Shown here in pieces: positions 1 to 64,000 of a stretch of DNA of 64,000 nt. The position numbers were made by a program, and so were the translations under genes. Every line of letters starts with the position of its first letter. The stretch's first letter is position 1. The notes beneath the pieces are model-generated. The model was given only the letters and a program-made list of their open reading frames with translations, did no database searches and was not told the DNA's origin. Source of the stretch: Claveliimonas bilis (GTDB taxonomy: Bacteria; Bacillota; Clostridia; Lachnospirales; Lachnospiraceae); the NCBI RefSeq assembly GCF_020892095.1, contig NZ_AP024845.1, forward strand, positions 124,001 to 188,000, in the 5' to 3' direction.

Positions 1-1399
1 AAACCGGCACAAGCCACGCTCCGTCGGGATTCTCAAATGCCGGGACATTTGCTCCGCGAAGCTGGACATCTTTAATCTCATAATAATAGATATCTCCATA
101 GTCCTCCTCCCCATACTTTGCCAGAGAAACATACAGTAGATGATCATATAATTTTTCTTTTATTTCATCAAAAGATAATAATTCAGTATTCTCTGCTATC
201 GTCCCTACCTTTTGGGAAAGATTATCCCATTCAAACTGCATGATCCCTTCCCCGGTCACAATAATACGAATTTGCTCCGTAGCAAAAGGAGGGGCATAAA
301 CTTCTTCCGGCAGATCATTAAAAGGCTGCTGAAACGGCTGTTCATATCCTGCAAGCTCTCCCGCCTTCCGATTGTAATAAATGGAGAATCCGTAATCTGT
401 GATTCCCTCATCCTGATTCACGCCTGCCATACTCTCACCCTCTGCATTTCCAACCGTCCTGCAGCATCCCGTCATCGTGTAATCATTAAGTCCGAGATCT
501 TCTAATACTTTTCCGCACATCGCAACTGCTTCTTCCTCCGAAATTGTAAAACGGTCTGTATCGTTCATCTCTGTTTCTATCCACTGAAGATATTCCAGAT
601 AGTTTTGACCGATCTGCAAAAGCTCACAGTTTTTCAATTTTTTTGCCAATTCTTTTTCGTCTATAAAATTCCCCTGCTGAAAAAGAAAATTTGTGGTACT
701 TCCAACGTCCTCATCATAGTCGATCGCATAAATCAATGGATCCGTTTTCTTCCCGCAATCTACCCTTGCCCGAAATCCGATCTTCTCATCTGTATCAAAA
801 TAAAATTTACTGTATCTCGGTGCTATAGAACCGCTCTTTGTCTGTATCCGTTCGTACTCTGTCTGGCATGGCTTATCAAGTTTCACCTCCACAGACTCTT
901 TGCTCTCTTTTGGCGGCGCATCCTGCAACAGTTCATCAATTTGGCCTGTTTTGGCATCTATGATCTCCTGATCGTCAAATCCCCACTCTCCTTTGCCTTG
1001 CTGGAGAATTTCCTTTTCTTCCTCAAGGCGCGCTTTGCTCATCTCCGGCTCCTTATACAGCGGATTTCCGTCCGAAAAATACTCACAAAGCTGCTCCAGC
1101 AGTTCCCCTGTCATATGCTGCACTTCCAACTCATATACCGGTGCATTATAAATCTGAGGAAGATTGATCTGACAGTCCGCCTTGATGGATACTGCTATGT
1201 TTCCTTTTTCTACCGATTCCTGCCACTGATCTGGCGCTCCAAAGTCCTTGGGTATTTGCGACTCCTTTGGAAGAATACTGTCCTTTGGCAGTCCCTTAGA
1301 CTTATCAAGCACAATCTCCTCTTCCGGAGTCTCTTGACAGGCAGCTAAAGATAATACCATACATAAAACGCAGCAAATGGATAATATCTTTCTTTTCAT
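1..1399 (-). CDS. DUF6034-like lipoprotein, C-terminus outside window
   Basis: The reading frame stays open from an ATG at 1399 to the window edge (466 codons), so the 3' end is not seen. GGAGG lies 8 nt before the ATG. The N-terminus is a lipoprotein signal: MKRK, a hydrophobic stretch, then the lipobox LAAC with the lipidated Cys at about residue 21. The mature part is acidic and shows no enzyme motif I can name. A stretch around residues 75-110 (NIAVSIKADCQINLPQIYN...) resembles the DUF6034 family of clostridial lipoproteins, which have no known function. The protein would be anchored on the outer face of the membrane. The family name is from memory of the pattern and is tentative; the lipoprotein call is firm. 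Forward-strand reading frames over this stretch are shadows. Confidence 0.75.
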   Translation of the reverse strand, partial: MKRKILSICCVLCMVLSLAACQETPEEEIVLDKSKGLPKDSILPKESQIPKDFGAPDQWQESVEKGNIAVSIKADCQINLPQIYNAPVYELEVQHMTGELLEQLCEYFSDGNPLYKEPEMSKARLEEEKEILQQGKGEWGFDDQEIIDAKTGQIDELLQDAPPKESKESVEVKLDKPCQTEYERIQTKSGSIAPRYSKFYFDTDEKIGFRARVDCGKKTDPLIYAIDYDEDVGSTTNFLFQQGNFIDEKELAKKLKNCELLQIGQNYLEYLQWIETEMNDTDRFTISEEEAVAMCGKVLEDLGLNDYTMTGCCRTVGNAEGESMAGVNQDEGITDYGFSIYYNRKAGELAGYEQPFQQPFNDLPEEVYAPPFATEQIRIIVTGEGIMQFEWDNLSQKVGTIAENTELLSFDEIKEKLYDHLLYVSLAKYGEEDYGDIYYYEIKDVQLRGANVPAFENPDGAWLVPV

Positions 1400-1584
1400 A
1401 CATTTATCCTCCACACCCATATCTTCTTCCTTTTACAGGACTATTTATATATTGTATTGTTGATATTATTATAAGATAAATTATCAGTATATTCAATCAT
1501 ATGTTAATCTGTTTTTTGAATTTTCCAACTCTCTTACAAATAAAAAACAGCAGTACCCATAAGATACTGCTGCACACATTTTTC

Positions 1585-1845
1585 TTAAATATCATAATGA
1601 TACCTACAAGCCAGAATGTAAACATTATTTTCATCTATTCTATATACCAACCTGTCAGTGTCATTTATTCTTCTGCTCCAGAATCCAGACAGATTTCCAA
1701 CCAACGGCTCTGGTTTTCCTATGCCTGTATTCCCATTTCTTGATATGTCATCCAGAAGGCGATTTATTTTCTTCAATGTTTTCCGGTCTTCCGTCTGCCA
1801 ATATATATAGTCTTTCCATCCATTTTCTGTAAAAACTTTATTCAT
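1585..1845 (-). CDS. yoeB: YoeB/Txe-family toxin (mRNA interferase)
   Basis: This 86-residue protein has the YoeB pattern: an N-terminal TENGWKDYIYWQ, central KINRLLDDI and GKPEPL, and the C-terminal motif RRINDTDRLVYRI...ACRYHYDI with the family's catalytic His/Tyr. YoeB toxins are ribosome-dependent mRNA endonucleases that block translation. The chosen ATG lies inside the end of the antitoxin gene (ATGAATAA, 8-nt overlap), the usual arrangement for translational coupling. A longer start four codons upstream is possible but less typical of the family. It is a full-length family member with nothing broken. Confidence 0.93.
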   Translation of the reverse strand: MNKVFTENGWKDYIYWQTEDRKTLKKINRLLDDISRNGNTGIGKPEPLVGNLSGFWSRRINDTDRLVYRIDENNVYILACRYHYDI

Positions 1846-2101
1846 CGCCCGCCTCATCCAGATTGTGCATGGAAACCATTCCCTGTTCTAATTGTTTCTT
1901 AGACTCCATCAGCCAGTCATAATTTGTCTTATTCCCGACAAGATGCAGATTTTCCATCATATTGTTATAAGATTCTTCCGAAATCATAACCACATTTTTA
2001 TTGTTTTTTCTGGTTACGATCAGCGTTTCATAATCATCTGTAACTTTATCCATACAGCTTTTCATATTTTCTCTAAGCATAGTATAATTAACAGCCAACA
2101 T
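1838..2101 (-). CDS. yefM: YefM/Phd-family antitoxin
   Basis: The 87-residue product begins MLAVNYTMLRENMKSCMDKV and continues with LIVTRKNNKNVVMISEESYNNM, the typical YefM/Phd fold that binds DNA and, through its C-terminal tail, neutralises YoeB. GGAGGT lies 7 nt before the ATG at 2101; a GTG three codons upstream would put the start on top of this site. It is the first gene of a two-gene operon and likely represses it with the toxin as co-repressor, through the palindromes described just upstream. Confidence 0.93.
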   Translation of the reverse strand: MLAVNYTMLRENMKSCMDKVTDDYETLIVTRKNNKNVVMISEESYNNMMENLHLVGNKTNYDWLMESKKQLEQGMVSMHNLDEAGDE

Positions 2102-2138
2102 ATATCGCACCTCCAGACATACTGTTTTCTGTATTTAC

Positions 2139-2167
2139 ATTATAACGTACAATATTTTGTACGTCAA
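2139..2167 (-). promoter_or_regulatory. yefM-yoeB promoter
   Basis: On the minus strand TTGACG (2162-2167) and TATAAT (2139-2144) are separated by exactly 17 nt, a near-consensus vegetative promoter about 40 nt before the antitoxin start. The spacer is almost wholly an inverted repeat, so a bound repressor would cover the promoter. Confidence 0.85.
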
Positions 2168-2192
2168 TTCTCTTAGTACAATTATATGTACT
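2146..2192. promoter_or_regulatory. Two palindromic operators for YefM-YoeB
   Basis: Two inverted repeats sit in and above the promoter. At 2146-2163 the arms are CGTACAA and TTGTACG with a 4-nt centre, lying between the -35 and -10 boxes. At 2175-2192 the arms are AGTACA and TGTACT with a 6-nt centre. Both contain the TGTAC/GTACA half-site. The E. coli YefM-YoeB operator is known to use TGTACA hexamers, so autoregulation by the same kind of contact is a well-supported inference. Confidence 0.75.
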
Positions 2193-2242
2193 CATCTGCT
2201 CTTCTATTCTAAATAATTTTCATTTTTCAAAATTCAGCTGTT

Positions 2243-3442
2243 TCAAGCCGCCTCGAACTGTATCTTAATGGGGCAGATCTCCGCTTTCGTTCCAACCCGC
2301 ATATTCGGCCCGAACAGTCCTACGCCGGAAGTCACGATATTGTGCATGTCACCTTTCTTAAGATAACCGCACGGATTTTCCCACAGGAAATCCATGACAA
2401 GATTGCCGGGGAACATCTGCCCGTCGTGGGTATGTCCGCACAGATCTACATCCACGCCGGCCTCGGATAATTCTCCAAGCTGGCTTGGCTCATGGTCTAT
2501 CACAAGGATCGGTTTATCCTGATCCATATCTTTTGTAATCTCCTCTGGCTTGGCCCGCCTGGTAATTCCTCTTCCCGGGCGCTTTTCATCCGGACGCCCA
2601 TAGAGATAGAAGCTGTTGTCGATCAGCACTCCCTCATCCCTAAGAAGAGTGATTCCTGCTTTTTCAAGAAGCTCGTCCATCCTGGGATCACTGGCTTTTT
2701 CTCCTTCCCTGCTTCCGAAAGTAAAGCCTGCCAGGATCTTTTCCTGAATATCATGATTCCCATAGCAGGCAAACACACCATATTTACTCTTGATTCCTTT
2801 CAAAATGGAAATCAATCTTTCCGGATCGTCCAGCGCCTCATATTCGTTGTCAAAAATATCTCCCGCTATCACAACCAGATCCGGGTTTTGTGCATTGACT
2901 TTCTCTGTCATCTGTTCCATCTGACGGCATCCGATATTATAGCCCAAATGCAGGTCTGCAAGAAGCACCACATTCAGTTCATCCAGATTGCCTCCGTTCT
3001 TTTTTACGGTAATCTCATACTCTGTTGTCCGTATGATTCTGGCATTCACTACCCCCCAGACAGAAACGGCCATAATGATAAGAAGGGCCGCTCCTCCTCC
3101 AACGGCCAGCGTCCTGCGGGAGCGAAGTTTATCCTGATCGATCCTCTTTACCCGCCGCAGGATCAATCGTATCACATCTGCAATGACAACTGCCAAAACC
3201 GCATACAAAAGTACGCCGAGCCAGTAATTTCCCAGTGATTTGAAAAATCTCTGCAGATTGCCCGCCGGAAGAAGGAAGCCGATCAAAAGGGAAGAGGCCA
3301 GGATAAAATAAATCACGGCCATCCCTGCTTTCATCCATTTCTTCTGAAAGAAGTGATGGCAGGCCCCCATCCAGCGGAGCAGCCAGCGAAATAAGTATAG
3401 ATTAACCAGTATATAAATTGGGGATAAATAGATTGCAAGCAT
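2243..3442 (-). CDS. Membrane-anchored metallophosphoesterase, YkuE-like
   Basis: The 399-residue protein starts with three or four hydrophobic segments (roughly residues 1-25, 38-62, 72-92 and 112-130), followed by a calcineurin-like phosphoesterase domain. The metal-binding motifs are in order: ADLHLG (about 162), GDIFDN (about 194), GNHD (about 227), then DHEPSQ and GHTHDGQMFP near 315-345. The domain therefore lies at a membrane surface. Relatives hydrolyse phosphodiesters or phospholipid headgroups, but the substrate cannot be read here. The start overlaps the end of the upstream gene by 41 nt and has AGGAGA about 10 nt before it. It is the last gene of the leftward run that begins at rplS. 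Confidence 0.88.
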   Translation of the reverse strand: MLAIYLSPIYILVNLYLFRWLLRWMGACHHFFQKKWMKAGMAVIYFILASSLLIGFLLPAGNLQRFFKSLGNYWLGVLLYAVLAVVIADVIRLILRRVKRIDQDKLRSRRTLAVGGGAALLIIMAVSVWGVVNARIIRTTEYEITVKKNGGNLDELNVVLLADLHLGYNIGCRQMEQMTEKVNAQNPDLVVIAGDIFDNEYEALDDPERLISILKGIKSKYGVFACYGNHDIQEKILAGFTFGSREGEKASDPRMDELLEKAGITLLRDEGVLIDNSFYLYGRPDEKRPGRGITRRAKPEEITKDMDQDKPILVIDHEPSQLGELSEAGVDVDLCGHTHDGQMFPGNLVMDFLWENPCGYLKKGDMHNIVTSGVGLFGPNMRVGTKAEICPIKIQFEAA

Positions 3443-5309
3443 ATGTATTATTCTCCTGTATATGTATGTAAATCTTGTTTTCCTGATTCCAGTTATCTGT
3501 TACCACTCTACTTTCATAATCCGTAATTCCCTTTCCGGTATTTGGATATTTCATAGAATAAACGGTATCTGCCGCAAAGATCACTGTGAGCACCACACAG
3601 AAGGGGGCCAAAATCTGAAGAGGTATCTTCTGGATCGCATTGTCCAAAAGAGGCGCCAGGACATAGACCAGACCTATACCCCCAATTCCGAATACAAGAA
3701 GTCCCTCTGCGCAGATCCTCCCGTGCAGATTCAGAAAATATCCGCTGTAATCCCACCATCTTTCCCCGTTGTGAGCCATTTCCAGATAATAGGAGGAAAA
3801 ATATTCCACTGTTCCGCAGAGAAGAATAATTCCCACAAATTCTGCCAACGGCCTGTTTCTGATCTTGTTCAGCAGTAAGAGAATGAGAACCCCTCCGCCC
3901 CCGTAAATCGGCAGCCATGGTCCGTGAAGGACTCCTCTGTTCACAAATTCTCCGTCCTGCACCAGGTGAAGGCTGACCTCCCACAGCCATCCCATGAAGG
4001 AAAAGACAAAAAATAAAACAATGACAGACCACACCGAATAATGACGGAGATAATGGATCATTTCCACCTTTTTTCGCTTTTCTTGCTCCGGAAGCGCTGA
4101 CAATCGGCTGGGATATGACTTTCTGTCCACTGCGTCTTTTAAAAACTGCATTCGCATATGAAGAGCCTGTGTCTCCTCATATTCTCTTTCTTCTTTTGTA
4201 TTTGTCAGCAGGATACCCAGATAATCAGCAAAGAATTTTCGGATCCCCTTCAATTTCCTTCCATCTCTTTTCGGTCTTACCAGCGCTGAGATCACATCTT
4301 CATAGGCAAGATAGATCATCTCATCTTCTGCCTTTTCAAAAAGATAAGTATCATTCAAATACTGACTTCCCTTTATACGGGCCTTTTTTGCTTCCTCCCG
4401 AAGCTGTGCATAGTATTCACTGAAGGAAGCTGCCCGGTAAGGATTAGAGTAAAATATCTCAGACAGCCCTGCTGTCGCCGCTCCCAAAAATGTCCACGGC
4501 AAAAAAGAAAGCTCATAGACAAAGCATTCCCATTTATGTCCCTTCATCATCCTTCTGGAAAGACGAATCGCCTCCCTGGAGGAAATATCCGGATTCTCCG
4601 CCACAATATAGGACACCAGGTAATAGGAATAATATTTGATAATTCCTCCGATAATTGTAAAGGACCACAGGAACTGAAAAAAGGCGGTCAAAAACATGGT
4701 ACAGCATGCTTTTACCCACTTTTTCACCCGCAGCAAAAACAGGCACCTTTGAAAAGGTATCGTTTCATAAATCCGCCCTTCCAGAAAAATTCTCCTGGCA
4801 ATCACGGATACAACATTAGTTATGAAAAACCAGACAGAAAACAGAAATGCAATTCCAAAAAGTACCAAAACCAAAATTGCCGCACTCTCTGATCCCAGCA
4901 GCGAATGAAGCGCGCCCACTAAAAAGACCAGCGCTGATCCTGATGTAATATTGTTTACAATACCCGCAAACACTCCCCGGGTTCTTCCAAATACCGGATT
5001 CCCCTCCAGGGATCTTTCTTTCTCCTCTTCCTTGATCTGACTGGAGAGCTCCTGCCCGCCTTCCTGATCGCCCGCCAGCAGATCTGCAATAACATCGATC
5101 AGCCCGTCGCTGTTTGCGCCGATTCTCGTCAGTCGCTCTTCATCCTCTATGCGGTATACTTCCTCTGCCGGAGTGATATCCAGCACATTGAGAGAAGAGG
5201 AAAATTCCACTCCCATATATGCCATGATAAGACATACTGCCACATAGAGAATATAGTGCTTTTTCACAGCCTTTTTGGCCTTCCTTTTCATCTCTTTTCT
5301 TGTCGTCAT
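3402..5309 (-). CDS. DUF975 plus CmpB-type putative ABC-transporter membrane protein
   Basis: This 635-residue multi-pass protein has two parts. The N-terminal half looks like DUF975: a basic start MTTRKEMKRKAKKAVKKHY, a first membrane segment, and after a charged insert several more spans with the pattern ISSREAIRLSRRMMKGHKWECFVYELSF. The C-terminal 200 residues match the ABC_trans_CmpB family (FSFMGWLWEVSLHLVQDGEFVNRGVLHGPWLPIYG and FFSSYYLEMAHNGERWWDYSGYFLNLHGRICAEG). CmpB proteins are called type IV ABC permeases, but transport is not shown and no ATPase gene is adjacent. It follows mscS with a 6-nt gap. Confidence 0.78.
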   Translation of the reverse strand: MTTRKEMKRKAKKAVKKHYILYVAVCLIMAYMGVEFSSSLNVLDITPAEEVYRIEDEERLTRIGANSDGLIDVIADLLAGDQEGGQELSSQIKEEEKERSLEGNPVFGRTRGVFAGIVNNITSGSALVFLVGALHSLLGSESAAILVLVLFGIAFLFSVWFFITNVVSVIARRIFLEGRIYETIPFQRCLFLLRVKKWVKACCTMFLTAFFQFLWSFTIIGGIIKYYSYYLVSYIVAENPDISSREAIRLSRRMMKGHKWECFVYELSFLPWTFLGAATAGLSEIFYSNPYRAASFSEYYAQLREEAKKARIKGSQYLNDTYLFEKAEDEMIYLAYEDVISALVRPKRDGRKLKGIRKFFADYLGILLTNTKEEREYEETQALHMRMQFLKDAVDRKSYPSRLSALPEQEKRKKVEMIHYLRHYSVWSVIVLFFVFSFMGWLWEVSLHLVQDGEFVNRGVLHGPWLPIYGGGGVLILLLLNKIRNRPLAEFVGIILLCGTVEYFSSYYLEMAHNGERWWDYSGYFLNLHGRICAEGLLVFGIGGIGLVYVLAPLLDNAIQKIPLQILAPFCVVLTVIFAADTVYSMKYPNTGKGITDYESRVVTDNWNQENKIYIHIQENNTYACNLFIPNLYTG

Positions 5310-5315
5310 CTGTTT

Positions 5316-6191
5316 TTATCCCTCATCAGTACTCTTATGCACCATAATCTGCGGGTAAGGAATGACGATTCCTTCCCGGTCAAAACTAAGTTTAATATCT
5401 TCTAAAAATTTCCACCGTACTTTCCAGTATTCATCCATGCCTGTCCATGCCCTGACGCCCAGACGTACTCCGCTGGCTCCCAGTTCATCCACGAACACAT
5501 TCCTCTCTTTATCCTTCATGATTTCCGGTGTGTTCTCCAGCAGATTTTCAAGAATATCCTTGGCTTTGCGAAGATCAGATTCATAAGAAATCTCTATTCG
5601 AAGATCCAGCTGCCTTTCGTCCCTCGCTGTCACATTCGTCAGACTATTGTTGGTCAGCATACCGTTCGGCACAACAATGGTTTTATTATCAACCGTTGTC
5701 AGCTTCGTATAAAAAAGCTGGATTTCCTTTACCGTACCTTCATTCTTATTGTTATCCTCAATAATATAATCTCCTACCACAAAAGGACGAAGCGTCAGGA
5801 TCAGCACGCCTCCCGCAAAATTGGAGATCACGCCCTGCAGTGCGAGGCTGACTGCCACGCCTGCCGCCGCCAGGATGGTTGTAATAGAAGAAAGATTTAC
5901 GCCAAAACTGGTAATGATCAGGATGACCAGCACCGAGTACAGCCCGAATTTAATGATGGAATCGGTAAACTGCTGTACTCCCTTGTCCGCATGGGACCGT
6001 TCAAATGCTTTTCCTGTCAGCCTTCGCACCATCCGGATCACACATTTTCCTATTACAAATACAAGAATTGCCAGAATAATTTTGATCCCAAATCCGATCA
6101 GATCCGGAATATGGTCCTGAGCATATTGAATAAAAAGGTTTACATTTTCCACTGTTTCTTCTGTTGTCTGTGCAATTTCTTCTGTATCCAT
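5316..6191 (-). CDS. Small-conductance mechanosensitive channel (MscS family)
   Basis: The 291-residue protein has membrane segments near residues 27-48, 70-92 and 97-125. The last is the pore-lining helix with the Gly/Ala pattern AAAGVAVSLALQGVISNFAGGVLIL. The beta domain follows with FVVGDYI and the MscS signature VPNGMLTNNSLTNVTARDERQLDLRIEISY. MscS channels open under membrane tension to release solutes during osmotic downshock. A short acidic N-terminal tail precedes the first helix. It lies in the leftward run, 12 nt after pgeF. Confidence 0.93.
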   Translation of the reverse strand: MDTEEIAQTTEETVENVNLFIQYAQDHIPDLIGFGIKIILAILVFVIGKCVIRMVRRLTGKAFERSHADKGVQQFTDSIIKFGLYSVLVILIITSFGVNLSSITTILAAAGVAVSLALQGVISNFAGGVLILTLRPFVVGDYIIEDNNKNEGTVKEIQLFYTKLTTVDNKTIVVPNGMLTNNSLTNVTARDERQLDLRIEISYESDLRKAKDILENLLENTPEIMKDKERNVFVDELGASGVRLGVRAWTGMDEYWKVRWKFLEDIKLSFDREGIVIPYPQIMVHKSTDEG

Positions 6192-6203
6192 CTTTCTGCC
6201 TCC

Positions 6204-7046
6204 TTATTCTTTATCCTTCAGTGCAAGAAATGCACACAAATTCCCTCTGTTCCATCCCTGGACTCTGTGTGAAAATAAAATCTTCGGATTGCAGCAGGTA
6301 CACACATTTGTCACTGCAATATGTTCCGGAAGCACGCCTGCCTCCTGAAGATTGATCTCATTTGCCTTCCACAGATCAAGCTGAAATTTCCCGTTTTCTT
6401 TTTTATAAAATAAATCTTTCCAGTCTTCCTCCCGAAAAGCCTCTTTAAAACGGCTGGTCACATCTTCGCTTACCTCATAGCAGTCCTGGCAGATAGAAGG
6501 TCCAACCGCCGCTATGATATCTTCCGGCCTTGTTCCAAAGCATTCCTTCATTTTTTCCACAGTAGCTGCCGCCATCTTTCCTACGGTTCCCCGCCATCCC
6601 GAATGGCTAAGTCCGATCGCCCGTTTTACCGGATCCACAAAATACAAAGGCACGCAGTCAGCATAAAACGTCACCAGGCAAATGCCGGGACTGTTTGTCA
6701 CAAGGCCGTCTGTCTCTTTAAGCGTACTTCCTGCATCCTTTCCAGATACAACAGCAACATTGGTTGTATGGGTCTGCTGTGTATAGACCATCTTCTCCTT
6801 TTCCACACCGATAGCCCGGGCAATCCTCTTTGTATTTTCCTCTACTGCTTCCGGATTGTCTCCCCTGCTTAAGCTCAAATTCATAGAGGAATACCCGCCT
6901 TCACTTACACCGCCAAGCCGGGTAGAAAAGCCATGAGAGACGATACCGGTATTTTCCAGAATCGGATAGGAAAGAAATGGTACTCCCTCTTTTACCTTTT
7001 CTTCTATTACATGGTCATTATTTTTATAAATCAATCCAATACTCAT
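6204..7046 (-). CDS. pgeF: Multicopper-oxidase-fold purine nucleoside enzyme, PgeF/YfiH family
   Basis: Family motifs are clear: HGFSTRLGGVSEGGYSSMNLS near the N-terminus, TYADCVPLYFVDPVKRAIGLSHSGWRGTVGKM and VGPSICQDCYEV, with the Cys/His ligands used by this fold. Members (YfiH, YlmD, human LACC1) act on purine nucleosides or remove miscoupled peptidoglycan precursors; they were formerly called laccase-domain proteins. The ATG at 7046 has AGGA 7 nt upstream and gives 280 residues, near family length. In-frame starts at 7085 (ATG) or 7097 (TTG) would add 13-17 residues of low-complexity sequence. It is followed by mscS and preceded by yraN with only 2-50 nt between. Confidence 0.88.
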   Translation of the reverse strand: MSIGLIYKNNDHVIEEKVKEGVPFLSYPILENTGIVSHGFSTRLGGVSEGGYSSMNLSLSRGDNPEAVEENTKRIARAIGVEKEKMVYTQQTHTTNVAVVSGKDAGSTLKETDGLVTNSPGICLVTFYADCVPLYFVDPVKRAIGLSHSGWRGTVGKMAAATVEKMKECFGTRPEDIIAAVGPSICQDCYEVSEDVTSRFKEAFREEDWKDLFYKKENGKFQLDLWKANEINLQEAGVLPEHIAVTNVCTCCNPKILFSHRVQGWNRGNLCAFLALKDKE

Positions 7047-7099
7047 AGGCCCTTCCTCTCCTTCTATCACTTTATCATCCGTCATCTTATCCTGCAAGC

Positions 7100-7471
7100 T
7101 TACTCCATATAGGGAAATGCATTGCGGATCAGTTCGATCTTTTCCCCGCTTCCGGTAATTCCCGCCACATCAAAACGGCAGGCTTCTCCATCCAGTCCTC
7201 TTTCCATAATATAAAACATGGCGCACCTGGAAATCGTCCGCTGTTTTTGCAGCGTCACCGCTTCCAGAGGTGTGCCTTTTTTATTGTCTTTCCTGTATTT
7301 CACTTCACAGAATACAAGGTATTCCCCATCCCTGGCTACAATATCAATTTCTCCTGCCCTGCATCTGTAATTGTATTCCAGGATTTTATAGCCTTGTTTC
7401 TCCAGGTATTCCCCTGCTTTTCTTTCATAAAACGACCCTGTTTGTCTTTGATTTTCTTCCCGCTTTCTCAT
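7100..7471 (-). CDS. yraN: YraN family (UPF0102) endonuclease-like protein
   Basis: The protein has the UPF0102 pattern: [51 protein letters not shown], a PD-(D/E)XK nuclease fold with the EID and EVK acidic/lysine residues. Its true role in bacteria is unsettled. I place the start at the ATG whose first bases overlap the rnhB stop (ATGA), giving 123 residues, the usual length. An in-frame ATG 14 codons upstream lies inside rnhB without a good ribosome site. The rnhB-yraN pairing is a standard arrangement. Confidence 0.9.
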
Positions 7472-8130
7472 TTCACAAAATTTCCGATAAAGCTTCGTCT
7501 GTGTATGACACATGGTCCCAGTGTCTTCAGCGCCTGGATATGCGCCTTTGTCCCATATCCTTTGTTGGATGCAAAGTCATATCCAGGAAAAATCTCCTCA
7601 TATTCCTTCATCATCCGATCCCTTGTCACCTTTGCGACAATGCTGGCTGCCGCGATGGAAATACTCTTGGCATCTCCCTTTACAATGGGGACCTGGGAAA
7701 TTTCCACACCAGGAATAGTCACCGCGTCATTCAGCAGAAGATCCGGGCGCACCTGAAGCTTATCGATAGCCATGCGCATCGCCTCATAAGTTGCCTGAAG
7801 AATATTGATCTCATCAATCCTGGCCGGACTGGCCATCCCTATGCCGACAGCAACTGCTTTTTCCATAATCTCATCATAGAGCGCTTCCCGCTTCTTCTCT
7901 GAAAGTTTCTTAGAATCATTCAGATATAAAATTTCTGTATCCCTGGGAAGAATGACCGCTCCTGCCACCACCGGGCCTGCAAGCGGACCTCTTCCCACCT
8001 CATCAATGCCGCATATGGCCAAGCAGGAAGCATACTGCTTTTCATATACGCTCATCGCTTCCAGGCGCTCCCGTTCTTTTGCAAGTCTGGCGGCCTGTTT
8101 TTCCATTCTTTCCCGCTCTTTTTTATTCAT
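7468..8130 (-). CDS. rnhB: Ribonuclease HII
   Basis: The 220-residue protein carries the RNase HII signature [22 protein letters not shown] with the first catalytic Asp-Glu pair, [13 protein letters not shown], and the later acidic residue in [10 protein letters not shown] followed by [21 protein letters not shown]. It cuts the RNA strand of RNA-DNA hybrids, including single misincorporated ribonucleotides. The first 30 residues are a charged, Arg/Glu-rich helix that is longer than in many homologues. It overlaps lepB upstream by 8 nt and yraN downstream by 4 nt. Confidence 0.97.
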
Positions 8131-8692
8131 GACGGATCACTCCCATTTGGTCAAACGGATAGATTCTGACCCAGGCTCTTCCCAGCAGATCCTCCCGGTG
8201 CAGGATTCCTACACTTGGATCCCTGCTGTCCGAACTATGATTCCTGTTGTCTCCCAGAACAAAATATTCATCCGCTCCCAGGGTAATAGGCTCTGATGCA
8301 ATTCCTCCATCCGCCATAGGCTCCGCCCCATAAATATCACTTTCCAGAAGTTCTCCGTTAATATATACATATCCTCCTGTCACCTGCACCGTCTCGCCCG
8401 GCAGCCCGATGATCCTCTTGATATAATATGTATTTTCTTCATATTTATAAGGGAATACGATAATATCATATCGTTTGGGATCCCGGAACCGATAGGAAAT
8501 CTTGTCCACGATCAGGTTATCTCCATCACTTAACGTTGTCTCCATCGATGATCCGCTGACCCGCGTTCTCTGTCCTACGTAAGTAATAATCAGGTAAGTC
8601 AGCCCAATGATAATCAGTATATAGATGATCCAGCCCAGCAGTTCCCGGATAATTCCGTGTTCCTTCCGACGGCCTCTCCTATATCTAGCCAT
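8123..8692 (-). CDS. lepB: Signal peptidase I (first of two)
   Basis: The 189-residue type I signal peptidase has one membrane anchor near residues 17-38, the serine box [13 protein letters not shown] (catalytic Ser), the lysine box [14 protein letters not shown], and the C-terminal box [12 protein letters not shown]. It cleaves signal peptides on the outer face of the membrane. I prefer the ATG at 8692, which has AGAGGA 8 nt upstream; an upstream ATG at 8737 overlaps rbgA (ATGA) but has no usable ribosome site. A second signal peptidase gene lies on the other side of rbgA. Confidence 0.95.
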
Positions 8693-8733
8693 ATGTTTAT
8701 CCTCTTTTCCTGTCGCATTCTGTCTTGATTTTA

Positions 8734-9582
8734 TCATATCCTGTCCGGATATTCCAGAGTAAGCTCTCCCAGCCGTCCACTGCGGAAATCATCCATCAGA
8801 AGGGCCGCTGCCTTTTCCACATCCAGCTCATTTCCCCGCACAATACAATGCCGGCTTTCCGCAATCCGATTCAGCACTTCGTAAACGTCTCCGGTTTCTT
8901 CTATATTATATTTTCCGGCAATGATTCCCGGATAGTGCTGCTGCATAAATTTCAGAAATTCCGCCGCCAGTTCTTCTGTATTTAAGATCTCATCTTTGAT
9001 CGATCCAATAAAGGCAAGCTTCATTCCCACCTGCTGATCTTCAAATTTCGGCCAGAGGATTCCCGGCGTATCCAAAAGCTCCACCCCTTTATTGAGGCGG
9101 ATCCACTGCTTTCCCTTTGTCACTCCAGGCTTATTGCCCGTCTTTGCACAGGCCTTTCCCGCCAGCGTATTAATAAAGGTAGATTTTCCCACATTGGGAA
9201 TCCCTACTACCATGGCGCGGACCGGCCGGTTTAAAATTCCTCTTTTCCTGTCCCTTTCAATCTTCTCTTTGCAGGCCTCCTGAATGACAGACTGGATATT
9301 TTTGATCCCGCCGCCCTTCTTGGAATTAACCTTCACCGCAAGATAGCCTTTGTCTTTAAAATATTCTATCCAGGCATCATTCCACTTGTTCTCCGCCAGA
9401 TCTGCTTTATTCAGCAGGATCAGCCTGGATTTCTGCCTGCCCAGTTCATCAATATCAGGATTCCTGCTGCTTAGGGGAATCCGGGCATCCACCAATTCGA
9501 TCACGAGATCGATCAATTTTATATTTTCCTGCATCATACGCCTTGCTTTGGTCATATGTCCAGGATACCATTGAAAGTGCAT
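8734..9582 (-). CDS. rbgA: Ribosome biogenesis GTPase RbgA (YlqF)
   Basis: This is a circularly permuted GTPase: the G4 motif NKADL (about residue 58) comes before G1 GIPNVGKSTFINTL (about 128) and G3 DTPGILWP (about 172). The start MHFQWYPGHMTKARRMM is the family N-terminus. RbgA drives late assembly of the 50S subunit. It sits between two signal peptidase genes, downstream of rplS, the conserved Firmicute order. Confidence 0.97.
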   Translation of the reverse strand: MHFQWYPGHMTKARRMMQENIKLIDLVIELVDARIPLSSRNPDIDELGRQKSRLILLNKADLAENKWNDAWIEYFKDKGYLAVKVNSKKGGGIKNIQSVIQEACKEKIERDRKRGILNRPVRAMVVGIPNVGKSTFINTLAGKACAKTGNKPGVTKGKQWIRLNKGVELLDTPGILWPKFEDQQVGMKLAFIGSIKDEILNTEELAAEFLKFMQQHYPGIIAGKYNIEETGDVYEVLNRIAESRHCIVRGNELDVEKAAALLMDDFRSGRLGELTLEYPDRI

Positions 9583-9620
9583 CTGTTCTTTTCTCCTCTT
9601 TTATTTCAAACATGTTATCT

Positions 9621-10202
9621 CTATGATCTGACAAAGCCAAAATTATTTCCCGGCGAAACGACAAACCATACTTTCCCGTAAATATAGGATCTCTTCACAT
9701 TCCCAATATCTGCCATTCTGCTGTCCTCACTGTTCTGGCGGTCATCCCCCAGTACAAAGAACTCATCGCCTGCCAGTTCTATTTCCTTGTCCACAATTCC
9801 CACATCTGTGATCTCCGTTGTCTCGTAGTCTTCTTCCAGCCTTTCACCGTCAATATAAACTTTTCCCTCTATAATCTCCACGGTTTCACCCGGAAGGCCT
9901 ACAATTCGTTTGATATAGTAATGGGAATTTTCATTTCCTTTTGGCTTAAACACAATAATATCGCCCCGTTTTGGCGCTGTAGCATCATAGACAATACGAT
10001 TTACCAGTGTAACATCTCCATTTTCCAAAACCGGCTTCATGGAATCCCCGACTGTCGCCACCCTCTGTCCGAAATACCACACGAACACAAAGGCAAACAA
10101 ACAGACAAGAGCAATTTTTCCTGCCCATACCACAACCGGCTTCAGCATTTCAATGTGAAATTTTTTTCTTCTATATCTTCTTCTGAATTTTAATCCTCTC
10201 AT
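9621..10202 (-). CDS. lepB: Signal peptidase I (second of two)
   Basis: The 193-residue protein starts with a very basic cytoplasmic tail (RRRYRRKKFH), one membrane segment (about residues 22-45), the serine box VGDSMKPVLENGD, the lysine box YYIKRIVGLPGETV and GDDRQNSEDSRM. It has the same function as the copy downstream of rbgA but the sequence is well diverged, so this is an old paralogue rather than a recent duplication. Different substrate sets are possible but not shown. Confidence 0.95.
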   Translation of the reverse strand: MRGLKFRRRYRRKKFHIEMLKPVVVWAGKIALVCLFAFVFVWYFGQRVATVGDSMKPVLENGDVTLVNRIVYDATAPKRGDIIVFKPKGNENSHYYIKRIVGLPGETVEIIEGKVYIDGERLEEDYETTEITDVGIVDKEIELAGDEFFVLGDDRQNSEDSRMADIGNVKRSYIYGKVWFVVSPGNNFGFVRS

Positions 10203-10228
10203 AATCAGCTGTACCTATATAGCAGAGA

Positions 10229-10322
10229 GTTACTATTCACAGCTACTCCACCTACATGCGCACTCGTTGCGCTTATATGCTTCAGTTCCGCCCCTTACGG
10301 GGCTAAGACTGTGAATAGTAAC
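10229..10322. repeat. 94-bp palindromic element with 14-bp inverted ends
   Basis: The stretch between lepB and rplS is bounded by perfect 14-nt inverted ends, GTTACTATTCACAG at 10229-10242 and CTGTGAATAGTAAC at 10309-10322. Two smaller hairpins lie inside, one around GCGCACTCGTTGCGC and one around GCCCCTTACGGGGC. It encodes no protein. The shape fits a small non-autonomous mobile repeat or a REP/BIME-like intergenic element. Only one copy is present in this window. Confidence 0.6.
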
Positions 10323-10323
10323 A

Positions 10324-10357
10324 AAAAGGGACAAGATACAATATGTATTTGTCCCTT
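10324..10357 (-). terminator. rplS terminator
   Basis: Reading leftward after the rplS stop, the transcript forms a stem AAGGGACAA...TTGTCCCTT extended by TACA/TGTA pairing, followed at once by a run of T. This is a rho-independent terminator separating rplS from the 94-bp repeat and lepB. Confidence 0.8.
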
Positions 10358-10371
10358 CCTCTTGTGTTTTC

Positions 10372-10719
10372 CTATTTTACTAACTCTTTTACCTTAGCAG
10401 CTTTACCTACACGGTTTCTTAAGTAGTTCAGTTTCGCTCTTCTTACTTTACCGCGGCGAACTACTTCAACTTTCTCCACATTAGGAGAATGAAGCGGCCA
10501 AGTCTTCTCAACACCTACACCGTTGGATGTTTTCCTTACTGTAAATGTCGCTCTTGTGCTTCCACCCTGTTTTTTCAGGACTGTTCCTTCAAAAACCTGG
10601 ATTCTTTCACGGTTTCCTTCTTTGATCTTACCGTATACTTTTACGGTATCGCCTACGTTAAACTCCGGCGCATTCTCTTTGAGCTGTTCTGCTTCAATGC
10701 TCTTAATAATTTCGTTCAT
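10372..10719 (-). CDS. rplS: Ribosomal protein L19
   Basis: The 115-residue protein matches L19 throughout: [83 protein letters not shown]19 sits at the 30S-50S interface. Its start is preceded by AAGGAGG 7 nt upstream. In most Firmicutes this gene follows trmD directly; here trmD ends about 33 kb away at 43668, so rplS must use its own promoter. Confidence 0.98.
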
Positions 10720-10822
10720 GTGTGACCTCCTTGTTATTCGGACGTTCTTAATACATTTCTATTTCCCTCTCTTACAAAGGGCGCGTATCAGAGGACCATC
10801 TCTTTTTCTCACAACATGATTT

Positions 10823-10851
10823 ATGATAACATATGAGAAGGAAGAATGCAA
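10823..10851 (-). promoter_or_regulatory. rplS promoter
   Basis: TTGCAT (10846-10851) and TATCAT (10823-10828) on the minus strand are 17 nt apart, giving a leader of roughly 95 nt before rplS. The leader could hold a ribosomal-protein regulatory structure, but I cannot establish one by eye. Having a good promoter here fits with rplS being cut off from trmD. Confidence 0.6.
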
Positions 10852-10865
10852 GGATTATTTTCCGG

Positions 10866-11807
10866 TTATACCGCTGCTTTTCCTTCGGAAATCCACTTCT
10901 GGACTATACCAACGCTCTCTTTCACTACTGCTGCAATCTGCTCCACCGGCATGCCAAGATTGGCCATGGATAGAACCGTTTCCTGTTTCATTTCTAATCT
11001 TCCTTCCTCACGACCCTTTTCTTCCAGTTTCTCTAATGCCGTACACATGTTCATTCCTCCTTCACTCTCCAAGGCTTCTTCAACGATCAAGCTGCTGTCT
11101 GCCATAACTCCGATCACCGCACCCACGTCGGATTTCACTGTTTTTTCTCCATAAAATTTCTTCACCTTAGCAAATTCACCCTGATAAATATATCTGGTGA
11201 TTTCAAAAATAGTCTGAACATCTTCATTATCAAAATGATATTGGGATGACTCCCTCACCTGCAGCAGATTCATCCGATAATCCGAAAACACTCCGGAAAT
11301 CTCCGAGGGCATATCACCGATCATGTCCTTCAGGCTCTGTGCGCCATCCCACGGTTTTTCATCATAATAGATCACAATGGTTATAATAGGATGCAGCCGG
11401 TCTCCTTTATGCAGGCCGGAAAGAAATTCTTCAGCAGTCGCCTTATCACCAGCTCCCTTGTGCTTCCCTGCAATTTCCTGACATTCTTTCAGGTAACTTA
11501 GCGCATCATAAATCATAACTCTCAGTGGCATCCCATAATGGATCTTCCGCTGATTCTCTATTCCCAGTATCACAAAGTCCGTGCCATGAGCTGCCTTTTT
11601 CACAAGATCTCTGGTTCTTGTCAAACTTTCTTCATACTTTCCAGATTTTATGAAATTGGATACATCTGTATCCAGCTCTTTCAGCGCCTCCGGCTGTATC
11701 ACCGTCTTACCGCCAAATACAACTGTGTTAAAGAGACTGGCAAAATGTCCGTTATCTCTCCAAAAACTTTTAAATATAACGTCAGGCTTGATTTCCGTGT
11801 TTCTCAT
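10866..11807 (-). CDS. Rpn/YhgA-like PD-(D/E)XK nuclease, putative transposase family
   Basis: The protein (313 residues from the ATG at 11807, with GAGGAG just upstream) starts IKPDVIFKSFWRDNGHFASLFNTVVFGG and has the core TDFVILGIENQRKIHYGMPLRVMIYDALSYLKE, the D...ExQ pattern of Rpn-type PD-(D/E)XK nucleases. Rpn proteins are DNA endonucleases first linked to recA-independent recombination and are common in multi-copy, mobile and defence settings. The C-terminal 45 residues (EMKQETVLSMANLGMPVEQIAAVVKESVGIVQKWISE) form a helical tail that recurs almost unchanged in the gene remnant at 12095-12225. Confidence 0.75.
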   Translation of the reverse strand: MRNTEIKPDVIFKSFWRDNGHFASLFNTVVFGGKTVIQPEALKELDTDVSNFIKSGKYEESLTRTRDLVKKAAHGTDFVILGIENQRKIHYGMPLRVMIYDALSYLKECQEIAGKHKGAGDKATAEEFLSGLHKGDRLHPIITIVIYYDEKPWDGAQSLKDMIGDMPSEISGVFSDYRMNLLQVRESSQYHFDNEDVQTIFEITRYIYQGEFAKVKKFYGEKTVKSDVGAVIGVMADSSLIVEEALESEGGMNMCTALEKLEEKGREEGRLEMKQETVLSMANLGMPVEQIAAVVKESVGIVQKWISEGKAAV

Positions 11808-11920
11808 ATTCACTCCTCTTCCATTCTGTTGCTGAAAATAAGTAACAATCTGTCATTACAGTATCTGATTGGCTATCACGGAAAGAATCTGCTCCAGACT
11901 ATATCTCTATTCATCGTCAA

Positions 11921-12003
11921 GGATAGATGACCTTTCTCATATTCCATCTATCCTCTTATCAATTTACATAATTTATTATAGAACAAAAAAGAAGGAAAGT
12001 AAA
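11921..12003 (-). promoter_or_regulatory. Promoter and hairpin leader of the rpn gene
   Basis: TTTACT (11998-12003) and TATAAT (11975-11980) on the minus strand have a 17-nt spacer. The transcript leader would contain a perfect 9-bp inverted repeat, GGATAGATG and CATCTATCC, near 11922-11952. No T-run follows the stem, so it is not a terminator; its role is unknown. Confidence 0.55.
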
Positions 12004-12094
12004 GACCGGATTTATGGAAATTAATATCTGCTCTTACTTCCCCTCTAAACTCCTTATTTTCAATGTGACATATACAGTCCAACCTCAGTTTCCC

Positions 12095-12225
12095 TTATAT
12101 TACTGCCTTACTTTCGAAGATCCACTTCTGGACTATACCAACACTTTCCTTTACTACTGCTGCGATATGCTCCACCGGCATGCCAAGATTGGCCATGGAT
12201 AGAACCGTTTCCTGTTTCATTTCCA
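12095..12225 (-). pseudogene. Detached 3' end of an rpn gene
   Basis: Translated on the minus strand this reads EMKQETVLSMANLGMPVEHIAAVVKESVGIVQKWIFESKAVI-stop, nearly identical to the tail of the Rpn protein encoded at 10866-11807. It has no start and abuts the left end of the IS3-family element. The rpn gene on the far side of the IS (13843-14598) ends abruptly without such a tail, so the simplest reading is that the IS split that gene and this is its missing end. Confidence 0.75.
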
Positions 12226-12375
12226 TTAAAGTGTACCCTTTGTCAAGGACAAATTAAGAAGAAGGGATTTTTATTTTCTAACCAATAGATGGCTATATCA
12301 CTATGTTTAATTACCTTCTTCATCCATATCCGCAGAAGGTTTTCTCCCCTTGATCGGATATATTCCTGTTGTTGT

Positions 12376-13274
12376 CTATTTATAGTATTCATTGGGTGAA
12401 AGCTTGGCTAATTCCCATTGATATCGATCCTTGTTATAATAATCCATCCAATCATCAATAATACCAAGAACCTCTCTGTATGTTGTACATTCTTTTATCC
12501 TATCTCCTATATGATCCTTCATTCGACCAAAGAAACTTTCCTGTGGTGCATTATCCCAACAATTTCCTCTTCTGGACATAGATTGCCTTAATCCTTTGTC
12601 TTTAATCAGTTGTATAAAACTGCAGCTTGTATAATGACAGCCTTGGTCGCTATGTATGATGGTTTCTGTTGTAAGAGATACTCCATGCTTTCTATCATCA
12701 GATGGACTGTTTCCAGAACAAAGTCCACTTCTAACGATTCACTTAGCACATAGGATAAAATCTCTTTTGTAAATGCATCTATAATCGTTGATAAATAACA
12801 GAATCGTCCTTCAAATGGAATATATGTAATGTCTGTAAGCAGGATCTTCCTAGGACCATACTTTTCAAACTCTCGCTTCACAAGATTATCTGCAACGTTA
12901 TTTGTTTTTATTGCATTCGCCATCCTTCTGTATGGATTTGCTTTTCTAACATTACACATAAGACCATATTTCTTCATCAACCGTCTTATTTTCTTAACAT
13001 TCATGATGATGGGCGGTTCCATATGCAGCAGTCTCATATAGATTCCCTGTGCCCCTTTATCATAACCTCTGAAGCTGTAAGCCTCTAATATTCTCTCGAA
13101 GTCAGCTCTGTCTTGTTCTTCCTTTTCGGCTCTTTTTTCTGCTGAATGTACCCAGTTGTAATAACCGGATCTGGATACTCCTGCTATTTCACAGAGCATT
13201 TTGACTGATAATCTATTATCCGCTTTATGAATTGTCTCTTGGATGATTTCAAATTTATTTTCTGAAGTCTCCAT
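12376..13274 (-). pseudogene. IS3-family OrfB transposase, frameshifted
   Basis: The rve-type DDE transposase is split over two frames. The first part (13274 down to about 12690) holds the HTH_21 region (YRRMANAIKTNNVADN) and the first catalytic Asp in LLTDITYIPFEGRFCYL. The second frame holds HSDQGCHYTS (second Asp) and RRGNCWDNAPQESFFGRMKDH (catalytic Glu), ending at 12376. The frame is lost around 12687-12694: the minus strand reads ATAGAAAGCATGG where one more A would restore E-K-H-G-V-S-L. A one-base deletion in an A-run, or a sequencing error there, explains it. Confidence 0.85.
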
Positions 13275-13276
13275 GA

Positions 13277-13693
13277 CTAATCTCTCTTCTTTGAATTGTC
13301 TGCGATAATAATTTTTTTTAGGAACTCCACCTCTTGCCTTAAATACAGAAGTTCATTCTGCATGCTTTCTATGGATTGCGGTGATGAGAGTTTCTCTTCG
13401 GAAGTTGCTTTCACAGGAACTCTCCTTTGTCTGTTCACCCCTTCCGTGAAGCCATTCCCAGATAGCGCCTGCTTCTTTATATGCTGAACAAGCGAATCTA
13501 TTTGTTTTTGTCCAAATATATTAATATCAAATCCAAAGTCTCTAAGTATTTTTCGAGGTGTATTTCCAGCCTGATAACTTACCCAAAAATCTTCTTTAAA
13601 TTTGGCTGTATAATATAATTTATGTTTTGTTACTTTGAAAACATATGGATTCTTTTTCAACTCTTTTATTTGTTTCTCTGTATATTCTTTCAT
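13277..13693 (-). CDS. IS3-family OrfA
   Basis: The 138-residue OrfA has a helix-turn-helix region around YQAGNTPRKILRDFGFDINIFGQKQI and a C-terminal leucine-zipper-like coiled coil (ESMQNELLYLRQEVEFLKKIIIA), used for DNA end binding and multimerisation. Its stop lies 2 nt before the orfB start in a different frame. A run of eight A in the coding strand near 13309-13316 is the sort of site where IS3 elements make the OrfAB fusion by -1 frameshifting. Confidence 0.85.
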   Translation of the reverse strand: MKEYTEKQIKELKKNPYVFKVTKHKLYYTAKFKEDFWVSYQAGNTPRKILRDFGFDINIFGQKQIDSLVQHIKKQALSGNGFTEGVNRQRRVPVKATSEEKLSSPQSIESMQNELLYLRQEVEFLKKIIIADNSKKRD

Positions 13694-13842
13694 ATTTCCT
13701 CCAGTAGATAGTTTTATTATATATCATCTACTGGAAGAAATCCCTCCTTTTTATTGTCCACATTTAGGGATTTCTTCCCTTCTGCTTGTGTCCATTTTTA
13801 GGGATCCCTTCTTCTTAACCTGTCCATTCTATAGGGTATAGT

Positions 13843-14598
13843 TTATTCCAGCCCTTGCGTCATTCCCTGCTGCAACCCTCTTTCAATTCCTTCATTATAA
13901 ATCTCGTCCATCTCACGGCACATACTATCCACTCCCTCCGGCGTTTCCTTTAATTCCCGAACACGCCCAGCTAATATTTCGCTGTACATCTCTTCTGCAT
14001 TTCGACACTGCAGATCGTGCATCAATCTTCCCAACTCTGTCGTTTCATCCTGGATCTTTGCATTGACATAGATTATATAAGTTTCATCTGGAAACTCTTC
14101 CCTTACTTCCTTAATTCTCCTGCCAATATGATAAATAGGAAGCCCATAGCCCAGCACATCGTTTCTTGTAATAAAAATCACATAACTCTCTGCCAATTCC
14201 TCAAAATCCTGGCCTTCCTTCAATGTATTCACATCCAGCAGGCTGCTGTGATATCTCGCTCTTTTTACAGAAGCCCCTTCGTTTTCCTGCTGAATCTCTA
14301 CATTATACCGTTTCTCTTCCATATCACAAACAACGCTGTCAAGAATAGCTGATCTTCCCTGCAGATTCTTGTAATCCTTCTGCAAAATCTGCTCTTTCAC
14401 CTGCAAATTTTGCTTATCCATAATTACCTGCAGGATATACTCTGTGCATTCCTGCTTTTTCAACACATTCCTCATGAAGATATCGCTCATGATCGTAAGT
14501 CCCGCAAGGATCCGCTTATACTTTTCATATCGAATCCCAAGCTCATGATCTTCCACTGGTGCGGTAAAGTTTCTGGCATCTTGCGCCTCTTTCCCCAT
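13843..14598 (-). CDS. Rpn-family PD-(D/E)XK nuclease, C-terminus cut by IS
   Basis: The 251-residue product has the PDDEXK_2/Rpn layout: LGIRYEKYKRILAGLTIMSDIFMRNVLKKQECTEYIL, then the nuclease core GRSAILDSVVCDMEEKRYNVEIQQENEGASVKRARYHSSLLD (Asp, then E-x-Q), and GYGLPIYHIGR. It ends GLQQGMTQGLE followed by a stop codon at the very edge of the IS3 element. Full-length relatives carry a further helical tail; a matching tail lies on the other side of the IS at 12095-12225. The nuclease core is intact, so the protein could still fold. Confidence 0.75.
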   Translation of the reverse strand: MGKEAQDARNFTAPVEDHELGIRYEKYKRILAGLTIMSDIFMRNVLKKQECTEYILQVIMDKQNLQVKEQILQKDYKNLQGRSAILDSVVCDMEEKRYNVEIQQENEGASVKRARYHSSLLDVNTLKEGQDFEELAESYVIFITRNDVLGYGLPIYHIGRRIKEVREEFPDETYIIYVNAKIQDETTELGRLMHDLQCRNAEEMYSEILAGRVRELKETPEGVDSMCREMDEIYNEGIERGLQQGMTQGLE

Positions 14599-14977
14599 AG
14601 GCAGCCTCCTTTTCTTGGTAGTATGAAGAGGCTCTTTCTCCTACTGGTTTCTCTGATTATCATATCTTATTTTCCATACCATCCAGGAAAGAACCTCTTT
14701 ACTGTATATAAGTCAGTTGTAAAAGCATTGAGATATCTTTCCTGATGTGTATTTAGAAAATAAGATGCAGGAAACAAGGCTAAGACACTTGCCGCCTCCT
14801 GTGGAAGACACAAAAGATTGTGAAGATATAATGCCTTAAGCATAAGTTAACATATGTAGGGTGGGTTGTCTAGTGATTTGACATAATTTCAGAATCATAA
14901 TTATTTTTACATACGCAAAAAAGATCGCCTATCATTCAGCCGATCCGTTTGCCTGTAATAATATGATAAAATATGGT
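14599..14977. other. Gap between rpn gene and recombinase
   Basis: No gene is visible. Reading leftward it is the upstream region of the rpn gene, with an imperfect 12-bp inverted repeat (arms 14627-14638 and 14687-14698, one mismatch) and AGGAGG just before the rpn ATG. The right end holds the recombinase terminator. The middle (about 14750-14910) shows nothing I can identify. Confidence 0.5.
14917..14945 (-). terminator. Terminator of the recombinase gene
   Basis: On the minus strand a short stem GATCG...CGATC (14923-14945, extended by CT/AG after one mismatch) is followed by six T. It lies about 30 nt past the recombinase stop and would insulate it from the rpn gene. Confidence 0.55.
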
Positions 14978-15895
14978 TTATGCCGCTTCCCCTATCCTCA
15001 TCCGATTTCTGGGATGCAACTCCCTCAAAATCTCCGCCTGCTTTTTTGCCGCAATATGTATATAAATCTGGGTAGTTTTAATGGAACTATGTCCTAAGAT
15101 CTGCTGTACACAACTGACATCTACTCCTTCTTCAATCAAATATGTTGCAAATGAGTGACGAAACATATGCGGTGTTATATTTCTTTCAATCCCGGCTAAT
15201 TTTGTATACTTTTTTAACATTAGCCTTATTGATTGTTCCGTATATCTGCTTCCACGGTTATTAACAAAGAAAAATCCACTCTCCTTAATCACTTCGGCAT
15301 TTTGATGATAATATTGTCTTAAGATACCCAATATTTCTGTCGAAGCAATTTGGATATATCGCTCTTTTCCACCCTTCCCCATAATTTTGATAAGCCCTGT
15401 ATTAAGGTTTACACTATCTGCTCTAATATTGGATATTTCGTAAACCCTTGCGCCGGTAGCAAAAAAAGTTTCTATCACTGCCACATCCCGCAGCCAGTAT
15501 TTATAAACCTTTTCATCATTTTTATTTTCTTGTAGATACATATAATTCAAAAGCTGTTCAATTTCTTCCCGTGGGATAATTCTGGGAAGAATTACTGACT
15601 CTTTAAATTTTACTTTTATTTTTCTAAATGGATTGTCTGTAATAATATCCCTTTCTTCTAAATAAGTATAATACGCCTTAATAGATGCTATTTTTCGCTT
15701 TACAGTTTTTGGTTTATATTTCTTATGTAATTCTGTTATATAATCTTCTATTTTATCTTTGTTCGGTATATCTTCCAGCGTATATTCCAAGAATTGCTTC
15801 AAATCAATTCTGTATGCTTTTAAAGTATTCCAATCCAGTTCCTTTCTAAACTCACAATATTCCAGATATTTTTTCATTTGTTCCGTATAAGCCAC
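14978..15895 (-). CDS. Tyrosine recombinase (phage-integrase family)
   Basis: The protein (305 residues from the GTG at 15895, which has GGAGG 8 nt upstream; the frame is open to an ATG at 15934 that lacks a ribosome site) has an N-terminal SAM-like core-binding domain (YLEYCEFRKELDWNTLKAYRIDLKQFLEYTL) and a complete catalytic domain. Active-site residues are Arg in ATGARVYEI, Lys in GKGGKERYIQI, HMFRHSFATYL (His-x-x-Arg), LGHSSIKTTQIYIHI (His and nucleophile Tyr). There is no excisionase or phage gene nearby. It lies 240 bp from the left member of a perfect 20-bp inverted repeat that brackets two genes, so it is the likely invertase for that cassette. Confidence 0.9.
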   Translation of the reverse strand: MAYTEQMKKYLEYCEFRKELDWNTLKAYRIDLKQFLEYTLEDIPNKDKIEDYITELHKKYKPKTVKRKIASIKAYYTYLEERDIITDNPFRKIKVKFKESVILPRIIPREEIEQLLNYMYLQENKNDEKVYKYWLRDVAVIETFFATGARVYEISNIRADSVNLNTGLIKIMGKGGKERYIQIASTEILGILRQYYHQNAEVIKESGFFFVNNRGSRYTEQSIRLMLKKYTKLAGIERNITPHMFRHSFATYLIEEGVDVSCVQQILGHSSIKTTQIYIHIAAKKQAEILRELHPRNRMRIGEAA

Positions 15896-16051
15896 TTTTC
15901 TGTCCTCCATAACCTTTTTTCGGTAGTGTAGCATATTTACAAAAGAATTACCTAATACACATTTCTTTTGTGTAATCTCTCAATAAAATAACGGCTATCT
16001 TATTGCAAGTCGTTCAATTCTAATTAAAGTAAAATGCTCCACTTCAACTTT

Positions 16052-16081
16052 TTGATTTAATATAGCATTTTACTGTATTAT
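16052..16081 (+). promoter_or_regulatory. Promoter pointing into the invertible cassette
   Basis: TTGATT (16052-16057) and TATTAT (16076-16081) with an 18-nt spacer lie outside the left inverted repeat and point rightward through it. In the present orientation this would drive the Mrr-STAND gene; after inversion it would drive the glycosyltransferase gene. The boxes are moderately close to consensus. The same intergenic region also serves the leftward recombinase gene. Confidence 0.5.
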
Positions 16082-16136
16082 TTTCCGCAGTATCCGTCAG
16101 TTATAAAGTCCTCACTTTTTTATCTCCAAAATCGAA

Positions 16137-16156
16137 GATAATTAGCAGTTATCCGT
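16137..16156 (+). repeat. Left copy of 20-bp inverted repeat (recombination site)
   Basis: GATAATTAGCAGTTATCCGT here is repeated perfectly and in opposite orientation at 20758-20777. Each copy contains an internal dyad, (G)GATAA and TTATCC around a 7-nt TTAGCAG centre, which is the shape of a tyrosine recombinase core site with two arm-binding halves and a 6-8 nt asymmetric overlap. ATCCGT is repeated just after the site. Confidence 0.8.
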
Positions 16157-16199
16157 GATCCGTGATTCTATCTTTATATTCAACAAAAAGGAAAAACAA

Positions 16200-19100
16200 A
16201 TGAAAAAGCTTCCAAAATCGTATTGGGATAAATTTAAAGTAGAGAGTAAAAATGGTAACGACTCCAAATATGACGGATTAAAATTCGAAAATCTTATAAA
16301 TGAATTATTAGCAGTCCTTTACGGAAAAGAATGGGTACGCACTGGAAAATCACATGATAATAATAGAGATTTCTGGACTTTGATGGAAACAGAAGATGGG
16401 CAGAACAAACTTTGGGCCGAATGCAAAAATTACAAAGACAAAATTGCTCTTGATATCTTGGCTCCTACTTTAGTAATGGCACAAATTTATGGGGTTAACA
16501 CTATTATTTTTTTCAGTCGTTCACAGATTAATACACGTGCCAAAAATAAGATATTATTATACGGAGAAAAAACTGGGAAAAGAATCATTTTTTATGATTC
16601 AGATATATTGGAAGATTTGATCATTAATAACAGTAGTTATTTGTCCCCAAAATATCGCCCGGATCAGATAATTGATGAGGATATTCCCCAAAAAGAAAAC
16701 TTTGAAATCTTTTTCTTTCAGGATCCTATATTAGGGACGGTTATATCAGACAATGAATTCATAAACTACAGGTCAGCAATTAAAATTCATTATAATGAAT
16801 TTTTTACTTTGCTTTTTGTGATTAAAAATCCAACATCAGACAAAATGAATATCAGTTTGTCGTTTTCAAAAGAAAATCCGGACAGATTTTGTTTTGAGTA
16901 TATGGATGCCAATATTCATAGTGATAATCAGGAGTGGTGCAGAGTAGAGCTTGAAAAAGGCGAGGGTAAAGCAATTCCTCTCAATTTACGTTCCATACTT
17001 TTTAAATCCACAATGCAATTGCCGCGTTTTGATATTACAATTCTAACTGCAGAGGGAAAAAACAAGTCAAAATCTGAAGTGAAAAAGGTGAAGTGTACTT
17101 GGGTGGGGCAGACCAAATTGATTGGTTCATCATATGAAAAAATTTTAGATGATTTTGAAGAAAAACTGCTTAACAATCGCTCTTTCAGCTGTCTGCTTCT
17201 CGCGGGAACCAGTGGGACCGGAAAATCCAGAATTCTGTCCGAAATTATCGGAAAAGGACTAAAGCAGGGCTATAGAATTCTAAACCTTACCGCCACAGAA
17301 AATTTCTCATCCTTATATTTAATTCAGGAAATTATCTGCTTTATTTATGAAGTCTCTAAAACAGTTATTCTTTCAGCGTTGGAGGAAAAGATACAGGAAG
17401 CAGAGAGACTGGATCCGGAGGAGTCCTCTTCTAGCAAAAAAGTACTGCAATTATTCCGTATTTTAGAGAAAAGCAAAGCGGATCATAATATAAAAAATTT
17501 TATTGATAATTATGGAAGTATTATTTTTGAAAGACTTTCGAACTATAAATATATTATTTTGATTGATAATATTCAATTTACAAATGAAGATTTCCAGTAT
17601 TTTATAGAACAATATACTGTTTATGGTACTAACCAAAGCCGATATAATTATTCGGTACTGGCGGGCGCTTTCAACCTGGACTATATGACTTCCACAGCAG
17701 CAAATTTGTTATTTAATCTGCTTCATCTGGGAATCCCTCATATACTCTCCTATACGCTGAGCGGATTTAGAACGAATGAACAGGGCATCCTGTTTCTGCG
17801 AGAATTAATCCATACTACCGAAAAGGTCTTCGATCCCTTTTTTGAAAAACTGATAGATCAGGTTTCTCTGAAGCCTTATTATCTTTATCAGGGAGTCAGG
17901 TTACTGGAGGAATCAAATGTAATAAAGCAGCTGCCCAATCACCAAGGTTATTTATTTACAGATCTCAACGCTTTAGATGTGTTATTGAATCTGCCAAATG
18001 GCATTGCAGATATATTGAAAAAACGCTGGGAATTTATTTCGGATCAAATTGATCCAGGAGAACTTGCAGTAATTTTTTCTGCATTGTATTTATTTGAAAG
18101 AATGGACGATCAGGTTATTAATACACTTCAGATTGCTCGTGAATCTGTCAATTTTTTATGTTCTCATAGTTTTATTAAAAGAGATTCAGATGATAAATAC
18201 GAATTTGAACATGACATTATTCGCAACCATTTTGAAACATATCATAGAGATAAGATTTTTGAGAGTCTTGCGTGGATTGACCAGAATCATAAAGAAAATA
18301 TTTTATTATTTTACAAAATACCGAAACTACTTTACTATTGCTGTATTAAAGAGGACCCAGAATATGTTGTAAAGACCTGTACTGCTCTAGACACAATCCA
18401 AGTCCCAAATAAACTGTCAAAAATATTTTTCGAAAATATATTTTATACATGTCTTAATGCATACTCTATATTTGAACATCTGCCGGACTGGATATCAGCT
18501 ATACACAAAATATGTATTAATATCAGAGAGTATACAGGTTCTTCCAATGCTGCGGATTTTTATAAAAAGGCTTATGAATATATATTTTCAATTTTTCCAG
18601 ATATCAATATGCTGTATTCTACAAATTTTAGAAAAATGATACATTCATATTGCGATATACTTGTGGAATCTCATCAGAGAAGCGCTGCCGAAAGCCTGAT
18701 TCAAGAAATACTGGGTAAAGGTAAGAATACAGAAGAGCTGTCAGACGAGGCGCTGGATGAAAAGTATGTTTTGCAGTCAATTATGTTAAATCGCGAGTAT
18801 GTAGCCTATAATAATAGCGAACCAACTGAAGAAGTAATTCAAAAACGTAAAAAATTTATGCGGCAGTCTCGTGATTATATTAAGTTGATAAAAGATCCAC
18901 ATAAGAAAGGGTTAATTCAGTACCTGAATGATTCGGATGAAGGGTATAATTATTATGGGTTCCTAAAAGATAAGGACAGGCTGTTTTCTATATGGAATAG
19001 ATGCATTGGTAATATACCTGAGGAAGTACCAGAAAAAACAATGAATTATTACCGTAAACTAGTACAGTATGATTTGATTAATCAAGACAGCAGAAAGGTA

Positions 19101-19610
19101 GCTGCTCACATTGCTAATGGCCGAGAGTATCTGAAAACTGGCGAGTATTCCCATGAACCCATGATATTTAATACGTTTTTTATGATGGCAGAAGCGATGG
19201 ATAAATTGCAGCATATGCCGTGTGAACAGCACTATTATATCTGTAAATTGATCGATGATATACTACAAATTCAGTTAATGCTGAATAATGGGAAAATTGG
19301 TGATATTATGCTTATAAAAGGGGTAGATGCCTATTACAGCCGAAATGTTGATGATGTTTACTATTCATTTTATCAAGCGTTTACAGAATACAGAAAAAAG
19401 CAGACCTCACGTTTTTGGATAAAACTTCAATTACTGTATGAAAATATACAAATTTCATTTACTGAATTAAATATATATGGTTCTTGTTATAATGTTGACT
19501 TTTTGCCGGACAAATACAAAATACCGCTTACACGCGCGCAGTTAAAAAAAATCCGGGTAAGCGGTATTCAGCAGACGTCCGATGGCAAAATGAATCTTCC
19601 GTTAATATGA
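16200..19610 (+). CDS. Mrr-like nuclease fused to STAND-type ATPase, putative anti-phage protein
   Basis: The product is 1136 residues from the ATG at 16200 (AAAGG 8 nt upstream). Residues about 20-150 look like an Mrr/PD-(D/E)XK restriction domain: NNRDFW (Asp near 57), WAECKNYK (Glu-x-Lys near 74) and VMAQIYGVNTIIFFSRS. A beta-rich stretch follows (about 160-310). Then a P-loop ATPase: Walker A GTSGTGKS at 336-343 and Walker B YIILIDNIQ at 451-459. The C-terminal 500 residues are helical, Tyr- and Lys-rich, and look TPR-like without a clear repeat. Nuclease plus STAND ATPase plus helical sensor is the plan of Avs-type antiviral proteins, which recognise phage proteins and then cut DNA. I cannot assign it to a named Avs class. 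AT-rich codon use and the island setting suggest transfer. Confidence 0.75.
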   Translation: MKKLPKSYWDKFKVESKNGNDSKYDGLKFENLINELLAVLYGKEWVRTGKSHDNNRDFWTLMETEDGQNKLWAECKNYKDKIALDILAPTLVMAQIYGVNTIIFFSRSQINTRAKNKILLYGEKTGKRIIFYDSDILEDLIINNSSYLSPKYRPDQIIDEDIPQKENFEIFFFQDPILGTVISDNEFINYRSAIKIHYNEFFTLLFVIKNPTSDKMNISLSFSKENPDRFCFEYMDANIHSDNQEWCRVELEKGEGKAIPLNLRSILFKSTMQLPRFDITILTAEGKNKSKSEVKKVKCTWVGQTKLIGSSYEKILDDFEEKLLNNRSFSCLLLAGTSGTGKSRILSEIIGKGLKQGYRILNLTATENFSSLYLIQEIICFIYEVSKTVILSALEEKIQEAERLDPEESSSSKKVLQLFRILEKSKADHNIKNFIDNYGSIIFERLSNYKYIILIDNIQFTNEDFQYFIEQYTVYGTNQSRYNYSVLAGAFNLDYMTSTAANLLFNLLHLGIPHILSYTLSGFRTNEQGILFLRELIHTTEKVFDPFFEKLIDQVSLKPYYLYQGVRLLEESNVIKQLPNHQGYLFTDLNALDVLLNLPNGIADILKKRWEFISDQIDPGELAVIFSALYLFERMDDQVINTLQIARESVNFLCSHSFIKRDSDDKYEFEHDIIRNHFETYHRDKIFESLAWIDQNHKENILLFYKIPKLLYYCCIKEDPEYVVKTCTALDTIQVPNKLSKIFFENIFYTCLNAYSIFEHLPDWISAIHKICINIREYTGSSNAADFYKKAYEYIFSIFPDINMLYSTNFRKMIHSYCDILVESHQRSAAESLIQEILGKGKNTEELSDEALDEKYVLQSIMLNREYVAYNNSEPTEEVIQKRKKFMRQSRDYIKLIKDPHKKGLIQYLNDSDEGYNYYGFLKDKDRLFSIWNRCIGNIPEEVPEKTMNYYRKLVQYDLINQDSRKVAAHIANGREYLKTGEYSHEPMIFNTFFMMAEAMDKLQHMPCEQHYYICKLIDDILQIQLMLNNGKIGDIMLIKGVDAYYSRNVDDVYYSFYQAFTEYRKKQTSRFWIKLQLLYENIQISFTELNIYGSCYNVDFLPDKYKIPLTRAQLKKIRVSGIQQTSDGKMNLPLI

Positions 19611-20729
19611 TCAGCATTTTTTATCGGCAATATCCTTCAAACGTATTATGTTCCCGTGTCTGTCGATAACCAAATCATATTCAATATTACGTAACTCAAA
19701 CCACAACTGATTTTCAAAAAGGCCTATAAAAGTATCGACAAAATATAATATGGGAGTGGCCAGATCTAAATAATTGAAAGATACTGTTTCATATAGAGTA
19801 ATATGTTCATTATCTCGTATGGTATCTGGCCGCTCAATAATATCAAGAAACTCAACATGCAATTCTCTTTTGATCATTTCATAGTAACTATTTCGATCAT
19901 ACATAGTGGATATGTCTAATAATAAATATTTTTCTGCCAGATCAGGATATATCTTTTTTGTATAATCCGCACTGATTTTAAACCAATCCCAGATATCATA
20001 TACGAATTTTGCATAATCTTTCATTCCATAAATCCCTTTTGCATCCAGGCGATAATAACTGAAGTTTGTTTTTGAGTTATTGGAAGAAGTACTGCCTTTA
20101 TGAAATGCTATTGCATCTGCAGCCACCCAGGTTTCGTATCCAATATCTCTAAGCCGCAGACAATAGTCGCAGTCGGTATATGAATAGGGAATTTCTTCAT
20201 CCAGTCCGCCAACTTCCTGGAGCAGACTCTTTTTTGTCATGAGAACGGCACTGCATACAGTCTGCACTTTTCTATTATGTTGCGCCAAAGGATGATTCCA
20301 GCTTAATCCCATCATAGTATGGGCGGCGTTGAAACGCGAATACATAATTCCAAAGTCTAATATACGATTGTTTAATGGATTGATAAGTTTGGCACTAACA
20401 GCTCCAATATGTTCTGAGGACAGCAGACATTCAAGAAGGTTTTCGTACCAGCCATCCCATACAAAAATATCAGCATCAACAAAAGTGATAATATCTCCGC
20501 TGCATACTGAAACACCATAATTGATTGCTTTTGGATATTGTAAATTTGCCTGAAATTTATAATATCTACATCTTTGGGAATCAATGTTGAGCTCTAATTC
20601 TGAAGCGTTAACATTATTTCCTATAATTAGAATCTCTACATTTTTATCGACTGTTTCCATAATACGTTTTAGACAATAATAGAGCATATCTTTATTTTTA
20701 TGATATGTAATAATAATAGACTGTTTCAT
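19611..20729 (-). CDS. Family 2 glycosyltransferase
   Basis: The 372-residue protein has a GT-A fold: IIITYHKNKDMLYYCLKRIMETVD at the start, GDIITFVDADIFVWDGWYENLL with the DxD metal/nucleotide motif (about residue 88), AVSAKLINPLNNRILDFG, and VGGLDEEIPYSYTDCDYCLRLRDIGYETWVAADAIAFHKGS, the rhamnosyl/galactofuranosyl-type acceptor region. There is no membrane segment, so it acts in the cytoplasm. AAAGGAGGG precedes the ATG. Its partner gene in the cassette is a defence protein, an unusual pairing; a role in altering a surface glycan that phages bind is a reasonable guess but not shown. It is separate from the glycan operon at 26-43 kb. Confidence 0.85.
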   Translation of the reverse strand: MKQSIIITYHKNKDMLYYCLKRIMETVDKNVEILIIGNNVNASELELNIDSQRCRYYKFQANLQYPKAINYGVSVCSGDIITFVDADIFVWDGWYENLLECLLSSEHIGAVSAKLINPLNNRILDFGIMYSRFNAAHTMMGLSWNHPLAQHNRKVQTVCSAVLMTKKSLLQEVGGLDEEIPYSYTDCDYCLRLRDIGYETWVAADAIAFHKGSTSSNNSKTNFSYYRLDAKGIYGMKDYAKFVYDIWDWFKISADYTKKIYPDLAEKYLLLDISTMYDRNSYYEMIKRELHVEFLDIIERPDTIRDNEHITLYETVSFNYLDLATPILYFVDTFIGLFENQLWFELRNIEYDLVIDRHGNIIRLKDIADKKC

Positions 20730-20757
20730 ATATTCCCTCCTTTATCCTCAGGTAGTT

Positions 20758-20777
20758 ACGGATAACTGCTAATTATC
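20758..20777 (-). repeat. Right copy of 20-bp inverted repeat (recombination site)
   Basis: This is the reverse complement of the 20-mer at 16137-16156, with no mismatch. The dyad arms GGATAA/TTATCC are complete here, and a further TTATCC lies at 20741-20746, possibly an accessory binding site. The copy lies 28 nt before the glycosyltransferase ATG and 26 nt past the kwaB-like stop. Confidence 0.8.
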
Positions 20778-20803
20778 CTTCATAATCTTCAACTATTCTC
20801 ACA

Positions 20804-21628
20804 TCATTCTAGCTTGTAAACTGAATTTGCCACTCGCTTCTCATTTGTAATCGGCGTTGTATAACACCTTTGTTCTATACCATAAAGAAGCTTTTTCAAA
20901 TCTTCTTCGTTATTTATTTCAAATGATTTTCCATTATATTTTAGTCCTGGGAAATAGTCATTTGTGTATATAAACAACTCTTTTTTTTCAGTTTTATTTA
21001 ATTTAACTAATGTATCCATCGCCAATGCAATTCTCTTTCTGTTGGCTTTTCCTACCCTGTTTACATTGTAATTATTCCCAAGCTTTATAAATTTCTTATC
21101 AAGAAACTTCTCAACTTCTTCTCCTGTAGCTTCTCGATACAACTTATCAATCCCTTTAAAAATCGGCGAAATTGTCTCCAACTTCTTAAAATATAGAATA
21201 TCCCTCTCCCGCAGATAAATGGCATCAGGAATTTTATTGATAATAATACCTTGTCCTGTTTCTTCAATTTTAAAATCTCCTGAGCAATCAAGAAATTTTT
21301 GCTTTCGCATAATTCTACTTTCCATTGCTCTCTGAAAATAAAATTCATTTCCCGACTGATATGCACAAAGATATTGGATCTGATTTATATCCCCTTTCTT
21401 CATCTGTGCATATGTAGTAGAGTCAATAGGTTCTCCCAAAAATTGTAAACAAAAATCCTTTTTTGACAGGCTTTTCACGGCATACCATTCATCTTCCTCA
21501 AGTTTATAATTCACATCATATTCTACTGCATTTTCTATATCCTCGGGTTTTTCATATATAGTCTTTCCAGATAATATTTTTTCATATTTTTCTATTCGTC
21601 CTTTCATTCTTGCGAATAAGTGATCCAT
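20804..21628 (-). CDS. KwaB-like (DUF4868) protein, probable Kiwa defence component
   Basis: The 274-residue soluble protein has a central pattern I associate with DUF4868/KwaB: YFQRAMESRIMRKQKFLDCSGDFKIEETGQGIIINKIPDAIYLRERDILYFKKLETISPIFKGIDKLYREATGEEVEKFL, then VNRVGKANRKRIALAMDTL. In Kiwa, KwaB acts with the membrane protein KwaA to stop phage DNA replication and late transcription. Here the gene follows a membrane-protein gene by 3 nt, as in Kiwa. Family assignment is from pattern memory and should be checked; the two-gene layout supports it. Confidence 0.6.
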   Translation of the reverse strand: MDHLFARMKGRIEKYEKILSGKTIYEKPEDIENAVEYDVNYKLEEDEWYAVKSLSKKDFCLQFLGEPIDSTTYAQMKKGDINQIQYLCAYQSGNEFYFQRAMESRIMRKQKFLDCSGDFKIEETGQGIIINKIPDAIYLRERDILYFKKLETISPIFKGIDKLYREATGEEVEKFLDKKFIKLGNNYNVNRVGKANRKRIALAMDTLVKLNKTEKKELFIYTNDYFPGLKYNGKSFEINNEEDLKKLLYGIEQRCYTTPITNEKRVANSVYKLE

Positions 21629-21631
21629 GGT

Positions 21632-22147
21632 CTAACACCCCTTATCGATAAAAGTAAAATCGTTAATTCTTCGTAAATCCAAAAATTGCAATCCTTCTGT
21701 TTCCTGTATGCGCCTTTTAGAAATCACAAATATTTTCACCCCATTTTTTTTCGTAACACCATAAAATTTATAACCCAGCAGTAGAAAAATTGGATTAAAA
21801 TACTGCGCCTGGGAACAAAAAACGAAAAGGAAAATCATCCCAAAAACACAAATTAATGTTATCCAATCTCCATCTGAAATGCTTGTTCCCACAAAAAAAT
21901 ATCCCAAATATACCGCCATATAAGACTCTTCACCTACTTCTATAGTTTGCACATATTCAATCGAATCCAAACTCAAAAAATCTGAAATCTTTATACATAC
22001 TATTGACAAAATAATCGGAACAAGCAGATAAACAGCAATAGACCATTGTTCCTGTTTCCATATCCATATATGAGATTTTATGAGATATACCACCAATAAT
22101 AAAAGGAGTGAATTAAATGTCAAAATAAACCTATAAAATATCCTCAT
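21632..22147 (-). CDS. KwaA-like membrane protein, probable Kiwa sensor
   Basis: The roughly 171-residue protein has four hydrophobic segments (about residues 5-25, 38-58, 75-100 and 105-130) and a basic cytoplasmic tail with VTKKNGVKIFVISKRRIQETEGLQFLDLRRIND. Size, four-span topology and the position directly upstream of a DUF4868-like gene match KwaA of the Kiwa system, where it forms membrane assemblies that sense infection. The sequence itself is poorly conserved, so the call rests mainly on context. Starts at 22156 (GTG), 22150 or 22147 (ATG) are all possible. Confidence 0.55.
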   Translation of the reverse strand: MRIFYRFILTFNSLLLLLVVYLIKSHIWIWKQEQWSIAVYLLVPIILSIVCIKISDFLSLDSIEYVQTIEVGEESYMAVYLGYFFVGTSISDGDWITLICVFGMIFLFVFCSQAQYFNPIFLLLGYKFYGVTKKNGVKIFVISKRRIQETEGLQFLDLRRINDFTFIDKGC

Positions 22148-22234
22148 CATAATCACTATTTCAAATTTTCTCGATAATTAAAAAACAGCAAACTCCTCTC
22201 TTTAAATGTTACTGAAGAATTTTGCCGTCAATTT

Positions 22235-22263
22235 ACTATATCACATTTAATATATTTATACAA
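22235..22263 (-). promoter_or_regulatory. Promoter of the kwaA-kwaB operon
   Basis: TTGTAT (22258-22263) and TATAGT (22235-22240) on the minus strand are 17 nt apart, about 85 nt before kwaA. Transcripts that run past kwaB would cross the right inverted repeat into whichever cassette gene lies there, because I see no terminator between kwaB and the repeat. Confidence 0.65.
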
Positions 22264-22422
22264 TAAATTATATTGTAGTTGACACATTTTTCTTGTATAG
22301 GTGTCAATGATTGGTAACACTTCACCCTGAAAGAAATGTCAAGGGAGATGGAGACCCCTTGGGGGAATACCACCTGACTCTGACATTCTCTTTGTGATAT
22401 AATCCTGCCGTCCTTATCTACT

Positions 22423-22713
22423 TTAAAACATGACTCCTTGATACATTTTTACGATCGTATTCGGACTTTTCATCCCCAGACACGTCTTGATGTAGTTATT
22501 CGATCTCCTCTGGTACACTTCCAGCTGTTTCCGGCCGTCTTCCAGGCTATACATCCGCATCTGCTTATAAAATCTCGCTTCATCTGTCCGGTGCTGGCGT
22601 TCTACTTTCCCGTTATGTCTCGGCGTTGCTATCTGTATCCGGTGATACACGATCCCCAGCTCCTCCAGGGCCTTTTCAAACAGATGTGCGTGGTAAGGTG
22701 ATTTTACAGCCAC
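22423..22713 (-). pseudogene. C-terminal fragment of an IS481-like transposase
   Basis: About 90 residues remain: FEKALEELGIVYHRIQIATPRHNGKVERQHRTDEARFYKQMRMYSLEDGRKQLEVYQRRSNNYIKTCLGMKSPNTIV, the C-terminal part of an rve/IS481-type DDE transposase including the catalytic Glu in NGKVERQHR. The 5' part is missing because the IS21-family element is joined here; the first few codons of the frame come from the IS21 tip. The sequence on the other side, to about 22280, has short dyads that may be the old IS end. Confidence 0.75.
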
Positions 22714-22830
22714 AGGGTAAGGAGTTTTTTACATGACGCGGTAAGAACTTTTTTACATCATGCGGTAAGGAGTTTTTTACATGAGTTGGTAAGAAGTTCT
22801 TTACACCGTCCGGTAAGAACTTTTTTACAT
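22692..22830. repeat. IS21 left-end tandem repeats
   Basis: About six copies of an 18-nt unit (GGTAAGRA/GGAG, T-run, ACA) occur in one orientation with spacing of 8-10 nt. A 74-codon open frame across them on the minus strand is only the translated repeat. The mirrored set lies at the right end of the element. Confidence 0.8.
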
Positions 22831-22916
22831 CCTCTGCGGCGAGTTTTATCACAGGAGGAGTCAGCAGTTCATCCGATTTTGTATACTGTAAGCAGTACAC
22901 AAGAGAGGAGACCTTT

Positions 22917-24491
22917 ATGCTGACAAAAACAAAAATGCAGGAAATACAGGATTTAAAACTGCAAGGTTACACAAAAGCTGATATTATCAGATACTATGAA
23001 GCGCAGGGACGCAAGCCTCCCAGCCGGCCCACAATCAGCAAGTATTATGACATGGATGTGCTCCCGGATGATCCCGGCGCTAATCTTGCAAAACCAAAAA
23101 CATTTGACGCGGAGCCTTTCCGCAGCACGATTATCAGAATCCTTGAGACGAACAGTGGAAAAAGTTTCTGTATGTCATCTGTTTACGATGTCCTGGAAGA
23201 AAAATTCATCGAAAACGGAGCGTATGAAAAACTTCCCGGGAACCAGCAGACGCTCCGCAACTATATCCACTATCTTGAGGATTCCGGACAGATCAACAGG
23301 GAACCGGAGCATCGTCGTATCTATGATTATGTTTTTGACACCCCGCCTGGAGAACAGATGCTGATCGACTTCGGTGAGGAGCCTCTCTCAAAAACAACGC
23401 ACATCCATTTCATCTGCCTTTTGCTGCGTTACAGCCGTTTTTTATGCATTTATGCACAGGATCACAAGTATAACTCGGAAGAAGCCTGTAAGGCAATCTA
23501 TCATAGTTTCTGCCGGCTTGGAGGGCGTCCGAAAGAACTGGTCATTGACCAGGACGCCGTGTTTGTCGCCAGTGAAACCTATGGTGAAGTCATCAAGACC
23601 AGGACCTTTGAAGATTTCTGTACTGACCAGGATATCCGGCTCTGGGTGTGTAATAAAGCGGATCCGGAAAGCAAGGGACCTATCGAAAACTCTGTCGGGT
23701 TCGTGAAGAAAAACTTCTTCAGTGCGCGGAAGGTCACCTGTATCGATGATGTATGGCGTTCCCTGCCCGGATGGCTGGAACGCAAGAACCAGCGGATCCA
23801 CCGTTCTACCTTACGGGTCCCAAAAGCAGTCTACGACAGCATTGAAAGGTCAGCCATGCGGCCTCTTCTTCCATCCGTGTATGAAACATCTCCGAATACG
23901 TTCCGCACTTATGAAATCGCGGCAATGCCTTACGTCCTGTATAAATCATGCAGGTATTCGGTTCCCCGTGATTATGCTTTCAAAACGGTACGATTCAAAG
24001 TTGTCAGTGGAAAGATCCACATTTATGACGATCAGCTGAACTATATCTGTTCCCATAACCTCAGTGAGCGAAAAGGAAGTGTCAATCAGCTCCCAGAGCA
24101 CCGGAAGCAGGACTCCGGAGACTGGATCGAGATCATGGAACGTCTCCGCGGGAAATGGAACTGCTATGACTTCCAGCACTTCATCAATGGTGTAAAAAAG
24201 GAAAATCCACGGCATATCTCCAAACAGCTTCGGGCAATTGAACAATTCCTTGATTCTGAGAATCCGGATAAATCCCTGGTAGCACAGGTGATGAAGGAGT
24301 GCTGCCAGAAATACCGGTATCAGTTCTCACAGTTTAAAGTTGTTTACAGCCTTGCAAAAGCCGGCCGGGAACTGGCCACAGACGACTGCCGCGCACAGGT
24401 TCCATCCGGCAGTGTCAGCTACACGGATCTTTCTGTTTATGCAAAAGCCTTTCAGGAACGCACAGAGAGGAAGGAGGCTGCTGCTCGATGA
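22917..24491 (+). CDS. istA: IS21 transposase IstA
   Basis: The 524-residue protein has an N-terminal HTH (MQEIQDLKLQGYTKADIIRYYEAQGRKPPSRPTISKYY) and an rve catalytic core: Asp in QMLIDFGEEPL, Asp in KELVIDQDAVFV, and Glu in ESKGPIENSVGFVKKNFF. The C-terminal domain (VPRDYAFKTVRFKV) is typical of IstA. AGGAG lies about 9 nt before the start. The gene is full length and appears functional. Confidence 0.95.
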   Translation: MLTKTKMQEIQDLKLQGYTKADIIRYYEAQGRKPPSRPTISKYYDMDVLPDDPGANLAKPKTFDAEPFRSTIIRILETNSGKSFCMSSVYDVLEEKFIENGAYEKLPGNQQTLRNYIHYLEDSGQINREPEHRRIYDYVFDTPPGEQMLIDFGEEPLSKTTHIHFICLLLRYSRFLCIYAQDHKYNSEEACKAIYHSFCRLGGRPKELVIDQDAVFVASETYGEVIKTRTFEDFCTDQDIRLWVCNKADPESKGPIENSVGFVKKNFFSARKVTCIDDVWRSLPGWLERKNQRIHRSTLRVPKAVYDSIERSAMRPLLPSVYETSPNTFRTYEIAAMPYVLYKSCRYSVPRDYAFKTVRFKVVSGKIHIYDDQLNYICSHNLSERKGSVNQLPEHRKQDSGDWIEIMERLRGKWNCYDFQHFINGVKKENPRHISKQLRAIEQFLDSENPDKSLVAQVMKECCQKYRYQFSQFKVVYSLAKAGRELATDDCRAQVPSGSVSYTDLSVYAKAFQERTERKEAAAR

Positions 24492-25291
24492 ACCGTGAAA
24501 TCTTAAAAAGTATGGATACCGGCCATATCCCTGTACAGCGGCTCACAGCCCTGCTTGAAACGTTTACCTTAAAGCACGCGGCGCGTATGCTTCCGGATCT
24601 TCTGGAAACCGCAGATCTTCAGGACTCCTCCTGCAGGGAATTCCTTCTGGCTGTTCTCGAGACCGAAGTCAAAGGTCGGAATGAACGGCGTCGGAAGCGT
24701 AACTATTCCGCAGCGCATTTTCCACCAAATATCCGACCATTAGAAGAGTTTGATCCGGAAGAGCTGGAGTCAGGTATCACCCACGCGCAGCTCTCCGTAT
24801 TGAAAGAATTATCCTGGCTGGACAACTGCGGAAACCTTGTCTTTGCGGGGCCTCCCGGCCTCGGCAAGACCATGGTTGCCTGTGGCCTTGGTCTACAGGC
24901 TATCAACAGTGGCTATACTGTATGTTTTGAGAAGATGACCAACCTGATTAAGATTCTCGACACCGCAGAAACAGAGCGTGCAGCCGGATTTCGACTCAAA
25001 AATATCAAGAAAGCACAGCTTGTCATCATTGATGAGATCGGCTATACACCGATCAGCCGCGGACAGGCAAACCGCTTTTTCACATTTATCAGTGACACCT
25101 ATGAAACCAGTTCCATCATCTTTACCACCAACAAAGAGATTGTTGACTGGGCTGAGATGATGGGGGATCCAGTACTTACCACTGCAATGCTGGACCGGAT
25201 CCTGCACCATGCCAAGTGTTACTCTTTCCGCGGGGAATCCTACCGGCTGAAGCACCCTGACCTGTACCCACAGGGAGACGCAGGGATGTAA
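24488..25291 (+). CDS. istB: IS21 transposition helper ATPase IstB
   Basis: The 267-residue AAA+ ATPase has Walker A FAGPPGLGKTMVA (about residue 118), Walker B LVIIDEIGYTPIS (about 178) and sensor region SSIIFTTNKEIVDW. IstB assembles on target DNA and activates IstA. Its ATG overlaps the istA stop by 4 nt (ATGA). Confidence 0.95.
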   Translation: MNREILKSMDTGHIPVQRLTALLETFTLKHAARMLPDLLETADLQDSSCREFLLAVLETEVKGRNERRRKRNYSAAHFPPNIRPLEEFDPEELESGITHAQLSVLKELSWLDNCGNLVFAGPPGLGKTMVACGLGLQAINSGYTVCFEKMTNLIKILDTAETERAAGFRLKNIKKAQLVIIDEIGYTPISRGQANRFFTFISDTYETSSIIFTTNKEIVDWAEMMGDPVLTTAMLDRILHHAKCYSFRGESYRLKHPDLYPQGDAGM

Positions 25292-25415
25292 AAATCTTCT
25301 TACCGGGTAAAGTAAGAAAGTGCTTACCTTACGATGTAAAAATCTGCTTACCAGGGTATGTAAAAAACTCCTTACCATACGGTGTAAAAAACATCTTACC
25401 TAACAATGTAAAAAA
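25284..25415. repeat. IS21 right-end repeats
   Basis: Units of TGTAAAAA-N-CTTACC recur four to five times, in opposite orientation to the left-end set. Together the two sets define the element ends. Confidence 0.8.
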
Positions 25416-25429
25416 GTGGTTGACATTTG

Positions 25430-25770
25430 CAAAAGCGCTCCAGATATCGGAAAAACTCCAGTCTATGAAGCTTGCCAAAGCCGCCAAAAAGGTGGAGGAT
25501 GGAATCGAGGAAACCTTGACCTATATGGATTTTCCCACACAGCATTGGAGCCGGATTCGGACCAATAACACGATTGAGCGTCTCAACCGTGAAATTAAAC
25601 GCCGTACAAAAGCCATCGGTGCTTTTCCCGATGGACAGAGTGCCTTGATGCTCGTATGTGCCAGACTGCGTCATGTAGCAGCAACCAGCTGGGGAGCTAG
25701 ACGCTATATGAATATGGAGCATCTTTTCAAACCAGAAGAGAATCTGCTGTCTGATATCATAGCCGGCTGA
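25430..25770 (+). pseudogene. C-terminal fragment of an IS256-family transposase
   Basis: The frame encodes the end of a Transposase_mut protein: DFPTQHWSRIRTNNTIERLNREIKRRTKAIGAFPDGQSALMLVCARLRHVAATSWGARRYMNM, with the conserved catalytic Glu in NTIERLNREIKRR. The N-terminal three quarters are gone, replaced by the IS21 element. No own start codon is credible. Confidence 0.85.
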
Positions 25771-25804
25771 CTACCGGCTGCTAAACGGCTAGGTTTTGAT
25801 TTTG

Positions 25805-25922
25805 CGAAAAACTATTGACACTATCTCTGAGTGATAAAGACTCCATAAGTTTTATAGCAAACAAGTGGAACTTAGTTTTACAAGGCACGATTTCACTTTT
25901 ACGAAAAACTATTGACACTATC
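25805..25922. repeat. Duplicated IS256-like end sequence
   Basis: CGAAAAACTATTGACACTATC occurs at 25805-25825 and again at 25902-25922, in direct orientation 97 bp apart, downstream of the IS256 fragment. This is the outer-end sequence of such elements, so two overlapping ends, or a nested partial copy, are present. The TTGACA within each copy could act as an outward -35 box. Confidence 0.6.
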
Positions 25923-25980
25923 CCTACGTTTTTCGGACCCCGCAAAACTCCGTGTTAGAAAACAAGTCCTCGGCCTAACA

Positions 25981-26022
25981 ATAAAAATATCCTCCTTACT
26001 GATTTTCTCCAGTAAAAAGGAT
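25981..26022 (-). terminator. Terminator of the surface-glycan operon
   Basis: Reading leftward past pseG, a 13-bp stem (ATCCTTTTTACTG pairing with CAGTAAGGAGGAT, two G-U pairs, 8-nt loop) is followed by ATTTTTATT. It closes the roughly 17-kb operon that starts near 43412. A short open frame between here and pseG (25955-26140) has no supporting feature. Confidence 0.75.
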
Positions 26023-26115
26023 ACACATCATCTGTCAAATTCCGATTAAGGGATCTACTTATTACAAAAGCAAACAGACTTTTTATGACTCTACCCATAC
26101 CTTTTAAAAAAACAT

Positions 26116-27228
26116 TTATTTCACACTTTGCGCATCCCATGGCAATGATCGAAGAATCTTTTTTGCCAACCTGACAGCACCAAAGCCATCAATCATCTCC
26201 TGCATCTTATATCCTACTTCCATACGCCAACCATAATCAGAACTTCTCTCCTCCACAGCAGAAATTATCTGTTCAACAGATGACGATGACAATTTGCCAG
26301 ATACAACAGCAGAGGAAGCAGCTGTTGAACTCTCCCGTAAATCCCCTATATTCATAGCTAATCCAAGAAAATGAAACGCTTCTGCCCCAGGTATCTGATT
26401 ATCAGCAATGGTGTAAGTTATCAATGGAACACCACAGGCACAAATCTCATATAAGGTTGATCCCGCCGCTGCCACAGCCAAGTCCATCTTTTCTAGCAGA
26501 CTACGCATATCTGACACATTTTCATGGAGGATAAAATTATTATGCCCTTGTACTAGTGATCTTATCTCCTTCTTATCTGTGTTCATCGTACCAAGCAGAA
26601 AATGATATGTATACTCTTTTCCACTTTCCTTTTCCAACAATGCACGAACAAGGGAAATTGACAAATGCAGCTTATCAGCCCCACCTGTAGAAATCAAGAT
26701 ATTCTTAACCTTCTCTGGCTGCTTTTTTTTGGCAACACCACGAAACATACTTCTCAATGGAGCGAAAGAACACCCCAATATTAACTGTGGCATATCTACT
26801 ATATCAGATTTGTAAAGAGACTCATAGATTGAAAGTTTAGCAGATGCATTATAATTCACTAAAATATCCACTGGGTATGGAAAGGATACGAGGTCGTCCA
26901 AATACACTAGTTTTCCTTTCTTACCCATTCTGGTTTTCAATAACTTTAGATAACCAGCAGTAGCATAGTAGGAATCAACAATAATAAGATCAGCTGACGC
27001 GATATCTTGTAACTTCCACAATGACAGCTCTGCTTCCATATCATTATAGTCACTATGAAGAATTATAGCTTTATACCCCCTAGTAGTGATAAGGGGGAGA
27101 ATATGTTCATCGGCAAGAATAAAAATAAGGGGATTGCCAAGTTCGTGAAATGCATCTGCTATAGAAAGGCATCTCATTATGTGTCCCATACCAATATTGG
27201 GATTTGCATCTGTACGGATATAAATCAT
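26116..27228 (-). CDS. pseG: UDP-2,4-diacetamido-altropyranose hydrolase PseG
   Basis: The 370-residue GT-B-fold hydrolase begins IYIRTDANPNIGMGHIMRCLSIADAF, the PseG/SpsG N-terminus with the catalytic His in GMGH. Later blocks are VDSYYATAGYLKLLK, VYLDDLVSFPYPVDILVNYNA, ILISTGGADKLHLSISLVRALLE and AAGSTLYEICACGVPLITYTIADNQ. It removes UDP in the fourth step of pseudaminic acid synthesis. It is about 100 residues longer than a minimal PseG at the C-terminus. It is the last gene of the operon. Confidence 0.9.
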   Translation of the reverse strand: MIYIRTDANPNIGMGHIMRCLSIADAFHELGNPLIFILADEHILPLITTRGYKAIILHSDYNDMEAELSLWKLQDIASADLIIVDSYYATAGYLKLLKTRMGKKGKLVYLDDLVSFPYPVDILVNYNASAKLSIYESLYKSDIVDMPQLILGCSFAPLRSMFRGVAKKKQPEKVKNILISTGGADKLHLSISLVRALLEKESGKEYTYHFLLGTMNTDKKEIRSLVQGHNNFILHENVSDMRSLLEKMDLAVAAAGSTLYEICACGVPLITYTIADNQIPGAEAFHFLGLAMNIGDLRESSTAASSAVVSGKLSSSSVEQIISAVEERSSDYGWRMEVGYKMQEMIDGFGAVRLAKKILRSLPWDAQSVK

Positions 27229-27261
27229 AAAGCCTTCCTCTCTTGTACTTTTTTCTCCATA

Positions 27262-27402
27262 TTATTTCTCTCTGCTAGTGTGATATTGACAATCGCAAAA
27301 TATTTCATCAGAATAAAATCGTTTGATTATGACAGCAATCTGTAATATTAACACCAGACTGAACAACTGAATTGTATACTTTTCTATTAAACAATCTCTC
27401 AT
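27262..27402 (-). CDS. Possible 46-residue membrane peptide
   Basis: In the 224-nt gap between pseH and pseG, an ATG at 27402 with GAGG 8 nt upstream opens a 46-codon frame. The product has a charged start, a hydrophobic span IQLFSLVLILQIAVIIKRF (about residues 11-29) and a Cys-containing tail. I know no family for it. The good ribosome site and membrane span make it worth listing, but a frame this short can arise by chance. Confidence 0.35.
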   Translation of the reverse strand: MRDCLIEKYTIQLFSLVLILQIAVIIKRFYSDEIFCDCQYHTSREK

Positions 27403-27452
27403 TTCGCAATCCTCAATGTAGAGATATCTATCAGAAAAGGATTCCGTCTGTA

Positions 27453-27908
27453 TTACTTATCCTGTAACTTCTTATTTGTATCTAAGACATAGCATAAATA
27501 TTTCATATCATATCCTTCGCTTTCAAACAATTTCTTTGATGCTATATTCTCAGGTTTAACTTTCGCTACCACTTCCTTAACATCAGGGAATTTATGCTTT
27601 ACTTCATCCACAATCAATTGCAATATCATCCGCCCATATCCCCTCTGACGGTGTTGGGGTGCAATACTATAACCTATTTCCGCTTTATTTCCATCAATTG
27701 TCAGTCTAATCTGTCCAACGGGTTCTTCATCTGCTATCAATATATATTGGACAATATTTTTGTCTTCCATTATGCGAGCAAACCACTCTTTGTGGACTGC
27801 ATATGATATCATTTCCGAATGAAATGAATTCTGCCTAACAATAGGATCATTCGTCCATTCATAAAGTAAATCTATATCCGACTGCAAAGCCTCTCGTAAC
27901 CAAACCAT
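27453..27908 (-). CDS. pseH: Pseudaminic acid pathway N-acetyltransferase PseH
   Basis: The 151-residue GNAT protein starts VWLREALQSDIDLLYEWTNDPIVRQNSFHSEMI, typical of PseH-like enzymes, and has the acetyl-CoA motif YSIAPQHRQRGYGRMILQLIVDEV. It acetylates the 4-amino group of the PseC product. AAGGAG lies 8 nt before the ATG, which shares one base with the pseI stop. Function is assigned from fold plus position among pse genes. Confidence 0.85.
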   Translation of the reverse strand: MVWLREALQSDIDLLYEWTNDPIVRQNSFHSEMISYAVHKEWFARIMEDKNIVQYILIADEEPVGQIRLTIDGNKAEIGYSIAPQHRQRGYGRMILQLIVDEVKHKFPDVKEVVAKVKPENIASKKLFESEGYDMKYLCYVLDTNKKLQDK

Positions 27909-28948
27909 CAATCCTTCTCCTTAAACATTTTTAAAGATAGTGGAGACCCATAGGGGATATCTCTCACCGCAATTTTACCAATTATCTCTCTCATATACTT
28001 AGGTGCCAAACCGGTTGATGGTCTGATACTTCTAACGTTATCTTTGGTAATCCTCTCTCCGGCTTTTATATCTTCCACCGCAAACAGACTCCGTCTGAAT
28101 TTTAGATTTCCCATTTCTCCGGCTGTAGGTCCATACTGAACTTTTCCGGCGATCAGCTTTGCATCACGAGTCGCTTCGACCATATCTGCAAATTCACCCA
28201 TTGGCATAGAAAATTTACTATCTGCACTTTCCACCCCTTCGATTTTAACGTGTTTCTCAATGACACAAGCCCCCATTGCGACAGCAACAACCGCCGCTAT
28301 GCTTCCTGCACTATGGTCAGAAAGTCCAACATTTACATGAAATCTCTCTATCATATCGGGAATATTGGCAATATGCATATCTTCCCAGTTGGAAGGATAC
28401 TCACTGCAGCATTTAAGCAATACAACCTGGTTATTCCCAACCCTATGACAAGCGTCTACAGCCTCCTGTATCTCTTCTATGTTTGACATCCCACAGGAAA
28501 GAATCATCGGCTTGCCCTTTGAAGCAGCATACTCAATCAATGGTATATCGACCAACTCAAAGCTTGCAATCTTATATGCTTCACAGCCTAAGTTTTCAAG
28601 AAAGTCCACAGCTGCATTATCAAAAGGTGTAGAGAGGAAATCAATTCCACATTTGCTGCACTCTTCTTTTATGCGAGCCTGCCACTCATATGGCGTACCT
28701 GCATCTGAGTATAAATCATAAAGTTTATATCCATCCCACAAACCGCCATGAATCTGAAAATCCTCACTGTCGCAATCTATAGTGATACTGTCAGCTGTGT
28801 ATGTCTGGATTTTCAAGCAGTCAGCGCCCGCTTTCGCCACTTGGCGCACAATCTTCAGCGCATTCTCAAGATTGCCTCCGTGGTTCGCACTCATTTCTGC
28901 AATGATATACACTTCGTTATTATTAATTTTATCAAACATACGAAACAT
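27908..28948 (-). CDS. pseI: Pseudaminic acid synthase PseI
   Basis: The 346-residue NeuB-family protein has VYIIAEMSANHGGNLENALKIV, ADCLKIQTYTADSITID, DFLSTPFDNAAVDFLENL, SCGMSNIEEIQEAV, KCCSEYPSNWEDMHIANI and VGLSDHSAGSIAAVVAVAMGA in the TIM barrel, then a SAF domain (FRRSLFAVEDIKAGERITKDNVRSIRP). It condenses the hydrolysed sugar with phosphoenolpyruvate. The IQTYT and SEYPS forms and the neighbours favour pseudaminic over sialic or legionaminic acid. Confidence 0.92.
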   Translation of the reverse strand: MFRMFDKINNNEVYIIAEMSANHGGNLENALKIVRQVAKAGADCLKIQTYTADSITIDCDSEDFQIHGGLWDGYKLYDLYSDAGTPYEWQARIKEECSKCGIDFLSTPFDNAAVDFLENLGCEAYKIASFELVDIPLIEYAASKGKPMILSCGMSNIEEIQEAVDACHRVGNNQVVLLKCCSEYPSNWEDMHIANIPDMIERFHVNVGLSDHSAGSIAAVVAVAMGACVIEKHVKIEGVESADSKFSMPMGEFADMVEATRDAKLIAGKVQYGPTAGEMGNLKFRRSLFAVEDIKAGERITKDNVRSIRPSTGLAPKYMREIIGKIAVRDIPYGSPLSLKMFKEKD

Positions 28949-28950
28949 AT

Positions 28951-29637
28951 TTACTCTCCCTTGTGCAGGACCTTATATTTTGCTTCTGCAATTTCCCAAT
29001 CGGACATTGTATCAATATCCTGCACCTCTTCTTCCGGCATGATGTATGGTACTGTAACTGGTAATATCAGGCTTTGGTGCTGTAGAAACGAATCTACTTT
29101 ACACATATAAAACTGACCGCAGTCATGATAAATTGGTTCTAAATCCTGACTTCGTGTTCTTTCATACTGTGGATATTGGAACTGAACGCCCCCATTTCTG
29201 ATTACAAAAGCTCTTTGTGGTGGAAAACTGTACTTTACAACTGATAATACAGCATCAGCATCAGCAAGCAGTGAAGAGGCTTCAACTAATCTTTTCGCTG
29301 TCATAAAGGGGGCCGTAGGATATAAACAAGCAAACGAGTCAAATCGTTTCCCTAGCTTTTCATAATCAGAAAGCACCTCTTTAATCACATCTGCTGTCGT
29401 AGCAAAATCACTGCTGGCTTCTGACGAGCGCATAAATGGTACAAATGCTCCATACTGTTCTGCGATTTCTTTAATTTCTTCTAAATCTGTACTTACCATA
29501 ACCTCGTCAAAGACTCTACTTTGTAATGCAGCCTCAATACTATAAGCAATAATAGGTTTTCCACAAAATTCCTTTATATTTTTCTTGGGAATTCTCTTAG
29601 ACCCTCCACGCGCAGTTATTATGGCTATTTTTCTCAT
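28951..29637 (-). CDS. pseF: Pseudaminic acid cytidylyltransferase PseF
   Basis: The 228-residue CMP-sugar synthetase has the nucleotide-binding start IAIITARGGSKRIPKKNIKEFCGKPIIAYSI, VMVSTDLEEIKEIAEQYGA, PFMRSSEASSDFATTADVI and LYPTAPFM. It activates pseudaminic acid as CMP-Pse, the donor used by glycosyltransferases. A 180-nt gap separates it from pseC upstream; an internal promoter there is possible (TATAAT present) but the -35 box is weak. Confidence 0.9.
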   Translation of the reverse strand: MRKIAIITARGGSKRIPKKNIKEFCGKPIIAYSIEAALQSRVFDEVMVSTDLEEIKEIAEQYGAFVPFMRSSEASSDFATTADVIKEVLSDYEKLGKRFDSFACLYPTAPFMTAKRLVEASSLLADADAVLSVVKYSFPPQRAFVIRNGGVQFQYPQYERTRSQDLEPIYHDCGQFYMCKVDSFLQHQSLILPVTVPYIMPEEEVQDIDTMSDWEIAEAKYKVLHKGE

Positions 29638-29817
29638 AATGCTCTTGTGTCCCTTCTATCAATATTAATATTATACAAATATCAAACATAGAGCAAGTGA
29701 GGGAATAGCAATTTTAAAATCGTCCTAATAATACTTATTTTTAATATATGAAAAACAAATATTTAGCTAACGATTGATACCATTTCTTCCCTCACCCATA
29801 GACAATATCAAATTCCT

Positions 29818-31011
29818 TTATCGTCTGTAATAATCAATTACCTTTTTCACAGCCACTATAACTTTTTCCTGATCTTCATCAGTCATTGAATAGAAAAGCG
29901 GAATGGAAATAATACGCTCATATAAACTCTCTGCATTAGGGCAACTTCCCATTTTATACCCAAGATTCTGATAATAAGGAAAGAAATAGACAGGGATATA
30001 ATGGACATTCACGCCAATCCCTTCTGCCTGAAGAGCGTCATATACTTCCTTCCTACTACATGTCAATTTTTCAAGGTCTAACTGTATAATATAAAGGTGC
30101 CGAACTGTGTCAGATTCCGGTATCTCACGTTGAACAATAATCTCTGGAATTTCCCTAAACGCTTCGTCGTATCTTTTTACCAGTTCCTTTCTCCGCCTTG
30201 CAAAATGTCCAAGCTTGTCCAACTGACTGGAAAGAAGAGCAGCCTGCATATCTGTAATACGGTAATTATATCCCAAATCTACCTGCTGATAATACCAGCC
30301 GCCCTCTGAAGGCTTGTCCATCCATTCGTTTACTCTTGTAATACCATGCGTCCGGAAAAGGAGTAATTTCTTATAAAGCTCTTCATCATTTGTAGTTATT
30401 GCACCACCCTCACCTGCCGTACAGGTTTTAACTGGATGAAAGCTGAATTCTGTCATGTCTGCCAGGCTTCCGATCGGCTTTCCATTAAATCTGGTGCCCA
30501 GAGAATGTGCTGCATCTTCAATAAAAATAAGGTTATGCTTATCACAAATTTCCCGAATCCTCTGAACTTCGACTGCCTGTCCAGTAAAATCAACTGCTAC
30601 CACTGCTTTTGTTCTCTCGGTAATACACTTTTCAATACTATCAGGGGCAATATTATAGGTTTCCGGATTAATATCAGCAAAAACAGGCTTTCCACCACAA
30701 TATAATGCACAGTTTGCAGACGCTGCAAAAGTAATCGGCGTTGTAATCACCTCATCGCCAGGACCGATACCAGCTGCGAAACAAGCTGCATGAAGAGCCG
30801 CCGTTCCATTACTGATCAGCACAGCATGTTTTGCGCCTGTTATCTCACAAAGCTTCGCTTCCGCTTCATTAATTTTAGGACCACATGTAAGGAAGTCACT
30901 TTTCAAAACATCCACAACTGCCTGAATATCCGCATCATCTATATACTGATGGCCGTAACCGATTTTCTTCTCAAATACTGGCTTACCGCCAAATACAGCT
31001 AATTTTTCCAC
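29818..31011 (-). CDS. pseC: Aminotransferase PseC
   Basis: The protein (397 residues from the GTG at 31011, which has GGAGG 7 nt upstream; an ATG at 31035 touches the pseB stop but lacks a ribosome site) is a DegT-family PLP enzyme. Key blocks are GYGHQYIDDADIQAVVDVLKSDFLTCGPKINEAE, ISNGTAALHAACFAAGIGPGDEVITTPITFAASANCALYCGG, IEDAAHSLGTRFNGKPIGSLADMTEFSFHPVKTCTAGEGGA with the PLP lysine in HPVKT. It aminates the 4-keto product of PseB. Confidence 0.92.
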   Translation of the reverse strand: MEKLAVFGGKPVFEKKIGYGHQYIDDADIQAVVDVLKSDFLTCGPKINEAEAKLCEITGAKHAVLISNGTAALHAACFAAGIGPGDEVITTPITFAASANCALYCGGKPVFADINPETYNIAPDSIEKCITERTKAVVAVDFTGQAVEVQRIREICDKHNLIFIEDAAHSLGTRFNGKPIGSLADMTEFSFHPVKTCTAGEGGAITTNDEELYKKLLLFRTHGITRVNEWMDKPSEGGWYYQQVDLGYNYRITDMQAALLSSQLDKLGHFARRRKELVKRYDEAFREIPEIIVQREIPESDTVRHLYIIQLDLEKLTCSRKEVYDALQAEGIGVNVHYIPVYFFPYYQNLGYKMGSCPNAESLYERIISIPLFYSMTDEDQEKVIVAVKKVIDYYRR

Positions 31012-31034
31012 GATTCTTCCTCCATTTTCTACCA

Positions 31035-32030
31035 TTAATGATGGTCTATATCAGTCTTCAAAAGACGCTGAATATCCTCCACTGAAAGCCATTCCTTATT
31101 TGTACCAGAATCATAAACAAATCCCGGATCCACCTTCTTGCCACCAGGAATCAACTTATCTTGATTCCACCAATTATAATTCGGATAAATAATATAGTGA
31201 CTATCATATTCATATGTATAGGCAGAATCTTCGGCGGGCACCATGACTTCATGAAGTTTTTCTCCTTCCCTAATTCCAACCTCTGGCATTTCACATTCAG
31301 GAAGCATTGCCTGTGCTAAGTCTGTAATCTTAAAAGAAGGAATTTTTGAAATAAAAGTCTCTCCCCCTCTTGATTCTTCCAATGCTTTTATAACCAGCTT
31401 TACGCCTTCTTCCAGGCTAATCCAAAAACGAGTCATTCTGTAGTCAGTAATGGGAAGCTCCTTACCTCCTTGATCAATAATATTCTGGAAAAACGGAATT
31501 ACTGAACCTCGACTTCCCGCTACATTACCATATCTGACAACTGCAAACTTTGTGCCCTCTGCTCCTGAGTAAGCATTAGCAGCAGCAAATAATCTATCAG
31601 AAACCATTTTCGTAGATCCATACAAATTTGCCGGACTGACTGACTTGTCCGTAGAAAGAGCAACTACTTTTTTGATTCCCTTGTCAAGACATGCATCAAT
31701 AACATTACAAGCTCCATTGATGTTTGTCTTGATTGCTTCAATAGGATTATATTCGCATGCCGGTACCTGCTTAAGCGCTGCCGCATGAATAACATAATCT
31801 ACACCAGTCAGAGCTCTGGACAGCCTTTCCTTATCGCGAACATCACCAATGAAAAATCGTAAATATTTATCATATTTCTTGTATTCATTCTGCATATTAA
31901 ATTGCTTGAATTCATCACGTGAGTAAATAATGATTTTCTTTGGCTGATAATGCTCAAGCACATAATCAACGAAATGATGGCCAAAAGAGCCTGTACCTCC
32001 TGTAATAAGAATCGTTTTGTTGTTTAACAT
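31035..32030 (-). CDS. pseB: UDP-N-acetylglucosamine 4,6-dehydratase (inverting) PseB
   Basis: The 331-residue short-chain dehydrogenase has a Rossmann start KTILITGGTGSFGHHFVDYVLEHYQPKKIIIYSRDEFKQFNMQ, VIHAAALKQVPACEYNPIEAIKTNINGACNVIDAC and the SxxxY/K region ALSTDKSVSPANLYGSTKMVSDRLF. It makes the first pseudaminic acid intermediate by dehydration and C5 inversion. GGAGG lies 8 nt before the ATG at 32030; a start five codons earlier overlaps that site. Confidence 0.94.
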   Translation of the reverse strand: MLNNKTILITGGTGSFGHHFVDYVLEHYQPKKIIIYSRDEFKQFNMQNEYKKYDKYLRFFIGDVRDKERLSRALTGVDYVIHAAALKQVPACEYNPIEAIKTNINGACNVIDACLDKGIKKVVALSTDKSVSPANLYGSTKMVSDRLFAAANAYSGAEGTKFAVVRYGNVAGSRGSVIPFFQNIIDQGGKELPITDYRMTRFWISLEEGVKLVIKALEESRGGETFISKIPSFKITDLAQAMLPECEMPEVGIREGEKLHEVMVPAEDSAYTYEYDSHYIIYPNYNWWNQDKLIPGGKKVDPGFVYDSGTNKEWLSVEDIQRLLKTDIDHH

Positions 32031-32133
32031 TTTTATATCCTCCATTTTCCTTTGTAACTTAATATTTATATACTTTTTGATAGCAGAAAAAAATTATGAT
32101 AACTTTTATAAAATAATCCCTATATAATGATAT

Positions 32134-33435
32134 CTACAAAACACTTTGCGTTTTTACTCTTTCATTTATAAACCACCTCGAAAGAAGAAATGTAAAAACA
32201 CTTATAATCGACTTAACAGCTGTATATAAAGCCAAAGTAACATAGATTGAAATCTCATTTTTTGATGCCAAACCAAAAACGCTCCCCATCAAAATCAAAT
32301 TCAATCCGTTAAGTAGCAAGGTGCATTTTTGTTTATTATATATTTCAAACACACGACTAACAGGCGTAAAAATAAAATTAAAAAATATTCCTACAGACAT
32401 GACGCTCGCATAAATTCCAGATATTCTCCATTCAGATCCAAAAACAAAAGCAAACAAAACTTCACCAAATAATAATAGCACCACTAACGGTATTAATCCT
32501 AAAAGTATCATCTTCTTCAAAATGCTATTTGATAGTTCCTTTAACTCTTCAGGACTTGTTCTTGCAATTTTTGCCGCTTCTGCATAAAAAACATTACTAA
32601 CTGATTTTCCTACCAAATCCATCGATAAATTAACAACTGTATTAGCCAAGCCAAAAGCGCCAACAACAGAACTGTCATAAATTATCCCCAGAAAAAAAAC
32701 CGGTAAATTTAACGCCATCTGGCTCATTATTGTACTTGGAAACTGAAAAACTGGAAATCGCCAAAATCTTTTTGCTATTTTACATAACGAATACCGGTTC
32801 TCTTTCCGAAACAGTGGATGCCTTATAATTGGTTTCGTAAGGGATAGAACCCCCACACTATCACTCAGCACTCTTGAAAGAAGTAATCCTATGGGCCCAA
32901 TTCCCAAAACTCCCAACACTATCTTTGCCACATTTCCTACCACACTTTGTTTAACCATAGTAAGAGATATCTTTTTGAAATCCCTTTGTCGATAAGAAAA
33001 TTGGATTGCAATAGCAAAATACTGAATCAAAAAAATCCCTATTGGTATCATATACCAATATTCAGCTAAATTATCAGCTCCCAAATAAGGCAAAATAATT
33101 CTATTATTCAGAAATAATATGAAAGTCAATATAGATGTAGTAATCATTAGTACTATTACGCTAAGTCTGAAACAAGAAATTGACGTCTCGTCGTCATCAG
33201 CAACAAGAATTGACAGTTCATATTTCAAAGCACCTACTATTCCTAAAATTGATAGAATTGAATTGAACGTAGTAAGAATTCCATATTCACTGGCACTAAA
33301 CATTCTTGTTACAATCGGCGTAGTAATCGTTGACAAAACTTGTGCAAACATCGTACCTCCACTAATGGCAAGAATGCTTGCTAATATTCTATTTTTCTTC
33401 AATCTCTCTAGGAGATTAATTAAGCCTTTATTCAT
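32134..33435 (-). CDS. Wzx-type polysaccharide flippase
   Basis: The 433-residue protein has about 12 to 14 hydrophobic segments and an MOP-superfamily N-terminus (RILASILAISGGTMFAQVLSTITTPIVTRMFSASEYGILTTFNSILSILGIVGALKYELSI). It would flip undecaprenyl-linked repeat units to the outer face. One flippase plus one polymerase plus an initiating transferase indicates a Wzx/Wzy-dependent glycan. Very AT-rich, like the next six genes. Confidence 0.88.
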   Translation of the reverse strand: MNKGLINLLERLKKNRILASILAISGGTMFAQVLSTITTPIVTRMFSASEYGILTTFNSILSILGIVGALKYELSILVADDDETSISCFRLSVIVLMITTSILTFILFLNNRIILPYLGADNLAEYWYMIPIGIFLIQYFAIAIQFSYRQRDFKKISLTMVKQSVVGNVAKIVLGVLGIGPIGLLLSRVLSDSVGVLSLTKPIIRHPLFRKENRYSLCKIAKRFWRFPVFQFPSTIMSQMALNLPVFFLGIIYDSSVVGAFGLANTVVNLSMDLVGKSVSNVFYAEAAKIARTSPEELKELSNSILKKMILLGLIPLVVLLLFGEVLFAFVFGSEWRISGIYASVMSVGIFFNFIFTPVSRVFEIYNKQKCTLLLNGLNLILMGSVFGLASKNEISIYVTLALYTAVKSIISVFTFLLSRWFINERVKTQSVL

Positions 33436-34959
33436 TTATTCACCATTTGCAAATCCGATAAAGATATTTTTTAAAACCTCTTTATTGATAGCTCTTTCCG
33501 TATTTGAATTATTCCCATATGCCTTGTAAATCACAGTTTTCTCATCAATCGCAACAAAATACTTATAGATACTTTCATTACTTATCTGTACCTTTTGATT
33601 CATTATATTTCTCAGAATATCATTCAAATGTGCTGAATCTAAAATTTCAAACAACCCTGGTAGCCCTTTCCATAAATATCCTTTCCCAAATGCCAATGCA
33701 GGTTTATTTTGCATTACGGACTCCATTAAACAAGAACCGGTTTGTGATGCTACCGCTATACATTTTTCAATCAGTTCATATGTACTTACTGAAGATTTAA
33801 TAAATTTAACATTATTTATCATACTTATTTCATCATAGAAATGTTTATCTCTCATTGAAAGATGCCCATGTTCTTTTACATATATATCAATTCCATACTT
33901 TTTTGCTTCATAAGCTAACAATTGGATTGATGTATACTGACTTGAAAAAGCACCCGCTTGAGGGCAAGTGGTTGCCTCTGGTACAAATTGCAAAGCAAAC
34001 AGAATAAATGGTTTATTATAAAGGGGTAACTCTGCTCTATTATTGTATTTATCCAATGGAAATCTATAATACTTATAAAAAAAACGAACCAGTGCATGTT
34101 CCTCGCGAAGATTATCTAAAAATAATTTCTTTTTCTCCCAACAACATTCCGATTTTTTATTTTTTAGCTCGTTTATCCGCTTTACATATCGGGTTAATGG
34201 ATTCCACACAAGCTGATGGCTTTTTTTCCACACCCCCCAATAATGATCAGTATGCATTCTTTTTATCTTTTTAGTTTCGCCATCTTGTCCTGGATTTTTA
34301 ATTTTTTTCAATTCTTCAATTCCTAAAGTTTGTGTATTAAAATACTCCATTAAGTCACTGGATTTGATTTTCTTTGTTGTGTTTTCAATCAACAACTTAT
34401 CGTATGTTTCAAGGATGTCACACCCTATCATATCTATATCATTTGCGATTAACCGTCTGTCTTTGATTGTGCAAGGTACAAAAAAACGTATTTTAAAGTT
34501 ATAAACTTTTGATAACGAATATGCAATATACGCATCTTGATAATGCGGAACCGCAGTAGCAAAAAATGAATTAATCTGATATTTTCTGAAAATATATATT
34601 ATTCTTCTCAATTCTCTATAATACCTTTGCTTCTCTCTAGTATATTCTACAATTGGCACATTCGTCCGACGCATTCCAAGCTCAATTGCTTTAGATTCAA
34701 AAGGCAACATTTTCGTTATAATATCCCAATCTAACGGTGGATATTCATTTTCTTTCAGTAATTCTATTGTATTCTCGTCCAGTGAAAAAGAAGGAATGAC
34801 ATGAAAAATATCATCATTATATGAGTTATCACATCTTGTTCCCATAGGAATACAAACACAGTTTTCTAATTTACCTTCATCATATAACTCTCTGCACACT
34901 GATTTAAGCATTCTAATGTCATGAATACCCCATACAAATAAATTTATCTTTTCTTGCAT
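33436..34959 (-). CDS. KpsC/capsule-synthesis-like glycan protein, possible nonulosonate transferase
   Basis: The product is 507 residues from the ATG at 34959 (GAGGGG 7 nt upstream, one base after the preceding stop). The second half has a GT-B look close to capsule-synthesis (KpsC/KpsS-like) proteins: DIYVKEHGHLSMRDKHFYDEISMINNVKFIKSSVSTYELIEKCIAVASQTGSCLMESVMQNKPALAFGKGYLWKGLPGLFEIL. KpsC-type enzymes transfer the related sugar Kdo from CMP-Kdo. In an operon making CMP-Pse and lacking any other obvious Pse transferase, this is the best candidate, but that is inference. Confidence 0.6.
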   Translation of the reverse strand: MQEKINLFVWGIHDIRMLKSVCRELYDEGKLENCVCIPMGTRCDNSYNDDIFHVIPSFSLDENTIELLKENEYPPLDWDIITKMLPFESKAIELGMRRTNVPIVEYTREKQRYYRELRRIIYIFRKYQINSFFATAVPHYQDAYIAYSLSKVYNFKIRFFVPCTIKDRRLIANDIDMIGCDILETYDKLLIENTTKKIKSSDLMEYFNTQTLGIEELKKIKNPGQDGETKKIKRMHTDHYWGVWKKSHQLVWNPLTRYVKRINELKNKKSECCWEKKKLFLDNLREEHALVRFFYKYYRFPLDKYNNRAELPLYNKPFILFALQFVPEATTCPQAGAFSSQYTSIQLLAYEAKKYGIDIYVKEHGHLSMRDKHFYDEISMINNVKFIKSSVSTYELIEKCIAVASQTGSCLMESVMQNKPALAFGKGYLWKGLPGLFEILDSAHLNDILRNIMNQKVQISNESIYKYFVAIDEKTVIYKAYGNNSNTERAINKEVLKNIFIGFANGE

Positions 34960-34960
34960 A

Positions 34961-36022
34961 TCATTTCCCCTCGACATTTAATAAATTAACCATTAGTTTT
35001 ACAACTCCATCAAAGTTTTTATCTAAGAATTTGTAATCGTATGATATATATCTTTCTTCTATATTTTTGCTATATTCTAACAAATCATCTTCTGACTCAA
35101 AATATTTTACTCCTCCTAAATTCGCAAGCCATTTGTATCCACCACAAACTTTTCCGCTCACATTGTCAATAGCAAAACAATTCGTATTAGTAATTGCTGA
35201 AAAATACATACCATGTAATCTATCAGTAATAACAAACTTTGCTTTAGCAAATTTTGTGAAACGATTTAACACTATATGTTTCCTAAATACATTAATATAG
35301 TAAGGTTGAAACATGTCCAACTTTTTGTATCTATATTTTTTATTTTGTAATAATATCTCTAGCCTTTCTTCAAAAATTTCCTCTCTTGTTTTTTCAACAT
35401 CCTTTCTTAGTACAAGTAAAACCTCATTTCTTTTCTTATATTTTATTTTTTTCTTATTCCAATCGAACGTAGTGACGATATCCGAAACAAGAAATACATT
35501 TCTTTTATTGATTTTAAGCTTGTCTATTACGAAATTAAAGGTGCTCTCATCTCTAGCGCAAAACCACAATTTTTGTGCAGAAGAAAAGATATTTTTATCA
35601 TGCTCTAATACATTCCAATCTCCATAATATGTACTTTGCGGAAATATGATTTTATTATTTTCTGGTAACAACGTTATTATTTCAATTGCTGTATTGCATT
35701 CATCCCGCCAAAGAGTTCCGATATATCCTCCACCGTGTATTACTATTACATCATTTTTATGAATGCGTTTAAGTATTCTATTTTTTTGATATTTCCACTC
35801 ATCCTCAGTAATCTCAATCAATTTTATTTGCTTAAAATTTTTTTTGAGGAATTGCAATTCTGCTAAAGTGATTGCTTGATCTCCAATATTGCCATGTGTT
35901 GGAGTATTGCACAAAATGATTCTTGGCATAGAACTTTTCTTAAATCCAAACTTCAACAAACTTAAAAGTGTAGTAATATTCATTAGTTCGTTTATAAATA
36001 ATTTAGCAACATTTTTTAGCAT
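34961..36022 (-). CDS. Polysaccharide pyruvyl transferase family protein
   Basis: The 353-residue protein matches the PS_pyruv_trans family: IILCNTPTHGNIGDQAITLAELQFLKKNF, DVIVIHGGGYIGTLWRD, IIFPQSTYYGDW, LWFCARDESTFNFV, and FAKAKFVITDRLHGMYFSAITNTNCFAIDN. These enzymes add pyruvate ketals to sugars from phosphoenolpyruvate. It predicts an acidic pyruvylated residue in the glycan. Confidence 0.88.
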   Translation of the reverse strand: MLKNVAKLFINELMNITTLLSLLKFGFKKSSMPRIILCNTPTHGNIGDQAITLAELQFLKKNFKQIKLIEITEDEWKYQKNRILKRIHKNDVIVIHGGGYIGTLWRDECNTAIEIITLLPENNKIIFPQSTYYGDWNVLEHDKNIFSSAQKLWFCARDESTFNFVIDKLKINKRNVFLVSDIVTTFDWNKKKIKYKKRNEVLLVLRKDVEKTREEIFEERLEILLQNKKYRYKKLDMFQPYYINVFRKHIVLNRFTKFAKAKFVITDRLHGMYFSAITNTNCFAIDNVSGKVCGGYKWLANLGGVKYFESEDDLLEYSKNIEERYISYDYKFLDKNFDGVVKLMVNLLNVEGK

Positions 36023-36979
36023 TTATCTTCTCCTCAAAATTCTTATGATTCTCGTTAAAGGACGTAATCTAAAGCATGAACAAAGATATAATCCCAGTCC
36101 TTCTCTGGTCTTTAAACATTTTCTTATATCATAAAACTTAGCTTCAATTTCTTTAATTGCTTGTTTATCATCAATGTATATTAATGACAATATAACAGAG
36201 AACATAAGACTTCTTATTCTTGAATTAATAATATGTCTATCATCTGGCGCTATTATTGAATACGCTTCATTACATATATTCAATTTATCAAGTAAATGCT
36301 TAGGTGTGACATTTTCCATAATTGAACCTTTGCGGTTTGTTCTATATTGATAAATTAAACTATTATTTAAATTTAATTTCTTTGCTTTTGCAAAAATCTG
36401 TAAAACCCAAAGTTCATCTTCATGTAAAATTCCCTCTTTAAACAAAAGATTATTATCAAGGATAAAACTTCTATTTACAATACAGCTCCATGCTGAAATC
36501 CAGTTTTTCCCTTTATTTACAAATGTATCATAAAAATCAAACGGTTTATCATAAGAAAAAAATCCCAAATCTGGTCCTTCCGTTGCCCGATTATCAATGT
36601 CGGAAAACTCTTCATACCTACTAATAATAATTTCCGTTGGAGTACTCAATATTTTTGACTCGATAAGACTCTTAATTGCATTTTTACTTAATTTATCGTC
36701 TCCGTCCAAGAAAAGCAAATACTCCCCCTTTGAAGCCTTAATTCCAGTATTCCTTGCTCCAGAGAGGCCTTTATTAGTCTGATAAATATATTTAAAACCA
36801 GCCTTATCACAAATATATTCTAAAACAGCCTTTTCACTAGAGTCTGTTGAACCATCGTTAACAATAATAACCTCAACTTCTGACTCATTATATATATCTA
36901 TAGATTCGAGACATTCAATAATATATTTTTCAAGATTATAAACAGGTATAATAATACTTAATTTCTTCTTCATATTCAT
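36023..36979 (-). CDS. Family 2 glycosyltransferase
   Basis: The 318-residue GT-A enzyme has LSIIIPVYNLEKYIIECLESID, VEVIIVNDGSTDSSEKAVLEY, GLSGARNTGIKASKGEYLLFLDGDDKLS (DxD-type GDD) and the acceptor-side pattern ILHEDELWVLQIFAKAKKL. It would add one sugar of the repeat unit at the cytoplasmic side. It overlaps the polymerase gene upstream by 4 nt (ATGA). Confidence 0.9.
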   Translation of the reverse strand: MNMKKKLSIIIPVYNLEKYIIECLESIDIYNESEVEVIIVNDGSTDSSEKAVLEYICDKAGFKYIYQTNKGLSGARNTGIKASKGEYLLFLDGDDKLSKNAIKSLIESKILSTPTEIIISRYEEFSDIDNRATEGPDLGFFSYDKPFDFYDTFVNKGKNWISAWSCIVNRSFILDNNLLFKEGILHEDELWVLQIFAKAKKLNLNNSLIYQYRTNRKGSIMENVTPKHLLDKLNICNEAYSIIAPDDRHIINSRIRSLMFSVILSLIYIDDKQAIKEIEAKFYDIRKCLKTREGLGLYLCSCFRLRPLTRIIRILRRR

Positions 36980-38250
36980 CTTTTTTCCTTACTAATAAAA
37001 TAATTCACAATCATTGGAATTGAAAATTGCAAATACCCTCCTGCAGAATATGTAAAAACCGGCATTTTCAATTGAGTAACAAAAAAAATAATAAACAATG
37101 CAAACACTGTGTTGTAATACAAGTAATTATATTTACACCTTCGTAAAGTTTTAATATACATAACTGAACTCAGAGCATAAAGCAATATTGTACCAACAAT
37201 TCCATATGCCCATATCGCATTAACAAATCCAACCGTTGAAACAGTACTAGTAACCAGGTGTCCGGTTCCAAACATCAAATAAATGCTGTTATCTGGAAAT
37301 TGCCACATTTCTTTTTGCAAAGTGTGGTAATCAAAACGTAGCACCTGTAATAAATCCCTCGCTGTATTCTTTACTATCTCATCTTTTGTCGATATAAATA
37401 TTTCATTAAGAAATGTAGGTAGTATAATGAACCAAAGCAAGATTGCTATCAGCATCAATAATAATATTAATATGAATTTATTCCTTGTAAGTATGGCATT
37501 TTTCCCGCAAACCAAATCGATGCTTATGAACAAAGCCATCATAACCAAACCTGTTCTGCTATTTAGCAAGGTCGCTATCAACATGCAAAATGAAAAAAAA
37601 TAGTACTTTTTATTAGATTTTCCCAATATAAAAGCGATACCACCGATTATCCCAGTTCCATATCCAAAAGTATCTAATAATTCGAGTGCAAACCCATACC
37701 CTCTATAGTTCAAGTACTCTGAATAATTCGAATATAAATCTGACAATCCTGTATTAGACCCCATTAGGTTAAGAAATAATGTTCTAATACTCGGATTTAA
37801 GTATGCAATCATTACAAATAAAAATTCAATTACTCCTGCAATTACTATGGATTTAAAAAATTTTTCACCATTATCTTCCGAATAATCCGTCTCAATAACG
37901 CAACAAATATATAGTGTCGAGATAATAATTTCAGACATCATAATGACTGCCTGATATACCAATGCAATCATATAGTCGTCTTTTAATCGACTATCATGGC
38001 TGAATAAAGTGGTAAAAGCTCCGATCGCAATGATGAATAAATTAATAAAAATAAGATAAAGCATTGAAGTGCACCTCATCTTTTTTAATATCTCATTTGC
38101 CATATACCGATATTTCAAAATGATCATTATAAGTGAAAATACTGTAATTACATGAAACATGTTTAGGGAGATAATAGGAGGAGCATATATTGCTAAGAAT
38201 AAATAAACTGTAAGTAGTATCCCTACTTTTCTACTATTTTTTGCAATCAT
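36976..38250 (-). CDS. O-antigen/EPS polymerase (Wzy-like)
   Basis: The roughly 424-residue protein has ten or more hydrophobic segments with a large outer loop near residues 290-340 and conserved-type stretches FALELLDTFGYGTGIIGGIAFILGKSNKKYYF and LLNSRTGLVMMALFI, matching the Wzy/O-antigen ligase fold. It would polymerise repeat units outside the membrane. The start is uncertain: an upstream in-frame GTG at 38271 is also possible. Confidence 0.75.
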   Translation of the reverse strand: MIAKNSRKVGILLTVYLFLAIYAPPIISLNMFHVITVFSLIMIILKYRYMANEILKKMRCTSMLYLIFINLFIIAIGAFTTLFSHDSRLKDDYMIALVYQAVIMMSEIIISTLYICCVIETDYSEDNGEKFFKSIVIAGVIEFLFVMIAYLNPSIRTLFLNLMGSNTGLSDLYSNYSEYLNYRGYGFALELLDTFGYGTGIIGGIAFILGKSNKKYYFFSFCMLIATLLNSRTGLVMMALFISIDLVCGKNAILTRNKFILILLLMLIAILLWFIILPTFLNEIFISTKDEIVKNTARDLLQVLRFDYHTLQKEMWQFPDNSIYLMFGTGHLVTSTVSTVGFVNAIWAYGIVGTILLYALSSVMYIKTLRRCKYNYLYYNTVFALFIIFFVTQLKMPVFTYSAGGYLQFSIPMIVNYFISKEKR

Positions 38251-38344
38251 ATTAACTATTGAACCTCTCACTTTTCATCATTTATAGTTAACCTTTCACC
38301 CAAATTAGAATATGCATAATTAGCAATTTCATATACTATATATC

Positions 38345-39304
38345 TTACACTGTCAGAATACTATGTATCGTTGCAAATGTCCTGCAAAGTACAAATTTTC
38401 TTTTTTTTACAAAAAACAAAAATATTTTTTTGTAGATAGGTAAACAATTAAAATATTTATTGTTTTCCCATTTTGGATATATTCTTTCGAATTTATAAAT
38501 AATTTCCATTACTAATTCATTATTGATATTCTTTATTTTAAATATATTAATCAGCGAACCATACAAATAATTTCTTATACCAAGAAATTCTCTTTCAACT
38601 TCGTACTCCTTACTAATATTATCCAAAATATAATTAAATGAAATTAATAGTGATTTACTTAATTCTGGATCAATCCTTTTAGACAGAGAATTCGTCCTAT
38701 ACATATAATTATATAGGCAATCATTTACATAACCAATTTTATTTGCCTTTGATATCAGAACAGGTATTAATGCCATGTCTTCTCCATTTCGCAAATCGGG
38801 AAAAACTATATTCTCAAATATCTTTTTTTCAACAAGAAGGCAACACATTGAATCGGGCCCCATAGCTATTAACTTGCGAATATTAAGGTTCTCTTTTTTT
38901 GAAAACCACATTCTTTCACTCTTTTTTCCATTAGAATGCACTACATAATAATTACAAAATGCAATTTCATTTCCCTCTCTAATTTTTTCAAATAGTTTTA
39001 ACAAAAAATCCCTTTCTATAACATCATCACTATCACAAAACGCAAGATATTTTGCATTAGATGATCTAATACCGACTAGTCTACTTAGTGACGGGCCCTT
39101 ATTGACCTGATTTTGATGTATAAAAATACTATACCCATAATTTGATGTAATACCTTTCAAAACATCAACTGTATTGTCACTCGAACAGTCATCAACTAAA
39201 TGAACATCAAAATCTCTATAGCTTTGCCTTTCAATTGAATCCAAGCATTTCTTAATATAATCTGATGCATTATAGCATGGTATAATAATAGAAATTTCAG
39301 CCAT
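38345..39304 (-). CDS. Family 2 glycosyltransferase
   Basis: The 319-residue GT-A protein has ISIIIPCYNASDYIKKCLDSIERQSYRDFDVHLVDDCSSDNTVDVL, VNKGPSLSRLVGIRSSNAKYLAFCDSDDVIERDFL (DSDD) and LRNGEDMALIPVLISKANKIGY. GAGG lies 9 nt before the ATG at 39304; a GTG five codons earlier is less likely. It adds a sugar to the lipid-linked repeat unit. Confidence 0.9.
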   Translation of the reverse strand: MAEISIIIPCYNASDYIKKCLDSIERQSYRDFDVHLVDDCSSDNTVDVLKGITSNYGYSIFIHQNQVNKGPSLSRLVGIRSSNAKYLAFCDSDDVIERDFLLKLFEKIREGNEIAFCNYYVVHSNGKKSERMWFSKKENLNIRKLIAMGPDSMCCLLVEKKIFENIVFPDLRNGEDMALIPVLISKANKIGYVNDCLYNYMYRTNSLSKRIDPELSKSLLISFNYILDNISKEYEVEREFLGIRNYLYGSLINIFKIKNINNELVMEIIYKFERIYPKWENNKYFNCLPIYKKIFLFFVKKRKFVLCRTFATIHSILTV

Positions 39305-39318
39305 GAAAATTATCCTCA

Positions 39319-40161
39319 CTACTTTCTAGCAAACGTCCTAAACACCCAACCTCTAAGCTTATTAGGTAATATTTTTTGAACTATTATTCTTTTTCCTATA
39401 TTCACAATGTACGTTTTTCCGCTTATCATGCCATGTTTAAGCATATAGTTCTGGAGACCTTTCTCGCTATCAAAGTATTCCTTACCGCCTCGACGTTTGT
39501 ACATTTCTTCACCAACTCTAACATTTACCAATGTTGTTCCTGTATTGGCAAATACTGCTCCATTTAGCCACATACGTATCCAAAGATAATAATCTTCGTT
39601 CCAAAACCAATCTTGATAACCACCTGCCGATTGAACTGCCGTCTTTTTATACATAACTGACACATGATTCATAGCGCATCTAACTTTCATGTACTCACGT
39701 ATGTCTTCGTTTGATTTAGGAACTATTCTAGATCCAACAATATTACTTTCTTCGCCAATAAACTCTGTAATATTCCCACCAACAATATCTATCTGAGGAT
39801 ACATTTCGAAAAATTTAAGTTGCTCTTCAAATCTTGTAGATACAGATACATCATCACTATCCATACGAGCTATAAGTTCATATTTTGTGTTTTTAACAGC
39901 AATTTTTAACGCATTTCCCAAACCACCATTCTTTTCCAAACGAATAACATTAAAAATGTCATATTTTTTTTCATATTTAGCAATAACTTCATTAAGTTCA
40001 TAAGAAATTGGGCCATCAACAACAAGAACAATATCGTCTGGTATTATCGTTTGAAGTTCTGTTATACTACTAAGGGATCTGTCGAAGAATACTGGATTAT
40101 CGCTTTTATATACCGAAGTTATAACAGAAAACTTTTTTCTATTCTTCATCCTTTCATTCAT
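39319..40161 (-). CDS. Family 2 glycosyltransferase (WbbL/EpsE-like)
   Basis: The 280-residue GT-A enzyme has FSVITSVYKSDNPVFFDRSLSSI, DDIVLVVDGPIS, LEKNGGLGNALKIAVKNTKYELIARMDSDDVS (MDSDD) and a late pattern GGYQDWFWNEDYYLWIRMWLNGAVFANTGTTLVNVRVG characteristic of amylovoran/EPS-type transferases. GGAGG lies 7 nt before its start, which overlaps the sugar transferase stop. Confidence 0.92.
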   Translation of the reverse strand: MNERMKNRKKFSVITSVYKSDNPVFFDRSLSSITELQTIIPDDIVLVVDGPISYELNEVIAKYEKKYDIFNVIRLEKNGGLGNALKIAVKNTKYELIARMDSDDVSVSTRFEEQLKFFEMYPQIDIVGGNITEFIGEESNIVGSRIVPKSNEDIREYMKVRCAMNHVSVMYKKTAVQSAGGYQDWFWNEDYYLWIRMWLNGAVFANTGTTLVNVRVGEEMYKRRGGKEYFDSEKGLQNYMLKHGMISGKTYIVNIGKRIIVQKILPNKLRGWVFRTFARK

Positions 40162-40880
40162 TATCGGTCCTCCAGTAATTTGATAGCTTCGTACATCTTT
40201 TGATTGTATTCTTCCTTAGTAACTCTTCCTGCCTTTAGTAAGTAATCGCCAAAGTCGTCTGTAATACCCACTTCATCAACTACGCTACCTTTGAGGCCTT
40301 TCTCTTTAAAAAACACCTGCTTAACAGTATCAATAACAATCTTCATATCGCCTAAAAAAGTAATATGTTCTATATATTCCAGATCAGTAGCCAGTTTTTC
40401 ATCCCACGATAATGCATTTCTTCCTCTTATCTGTGCCAAGCCGCTAAGCCCAGGCCTAACTGAATGTCTTTCTCTTTGTACATTAGTCATAAATATCATA
40501 TCTCTCACAAGCTGAGGACGTGGACCAATCACAGACATGGTACCATTCAAAATATTAAATGCTTCTGGAAGTTCATCTAACGAAGTATTCCTTAGCCACT
40601 TTCCAAATTTTGTAAGTCTTGACTCGTCAGAAAGCAAATCTCCATTATTATCTCTTTCATCCGTCATTGTTCGGAACTTATAGAGCTTAAATATCTTCTC
40701 ATCCTTTCCAGGCCTATCCTGCGTGAACAAAACTGGACTGCCAAGTTTTACCCTAACCAATATTGCTATGATTGCATAAAGCCAGCAGAATACAACCACA
40801 GCCGCTAACCCACAAAAAAAATCCAATGGTCGCTTAAAATATTTTTCATATGGACCATATGGCTCATGTTTCATCATCAT
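40161..40880 (-). CDS. Initiating sugar-phosphate transferase (bacterial sugar transferase family)
   Basis: The 239-residue phosphoglycosyl transferase has one N-terminal hydrophobic segment (RPLDFFCGLAAVVVFCWLYAIIAILVRV) and the catalytic block GSPVLFTQDRPGKDEKIFKLYKFRTMTDERD, then LDELPEAFNILNGTMSVIGPRPQL and RHSVRPGLSGLAQIRGRN. It places the first sugar phosphate on undecaprenyl phosphate. It is the short PglC-like monotopic form, with an extra 40-residue tail (EVGITDDFGDYLLKAGRVTKEEYNQKMYEAIKLLEDR). With the adjacent aminotransferase, a bacillosamine-type first sugar is possible. Confidence 0.93.
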   Translation of the reverse strand: MMMKHEPYGPYEKYFKRPLDFFCGLAAVVVFCWLYAIIAILVRVKLGSPVLFTQDRPGKDEKIFKLYKFRTMTDERDNNGDLLSDESRLTKFGKWLRNTSLDELPEAFNILNGTMSVIGPRPQLVRDMIFMTNVQRERHSVRPGLSGLAQIRGRNALSWDEKLATDLEYIEHITFLGDMKIVIDTVKQVFFKEKGLKGSVVDEVGITDDFGDYLLKAGRVTKEEYNQKMYEAIKLLEDR

Positions 40881-40906
40881 AACTTACATTCCTTAACTCT
40901 GATTAC

Positions 40907-42220
40907 TTATGCAAAACACCGTCTGATAATCTCGCAAACCACATCCACCTGCTCTACCGTCATCTTATTATCGCTCGGCAAACACAGTCCCCTCTCAAAG
41001 ATATCAGCCCCTACATCAGCCGCACTTTCTCCAGATATATATGCATTACTCCTGCCACGTCCATTACCATTCTTTGTCACAAATCCGTTCATCCGGTAAA
41101 TCGGCTGCATATGCATCGGCTTCCAGATCGGCCTGCCTTCTGCATTGAACGCCATCAATGCTTCCAATATCTCTGTCGGGCAGCTTTTCCCTGGTTCACT
41201 CACATATAAGGTTTCCTGTTCTCCTCGCATCTGCCTGCACATTGCTTCCTTATTAATAAGAAGACAACTTAACCAGTAATTCGGTTCAATATCTGCTCCA
41301 TCCAGCTTAACTGGATTCATTGTTACCGGCAGGTCCTTCAAGTTCTCCTGATATCTCTCATAAATTGCTTTCTTCTGTTCTTTATGCTCTTCCGCATAAG
41401 GGAGCTGACCTCTAAGGATCCCTGCAATGATATTACTCATGCGGTAGTTGTATCCTACTTCTTCATGCTGATACCAAGGAGCGTTCTCCCTGCTTTGTGT
41501 GGACCACTTTCGTGCTTTATTCGCCCACTCCAAATCATCAGTCAATAGTAATCCCCCGCTGGAGCCAGTAACTAATTTATTGCCATTTGCAGATACGATA
41601 GATACATCTCCAAAACATCCTGTCTGGACACCGTTATAAGTCGCACAAAATGATTCTGCTGCATCCTCTACAATCAGTGCATCATGCTGATCCGCAATTT
41701 TTCTAATCTCTTCGATTTTTCCCGGAGTACCATAAAGATGAGCAATCACGATCAGTTTTACGTCCGGATATATTTCAAATGCTTTTTCAAGAGCAACCGG
41801 ATCCATGTTCCAGGTATCATACTCTGTGTCGATGAATACCGCTTCGCCGCCTTCGTATGCCACAGGATTTACAGTGGCATCGAAAGTCATATCGGAACAG
41901 AACACCTTTTTCCCTTCCAATGTTCCATGTCCTACCTTAGGCTGTCCGTATAACTTTTCACCGCACAGTTTCACCGCAAGATGCAACGCCGCTGTACCGG
42001 AAGAGAGTGCCACCGCATATTTGCATCCTACTTTTTCTGCAACCATGCGCTCCACTTCATTGATATTTTCTCCCACAGTAGATACCCAGTTTGTCTGGAT
42101 TGCTTCATCTACCCAATGCTGCTCGTCCCCGTGCATTGTGGGAGAAGAAAGCCACACTTTATTTTTAAATGGCTCGATTCCCTTAAATCTCGGATCTGCC
42201 AAATACGTTTCCTTGTCCAT
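40907..42220 (-). CDS. DegT/DnrJ/EryC1/StrS aminotransferase (PglE-like)
   Basis: The 437-residue PLP enzyme has KVWLSSPTMHGDEQHWVDEAIQTNWVSTVGENINEVERMVAEKVGCKYAVALSSGTAALHLAVKLC, IVEDAAESFCATYNGVQTGCFGDVSIVSANGNKLVTGSSGG with the PLP lysine in NGNKLVT, and QHEEVGYNYRMSNIIAGILRGQL. It aminates a keto-sugar nucleotide, probably for the first sugar used by the neighbouring transferase. The matching dehydratase and acetyltransferase of a bacillosamine route are not in this window. Confidence 0.92.
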   Translation of the reverse strand: MDKETYLADPRFKGIEPFKNKVWLSSPTMHGDEQHWVDEAIQTNWVSTVGENINEVERMVAEKVGCKYAVALSSGTAALHLAVKLCGEKLYGQPKVGHGTLEGKKVFCSDMTFDATVNPVAYEGGEAVFIDTEYDTWNMDPVALEKAFEIYPDVKLIVIAHLYGTPGKIEEIRKIADQHDALIVEDAAESFCATYNGVQTGCFGDVSIVSANGNKLVTGSSGGLLLTDDLEWANKARKWSTQSRENAPWYQHEEVGYNYRMSNIIAGILRGQLPYAEEHKEQKKAIYERYQENLKDLPVTMNPVKLDGADIEPNYWLSCLLINKEAMCRQMRGEQETLYVSEPGKSCPTEILEALMAFNAEGRPIWKPMHMQPIYRMNGFVTKNGNGRGRSNAYISGESAADVGADIFERGLCLPSDNKMTVEQVDVVCEIIRRCFA

Positions 42221-42258
42221 TACATTTTTACTCCTCTGTGATCAACTGCTTCTATCAC

Positions 42259-42798
42259 TCATCTTTCCTGCCAGATCTCATCCCCCGGCAGGTAAATCCC
42301 AAACAGTACATCCTCTTTTCTCTGGAACAGCTCTACTTCAGCCAGCACATATCGCTTCCTTAAGCGCTGCCTTATAATCTGCCCCTCATACTTCTTCAGG
42401 ATTCCATCTACATGGATCAGCTTTCCTTCCTCGTCTGCCTCTACTTTGGAAAGGCTCATGGGCTTTTCCAGCTCATTTCCACATACAGACTGGAGAAATC
42501 TCAAGTCCTGCTCCTCCACCGGTACGGTTTCTATCGGTTCATTTCCGATCAGCTTCGGATACTCCCTGGATTTGTTTAGTGCCTCCTCCAGTTCTTTTGG
42601 CAGACTGCTTTTGACAAAAATATAGCCTGGAAACATCGTCTCCATACTTAAGAACAGCTTCCCTTTGGCCCGGAACAGCTTCTGTTTTTTCAAAACTCTC
42701 CATTGACTCCACAGGCTTTTGTCTATGGTCCTTTCTATCAGCGCTCCTGCCTCCTGCTCTTTTCCGGGAACAGTGCGCATCACATACCATTTCTCCAC
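42259..42798 (-). CDS. NusG-like transcription antiterminator (LoaP/UpxY type), second copy
   Basis: The 179-residue protein has an NGN domain (EKWYVMRTVPGKEQEAGALIERTI...METMFPGYIFVKSSLPKEL) and a KOW-type C-terminus (VDGILKKYEGQIIRQRLRKRYVLAEVELF). NusG paralogues at the head of long glycan operons bind RNA polymerase and carry it past internal terminators. It is the second of two such genes here. Length and surroundings differ from housekeeping NusG. Confidence 0.88.
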   Translation of the reverse strand: MEKWYVMRTVPGKEQEAGALIERTIDKSLWSQWRVLKKQKLFRAKGKLFLSMETMFPGYIFVKSSLPKELEEALNKSREYPKLIGNEPIETVPVEEQDLRFLQSVCGNELEKPMSLSKVEADEEGKLIHVDGILKKYEGQIIRQRLRKRYVLAEVELFQRKEDVLFGIYLPGDEIWQER

Positions 42799-42858
42799 TG
42801 CTTCTTCACTCCTACCGAAATCTCTGCTTTACAAACATTACATTTTCGGATTTCCGTC

Positions 42859-43362
42859 CTAGGACTTACTTTTGATTTCCAGCCCTGCCGGTATCATGGT
42901 CACAAAATCATTTCCTGGAAATGCAAGCTTTGCCAGACGCTTATGACGGTCGATCTTTTTGATCTGCCTTTCCCAGCCCACCAGCGGGCCGCATGTCACG
43001 TGGGTTTGTCCATCTCGGATATACCCTTCCGACATAGGAAGGTGATGTCCGGTGTTGTAAAGGCTCTGCAAAAATCTTTCTTCTTCTGAAGAAATCTTTT
43101 TCAAATTTTCTTTTGCTTCCGCCGCTGGGAATGCAGATGAAAACTTAAAATGTTCCAATAGCGCCCTGCCATCTTTTGTTTCCAGGAAAACGTACTGCGG
43201 AAACATTTGCTTTTTCTCCACATGCCAGCTTCCTTCATAACGTTTCATTTGATCGTAAGTGAAAAGGAAGGCGTCACAAAGAATCCTGCTGTCAATTTCC
43301 TGACGGCAGGATTCCAGAATTTCCTGCTCTTTTCCGGGATGACATTTTAAGGCGTACCACAT
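42859..43362 (-). CDS. NusG-like transcription antiterminator, first copy
   Basis: The 167-residue protein begins MWYALKCHPGKEQEILESCRQEI with a complete NGN pattern (KKQMFPQYVFLETKDGRALLEHF) and a KOW-like end (CGPLVGWERQIKKIDRHKRLAKLAFPG). It is the first gene after the invertible promoter. It shares the layout but little sequence with the copy that follows, so the two may load at different signals. Antitermination is inferred from family and position. Confidence 0.85.
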   Translation of the reverse strand: MWYALKCHPGKEQEILESCRQEIDSRILCDAFLFTYDQMKRYEGSWHVEKKQMFPQYVFLETKDGRALLEHFKFSSAFPAAEAKENLKKISSEEERFLQSLYNTGHHLPMSEGYIRDGQTHVTCGPLVGWERQIKKIDRHKRLAKLAFPGNDFVTMIPAGLEIKSKS

Positions 43363-43418
43363 ATCATCACTTCCCTGTTTGATTTTCGTAGAGTAAACTA
43401 CTCTGCGAAACTTTAGTT

Positions 43419-43447
43419 ATTATACATCATAAAGTATAGCTGTTCAA
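43419..43447 (-). promoter_or_regulatory. Glycan operon promoter, in the ON orientation
   Basis: TTGAAC (43442-43447) and TATAAT (43419-43424) on the minus strand are exactly 17 nt apart. The expected start point, near 43412, is right at the inner edge of the left inverted site, so the mRNA would begin with that site as a hairpin, about 50 nt before the first NusG-like gene. If the segment flips, the promoter faces the 3' end of trmD instead. Confidence 0.8.
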
Positions 43448-43577
43448 GAAAAAATACTAAATAAGTACATTTTACGATAATTTTAGCCATTTCTTGATTC
43501 ATTTTATGCTGATAAAATCAATCTTAATTTTTTTCTATAACAACTAATCTCATATTTATTCAAAATAATATCTGATT

Positions 43578-43612
43578 ATTCTCTGGATTCTTCCAGAGAA
43601 TTTTTATTTTCC
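43578..43612 (+). terminator. Terminator inside the invertible segment
   Basis: A perfect 10-bp stem (ATTCTCTGGA and TCCAGAGAAT, loop TTCT) is followed by TTTTATTTT on the plus strand. In the current orientation it faces away from the glycan operon. After inversion it would face leftward and block read-through from trmD into the operon. Confidence 0.8.
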
Positions 43613-43667
43613 AAAACAAATTATGAAATGATTTTCGCAGAGTAGTTTACTCTGCGATTTTTGTTAT

Positions 43668-44438
43668 CTAAATTGTATCATCCAGCAGCCCCATCTCTTC
43701 CAGCATCTTCCTCTCCGCTTCCGTAAGCTGGGCTTTCTTAAGAAGATCCGGTCGGTTCTTTGCCGTGCGGATCACGGACTGCTCTCTTCTCCACTTTTCC
43801 ACATTTGCATGATGACCTGATAAAAGGACAGGCGGCACCTGCTTGTCATGCCAGATTTCCGGTCTGGAATACTGAGGATATTCCAGAAGATGATCCTGAA
43901 AGCTTTCGAACTCTGCAGAGACATCATTGTGCAGAACCCCCGGAACCAGCCTGGAAATGGTATCTACCATTACCATAGCCGGAAGTTCTCCTCCGGTAAG
44001 CACATAATCGCCGATAGAGACATAGTCTGTCACGATTTCTTCCAGTACCCGCTCGTCAATCCCTTCATAGTGACCGCACAGCAGGATCAAATCTTCCTCT
44101 TTTGCAAGCTCTTCTGCCATTTCCTGGGAAAATGTTTTTCCCTGAGGAGACAGGTAGATCACCCGTGGCGCTTGCGATGCTTCTTTCCCTTCCCGGCTGT
44201 TTATTTTCTCCCGGATCGCCTCATAAGTTAAATACACCGGTTCCGCCTGCATCAGCATCCCCGCTCCTCCGCCGTAAGGGTAGTCATCCACACTATTATG
44301 CTTGTTAAACGCATAATCCCGAATGTTGACTGCATCAATGGACAAAAGTCCTCTGTCGATGGCTCGTCCGGTTATGCTCGTCCCAAGTCCTGCCATCACC
44401 ATTTCCGGAAATAGTGTCATAATATGAAAATACATCAT
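43668..44438 (-). CDS. trmD: tRNA (guanine37-N1)-methyltransferase
   Basis: The 256-residue SPOUT methyltransferase has [57 protein letters not shown], and the knot region [51 protein letters not shown]. It makes m1G37 and prevents frameshifting. It overlaps rimM by 4 nt (ATGA). Its 3' end lies 11 nt from the invertible segment, and rplS, its usual next gene, is 33 kb away. Confidence 0.98.
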
Positions 44439-44947
44439 GATAACAGTCCCTCCATCAGATGAATAGTCATCTTTCTTTCTTCTACGTCAATATCCATTAT
44501 ACACTGCCGGATCGCCGGTACAAGCACCTCTCCATGTCTGTCGGAATCAATGACATAGACATCATTGGCGCCTGTAACCATAACGTCTTTCAATTTGCCG
44601 AAACGTTCCCCCGGATCGTCTGTATACACATCCATTCCGATCATATCGGCAATATAGTACTCATCCTTCCCAAGAGGAGTTCCGTCCTCTCTGTCAACCA
44701 GAATGTCCTTCCCTTTATATTTTTCAATGTCATTTATATTATCAATTCCCTTGAATTTTAAGATAGCAAACTGTTTAAAAAATCTGACTTGCTCTATCTC
44801 CAGGGGAATCTGTTCTTTTCCTGTATCCAGATAAACTTTCTTCAGTTTTTTGAAACGCTTCACATCATCTGTTGTAGGAAATACCTTTACTTCGCCCCTT
44901 ATCCCATGGGTGGAAGAAATAACGCCTACCCGAAGCTGTTTTTCCAT
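44435..44947 (-). CDS. rimM: 16S rRNA processing protein RimM
   Basis: The 170-residue protein has the RimM start [28 protein letters not shown] and the PRC-barrel half with [37 protein letters not shown] and [29 protein letters not shown]. It assists 30S head assembly with S19. Confidence 0.97.
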
Positions 44948-45017
44948 AGTTTTTCTCCTTGCTTTTGCTCTTTTTACATATTTTTATTCGTCAAATAAAA
45001 CTTCTCTGTAGAAACCA

Positions 45018-45090
45018 AAATTCTTCTTTAGAAGAATAAAAGCGTGTCCGGGAAATGGTCTTTTTGGACCCTTTGCTTCCCCAAACGCGC
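45018..45090 (-). terminator. Large hairpin between khpA and rimM
   Basis: On the minus strand an extended imperfect stem (AAAAGCGCG...GGGGAA pairing with TTCCCGGACACGCTTTT) is followed by TTTTATTC. It may be a partial terminator that lowers rimM-trmD expression relative to rpsP, or an RNA processing site. Confidence 0.5.
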
Positions 45091-45098
45091 TTTTCTTT

Positions 45099-45329
45099 CT
45101 AGCCAGCGATATCAACTACCACTTTCTTATCTTCTTTCGATGCTGCTGCTTTTACGACAGCGCGGATTGCTTTTGCAATTCGGCCCTGTTTTCCAATGAC
45201 TTTTCCCATATCAGAATCTGCCACCTTCACTTCAACTACTGTTGTACGGCCTTCCTCTTTCTCTGTCACAACAACACTTTCCGGGTCATCTACCAGTGCT
45301 TTAACGATGACTTCTACTAATTCCTTCAT
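45099..45329 (-). CDS. khpA: KH-domain RNA-binding protein KhpA
   Basis: The 76-residue protein has a single KH domain with the GKQG loop (DSDMGKVIGKQGRIAKAIRAVVKAAA). KhpA partners with KhpB/Jag in RNA binding and cell elongation control. GGAGG lies 10 nt before the ATG at 45329. It sits between rpsP and rimM, the standard place. Confidence 0.95.
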   Translation of the reverse strand: MKELVEVIVKALVDDPESVVVTEKEEGRTTVVEVKVADSDMGKVIGKQGRIAKAIRAVVKAAASKEDKKVVVDIAG

Positions 45330-45349
45330 GATACGCACACCTCCCGGTC

Positions 45350-45595
45350 TTATTTTTCAATGCCTGCTGCCTTGAAAATCTTTCCTACTACTTCTGTAGG
45401 CTGCGCACCGTTGTTCAGCCATTTCTTTGCTGCTTCTTCATTTACATTGAACACGCTAGGATCCTGGTTCGGATCATATGTTCCGATCTCCTCGATGAAC
45501 TTTCCATCTCTTGGGGATCTGGAATCAGCTACAACGATTCTATAGAAAGGAGCTTTTTTCTGTCCCATTCTTTTTAATCTGATTTTTACTGCCAT
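45350..45595 (-). CDS. rpsP: Ribosomal protein S16
   Basis: The 81-residue protein is S16 end to end ([67 protein letters not shown]). GGAGGTG lies just before the ATG at 45595; an upstream in-frame start at 45610 would include that site in the coding region. Confidence 0.98.
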
Positions 45596-45659
45596 TTTTT
45601 TCACCTCCACATTTTTTATTATCTATCTGGCACACTGCGGATACCCGCATATGTGCTGG

Positions 45660-47018
45660 TTAAAAAGGTAATCTGAATTTTCCCTTTTTACCACCTTTTC
45701 CCATCATCTTCATCATCTTTTTCATCTCATTGAACTGTTTTACCATACGGTTCACTTCACTGATGTCCACACCGGCGCCTCTGGCTATACGGTGCTTTCT
45801 GGAAGGATTCAGAAGATCCGGATCGCGGCGCTCCTGGGGGGTCATAGAATAGATCATTGCTTCCATCCGCGCCATTTTCTTTTCTGCTTCTTCTGTCTGA
45901 CTGTCATCCAACTGCATGCCTTTTTTCCCGAGACCTCCCATGGGGCCCATGCCGGGCAGCATGCTTAGAATACCGGAAAGACCGCCCATATTTTTCATCT
46001 GTTTGGTACTTTCCAGGAAATCATCAAAGTCAAACTGTGCTTTTTTCATCTTGCGGGACATTTCTTTTGCCTTTTCTTCGTCGATTTCTGCCTCCGCCTT
46101 TTCGATGAGGGTAAGCACATCCCCCATTCCCAGGATACGGGATGCCATTCTGTCCGGATAAAACTGTTCCAGGTCAGAAAGCTTTTCTCCCATACCTACA
46201 TAGAGAATCGGTTTCCCGGTCACCGCCTTAACAGACAGCGCCGCACCGCCTCTTGTGTCACCGTCCAGTTTTGTAACGATCACACCATCTATTCCAATTT
46301 TCTGATTAAATTCTTCTGCTACATTAACCGCATCCTGTCCGGTCATGGCGTCAATAACAAGAATCGTCTGATGTACTTCTACCGCTTCCTTGATTTCCTG
46401 AAGCTCTGCCATCATGTCCTCATCAATATGAAGCCGTCCTGCCGTATCAAGGATCACCAGGTTATTGCCATTTTTCTGCGCATGCTCCAGAGCTGCTTTG
46501 GCGATATTGGAAGGCTTGTGATTTTCTCCCATGGAAAACACTTCCACGCCCTGCTTTTCTCCATTGACCTGCAGCTGTTTGATAGCAGCCGGCCTGTACA
46601 CGTCACATGCTACGAGAAGAGGTTTCTTCCCTTTTAATTTATATTTTCCCGCCAGTTTTGCGGTAGTTGTTGTCTTACCTGCACCCTGAAGACCAGCCAT
46701 CATAATAACAGTAATGGCGCTTCCGGGCTGAAGCTTGATCTCGGTTGTTTCGGAACCCATCAGAGAAATCAGTTCCTCATTTACAATCTTTATCACCATC
46801 TGGCCGGGATTCAGACCGTTCATCACATCCTGCCCGATGGCTCGCTCCTGAACATTTTTTATAAAATTCTTTACGACTTTAAAGTTTACGTCAGCGGCAA
46901 GAAGCGCTCTTTTGATCTCCTTCATCGCCTCCTTGACATCATCCTCTGTCAGCCGGCCTTTGCTCCGCAAATTACGGAATACGTTCTGAAGTTTTTCTGT
47001 CAAACTGTCAAAAGCCAT
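45660..47018 (-). CDS. ffh: Signal recognition particle protein Ffh
   Basis: The 452-residue protein has the N domain, the GTPase G domain (GLQGAGKTTTTAKLA, ACDVYRPAAIKQL, DTAGRLHIDEDMM, TKLDGDTRGGAAL) and a Met-rich M domain (LSMLPGMGPMGGLGKKGMQL...MKKMMKMMGKGGKKGKF) that binds SRP RNA and signal sequences. It targets nascent membrane proteins to FtsY and the translocon. It follows ylxM by 23 nt. Confidence 0.98.
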   Translation of the reverse strand: MAFDSLTEKLQNVFRNLRSKGRLTEDDVKEAMKEIKRALLAADVNFKVVKNFIKNVQERAIGQDVMNGLNPGQMVIKIVNEELISLMGSETTEIKLQPGSAITVIMMAGLQGAGKTTTTAKLAGKYKLKGKKPLLVACDVYRPAAIKQLQVNGEKQGVEVFSMGENHKPSNIAKAALEHAQKNGNNLVILDTAGRLHIDEDMMAELQEIKEAVEVHQTILVIDAMTGQDAVNVAEEFNQKIGIDGVIVTKLDGDTRGGAALSVKAVTGKPILYVGMGEKLSDLEQFYPDRMASRILGMGDVLTLIEKAEAEIDEEKAKEMSRKMKKAQFDFDDFLESTKQMKNMGGLSGILSMLPGMGPMGGLGKKGMQLDDSQTEEAEKKMARMEAMIYSMTPQERRDPDLLNPSRKHRIARGAGVDISEVNRMVKQFNEMKKMMKMMGKGGKKGKFRLPF

Positions 47019-47041
47019 TCTTTAACTCCTCTATATTAATA

Positions 47042-47386
47042 CTACAATTCCTCGATGATCTCTCTTGCGATCGTTCGGATACTGGATACCAGTTCCTGAT
47101 TTTCTTTTTCTGTATGCTGCTCCAGAATATGATCCATTCTCTCTATCTTTTCTTTTATAGAAAGAAACTTTTCTACCAGATGCAGCTTTTCTTCATACCC
47201 CTGCAGTGTCTTGCTGCACCGCTTAACCAGGTCATGAACTCCCTGACGGCTGATCCCTGCATCGGAAGCAATCTCACCCAGGGACAGATCCTCAAGAATA
47301 AACTGTTCATATATCTCTTTTTGGTGACTGGTTAGCAGCTCACCGTAAAAATCATACAGCAGCGCCTGTTCTAGTATTTCATTCAT
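47042..47386 (-). CDS. ylxM: YlxM family SRP-associated HTH protein
   Basis: The 114-residue protein has the YlxM HTH pattern: LLYDFYGELLTSHQKEIYEQFILEDLSLGEIASDAGISRQGVHDLVKRCSKTLQGYEEKLHLVEKF. It is the classical partner gene of ffh and modulates SRP assembly. It opens the ribosomal/SRP operon. Confidence 0.95.
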   Translation of the reverse strand: MNEILEQALLYDFYGELLTSHQKEIYEQFILEDLSLGEIASDAGISRQGVHDLVKRCSKTLQGYEEKLHLVEKFLSIKEKIERMDHILEQHTEKENQELVSSIRTIAREIIEEL

Positions 47387-47403
47387 TTTTTATCACCTGT
47401 GTC

Positions 47404-47432
47404 ATCATATAATAATTCTCTTGTGGTGTCAA
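47404..47432 (-). promoter_or_regulatory. Promoter of the ylxM-ffh-rpsP-trmD operon
   Basis: TTGACA (47427-47432) and TATGAT (47404-47409) on the minus strand with a 17-nt spacer form a near-consensus promoter about 18 nt before the ylxM start codon, so the leader is very short. Confidence 0.85.
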
Positions 47433-47490
47433 GCATTTTTTCTTGACAGATTAATATTAGTCTGAATCTGGCAGAAAAAATATATAATCC

Positions 47491-47519
47491 TTGCTTCATA
47501 TTGTCTGATATGTTATATT
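47491..47519 (+). promoter_or_regulatory. Promoter of the antitoxin RNA
   Basis: TTGCTT (47491-47496) and TATATT (47514-47519) with a 17-nt spacer point rightward into the 3' end of the small toxin gene. Confidence 0.65.
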
Positions 47520-47525
47520 AAATAT

Positions 47526-47629
47526 AGAAAAAGGGAAAGCCATAGAAACGGCTACCCTCACATCAAACTAACTGTTATATACAACAGCCGTCAACTAGTG
47601 CGAATAGTTTGGCGGCTATTTTCGTTTTT
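47526..47629 (+). ncRNA. Predicted antisense RNA antitoxin (RatA-like)
   Basis: An RNA of about 104 nt is predicted between the rightward promoter at 47491-47519 and a terminator: a stem with outer arms AGCCG/GCGGCT and inner AACTA/TAGTT (47585-47617) followed by ATTTTCGTTTTT. It is complementary to the last codon or two and the 3' untranslated region of the holin-like toxin mRNA, whose own terminator lies at about 47532-47558. That tail-to-tail overlap is the TxpA/RatA arrangement. No transcript evidence is available. Confidence 0.6.
47532..47558 (-). terminator. Toxin mRNA terminator
   Basis: On the minus strand GGGTAGCC pairs with GGCTTTCCC around a short loop and is followed by TTTTT. 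It ends the toxin message inside the region covered by the antisense RNA. Confidence 0.6.
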
Positions 47630-47711
47630 CTTTGAAAATTGTATAACACAATCCCACTAAACCAACAATGAATATTAAAAGCTGAATCAGATCAGCATAT
47701 GTAACATACAT
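47616..47711 (-). CDS. Small holin-like toxin of a type I system
   Basis: The 31-residue peptide MYVTYADLIQLLIFIVGLVGLCYTIFKEKRK has one membrane span and a basic tail, matching the putative holin-like toxin family (Hol_Tox). GGAGG lies 9 nt before the ATG at 47711. In-frame starts further up to 47810 would translate the leader and are unlikely. Upstream CCCTCC in the leader can pair with the GGAGGG ribosome site, a common way to delay translation of such toxins. It likely disrupts the membrane when its antisense RNA is absent. Confidence 0.7.
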   Translation of the reverse strand: MYVTYADLIQLLIFIVGLVGLCYTIFKEKRK

Positions 47712-47800
47712 TGGCATCGCCCTCCTTTCTTTCGTCCGGAGGGACATCCCCTCCTGATTAAAGAGGGCAGCCGCCTTTGCTCTATGGCTTTCGTAGACAT

Positions 47801-47829
47801 AATATATCATAGTTTACGGATTCTATCAA
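47801..47829 (-). promoter_or_regulatory. Toxin mRNA promoter
   Basis: TTGATA (47824-47829) and TATATT (47801-47806) on the minus strand, 17 nt apart, give an untranslated leader of roughly 85 nt before the toxin ATG. The leader contains the self-complementary GGAGGGGATGTCCCTCC. Confidence 0.65.
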
Positions 47830-47921
47830 TCAAATACTACTATCTTTTTTATTTTCTCTTTCACACTTTTTTCTCCCGGGCATATGATGTACTGTAAACA
47901 AAATATGTTGGAGGCTATCTT

Positions 47922-48158
47922 ATGAGCGATTTATCATGCGGATGCGATTCAGGAGTACGTTCCGGCGGAGGCTGCGGATGTGGAAATACATTTGGAGGAA
48001 ACAGCTGTATCTGGATCATTCTTCTTCTGTGCTGCTGCGGCGGCAATGGTTTTGGAAGAAGCGGCGACTTTGGCTGCGGATGCGGAAACGACAGCTGCCT
48101 GTGGATCATCCTTCTCCTGTGCTGCTGCGGCGGCTTTGGCGGAAACGGATGCTGCTAA
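47922..48158 (+). CDS. Cys/Gly-rich small protein with internal duplication
   Basis: The 78-residue protein is about one fifth Cys and one third Gly. Two halves repeat each other: GCGCGNTFGGNSCIWIILLLCCCGG and GCGCGNDSCLWIILLLCCCGG, each with a hydrophobic IWIILLL core before a Cys triplet. Databases name similar Lachnospiraceae proteins after chorion high-cysteine proteins, which says nothing about function. A cross-linked spore or surface layer is conceivable. TTGGAGG lies before the ATG. Confidence 0.8.
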   Translation: MSDLSCGCDSGVRSGGGCGCGNTFGGNSCIWIILLLCCCGGNGFGRSGDFGCGCGNDSCLWIILLLCCCGGFGGNGCC

Positions 48159-48167
48159 TCTGTTAGA

Positions 48168-48193
48168 GAGGGGACAGCTGCGGCTGTTCCCTC
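48168..48193 (+). terminator. Hairpin after the Cys-rich gene
   Basis: An 11-bp stem GAGGGGACAGC / GCTGTTCCCTC (one G-T pair, loop TGCG) lies 10 nt past the stop. The following T-run is poor, so termination may be weak. Confidence 0.5.
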
Positions 48194-48283
48194 CTGCATT
48201 TAGTAAATGACGTTCTTTCTTGCTGCATATCCGTTTTTCTTTCTTCATATACATAGTTACAACGCCACGCAAAGGTGGGTCAT

Positions 48284-48778
48284 ATGGAAAAACATCCTCC
48301 TCTACCCATGACTCCTTTTGACATACTTACCAGTTCTACTCAGCTGCAGATGATGAAGCTGATGCTTCCGTATACCCCGCCTGGCATCCAGCGGATGCTG
48401 GCCTTCTATATTAAATTTCTGGAACTCAAAAAAACTGCAGAGTATTTCGGCCTCTTCAGCTCTGTTTCCCAGAGGGATACTTTCTCTAAATCTTCTGCTT
48501 CTGTCACGGAAATTCTGGAAGATGTAAGACCTTATCTTGGAAAGGACGCCGAAACTATCGATATGCTGCTGTCTGCCATGAGTATGATGGATATGATGAA
48601 AGATATGGATATGCCTGATTTTTCCGGTGCAGATATGGGCGACCTTTCCGGCGTCATGCAGATGATGAATGCATTCCAGAATACATCGGAAAGTGAAGAT
48701 CACTCGAACGAAGATCAGGAAGGAGATGATGAAAATGACCCAGGAATGGCTGAACCACCCGGCGATGAAAGATATTGA
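48284..48778 (+). CDS. Uncharacterised Met-rich protein
   Basis: The 164-residue product from the ATG at 48284 (AAGGTGGG upstream) starts EKHPPLPMTPFDILTSSTQLQMMKLMLPYTPPGIQRMLAFYIKFLELKKTAEYF, has several Met-rich helices (MLLSAMSMMDMMKDMDM) and an acidic tail. I do not recognise a family. Its end overlaps the next gene by 44 nt, so the two are co-translated and probably work together. Confidence 0.7.
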   Translation: MEKHPPLPMTPFDILTSSTQLQMMKLMLPYTPPGIQRMLAFYIKFLELKKTAEYFGLFSSVSQRDTFSKSSASVTEILEDVRPYLGKDAETIDMLLSAMSMMDMMKDMDMPDFSGADMGDLSGVMQMMNAFQNTSESEDHSNEDQEGDDENDPGMAEPPGDERY

Positions 48779-49019
48779 TCCCGTCAAACTGGAACTCATC
48801 AAAACCGCTGCACAGCAGACCGCAGGGAAATCCGGAAATTCTCTTGCGGCAGTTATGATGGCTTTGATCACTTCCGCCGGGAAACGAGGCATCCAGTTTA
48901 CCCCGGAAGAAACATCACTGATTCTGGAAATTCTGAAAGAGGGACGTTCGGATGAAGAAAAGAATCAGATCGACACTATGGTAAATCTTGTTATGACACA
49001 GATGCGGAGAAAAAAATAG
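48735..49019 (+). CDS. Uncharacterised small protein
   Basis: The 94-residue product from the ATG at 48735 (AGGAG 9 nt upstream) begins MTQEWLNHPAMKDIDPVKLELIKTAAQQTAGKSGNSLAAVMMALITSAGKRGIQFTPEETSLILEILKEGRSDEEKNQIDTMVNLV and ends in a basic tail. It is predicted all-helical and soluble; I do not recognise a family. It is the second gene of a two-gene unit. Confidence 0.75.
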   Translation: MTQEWLNHPAMKDIDPVKLELIKTAAQQTAGKSGNSLAAVMMALITSAGKRGIQFTPEETSLILEILKEGRSDEEKNQIDTMVNLVMTQMRRKK

Positions 49020-49041
49020 GGCCTTTAAAGACCCTATTTTA
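49016..49041. terminator. Bidirectional terminator
   Basis: AAAATAGGG...CCCTATTTT with a short loop lies between two convergent genes and has T-runs on both strands. Confidence 0.75.
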
Positions 49042-49512
49042 AAATCCCTCTTCTTTTCTCATTTTGCGCATCACCCTTCTTTTGGCTCCGCTTTCCCATT
49101 CCTGTTCTTCTTCCTCTGTCTCGAGGATCAGTTTCGGGACAGGTGTGGGGTGATCGTTCTCATCCAGCGCCACCATGGTAAAATAGGCACGGTTGATCAG
49201 TGTCCTTTCCCCATTTAAATGTTCCACACAGGAATCCACTTTCACCTCCATGGATGTATTTCCCACATAAGTAACCTTTCCTGTGATCACAACTACATCT
49301 CTTTGGTAAGCGCCCCTTAAGAACCGCAGATTATCCACAGATGCAGTGATTACATTTTTTCTTGTATGACGCTTTGCCACAAGTCCCGCAATTTCGTCCA
49401 TCCACTGCATCAGAATGCCTCCGAAGAGACGCCCTGCTGCATTTAAATGATTGGGCCTTACCATGTGCACAGTCTCCGTCAATGATTCTGATACCTTTCT
49501 GCTTTCTGCCAT
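49039..49512 (-). CDS. Acyl-CoA thioesterase (hotdog fold)
   Basis: The 157-residue protein has the BACH/YkhA pattern: VRPNHLNAAGRLFGGILMQWMDEIAGLVAKRHTRKNVITASVDNLRFLRGAYQRDVVVITGKVTYVGNTSMEVKV. The catalytic region is N-A-A-G-RLFGG plus the Asp in MDEIAG. It hydrolyses acyl-CoA, with chain length not evident. Confidence 0.92.
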   Translation of the reverse strand: MAESRKVSESLTETVHMVRPNHLNAAGRLFGGILMQWMDEIAGLVAKRHTRKNVITASVDNLRFLRGAYQRDVVVITGKVTYVGNTSMEVKVDSCVEHLNGERTLINRAYFTMVALDENDHPTPVPKLILETEEEEQEWESGAKRRVMRKMRKEEGF

Positions 49513-49629
49513 AGTTTCTATTCTCCATTCTGATTTTTATACTTTCCAGTCACTGGACAGTATACCAGAAAATCTGCTATACTAAAACTGATTTTTCAAA
49601 ATAATTACCGGAATCCGGAGGGTGACGTT

Positions 49630-50364
49630 ATGCGTAATATAAAACTTACAATCGAATATGACGGAAGCAGATATCAGGGTTGGACACGCCTTGGCAAAAA
49701 TGAATCTACAAATACGATCTCTAATAAGATCATTGAAGTAATACAGAAAATGACAGGCGAAACGGTGGAACTTTTCTGCGGCTGCAGAACGGAGACAGGC
49801 GTCCACGCTTACGCGCAGATTGCCAATTTCAAAACAAATACCGAAATGAAGGATTACGAAATCCAGCATTATCTGAACCGCTATCTTCCTATGGATATTG
49901 CGGTCATCCAGGTGGAAGATGTTCCCGAGCGCTTTCATTCACAGCTCAACGCCAGATCAAAAATCTATGTATACCGTATGACCATCAACGATGTGCCAAG
50001 TGTTTTTGACCGCAAATATACATTCCACTGTTTCCGTTCGCCGGACAAAAAAGCGATGCAGCAGGCTGCTCTCCTTTTGACCGGCCGTCACGATTTTAAG
50101 AGCTTTTCTACCGTAAAACAGACTAAGTCTACAGAACGGGAAATCTATAAAATTGAAGTCTATGATGATGGGGAAGAAATGCAGATTACCATTCACGCTG
50201 ACGACTTCCTTCACAACATGGCAAGAATGATCATTGGCACACTTCTTGAAATCGGTCTCGGCACGCGAAAAAAGGAAGATATCGAAGAAATTTTTGCCGG
50301 ACGGCAGTCCGCAAGCCTTCCCTGCGATGCAAAGGGACTTTACCTGCAGGAGGTTCGCTATTAA
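49630..50364 (+). CDS. truA: TruA-family tRNA pseudouridine synthase with altered active site
   Basis: The 244-residue protein aligns to TruA throughout: IKLTIEYDGSRYQGWTR, ERFHSQLNARSKIYVYRM, LLTGRHDFKSFST, FLHNMARMIIGTLLEIGLG, and LPCDAKGLYLQEVRY. The catalytic block, normally GRTDAGVHA, reads CRTETGVHA, so the nucleophilic Asp is replaced by Glu and the preceding Gly by Cys. A second, standard TruA may exist elsewhere; then this would be a divergent paralogue. A candidate promoter (TGGACA at 49554-49559, 18 nt, TATACT at 49578-49583) precedes it. Confidence 0.88.
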   Translation: MRNIKLTIEYDGSRYQGWTRLGKNESTNTISNKIIEVIQKMTGETVELFCGCRTETGVHAYAQIANFKTNTEMKDYEIQHYLNRYLPMDIAVIQVEDVPERFHSQLNARSKIYVYRMTINDVPSVFDRKYTFHCFRSPDKKAMQQAALLLTGRHDFKSFSTVKQTKSTEREIYKIEVYDDGEEMQITIHADDFLHNMARMIIGTLLEIGLGTRKKEDIEEIFAGRQSASLPCDAKGLYLQEVRY

Positions 50365-50925
50365 CTATGCTTCCTCCATCTTCTTTACAGAATCCTCATA
50401 GACTCTTTTGCGGAGTTTTTTCATATAAGGAATTGACTTTGTCTGCTCCTGTCCATAAGTAAGCTGAAGATCATACTCCAGCGGCAGCCAGGTAGATAAA
50501 TCCGCCTCGTTGTGCTGGATCAGAGCTTCCAGCTTGTCCAATGCCGCAAGAAGCCGGGATTCTTTCGTTTCCTTCTTTTCTACTTCCCGGAAGATGTCTG
50601 CAAGTCTCTCCCGGTATGGCTCCGGGAGCATCCCTGCAATCTTCTCCTGAGCCTGTTCTTCCTTTTTTTCGTCCTCTTTGTCCTTTTCAAAAGCCGGAAT
50701 ATCTCCTGTCAGAGCCTCTCCCATATCGTGAAACAGTGCCAGTTCCATAACACGGTTCATATCATAGTCCGGAAATTCCTCTCTTACAAGCCAGGCAAAA
50801 ACCAGAAGGCGGTACACATGTTCCGCCACACTCTCCTGCCTTCCGCTGGATGTCCAGGAATGTCTTGTATGACATTTCAGTTTCTCTGCCAAATTAAGAA
50901 ACTGAAGCAATGTCTCTTCTTCCAT
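50365..50925 (-). CDS. HD-domain phosphohydrolase (YfbR-like)
   Basis: The 186-residue protein has the HD superfamily residues in order: RQESVAEHVYRLLVFAWLV (His), MELALFHDMGEALTGDIPAF (His-Asp) and a late Asp in LLAALDKLEALIQHNEADLSTW. Relatives are 5'-deoxynucleotidases. It is convergent with truA with no gap between the stops. Confidence 0.88.
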   Translation of the reverse strand: MEEETLLQFLNLAEKLKCHTRHSWTSSGRQESVAEHVYRLLVFAWLVREEFPDYDMNRVMELALFHDMGEALTGDIPAFEKDKEDEKKEEQAQEKIAGMLPEPYRERLADIFREVEKKETKESRLLAALDKLEALIQHNEADLSTWLPLEYDLQLTYGQEQTKSIPYMKKLRKRVYEDSVKKMEEA

Positions 50926-50951
50926 CTCGTTTGCACTCCTTTTCCTGCCGA

Positions 50952-51356
50952 CTATCCCTCCAGGATCTTCACATAAAACGTACGGTTCCTTGGCCCGTCA
51001 AAATCGCAGAAATACAGATCCTGCCAGATTCCAAGGAGAAGATCTCCGCCGCTTAAGATCAGAGTCTGTGACGGGCCTACCAGCGTCGTCTTCATATGTG
51101 CATGGGAATTGCCCTCTGCATGGCGGTAAAAATCTGCGTTTGTAGGAAATGCCTTTTCAAATCCTTTCAGCATATCATGCACCACATCCGGATCGGCATT
51201 TTCATTGATCGTAAAACCCGCCGTTGTATGAGGGGAAAATACAACCACAATGCCGTCCTTTACCCCGCTCTTTTCAATATCTTCCCGCACCATATCCGTT
51301 ACTTTTGACATCTGCTGTGCGCCTCTTGTGGCAATATGATGTTTATATAAATACAT
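50952..51356 (-). CDS. YjbQ family protein (UPF0047)
   Basis: The protein (134 residues from 51356, GGAGG upstream) has the family pattern VVFSPHTTAGFTINENADPDVVHDML, HAEGNSHAHMKTTLVGPSQTLILSGGDLLLGIWQDLYFCDFDGPRNRTFYVKIL, with three conserved His. Some members show weak thiamine-phosphate synthase activity; the physiological role is uncertain. It lies between a patatin gene and an HD hydrolase gene. Confidence 0.9.
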   Translation of the reverse strand: MYLYKHHIATRGAQQMSKVTDMVREDIEKSGVKDGIVVVFSPHTTAGFTINENADPDVVHDMLKGFEKAFPTNADFYRHAEGNSHAHMKTTLVGPSQTLILSGGDLLLGIWQDLYFCDFDGPRNRTFYVKILEG

Positions 51357-51373
51357 GTTCTTTCCTCCCATAT

Positions 51374-52231
51374 TTATTGTTCCATATATTTCTGAAGTGC
51401 GTCATATTCTCTCTTCATCAGACGGTATCCATGTTCATAAAAATGCATCAGTACATCATAGTCCTTCTCCAGCCGTGATACAGTAGGGATCAGCGGACGA
51501 AGGACAAAGATCTTTCCTTCCTCCTCCAGGCGTTCCAGCATCTCCATTGTCCTGTTGTAGACAACATTGCGCCGGACGATGCTCTTTACCAGCTTCGGGT
51601 AGTTCCGGTATGCCCGGCGGTATACTTTTACTGCCGCTTTTGAAGGCATTTTCTTGCGGTATCCCGGATTCCTCGTAAGGATCACTACGATCTTCTCATT
51701 TCCGATCTCCATTGCCCGGCGGATTGGAATAGAATCAGCAAGACCGCCGTCCAGATAAGGAACGCCGTCAATATTGACAATAGGACTGATCAGCGGCATA
51801 CTGCTGGATGCTCTGCAAAGCTTCATCAGCCTGTCCTCATCTTTTCTTTCAGTCATATATTCTGCCTCTCCTGTAATACAATTGGTCGTTACGATCTCAC
51901 ACTCCATCTCCGATGCAAAATAAGTATCAAAGTCAAAGGGGAAGATTTCTTTTGGATAACGTTCAAATACCATATCCATATCAAGAAGGCTTTTTTCTTT
52001 TATAAATTTTGCAAATCCATAATAGTAGCTATATTCTTTTTCCTTATGTATCATACAGTCTTTTGTACGTCCCGGTTGTCTGGAAACATAGTCCACGCCA
52101 TTGCAGCTTCCGGCGGATACCCCTATCACATGGGAGGTATAAAAATCCCTCTCCATCAGGTAGTCCAAAGCTCCGGATGTAAATACGCCTCTGGTGGCTC
52201 CGCCCTCCAGCACCATTGTTGCCTTTTCCAT
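51374..52231 (-). CDS. Patatin-like phospholipase
   Basis: The 285-residue product from 52231 (GAGGAG 6 nt upstream) has the oxyanion loop LEGGATRGVFTSGAL, the nucleophile elbow GVSAGSCNG (GxSxG) and the Asp of the dyad in YLDGGLADSIPI. It is a cytoplasmic serine lipid acyl hydrolase without a signal peptide. Longer in-frame starts run into the upstream regulatory region of the divergent ABC-F gene. Confidence 0.9.
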   Translation of the reverse strand: MEKATMVLEGGATRGVFTSGALDYLMERDFYTSHVIGVSAGSCNGVDYVSRQPGRTKDCMIHKEKEYSYYYGFAKFIKEKSLLDMDMVFERYPKEIFPFDFDTYFASEMECEIVTTNCITGEAEYMTERKDEDRLMKLCRASSSMPLISPIVNIDGVPYLDGGLADSIPIRRAMEIGNEKIVVILTRNPGYRKKMPSKAAVKVYRRAYRNYPKLVKSIVRRNVVYNRTMEMLERLEEEGKIFVLRPLIPTVSRLEKDYDVLMHFYEHGYRLMKREYDALQKYMEQ

Positions 52232-52295
52232 ATTCATCTCCTCACTTTCCTTTCTCATTATAAACGGATTTCTCCTGAATGGGAACCTTATTTTC

Positions 52296-52324
52296 TTGCT
52301 ATTTCCGGTATTTTTTGCTAAGAT
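52296..52324 (+). promoter_or_regulatory. Promoter of the ABC-F gene
   Basis: TTGCTA (52296-52301) and TAAGAT (52319-52324) are 17 nt apart. A leader of about 85 nt with two small hairpins precedes the gene; no known antibiotic-sensing attenuator could be recognised. Confidence 0.55.
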
Positions 52325-52414
52325 ATGCTTTGTATCGCATCGAGATATGCGCACATCCCCATTCATGGGATTGAAACCTAATTATTAAGGATAATATTAA
52401 GGAGACGGATATTT

Positions 52415-54049
52415 ATGATCAGTACAAGTAATGTAACGCTGCGTGTCGGCAAAAAAGCATTGTTTGAAGATGTAAACATTAAATTTACCGAAGGAAACTG
52501 CTACGGTCTGATCGGCGCCAACGGAGCCGGAAAATCTACTTTCCTGAAGATCCTTTCCGGGCAGCTGGAACCTACCAAAGGCGAGGTTATCATCACTCCG
52601 GGAGAGCGGCTTTCCTTTCTTCAGCAGGATCATTTTAAATACGATGAATTTCCCGTTCTGGATACAGTCATTATGGGAAATGCCCGGCTATACGAAATCA
52701 TGAAAGAAAAAGAAGTCATTTATGCCAAAGAGGACTTCACTGACGAAGACGGCATCCGTGCCAGTGAGCTGGAAGCGGAATTTGCCACAATGAACGGCTG
52801 GGAGGCAGAATCTGATGCCGCTTCTTTACTGAACGGACTTGGCATTGACACAGAAATGCATTACAAACTCATGAAGGACTTAAACGGACCGGAAAAGGTA
52901 AAGGTTCTCCTTGCCCAGGCTCTTTTCGGCAACCCGGATATCCTCCTTCTGGACGAGCCTACCAACCATCTGGATCTGGATGCTATCGCGTGGCTGGAGG
53001 AATTTCTGATTAATTTCGACAATACAGTGATTGTTGTCTCCCACGACCGCTATTTCCTGAACAAGGTCTGTACACAGATTGCCGATATTGACTATGGCAA
53101 AATTAAACTTTACGCCGGAAACTATGATTTCTGGTATGAATCCAGCCAGCTTCTGATCCGCCAGATGAAAGAAGCCAATAAGAAAAAAGAAGAAAAGATC
53201 AAGGAACTGCAGGAATTTATTTCCCGTTTCAGCGCCAACGCTTCCAAATCCAAGCAGGCTACTTCCAGAAAACGGGCCCTGGAGAAAATCCAGCTGGATG
53301 ACATTCAGCCCTCCAGCCGCCGCTACCCCTATATCGATTTCCGCCCCAACCGTGAAATCGGAAATGAAGTTCTCACTGTAGACGGCCTTAGCAAAACCAT
53401 TGACGGAGAAAAGATTCTGGACAACATTTCCTTCACGCTGAACCGAGAAGACAAAGTGGCATTTGTAGGCGGAAATGAGCTTGCCAAATCCACTCTCTTC
53501 CAGATTCTGACCGGGGAGATGGAACCGGATGAAGGAACTTACAAGTGGGGTGTTACAACGTCACAGGCTTATTTCCCTCTGGACTTTGGTTCTGAGTTTG
53601 ATAACGATTACACCATCGTAGAATGGCTGATGCAGTATTCGGAAGAAAAGGATGTTACTTATGTCCGGGGATTCCTTGGCCGTATGCTTTTCTCCGGCGA
53701 TGACGGAGTAAAACGGGTAAATGTTCTTTCCGGAGGTGAAAAAGTCCGCTGCATGCTTTCCAGGATGATGATCTCCGGAGCAAATGTCCTGATTCTGGAT
53801 GAGCCTACCAACCATCTGGACATGGAATCCATCACCGCCCTCAACAACGGGATGATGAAATTTCCGGGCGTCCTGCTTTTCTCCTCCCGTGACCATCAGA
53901 TCGTACAGACGACCGCAAACCGCATCATGGAAATTGTGCCGGGCGGAAAACTGATCGATAAGATCACCACTTATGACGAATATCTGGAAAGTGACGAGAT
54001 GGCAAGAAAACGCCAGACTTATACGGTGCAAAGCGACGATGAGGATTAA
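52415..54049 (+). CDS. ABC-F family ATPase (YkpA/YbiT-like)
   Basis: The 544-residue protein has two nucleotide-binding domains and no membrane part. Domain 1 has Walker A GANGAGKST, signature LNGPEKVKVLLAQAL and Walker B ILLLDEPTNHLDLDAIAW. Domain 2 has a relaxed Walker A (GGNELAKST), signature LSGGEKVRCMLSRMM and VLILDEPTNHLDMESI. A charged linker (IRQMKEANKKKEEKIKELQEFISRFSANASKSKQ) joins them. ABC-F proteins act at the ribosomal E site. The form of domain 2 and the length fit the YkpA/YbiT housekeeping branch rather than a resistance protein. AAGGAG precedes the ATG. Confidence 0.92.
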   Translation: MISTSNVTLRVGKKALFEDVNIKFTEGNCYGLIGANGAGKSTFLKILSGQLEPTKGEVIITPGERLSFLQQDHFKYDEFPVLDTVIMGNARLYEIMKEKEVIYAKEDFTDEDGIRASELEAEFATMNGWEAESDAASLLNGLGIDTEMHYKLMKDLNGPEKVKVLLAQALFGNPDILLLDEPTNHLDLDAIAWLEEFLINFDNTVIVVSHDRYFLNKVCTQIADIDYGKIKLYAGNYDFWYESSQLLIRQMKEANKKKEEKIKELQEFISRFSANASKSKQATSRKRALEKIQLDDIQPSSRRYPYIDFRPNREIGNEVLTVDGLSKTIDGEKILDNISFTLNREDKVAFVGGNELAKSTLFQILTGEMEPDEGTYKWGVTTSQAYFPLDFGSEFDNDYTIVEWLMQYSEEKDVTYVRGFLGRMLFSGDDGVKRVNVLSGGEKVRCMLSRMMISGANVLILDEPTNHLDMESITALNNGMMKFPGVLLFSSRDHQIVQTTANRIMEIVPGGKLIDKITTYDEYLESDEMARKRQTYTVQSDDED

Positions 54050-54065
54050 ATTTTCCTAAATTAAT

Positions 54066-54107
54066 GACAAAAAATCAAGCCCCTTGGAAATGGGCTTGAT
54101 TTTTTAT
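54066..54107. terminator. Bidirectional terminator
   Basis: AAAAAATCAAGCCC and GGGCTTGATTTTTT form a strong stem with T-runs on both strands, between the convergent ABC-F gene and the 2-TM protein gene. Confidence 0.9.
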
Positions 54108-54613
54108 TCTTCTGCTTGCAGCACCCGACAGATTTTGTCAAATGCTGCTGCATCTTTTTTCTTCGCTCTGGCCGCTTCGTGTCTGATCCCATTCTGATCT
54201 GTAAGAATCAGAACCTTCGTCCCTTTCTCTGTGGCAATATCCTTGCTCCTGATCTCACTTCGCGGCCGGATATAAAGCTTCTCTTTTGTGCACTGCACAA
54301 TGTAATCCCTTGTCACTATCAGCTGAAAGTCGGGAACTTCCAGTGCATCCGGCGCAATCAGCTGATTAAAGAACTCTGTTTTATCCCCGGCTCTTTCCAG
54401 CTCTTTGTCCATTTCTTTCTGTTCTTTTCGATTTCTTACTGCCAGAAAAACGCCCAGCGCTCCAAACACTGCTCCCAGCAGGATATTAGAAAATACAGAG
54501 ATCAAGGCAAGCGCAAGAAAGCTGATCCAGATGATCATTGCTGTGCGCATCTTTTTTGCTTTTTCTTCAATCAGATCATAATACTTCTGCTCTCCCGCTG
54601 TCTGTATTGCCAT
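54104..54613 (-). CDS. Uncharacterised two-span membrane protein
   Basis: The 169-residue protein has two adjacent hydrophobic segments (about residues 25-60: AMIIWISFLALALISVFSNILLGAVFGALGVFLAV), a coiled-coil-like linker (NRKEQKEMDKELERAGDK) and a cytoplasmic beta-rich domain. I do not recognise the family. It follows trpS by 26 nt. Confidence 0.7.
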   Translation of the reverse strand: MAIQTAGEQKYYDLIEEKAKKMRTAMIIWISFLALALISVFSNILLGAVFGALGVFLAVRNRKEQKEMDKELERAGDKTEFFNQLIAPDALEVPDFQLIVTRDYIVQCTKEKLYIRPRSEIRSKDIATEKGTKVLILTDQNGIRHEAARAKKKDAAAFDKICRVLQAEE

Positions 54614-54639
54614 CTCTTTTTCTCTGCCTTTCCGGAATT

Positions 54640-55644
54640 TTAGCGGATCCTTTCCGGGAATCCTACTTTCTTCTGCACTTTTCTAAGTGTCTTATTTGCA
54701 AAATAACCTGCTTTTTCCGCATTTTCTTTTATAATACCGTCAATATATGCCTTATCTTTTTCCAGACGTGCCGCTTCCTCCTGAAGAGGCTTTAACACGG
54801 ATACGACTGCTTCTCCCACTGCCGGCTTAAATTCGCCATATCCTTTTCCGTCAAATTCCTTTACTACTTCCTCCGGAGTCTTTCCGGTACATGCACTGTA
54901 GATATTGATCAGATTCTTGATTCCCGGCTGCTCATCACGGTAAAGGATCTGGGCTTCAGAATCTGTCACAGCTCTCTTGCACTTTCTCATAATAGTATCC
55001 GGATCATCCATCAGATAAATGCTGGCATTGGGGTTTTCGTCTGATTTGGACATTTTCTTAGAGGGATCCTGAAGGCTCATGATCTTAGCGCCCACTTTTC
55101 CGATATATGCCTCCGGGATCGTAAATACGTCCCCGTAAATATTATTAAAACGCTCCGCAATATCTCTTGTCAGCTCCAGATGCTGCATCTGATCCACTCC
55201 GACCGGAACCACATCCGCCTGATACAGGAGAATATCTGCCGCCATCAGCACAGGATAAGTGAAAAGTCCCGCATTAATGTTATCTGCATGCTTCGCCGCT
55301 TTATCCTTGAACTGGGTCATCCGGTTCAGTTCGCCCATATAAGTGAAACAATTGAGAATCCATGCAAGCTCTGCATGCCCGGAAACATGGGATTGATAGT
55401 AAATGCAGTTTTTCTTTGGATCCAGACCTGCTGCAATATACAGGATCAACAATGCCCTTGCTCTTTTGCGAAGCACCGCCGGATCCTGCCTTACTGTAAT
55501 AGAATGCATATCCACAACACTGTAAAAACACTCATATTCATCACTTAATGTCACCCAGTTCTTCAGTGCTCCCAGATAATTTCCCAAAGTAAGATTCCCT
55601 GTTGCCTGCATACCGCTGAACAACACTTTTTTATCGTTAATCAT
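54640..55644 (-). CDS. trpS: Tryptophanyl-tRNA synthetase
   Basis: The 334-residue class I synthetase has the HIGH-region variant GMQATGNLTLGNYLGAL, the DMHSITV block, GVDQMQHLELTRDIAERFN and KMSKS in DPSKKMSKSDENPNASI. It charges tRNA-Trp. The gap to the upstream phosphatase gene is 18 nt, so there is no room for a T-box leader directly before it. Confidence 0.97.
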   Translation of the reverse strand: MINDKKVLFSGMQATGNLTLGNYLGALKNWVTLSDEYECFYSVVDMHSITVRQDPAVLRKRARALLILYIAAGLDPKKNCIYYQSHVSGHAELAWILNCFTYMGELNRMTQFKDKAAKHADNINAGLFTYPVLMAADILLYQADVVPVGVDQMQHLELTRDIAERFNNIYGDVFTIPEAYIGKVGAKIMSLQDPSKKMSKSDENPNASIYLMDDPDTIMRKCKRAVTDSEAQILYRDEQPGIKNLINIYSACTGKTPEEVVKEFDGKGYGEFKPAVGEAVVSVLKPLQEEAARLEKDKAYIDGIIKENAEKAGYFANKTLRKVQKKVGFPERIR

Positions 55645-55662
55645 CTTTTTACCCTCCGTCTG

Positions 55663-56298
55663 CTACTTTTTCCAAGGTTCAACCTTGTCTTTATAATATA
55701 CGGTATTTTCCGCCAAAATATGGAAACTGCCGTTCCTTTCCTCTACTTCCGTCACTGCACAGTTCTTATGTACTCCCTGCCCCCAGTATTTCGAAAGGGG
55801 TTCTTTTTTTATATAATTAAGCATACCTGCCAATGCAGCTCCATGGGTTGTAATGAGGATCGTGCTGTCTTTTAATGTGTCGTCTGACCCGATCCTTTCC
55901 AGGAACTTTCCCACTCTTTCCTTTACCTGTTTAAAATCCTCCCCGCCTTCCGGAGCTTCATACTCCTCCGGTCCGTCAAAAAAGCGGTGGAAACTTTCCG
56001 GAAGCTCCCATCCTTCACTGGAACAGCATTTGCCCTCATACACGCCAAAAGCCATCTCCATGATCAGCGGTTCCTCTATCACCGGAACGTCCCGGCCCTT
56101 CAGAATAATTTCAGCTGTCTGCTTTGCCCGGCCAAGAGGACTAGTGAAACAAAGATCAAAGGGGATATCTTTCAGTCCCTTCCCTGTCTCCTCTGCAAGA
56201 TGTATTCCGAACTCGTTGAGGGGAATGTCTACCTGCCCCTGTATTTTTCTCGCCCTGTTCCAATCTGTCTCGCCGTGGCGTACAAGATATAATTTCAT
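55663..56298 (-). CDS. Histidine phosphatase family protein
   Basis: The 211-residue protein has the phosphoglycerate-mutase-type motif LVRHGETDWNRARKIQGQVDIPLNEFG with the phosphorylated His, the second Arg in FTSPLGRAKQTAEII, and the late His in ILITTHGAALAGML. Substrate unknown; such enzymes often act on small phosphate esters. Confidence 0.92.
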   Translation of the reverse strand: MKLYLVRHGETDWNRARKIQGQVDIPLNEFGIHLAEETGKGLKDIPFDLCFTSPLGRAKQTAEIILKGRDVPVIEEPLIMEMAFGVYEGKCCSSEGWELPESFHRFFDGPEEYEAPEGGEDFKQVKERVGKFLERIGSDDTLKDSTILITTHGAALAGMLNYIKKEPLSKYWGQGVHKNCAVTEVEERNGSFHILAENTVYYKDKVEPWKK

Positions 56299-56426
56299 GA
56301 TTCATCGCCCATCCTTTCTGCAAGTCCAGTACCAGTATACCACACTGAATGGTTCTTTTCATAGAAATTTCAGGGAAAAAGTGTTACACTGAAAAAGGAA
56401 TATGTTTGAGAAAGGATGAGACAAAA

Positions 56427-56906
56427 ATGAAAAAAATTACCAGTTTTACCATAGACCACTGGAAACTGCAGCCCGGCGTATATGTGTCCCGAAAAGACAA
56501 AGCCGGCGACTGTACTGTCACCACCTTTGACCTTCGTATGACAAGCCCTAATGAAGAGCCGGTCATGAATACTGCCGAGGTACATACCATCGAACACTTA
56601 GGCGCCACCTTCCTTAGAAATGACGAAACATACGCTGACAAAGTCCTTTATTTCGGCCCTATGGGCTGCCGCACCGGTTTTTATCTGCTGCTGGCAGGCG
56701 ATTATGAATCCAGGGATATCATCCCTCTTATACAGGCGCTTTTTGATTTTATTGCTGATTTTGAAGGTGAAGTTCCCGGTGCTTCCCCAAAAGACTGCGG
56801 GAACTATCTGGATATGAATCTTCCGATGGCCAGATATCTTGCCCGGAAATACCGTATGGAAGTCCTGGAAAATATATCCGATGACAGACTCGTATATCCT
56901 GAATAA
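56427..56906 (+). CDS. luxS: S-ribosylhomocysteine lyase
   Basis: The 159-residue protein is LuxS: TSFTIDHWKLQPGVYVSRKD, NTAEVHTIEHLGATFLRN with the zinc ligands His-x-x-x-His, GPMGCRTGFYLL (catalytic Cys) and PKDCGNYLDMNLPMARYLA. It recycles S-ribosylhomocysteine and yields the AI-2 precursor. AAAGGATGAG precedes the ATG at 56427; the frame is open upstream but starts there lack a ribosome site. Confidence 0.98.
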   Translation: MKKITSFTIDHWKLQPGVYVSRKDKAGDCTVTTFDLRMTSPNEEPVMNTAEVHTIEHLGATFLRNDETYADKVLYFGPMGCRTGFYLLLAGDYESRDIIPLIQALFDFIADFEGEVPGASPKDCGNYLDMNLPMARYLARKYRMEVLENISDDRLVYPE

Positions 56907-56933
56907 TTCATTGAAAAACGTCCATGTTTTGCA

Positions 56934-56962
56934 AAAGAGTTCCATTTACGGAACTCTTTTTA
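56934..56962 (+). terminator. luxS terminator
   Basis: AAAGAGTTCC and GGAACTCTTT with a 6-nt loop followed by TTAG; A-rich on the other side, so it can also serve the convergent gene. Confidence 0.85.
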
Positions 56963-56963
56963 G

Positions 56964-57512
56964 TTAATAGGGAAAATCTTTCTTTAATACAACATTGCGG
57001 ATATAAGCGTAGGTCCGCTCCTCTCCTTCCTCTGCCAGCATCTTCAGCAGGCTGTGGAGGAGAGCTGCTGTATCCGGATGGATCATCCGTCCCAGCCTGG
57101 CAGCTCCTCTTTCATAATAGGCCAGCGGATGTTCATCCCGGTAATTTTCCTTCTGATAAGTCTTCGAGGCAGCAATGCGGTCTACAAACATTTCCGCCAC
57201 ATAGCGCACCGGCATTTTCATCCCGATAATGCCGTCCTCTTTTTCCAGGCCATAGTCGATCCAATATTCATAATGATGCTTGTTTCTCCCTTTATGATGA
57301 AGCCACGCCAGGGAATAGCCCTTTTCTTCCCGCTCTGCATTATTGGGACTTCGGTTGCCCTGATAGTATTTACAGCCAACCAGAAATTCTACAGGGGAAT
57401 ATTTGGACATATCATGCAGCAGTCCCTGTCTGTATAATCCGATTTTAAAGCAGCCTCTCATTACGAGAATCTTGTGATGCGTTATTGTACAAAAATGCCC
57501 CCAGGCTTTCAT
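56964..57512 (-). CDS. DUF5662 family protein
   Basis: The 182-residue protein matches the DUF5662 pattern: HFCTITHHKILVMRGCFKIGLYRQGLLHDMSKYSPVEFLVGCKYYQGNRSPNNAEREEKGYSLAWLHHKGRNKHHYEYW. Paired His-Asp (LLHDMSKYS) and His-His motifs suggest a metal-binding HD-like fold. The function is unknown. Confidence 0.85.
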   Translation of the reverse strand: MKAWGHFCTITHHKILVMRGCFKIGLYRQGLLHDMSKYSPVEFLVGCKYYQGNRSPNNAEREEKGYSLAWLHHKGRNKHHYEYWIDYGLEKEDGIIGMKMPVRYVAEMFVDRIAASKTYQKENYRDEHPLAYYERGAARLGRMIHPDTAALLHSLLKMLAEEGEERTYAYIRNVVLKKDFPY

Positions 57513-57551
57513 CTCACATAATCTCCTGTCCGCAAAAGTAGTCTTGCATAA

Positions 57552-59249
57552 TTATTTGCCGATAAACAGCGCGATCGTCCTTTCTTCCAGAACGGCTTCT
57601 CTTTGATTTTTCAGCACTTCCGGATCTTCAAGGACTCCTGTTTTGCTGTCCGCTGTCAGATACCACTTTTTCCCTTTTCCAAGCGCCGGGAGAGCAAAAC
57701 TGTGCTCTACCCAGTGCATGTTGTAAGCAACAAAACAATCCGTATCTTTTGCTGCAATACCGCAGTAATATACTCCAAGCTGGCGGCTGGATATTTCTGA
57801 TGGAGTCTGCCATGCATATTCTCCATGATAAGACACATCAGGTACGCCGCAGCTGATCTGGTCCATGCCCCGAAGTTCCTCTTTCTGCCGAAGCGCCGGG
57901 TGACTGCGGCGAAGCGCGATCATCTCCTTTACAAATTCATGGAGAGCGCGGTTTTTCTCAAGTCTGCTCCAGTCCAGCCATCCCACCGGATTGTCCTGAC
58001 AGTACACATTGTTGTTCCCCTTCTGAGTATTTCCAAATTCATCTCCTGCAAGAATACAGGGAATCCCCTGTGCAAGGAGAACAAGCATAAAAGCATTTCT
58101 CATCTGTCCTGCTCTTAGCGCCACGACCGCCCTCTTGCGGCTGGGTCCTTCTGCTCCGCAGTTCCAACTGTAATTGTAATCCGGTCCATCCTGGTTGTTT
58201 TCTCCATTTGCTTCATTGTGTTTTGCATCATAGGAAACCAGATCGTTCAGGGTAAATCCATTATGACCTGCAATATAATTATACATGCCTTCCGCCCCTG
58301 CAGGCCTTCGAAGCCAGTATATCACCTCTTCAATCATGCCCTCGTCCCCCTTCAGGAACCTTCGCATAACATTCTGAAAACCTGCCTGATGATGGAAAAG
58401 TTTCATTTTGCTTAAAAGCGGGTCAGCATAGCTCCCATCTGTCGGCGTTACATCCGGGTTCAAAATAAATCCGTCCACATGGTATTCCATCATATACCAG
58501 CGCAGACACTCCTCCATAAGGATTCTGGAAGTACCGCCCTCGAAAGGCATTTCCAGTATTACCTCAATCCCGGCCTTGTGGCATTCCCGCACCATATCTT
58601 TTAATTCTGACGCCGGATCGTCTGATGCCGCATAAGCTCTTTTGGGAGCGAAATAAAATCCCGGTCCGTATCCCCAGTAATTTACATATTTTCCCAGCTG
58701 TTCAAACTCATATACCGGCATAAGATGGATCTGATTGATCCCCAGCTCAAGCAGATAAGGAATTTTTTCAATGACTCCCCGGAAAGTACCTTTATGGGCA
58801 ACTTTTGAAGAGCTGTGTTTCGTAAATCCCCGCACATGGAGACTGTAGGCCACCACTTCATTGGCAGGAATACAGGGAGGAAGATCACCCTCCCAGTCAT
58901 AGTGATCCTCATAAATTCCGGCACGAACCTCATGCTCCTGAAGCTCCCATTTGTGGCCAAACTCTTCTGTTCCCGCAAGGCTTCTGGCATAGGGGTCAAC
59001 ACAGACCTCCTCATCTATCAGATAATTATACTCATACTCCGAATATGCAAAATCAAAAAGCGACAGAAAACGTACACTTCCGACTCCGTCTTCTTCCGGC
59101 ATTTCAAAAATGACAGAAGCCTCCCGTTCTCCTTTTTTGTAAAGGAGCAATCTGCATTCTTTTCCTTCCGGAACCTCTATTGCAAAATTAACGCTGTCTT
59201 TTCCCACACTCACGCCCAAAGGCAGCGGTTTCCCTTTTTCTCTTCTCAT
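57552..59249 (-). CDS. GH13 isoamylase/GlgX-like protein lacking catalytic residues
   Basis: The 565-residue protein has the GlgX/pullulanase architecture: an N-terminal CBM48-like domain (to about 130), then a GH13 barrel with VAYSLHVRGFTKHSSS, YWGYGPGFYFAPKRAY, FTLNDLVSYDAKHNEANGENNQDGPDYNYSWNCGAEG and GDEFGNTQKGNNNVYCQDN. The active-site blocks are changed. Region I, usually DVVYNHT, reads EMPFEGG (about 231). Region II, usually GFRFD, reads GFILN (about 262), losing the Arg and nucleophilic Asp. The acid/base Glu segment is missing. Region IV, usually AHDG, reads GHNG (about 328). It is probably a non-hydrolytic glucan-binding protein. Confidence 0.85.
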   Translation of the reverse strand: MRREKGKPLPLGVSVGKDSVNFAIEVPEGKECRLLLYKKGEREASVIFEMPEEDGVGSVRFLSLFDFAYSEYEYNYLIDEEVCVDPYARSLAGTEEFGHKWELQEHEVRAGIYEDHYDWEGDLPPCIPANEVVAYSLHVRGFTKHSSSKVAHKGTFRGVIEKIPYLLELGINQIHLMPVYEFEQLGKYVNYWGYGPGFYFAPKRAYAASDDPASELKDMVRECHKAGIEVILEMPFEGGTSRILMEECLRWYMMEYHVDGFILNPDVTPTDGSYADPLLSKMKLFHHQAGFQNVMRRFLKGDEGMIEEVIYWLRRPAGAEGMYNYIAGHNGFTLNDLVSYDAKHNEANGENNQDGPDYNYSWNCGAEGPSRKRAVVALRAGQMRNAFMLVLLAQGIPCILAGDEFGNTQKGNNNVYCQDNPVGWLDWSRLEKNRALHEFVKEMIALRRSHPALRQKEELRGMDQISCGVPDVSYHGEYAWQTPSEISSRQLGVYYCGIAAKDTDCFVAYNMHWVEHSFALPALGKGKKWYLTADSKTGVLEDPEVLKNQREAVLEERTIALFIGK

Positions 59250-59270
59250 GTTCCGTCCTTCCTGCTGCTT

Positions 59271-60287
59271 CTACTGCCAGCCATCTGCTCCATACATTTC
59301 CACATTATCTTTCGTGATCATATCAATGATCTCTACATAATTTTCTTTTTCATATTCTTCGCCGTTCAAAATAGCAAGCCCTACTTCCACAGCCTTTTTC
59401 CCCATATTGATCGGAGACTGTGCCGCTGTGCCTGCAATCTGTGTGTCTGATTTTTCCAGCTCTTTTTTGATATCAGGGGAACCGTCCACACCGTAAATAA
59501 TTACATCATCCATTCCAAGAAGGTTCACTGCTGTCTGCGCTCCTACCGCGATCTGATCATTTCCGCACATAATGGCTGTTACATCCGTATGTTCTTTGAG
59601 GATATTTTGCGCCACTTCCACTGACTTTTCAAATTTTCCATCTGTATTTTCTCTTGCCACAATTTCAAAACCGACCTCCGCTTTTGAAATCGCCTCCTCA
59701 AATCCTGTAATTCTCTCATTAATAGAATTTTGTGTCGGGCATTCCAGTATCAGTACTTTGCCTCCGTCCGGGCATTTCTCAATCAACGCCTCACCGCACA
59801 TACGTCCGGCTGCTTCATTGTCAGATCCCACATAGACATCTACATAATCCATTTCCTTAACCTGTGTATCTACATTGATAATGCGTACATCCGCTTCCTG
59901 AAGTTCCTGCAAAGAGGGAGTAATTTCCTCCCAATTTACCGGGCTTAAAAAAATGGCATCAATCCCTGCCTCGATCATCTCTGTGATCTGTGAAGCCTGT
60001 TTTTGGGCATCTCCTTCCGGGTCTTCGGTAATCAGTGTATTCCCTGAGCTTGTAACCGATTCGCGAATTGCATTTTCCAGCGTAATAAAATAAGGATTCT
60101 CCATATTGATTCCGCTGAAACCAAATTTGTATCCTTCTTCTTCCGCCTCTTCCTCATCTGTTTCTTCTGTATCTTCTTCCTGAACCGGATTATCTTCCGG
60201 TGTGCCCACTTGCTTCTTACATCCGGACAACATCATAATTCCCATGACAACAAGTGCCAGAAGCACTTTTATCTTGCGGTTTTTCAT
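59271..60287 (-). CDS. Sugar-binding lipoprotein, RbsB-like
   Basis: The 338-residue protein has a lipobox (MMLSGCKKQ, Cys at about 23), an acidic linker (EEDTEETDEEEAEEE), then a type I periplasmic-binding fold: YKFGFSGINMENPYFITLENAIRESV, GIDAIFLSPVNWEEITPSLQEL, VLILECPTQNSINERITGFEEAI, VTAIMCGNDQIAVGAQTAV. It would bind a sugar outside the cell. No permease or ATPase gene is nearby, so it either serves a remote transporter or a sensor kinase. Confidence 0.9.
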   Translation of the reverse strand: MKNRKIKVLLALVVMGIMMLSGCKKQVGTPEDNPVQEEDTEETDEEEAEEEGYKFGFSGINMENPYFITLENAIRESVTSSGNTLITEDPEGDAQKQASQITEMIEAGIDAIFLSPVNWEEITPSLQELQEADVRIINVDTQVKEMDYVDVYVGSDNEAAGRMCGEALIEKCPDGGKVLILECPTQNSINERITGFEEAISKAEVGFEIVARENTDGKFEKSVEVAQNILKEHTDVTAIMCGNDQIAVGAQTAVNLLGMDDVIIYGVDGSPDIKKELEKSDTQIAGTAAQSPINMGKKAVEVGLAILNGEEYEKENYVEIIDMITKDNVEMYGADGWQ

Positions 60288-60415
60288 ATATCTGTTCCTC
60301 CTTGCGAATGATTCCAGTCACATATATTTTGTATTTTACTACATTTTTTTCATTTTTACCAGCCCCAGCCATTTCCCTCTCCTTTTCCTTTCTCTTTTCA
60401 CAACATAGATTTTAC

Positions 60416-60444
60416 TTGCTTTTGTGCCGCCGCTCTGATAGAGT
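60416..60444 (+). promoter_or_regulatory. Promoter of the DUF1292 gene
   Basis: TTGCTT (60416-60421) and TAGAGT (60439-60444) are 17 nt apart, and AAGGAGAG follows close to the ATG. Confidence 0.55.
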
Positions 60445-60476
60445 AAAAACAGAAAGAATAAAGGAGAGATTTTTGT

Positions 60477-60776
60477 ATGGCTACAGAAAATATGGATGAA
60501 ATTACTGTAACACTGACTCTGGATAACGATGAAGAGATTGAATGTGCCGTTCTGACTGTCTATGAAGCCGGCGGACGCCAATATATCGCCCTTCTTCCTC
60601 TGGATGAAAACGGCGAAAGCGAGGAAGGTGATGTATACCTTTACCGTTATATTGACACAGACCCGGAAAATCCGGATCTGGAAAATATTCTTGACGATGA
60701 AGAATATGAAATCGCGGCAGATGCATTTGACGAATGGCTGGACGAGCAGGAATTTGGCGAGGAAGAGGATCTTTAA
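60477..60776 (+). CDS. DUF1292 (UPF0473, YrzB-like) protein
   Basis: The 99-residue, very acidic protein shows the DUF1292 pattern: ITLTLDNDEEIECAVLTVYEAGGRQYIALLPLDE...EGDVYLYRYIDTDPENPDLENILDDEEYEIAADAFDEWLD. Function unknown; it is common in Firmicutes. It overlaps the convergent helicase gene by 4 nt. Confidence 0.92.
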   Translation: MATENMDEITVTLTLDNDEEIECAVLTVYEAGGRQYIALLPLDENGESEEGDVYLYRYIDTDPENPDLENILDDEEYEIAADAFDEWLDEQEFGEEEDL

Positions 60777-62638
60777 TGTCTGCTTTCTCCTTCTTTCAAC
60801 AAAAGCTCTTCAACAAAACGGGAAGGACTTAGTTCCTTTCCGTTTTTCGTTTTTACATAACTGATCACCAGTTTTCTCTTTGCCCGTGTCATAGCCACAT
60901 AAAACATCCGGCGCTCCTCCTCGATCTCTTCATCAAGTTTGGCTTTTCGGTAAGGAGTGACGCCTTCATTTCCTCCGATCACAAATACCGTATCAAATTC
61001 CAGGCCTTTTGCGCCGTGCATGGTCATAAGCGCCACGCCCTGTTCCCCAGTTTGATCTTTTCTGCCTCTGCCCTTCTTCTCCTTTAACATTTGTCCGTAG
61101 TTCTCTATATAGAGAAACCACTCTTCAAAACTTTGAAATTCTTTAGATCTTTCCTGAATTTCATAGAGAATTTCAAAAAGATCTTCCTCCCGTATACGCC
61201 GGATTTTGGCATATTCTTTCAGATAGTCGTCATAGCCGATCTTCTTTCTTATATATTGTATTGCCGCATAAGGGGTTTTGTTTTCCATCATTTTAACATC
61301 CCACTCAAACTGATCGATGCGGTCCTGCATCCACCCCTTATCACAGTAAAATTTTCTCATATCCTCAAAACTTCCTCTGGAAGACTCCAAAGACTCTCTG
61401 CTTAAGTAGCGTTTCGGACAGTTCATAATATCCAGAAAATATCTTCTCTCTCTGCTTCCGGAGGCCAGTTGCAGATAACTTTTTATATTGCGGGCAATAA
61501 AGTGATCATAAATATTCTGGATATTTTCTTTCATTTCAAAGGGAATCTGGTGTTCTGCCAGCATTTCCGCAAGAATCCTGGCATCCCGGTTCGTACGGAA
61601 CAGTACTGCGATTTCTTTTGCCGGCACGCCCTGTTCCATCCTCTTTTTCACGCCCTCTATCACATACTTTCCTTCCTCCGTTACATCCAGGACTTCCTGC
61701 ACATGGACGCACTCTCCCTTTCCTGCATGAGGTTTGATCTCTTTGGAAAATCTCTGCTCATTGTGCCCGATCACTCTGAGGGCGCCGTTTAAAATATGAG
61801 CAGTGGAGCGGTAATTAACGTCCAGGAGAATCTGCCCGGCATCGGGATAGTCTCTGGAAAAACCAAGCATAATAGAAGGGTCCGCTCCCCGGAATTGATA
61901 GATCGACTGATCGTCGTCTCCTACTACAAACAGGTTATTTTCAGGAAGCGCCAGCATCTTCAAAATTTCATACTGTATTTTATTGACGTCCTGAAATTCA
62001 TCTACCAGAATATACCGGAACCTGGCCTGCCATTTTTCAAGAATATCCGGTCTGGACTTAAAAAGCTCATGGCAGAGGATCAGCATATCATCGAAATCGA
62101 TCTTGCGCATTTCCTTTCTCTTCTTTTCATACATCTGGTAGATATCTGCAAATGCTCCCGGACATACGGACGCTTTATATGTCTGAATATCCAGCCCGTT
62201 ATTTTTTACTTTTCCGATTTCTGTCAGAAGATCTCTGATAAAATCCTGTTCATCTTCCACTTCCAGCTTAAGGTCCAATTCCGGCAGAGCCAGGATCTGC
62301 CCCAAAAGTCTGCTGCTCTCTTCCCCGGTCAGAATATTTGCCGAAGTAAATCCATAAGCCCACCTTAGAATTCCGTAATAGATCCCATGAAATGTCCCGA
62401 ATGTTACAGGAGGACAGACTCCTCCCATAAGACTTTTAAATCTGTTCTGCATTTCATAGGAAGCATATCTGGTAAAAGTAATGACCAGAATTTCTTCTGG
62501 TCTTACTTTGTACCTTTTAATCAGATTTTCTATTCTTGCTGCAATGGTAAGAGTTTTCCCGGAACCGGGACCGGCAAGGACCATACATGGCCCCTGGAAA
62601 TGACAGGCTGCTTTTTGCTGTGCCTTATTCAGATGCAT
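60773..62638 (-). CDS. UvrD/Rep-family DNA helicase
   Basis: The 621-residue SF1A helicase has Q-motif LNKAQQKAACHF, Walker A LAGPGSGKTLTIAARI, motif Ia VITFTRYASYEMQNR, motif II ILVDEFQDVNKIQYEIL, motif III LFVVGDDDQSIYQFRGA, motif IV NYRSTAHIL, motif V VALMTMHGAKGLEFDTVFVIGGNEGVTP and motif VI EERRMFYVAMTRAKRKL. It is about 100 residues shorter than PcrA and lacks the PcrA C-terminal tail, so it is a second, smaller paralogue. Confidence 0.93.
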   Translation of the reverse strand: MHLNKAQQKAACHFQGPCMVLAGPGSGKTLTIAARIENLIKRYKVRPEEILVITFTRYASYEMQNRFKSLMGGVCPPVTFGTFHGIYYGILRWAYGFTSANILTGEESSRLLGQILALPELDLKLEVEDEQDFIRDLLTEIGKVKNNGLDIQTYKASVCPGAFADIYQMYEKKRKEMRKIDFDDMLILCHELFKSRPDILEKWQARFRYILVDEFQDVNKIQYEILKMLALPENNLFVVGDDDQSIYQFRGADPSIMLGFSRDYPDAGQILLDVNYRSTAHILNGALRVIGHNEQRFSKEIKPHAGKGECVHVQEVLDVTEEGKYVIEGVKKRMEQGVPAKEIAVLFRTNRDARILAEMLAEHQIPFEMKENIQNIYDHFIARNIKSYLQLASGSRERRYFLDIMNCPKRYLSRESLESSRGSFEDMRKFYCDKGWMQDRIDQFEWDVKMMENKTPYAAIQYIRKKIGYDDYLKEYAKIRRIREEDLFEILYEIQERSKEFQSFEEWFLYIENYGQMLKEKKGRGRKDQTGEQGVALMTMHGAKGLEFDTVFVIGGNEGVTPYRKAKLDEEIEEERRMFYVAMTRAKRKLVISYVKTKNGKELSPSRFVEELLLKEGESRH

Positions 62639-62641
62639 TCC

Positions 62642-64000
62642 TTACCTCGTTTCTAACAATTCAATTCCCTTACGGATCCTGCACAGGGACTCTTCTTTGC
62701 CAAGTACTTCCATAATTTCTGTCGCTCCGCCAGGCGTATTCTGCTTGCCGGACACGGCAGTTCTCACCGGCCACATTACATAGCCGTTTTTGTAACCTTT
62801 TTCTTCAATATATTTTTTCAGGGTGGCATACAGGGCGTCATTGCTGTAATCATCCTGCGCTTCCAGGATAGGAAGAACTTCTTTTAAAACTTCCAGAGAA
62901 GTCTCTTCATTTGTTTTCATTTTCTTATGGCAGTACATTGCTGTGTCATATTCCGGCAATTCTTGGAAAAAGTCTATCTGGTCTTTGATATCAGGGAAGA
63001 TTTCGATTCTGGTCTTTACAAGCGCCGCAATCTTCTTCAAATCATAATCTTTTGTGATCACTTCTTCAATATAAGGCTTTGCCATCTCATAAAACCTGTC
63101 TGCATCCATTGCTTTCAGATATTCGCCATTCATCCATTTCAGCTTTGTCATGTCAAACACAGCCGGTGACTTGCTCATATGATGATAGTCGAAGATTTTT
63201 ACCAGCTCATCCAGAGAGAAGATTTCCTGTGTTCCCTCCGGACACCATCCCAGCAGAGCCACATAATTCACGATTGCTTCTGATACAAATCCCTGATCCA
63301 GAAGATCTTCATAAGAAGAATGGCCGCAGCGTTTACTCAGCTTTTTGTGGTTTTCATCCGTAATAAGCGGGCAATGCACATAAACCGGCACTTCCCATCC
63401 GAAAGCTTCGTAAATACGATTGTATTTCGGAGCAGAGGACAGATATTCATTTCCGCGGACTACATGGGTGATTCCCATCAGATGGTCATCCACTACGTTT
63501 GCAAAATTATAAGTCGGATATCCGTCCGATTTGATCAGAATCATATCATCCAGCTCTTCATTGGGCACTGTGATGTCCCCGTATATTTCATCATGAAAGG
63601 TTGTTGTCCCTTCTGTGGGCATGTTCATGCGGATCACATATGGCTTTCCTTCCTTCAGGTTCGCTTCAATCTCTTCCTTGCTCAGATGAAGGCAGTGTTT
63701 ATCATAGACAACAATCTCTGTATTTCCGTCTTCTGACACTTTGCTTCTTAAAGACTCCAGGCGCTCTTTATCACAGAAACAGTAGTATGCATCTCCCTGC
63801 TCAATGAGCTGTTTGGCATATTTCATATAGATACCTGCAGCGTTTCTCTCGCTCTGCACATAAGGACCCACTCCTCCGTCTTTGTCCGGTCCCTCGTCAT
63901 GTACAAGTCCGGTCTTTTCCAGAGTCCGGTAAATAATTTCAAGAGCCCCTTCCATAAAACGTTCCTGGTCTGTATCCTCGATCCGAAGCATAAAGCTTCC
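62642..64000 (-). CDS. gltX: Glutamyl-tRNA synthetase, 5' end outside window
   Basis: The frame enters from the right edge with [15 protein letters not shown], so about 40 N-terminal residues including the HIGH motif are outside. Visible blocks are [68 protein letters not shown] with the KLSKR (KMSKS-type) loop, and the C-terminal anticodon-binding region. The Met at 63991 is internal, not the start. Confidence 0.96.

Follow-up and report, generated by a model that had tools for sequence, protein, structure and literature searches.

Inverted sites bounding two convergent genes

What would be gained by flipping a block of DNA that holds an immune-type gene at one end and a glycosyltransferase gene at the other? 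The question is raised by a locus of Claveliimonas bilis within a 64,000-nucleotide stretch of the genome (G000), referred to here as the window. As the original prediction had it, a perfect 20-bp repeat occurs at both ends of the block in opposite orientation, at 16137-16156 on the forward strand and 20758-20777 on the reverse strand, with 4601 bp between the copies. That prediction also placed the dyad GGATAA-N7-TTATCC in each copy; this is true of the right copy, where the 6+6 bp dyad is complete, but the left copy reads AGATAA-N7-TTATCC, with five matching pairs (5+5 bp) around the 7-nucleotide centre TTAGCAG and a mismatched outermost pair. The segment is bounded, as in known inversion systems, by two inverted sites with an identical asymmetric core. 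A 20-mer scattered through the genome as an unrelated repeat is excluded, as just two copies were found in the 3.04-Mb genome in a search allowing up to 3 mismatches, and the reversed pattern gave no copies in the same search. Two other exact inverted repeats of at least 20 bp occur in the window, a near-palindrome (16782) and a pair of 21 bp (43390 and 43633); simulating the window 100 times with a first-order Markov model yielded none of this length.

Exactly two genes lie inside the repeats, both reading inward and abutting stop to stop at 19610/19611, as anticipated. The left arm (16200-19610, forward strand), distal to kwaAB in the window, encodes an Mrr-like nuclease joined to a STAND/AAA NTPase with a long C-terminal region. 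Pfam Mrr_cat is matched at 1.1e-4 (22.8 bits versus a cut-off of 21) and AAA_16 at 7.9e-4 (20.4 bits, under its cut-off of 32.6), and the D..ExK and Walker A residues are invariant across seven aligned sequences, that of the window included. The start is more likely ATG 16200 than the listed GTG 16155, because the latter falls within the repeat. It is the Mrr/STAND architecture that suggests the label 'abortive-type' for this gene. No tblastn match to the NTPase at E 1e-5 was found in the plasmid and phage collections. The right arm (19611-20729, reverse strand), directly downstream of kwaAB, encodes a GT2 glycosyltransferase of 372 amino acids (Pfam Glycos_transf_2, 1.2e-13) in which DAD and DCD motifs are present. 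The arms start 46 nucleotides (left) and 31 nucleotides (right) inside their sites.

A linked Xer-like recombinase

The tyrosine recombinase gene expected near the left repeat is indeed there, at 14978-15934 on the reverse strand, 202 bp from the repeat and transcribed away from it. Its 318-amino-acid product, the presumed invertase, matches Pfam Phage_integrase at 3.6e-40 and also matches the XerD and XerC models, with scores under their cut-offs; the nearest solved relative is XerD (1a0p), and the second-best match within the same genome is 31% identical. An integron was considered and rejected, given a score of 98.3 bits against the integron-integrase model (cut-off 265) and a site present as two inverted copies without an array. 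A 16-mer scan of the species genomes returned 81 stretches versus about 120 expected for random sequence, most of the 81 being expected by chance; six genomes that had two sites or a more complete dyad were followed, besides G004 and G010. The sites are linked to a recombinase gene in the window and in all six further site-bearing genomes followed, each with a homologous recombinase (60-79%) near the site. Close homologues occur in 48 of the 334 sampled genera of the family, the Lachnospiraceae. We infer that the neighbouring recombinase catalyses inversion.

Cassette replacement and opposite orientations in relatives

The genomes G000 and G001 belong to the same species; each is assembled as a single contig and shows one orientation. 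Their flanks are 97-98% identical right up to both sites, with homology ending at window positions 16153 on the left and 20760 on the right, and the DNA in between is different, encoding proteins only 26-39% identical. The interior as a whole has been swapped between strains, the breakpoints falling at the sites, which goes beyond the original prediction. The G001 interior is found again in G012, another Lachnospiraceae genome, at 92.9% identity over 6504 bp and bounded by sites, with flanks that are unrelated or just 64-70% alike. Compared with G001, the G012 cassette is reversed relative to kwaAB, so that comparison with relatives did reveal the other orientation.

Two draft assemblies point the same way. 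In G004, the interior forms a contig of its own, 5543 bp long; the 127 bases at either end of it are identical to the end of one of the two flank contigs, and both overlaps start at a shared 18-mer. In G010, the interior contig shares exactly 119 bases with the flank contig on each side, at a 17-mer. Contigs that break exactly at 17-18-bp sites are what mixed orientations would be expected to produce, and these assembly forks suggest flipping within one culture. Both orientations are represented indirectly among relatives, between G001 and G012 relative to kwaAB and by the forks in G004 and G010, and they support the proposed recombinase-linked invertible cassette of an immune-type gene and a glycan enzyme. 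Judged from sequence, both inversion and cassette exchange appear to occur. Contigs C16 and C7 of G359 share their first 75 nucleotides, dyad included; a long inverted repeat would account for the shared stretch equally well, and the pair was not counted as proof of both orientations. In G257, neither recombinase contig start overlapped with a second contig in the same search.

A recurrent two-arm plan

The locus is also one of many sharing the same plan, a point absent from the original prediction. An intact inverted dyad pair of the GATAA-N7-TTATC type is present in 25 of 55 homologous recombinase loci, and every one of these 25 has convergent two-arm content, often a STAND, TIR or SIR2 gene opposite a glycan or ATP-grasp enzyme. 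The other 30 gave no intact pair; 17 of them lack both a pair and a contig-end dyad. In 14 of the 55 loci, the contig ends no more than 210 bp from the recombinase gene (0.70 expected). Cassette segments comprise whole genes and span 1.8-6.7 kb. Arm leaders measure 19-76 nucleotides (12 arms in six genomes) and exceed 100 nucleotides in some other loci, such as those of G271 and G092, whose inverted repeats are 90 and 126 bp long.

The arm pair of the window recurs together (NTPase 42.5%, glycosyltransferase 63.4%) at a locus where the adjacent recombinase is 45% identical and the sites have another centre; the pairing of glycosyltransferase with Mrr-STAND protein is seen in the window, in G001/G012 and in G356. 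Pairings of ATP-grasp enzymes and carbamoyltransferases with NTPases recur as well. Two cassettes, in G014 and G165, hold ThsA (4.2e-182 and 1.1e-60, respectively) and a TIR protein; for each of the two TIR proteins, PDC-S66 is a better match than ThsB.

Fixed flanks and possible transcription into the cassette

The kwaA-kwaB operon predicted to read in from the right was recovered by PADLOC, with kwaB at 20804-21628 (KwaB, 9.1e-17) and kwaA at 21632-22156 (KwaA, 4.5e-17), both on the reverse strand in the fixed flank, kwaA reading into kwaB and on into the cassette. The two Kiwa genes are likewise adjacent in G010 and G012, and the pair stands beside the cassette in four of the genomes examined (G000, G010 and G012 by PADLOC, G001 because it is nearly identical to the window).

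The inward promoter that the original prediction placed on the left found no support: there is one 9-of-12 match versus 2.4 expected in shuffles. On the kwaAB side there are 17 promoter-like matches versus 10.1 expected, including two 9-of-12 matches at 20833-20792, near the right site, and one 11-of-12 match within kwaA. Promoter evidence within the window itself is weak. Over 31 loci, promoter-like signal lies predominantly on the far flank, opposite the recombinase, the promoter score being higher there in 25 of 30 loci (p 0.0009), and in many loci promoter-like sites lie just outside one site. This far-flank bias favours alternative expression of the arms. In 23 of 31 loci the recombinase gene is oriented toward the cassette, and read-through could then express the second arm.

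Between the recombinase gene and the left site of the window, a hairpin with an 11-bp stem (16028-16074, forward strand) is a possible terminator or operator. It was picked by eye; the fold of 15990-16136 has a z of -2.05 in dinucleotide shuffles, and the 110 nucleotides adjoining the left site reach only -1.2 in a systematic hairpin test. A terminator scan of the same interval found none. Over all loci, a z under -2.5 occurs on the recombinase flank in 9 versus 3 of 30, which is not a significant excess (paired p 0.49). A terminator between recombinase and cassette, suggestive in the eye-picked hairpins, was therefore set aside.

A model for the switch and its alternatives

We consider it quite probable that the locus is a two-arm inversion switch, with alternative expression of the arms and exchange of cassettes at a fixed flank. 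The Xer-like recombinase would act on the two inverted copies of GATAA-TTAGCAG-TTATC and flip the 4.6-kb block. A usual promoter does not fit into leaders this short, so expression would fall to whichever arm adjoins the fixed upstream transcription, with the other off or low; that transcription would come from kwaAB in the window and elsewhere from a predicted promoter just outside the site. In the state seen in the window, the glycosyltransferase would be joined to kwaAB, with the Mrr/STAND NTPase in the other position. The fixed flank would serve as a docking place, with strains and species exchanging complete two-arm cassettes at its sites. The genomes themselves show the sites, the convergence of the arms, opposite orientations among relatives, replacement exactly at the sites and the assembly forks; which arm is transcribed is presumed from the layout, and the purpose may be phage bet-hedging, in which a change of surface glycan is set against an intracellular immune sensor.

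A somewhat unlikely alternative is that both arms are needed together and are transcribed from both flanks, so that inversion alters only dosage or promoter strength. The same types of arm do travel together across different sites and recombinases (glycosyltransferase with Mrr-STAND, ThsA with TIR, ATP-grasp enzyme and carbamoyltransferase with NTPases), and the usual direction of the recombinase gene could supply transcription from its side. ThsA and TIR proteins are Thoeris partners, expected to be needed together, and their presence in two cassettes argues against a strict either/or. However, neighbours in a mobile unit co-travel without mutual need, the promoter-like signals are one-sided in those 25 of 30 loci, and partner genes are usually found in operons rather than in convergent arms that inversion would disturb. 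Mobility could itself be the main function, with recombinase-mediated exchange foremost and inversion a by-product without regulatory use. The replaced interior in G000 versus G001 and the shared cassette of G001 and G012 in dissimilar flanks fit this, but transfer alone needs neither arms that converge from both sites in 25 of 25 pairs nor promoter-like sites just outside one of them, and the forks suggest flipping inside one culture; we regard this reading as improbable. Least credible, and very improbable in our estimate, is that the repeat is left over from an earlier insertion or duplication and has ceased to recombine at this locus. The single orientation in the single-contig genome of the window and the mismatched left site could be taken in this sense, but the recombinase frame is intact and 98% identical in G001, the G001 counterpart of the left site has the same A at the mismatched dyad position despite its different interior, and sites in relatives appear active.

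Beyond the window, the two-arm inversion switch may tentatively be extended to a general 'docking-site' immune switch of the Lachnospiraceae, though we hold this wider claim to be somewhat short of an even chance. A fixed flank, with the recombinase and a promoter or defence operon, would take interchangeable two-arm cassettes by recombinase-mediated exchange at the pair of inverted sites, and inversion would let each cell pick an intracellular immune effector or a surface- or metabolite-modifying enzyme, so that a clone at all times contains both types of phage resistance.

Comparison with known systems

As far as we know, inversion-based phase variation has been described chiefly for surface structures, promoters and restriction specificity. 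In the loci considered here, one of the two reversibly exchanged alternatives appears to be an immune-type gene; the arrangement recurs, and cassettes appear to be replaceable across species through these short sites. Among the papers listed in searches of the journal literature, none described a two-arm immune/glycan inversion plan. Such a switch could account for the persistence of mixed phage resistance in clonal gut populations. The loci also name partner enzymes for uncharacterised STAND proteins and supply many natural Xer-like inversion sites with varied 7-nucleotide centres.

In the phage Mu G and P1 C segments, the Hin flagellar switch and hsdS inversions, inverted sites and a dedicated recombinase determine by a flip which coding sequence meets fixed upstream DNA. 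The present locus shares the inverted sites, the recombinase and the alternate gene at fixed DNA. It differs in that the recombinase is a tyrosine recombinase of Xer-like type, the two genes are complete and unrelated, the contents are of immune type and of glycan or biosynthetic type, and whole cassettes are replaced at the sites. Shuffling of the hsdS type or a shufflon was rejected, as the arms are unrelated whole genes without shared homologous sequence; inversion in the window joins no coding sequence because the sites lie outside both frames. Milman is said to have dealt with gene-altering inversions in 2023.

Known Kiwa systems consist of kwaAB standing alone; here the same pair leads into a switchable third gene. 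The left arm resembles Avs/STAND antiviral NTPases in its predicted layout of nuclease, NTPase and long C-terminus, although no model named Avs matched in PADLOC among six NTPases scanned (just weak mad8 and PDC-M16A), and matches of the NTPase to the PDB are weak, the best at E 0.02. The pairs of ThsA and TIR protein in G014 and G165 are Thoeris-like, but are placed as convergent arms of an invertible cassette.

The P1/Mu and hsdS inversions are mentioned in PMC12529663, PMC5903667 and PMC11892184. The last of these, in whose main text the words 'defense' and 'phage' have no occurrence, describes promoter invertons of Clostridia (inverton group 139) with inverted repeats, a nearby tyrosine recombinase and orientations that shift over time. 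The clostridial inverted repeats and nearby tyrosine recombinase are common to both, whereas two group-139 examples given with coordinates (PMC11892184) are about 255 bp long, as against the whole-gene cassettes of 1.8-6.7 kb here.

Structure of the cassette and its probable exchange among relatives

The window, part of a 3.04-Mb single-contig genome (G000), contains these structural elements of the original prediction: a 20-bp inverted repeat (16137-16156, + strand, and 20758-20777, - strand), two head-on genes between the copies, a recombinase gene (14978..15934, -) on the left and kwaAB on the right (kwaB 20804-21628, kwaA 21632-22156, both -). The feature is real. The left gene (16200..19610, +) encodes an AAA/STAND-type NTPase, with an AAA_16 match below its Pfam cut-off and a Mrr_cat nuclease-like match just above its own; all seven sequences of an alignment keep the D..ExK and Walker A residues. 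The right gene (19611..20729, -) encodes a GT2 glycosyltransferase (GT), and the recombinase is Xer-like, scoring below both the XerC and XerD cut-offs.

Our genus set comprised 11 genomes, including Claveliimonas monacensis DSM 108991 (NZ_JADCKL; G004) and Lachnoclostridium sp. An118 (NZ_NFLQ; G010); NCBI places Claveliimonas in the Lachnospiraceae. The 20-mer is present with at most one mismatch in four of these genomes, and the recombinase has a match at E 1e-40 or better in five. In a genome of the same species (G001), both flanks align with those of the window exactly to the inner edge of the site, over 1516 bp (97.8%) on the kwaA-kwaB side and 1475 bp (97.0%) on the recombinase side, and the sole alignment between the sites is 203 bp (66.5%) within the GT genes. 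One arm of the G001 interior carries genes for a hexapeptide acetyltransferase and for an NTPase (26% identity with that of the window), and the other, convergent arm those for a GT (39% identity) and an epimerase; the acetyltransferase and epimerase were named via a 93%-identical copy in a further genome, G012. The arm into which kwaAB reads is the acetyltransferase-NTPase one in G001 and the GT one in the window. The G012 copy (CASEIR010000078) matches that of G001 at 92.9% over 6504 bp and is bounded by the sites; the recombinase genes of the two genomes are 64% identical in DNA. Orientation also differs among relatives: kwaB in G012 adjoins the opposite arm of this same cassette. No other single observation argues more strongly for exchange and inversion at these sites than this block, 93% identical from site to site, set in distant flanks and turned round relative to kwaAB. 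We consider it very likely that the cassette is invertible and exchangeable, and the switch is probably active.

Assembly forks

In G004, the cassette interior (a group 1 GT of 804 aa and a convergent NTPase of 994 aa) is its own 5543-bp contig. At either end its terminal 127 bases are the same as the end of one of the two flank contigs, with each overlap starting at a common 18-mer. The flank and interior contigs of G010 share exactly 119 bases at a 17-mer on each side; IS66-like genes (recognised by eye) separate the NTPase and GT2 genes of this interior. Assembly at k=127, a value taken from the overlap length in G004, should run straight through an 18-bp repeat if a single orientation were present, so the fork there suggests two. 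A second copy of the cassette is an unlikely cause of the forks, since neither genome has further site copies at up to one mismatch. Coming from assembled contigs only, the forks are an indirect sign that both orientations may occur.

Distribution

A 16-mer scan of species genomes returned 81 stretches, mostly chance. Among six scan genomes examined closely, four have an inverted site pair 2.2-6.5 kb apart, two have a lone site beside a contig end, and all have a nearby recombinase, 60-79% identical. A family search with the recombinase sampled 397 genomes (E no higher than 1e-75, scoring limited to five candidates per genome) and gave at least 57 matches in 52 of them. All of these except G000 and G001 made up a census of 55 loci. 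At 25, an exact inverted repeat with an ATAA-N7-TTAT-type dyad, varying in its outermost bases, adjoins the recombinase; the 7-nt centre is identical within a pair and differs among loci, some of which share one, and every pair encloses two convergent arms. A further 13 loci have a dyad close to a contig end, at most about 110 bp away, by a looser AT-rich pattern that is bound to pick up some chance matches. The remaining 17 have neither within the fetched stretch, beyond which some of them may have a partner site. At 14 of the 55 loci (0.70 expected), no more than 210 bp separate the recombinase gene from a contig end, a threshold picked after the data were seen. The feature belongs to a large class.

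In two of the 17 loci with neither (L144 in G382, 6255-12270; L147 in G073, 3948-7973), recombinases 66-68% identical lie between inverted copies of a flagellin gene, recognised by eye, an arrangement that is possibly a flagellin phase switch.

Arm contents

Arms were compared in 33 cassettes: the 25 of the census, those of G000, G001 and G011-G014, and the assembly-split cassettes of G004 and G010. Typing was by Pfam and PADLOC for part of the arms and by resemblance for others, and several NTPase calls fall below Pfam cut-offs and are based on Walker A motifs and length. An NTPase faces a glycosyltransferase in G000, G001, G012, G004, G010, G011, G356, G124 and G056, a carbamoyltransferase in G122 and G092, and GNAT-SHMT plus one more enzyme in G029 and, by resemblance, G237. 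An NTPase or TIR-TPR protein faces an ATP-grasp enzyme of D-Ala-D-Ala-ligase type in G164, G271, G352 and G297; in G112 the ATP-grasp arm is paired with one having no Pfam match. Other pairings are ThsA-like with TIR (G014, G165), weakly TIR-like with GT2 (G013), TIR with radical SAM (G141), and ATP-grasp/radical SAM with a pentapeptide-repeat protein (G289; a comparable 765-aa protein is present in G192). Proteins of 561-575 and 337-364 aa oppose each other in G197, with no Pfam match, and by resemblance in G044, G152 and G200. G364, G400, G187b, G322 and G120 have no clear assignment. The pair found in the window is seen again in G356 (NTPase 42.5%, GT 63.4%), beside a recombinase 45% identical and a different site centre; the pair is thus conserved while the switch hardware differs.

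Neighbouring elements

Outside the G004 cassette, an 896-aa protein, Mrr/NTPase-like by eye, adjoins the recombinase (L023, contig C3, 7338-10028). The cassette-flank position in G011 and G004 (L136 12148-14667; L024 356-2884) is taken by a conserved pair of genes, with products of 343-345 and 489-491 aa, whose DNA is 68% identical between the two loci; the G011 pair has no PADLOC match, and the pair is a candidate uncharacterised system. In the window, six direct repeat copies of GGTAAGNAGTTTTTTACAT type, at 24-nt spacing, lie between kwaA and the capsule operon (22692-22855), adjoining two genes (22917-25291) that look IS21-like by eye.

A second candidate inverton lies at 43384-43657, where a pair of 21-bp inverted repeats, separated by 222 bp, encloses a TTGAAC-17-TATAAT site. 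The repeats are just upstream of a NusG-like gene (by eye) heading the capsule operon; a similar repeat is found elsewhere in the genome (C1:2218409-2218658, 3 mismatches). Against this reading, the repeats score as terminator hairpins too (3 terminators versus 0.1 expected), and promoter matches there are at chance level (2 versus 2.0 expected). A capsule operon beside a contig end in G010 (L025/L197, contig C18, 1-1108) is headed by a 53%-identical recombinase; a dyad of its own, GGATAATAAGGTATTATCC, lies about 73 nt upstream of it.

Expression of the arms

Between site and start codon the leaders measure 19-76 nt (12 arms in six genomes, start codons picked by hand), which leaves scant space for a promoter inside the cassette. 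Leaders at other loci are longer, sometimes alike in both arms, as in the 90-126-bp inverted repeats of G271 and G092. Promoter-like signals were scored over the 45 nt outside the site at 31 loci. Among the 30 that could be compared, the far flank, opposite the recombinase, had the higher score in 25 and the lower in three (Wilcoxon p 0.0009); scores reached at least 14 in 18/30 far flanks, 9/31 recombinase flanks and 18.7% of shuffled far flanks. A bias is possible, since many recombinase flanks are coding sequence, and G012 has recombinase and kwaAB on one flank. In G011, G013 and G004, one site has a TATAAT box beginning 12-14 nt outside it. These one-sided signals favour one-sided input, which would express the arms alternatively. 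Against this, the recombinase gene points toward the cassette at 23 of the 31 loci, a hairpin excess on the recombinase flank was not significant across the loci tested, and Thoeris-type partners lie on opposite arms in two cassettes. On balance, alternative expression of the arms seems somewhat the better reading. The inward promoter originally predicted on the left of the window did not hold up, as its only match is no better than chance; with 17 promoter matches on the kwaAB side (10.1 expected), the predicted state is GT on and NTPase low. That phage bet-hedging is the purpose we would give an even chance.

Comparison with known systems

A full-text search of literature other than preprints found no two-arm immune/glycan cassette in the portions of text consulted, and we provisionally regard the arrangement as undescribed. 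The reported systems, from the sections consulted, are promoter invertons, hsdS inversions and one serine-recombinase case affecting phage adsorption (PMC11892184, PMC5903667, PMC12529663, PMC10939037).
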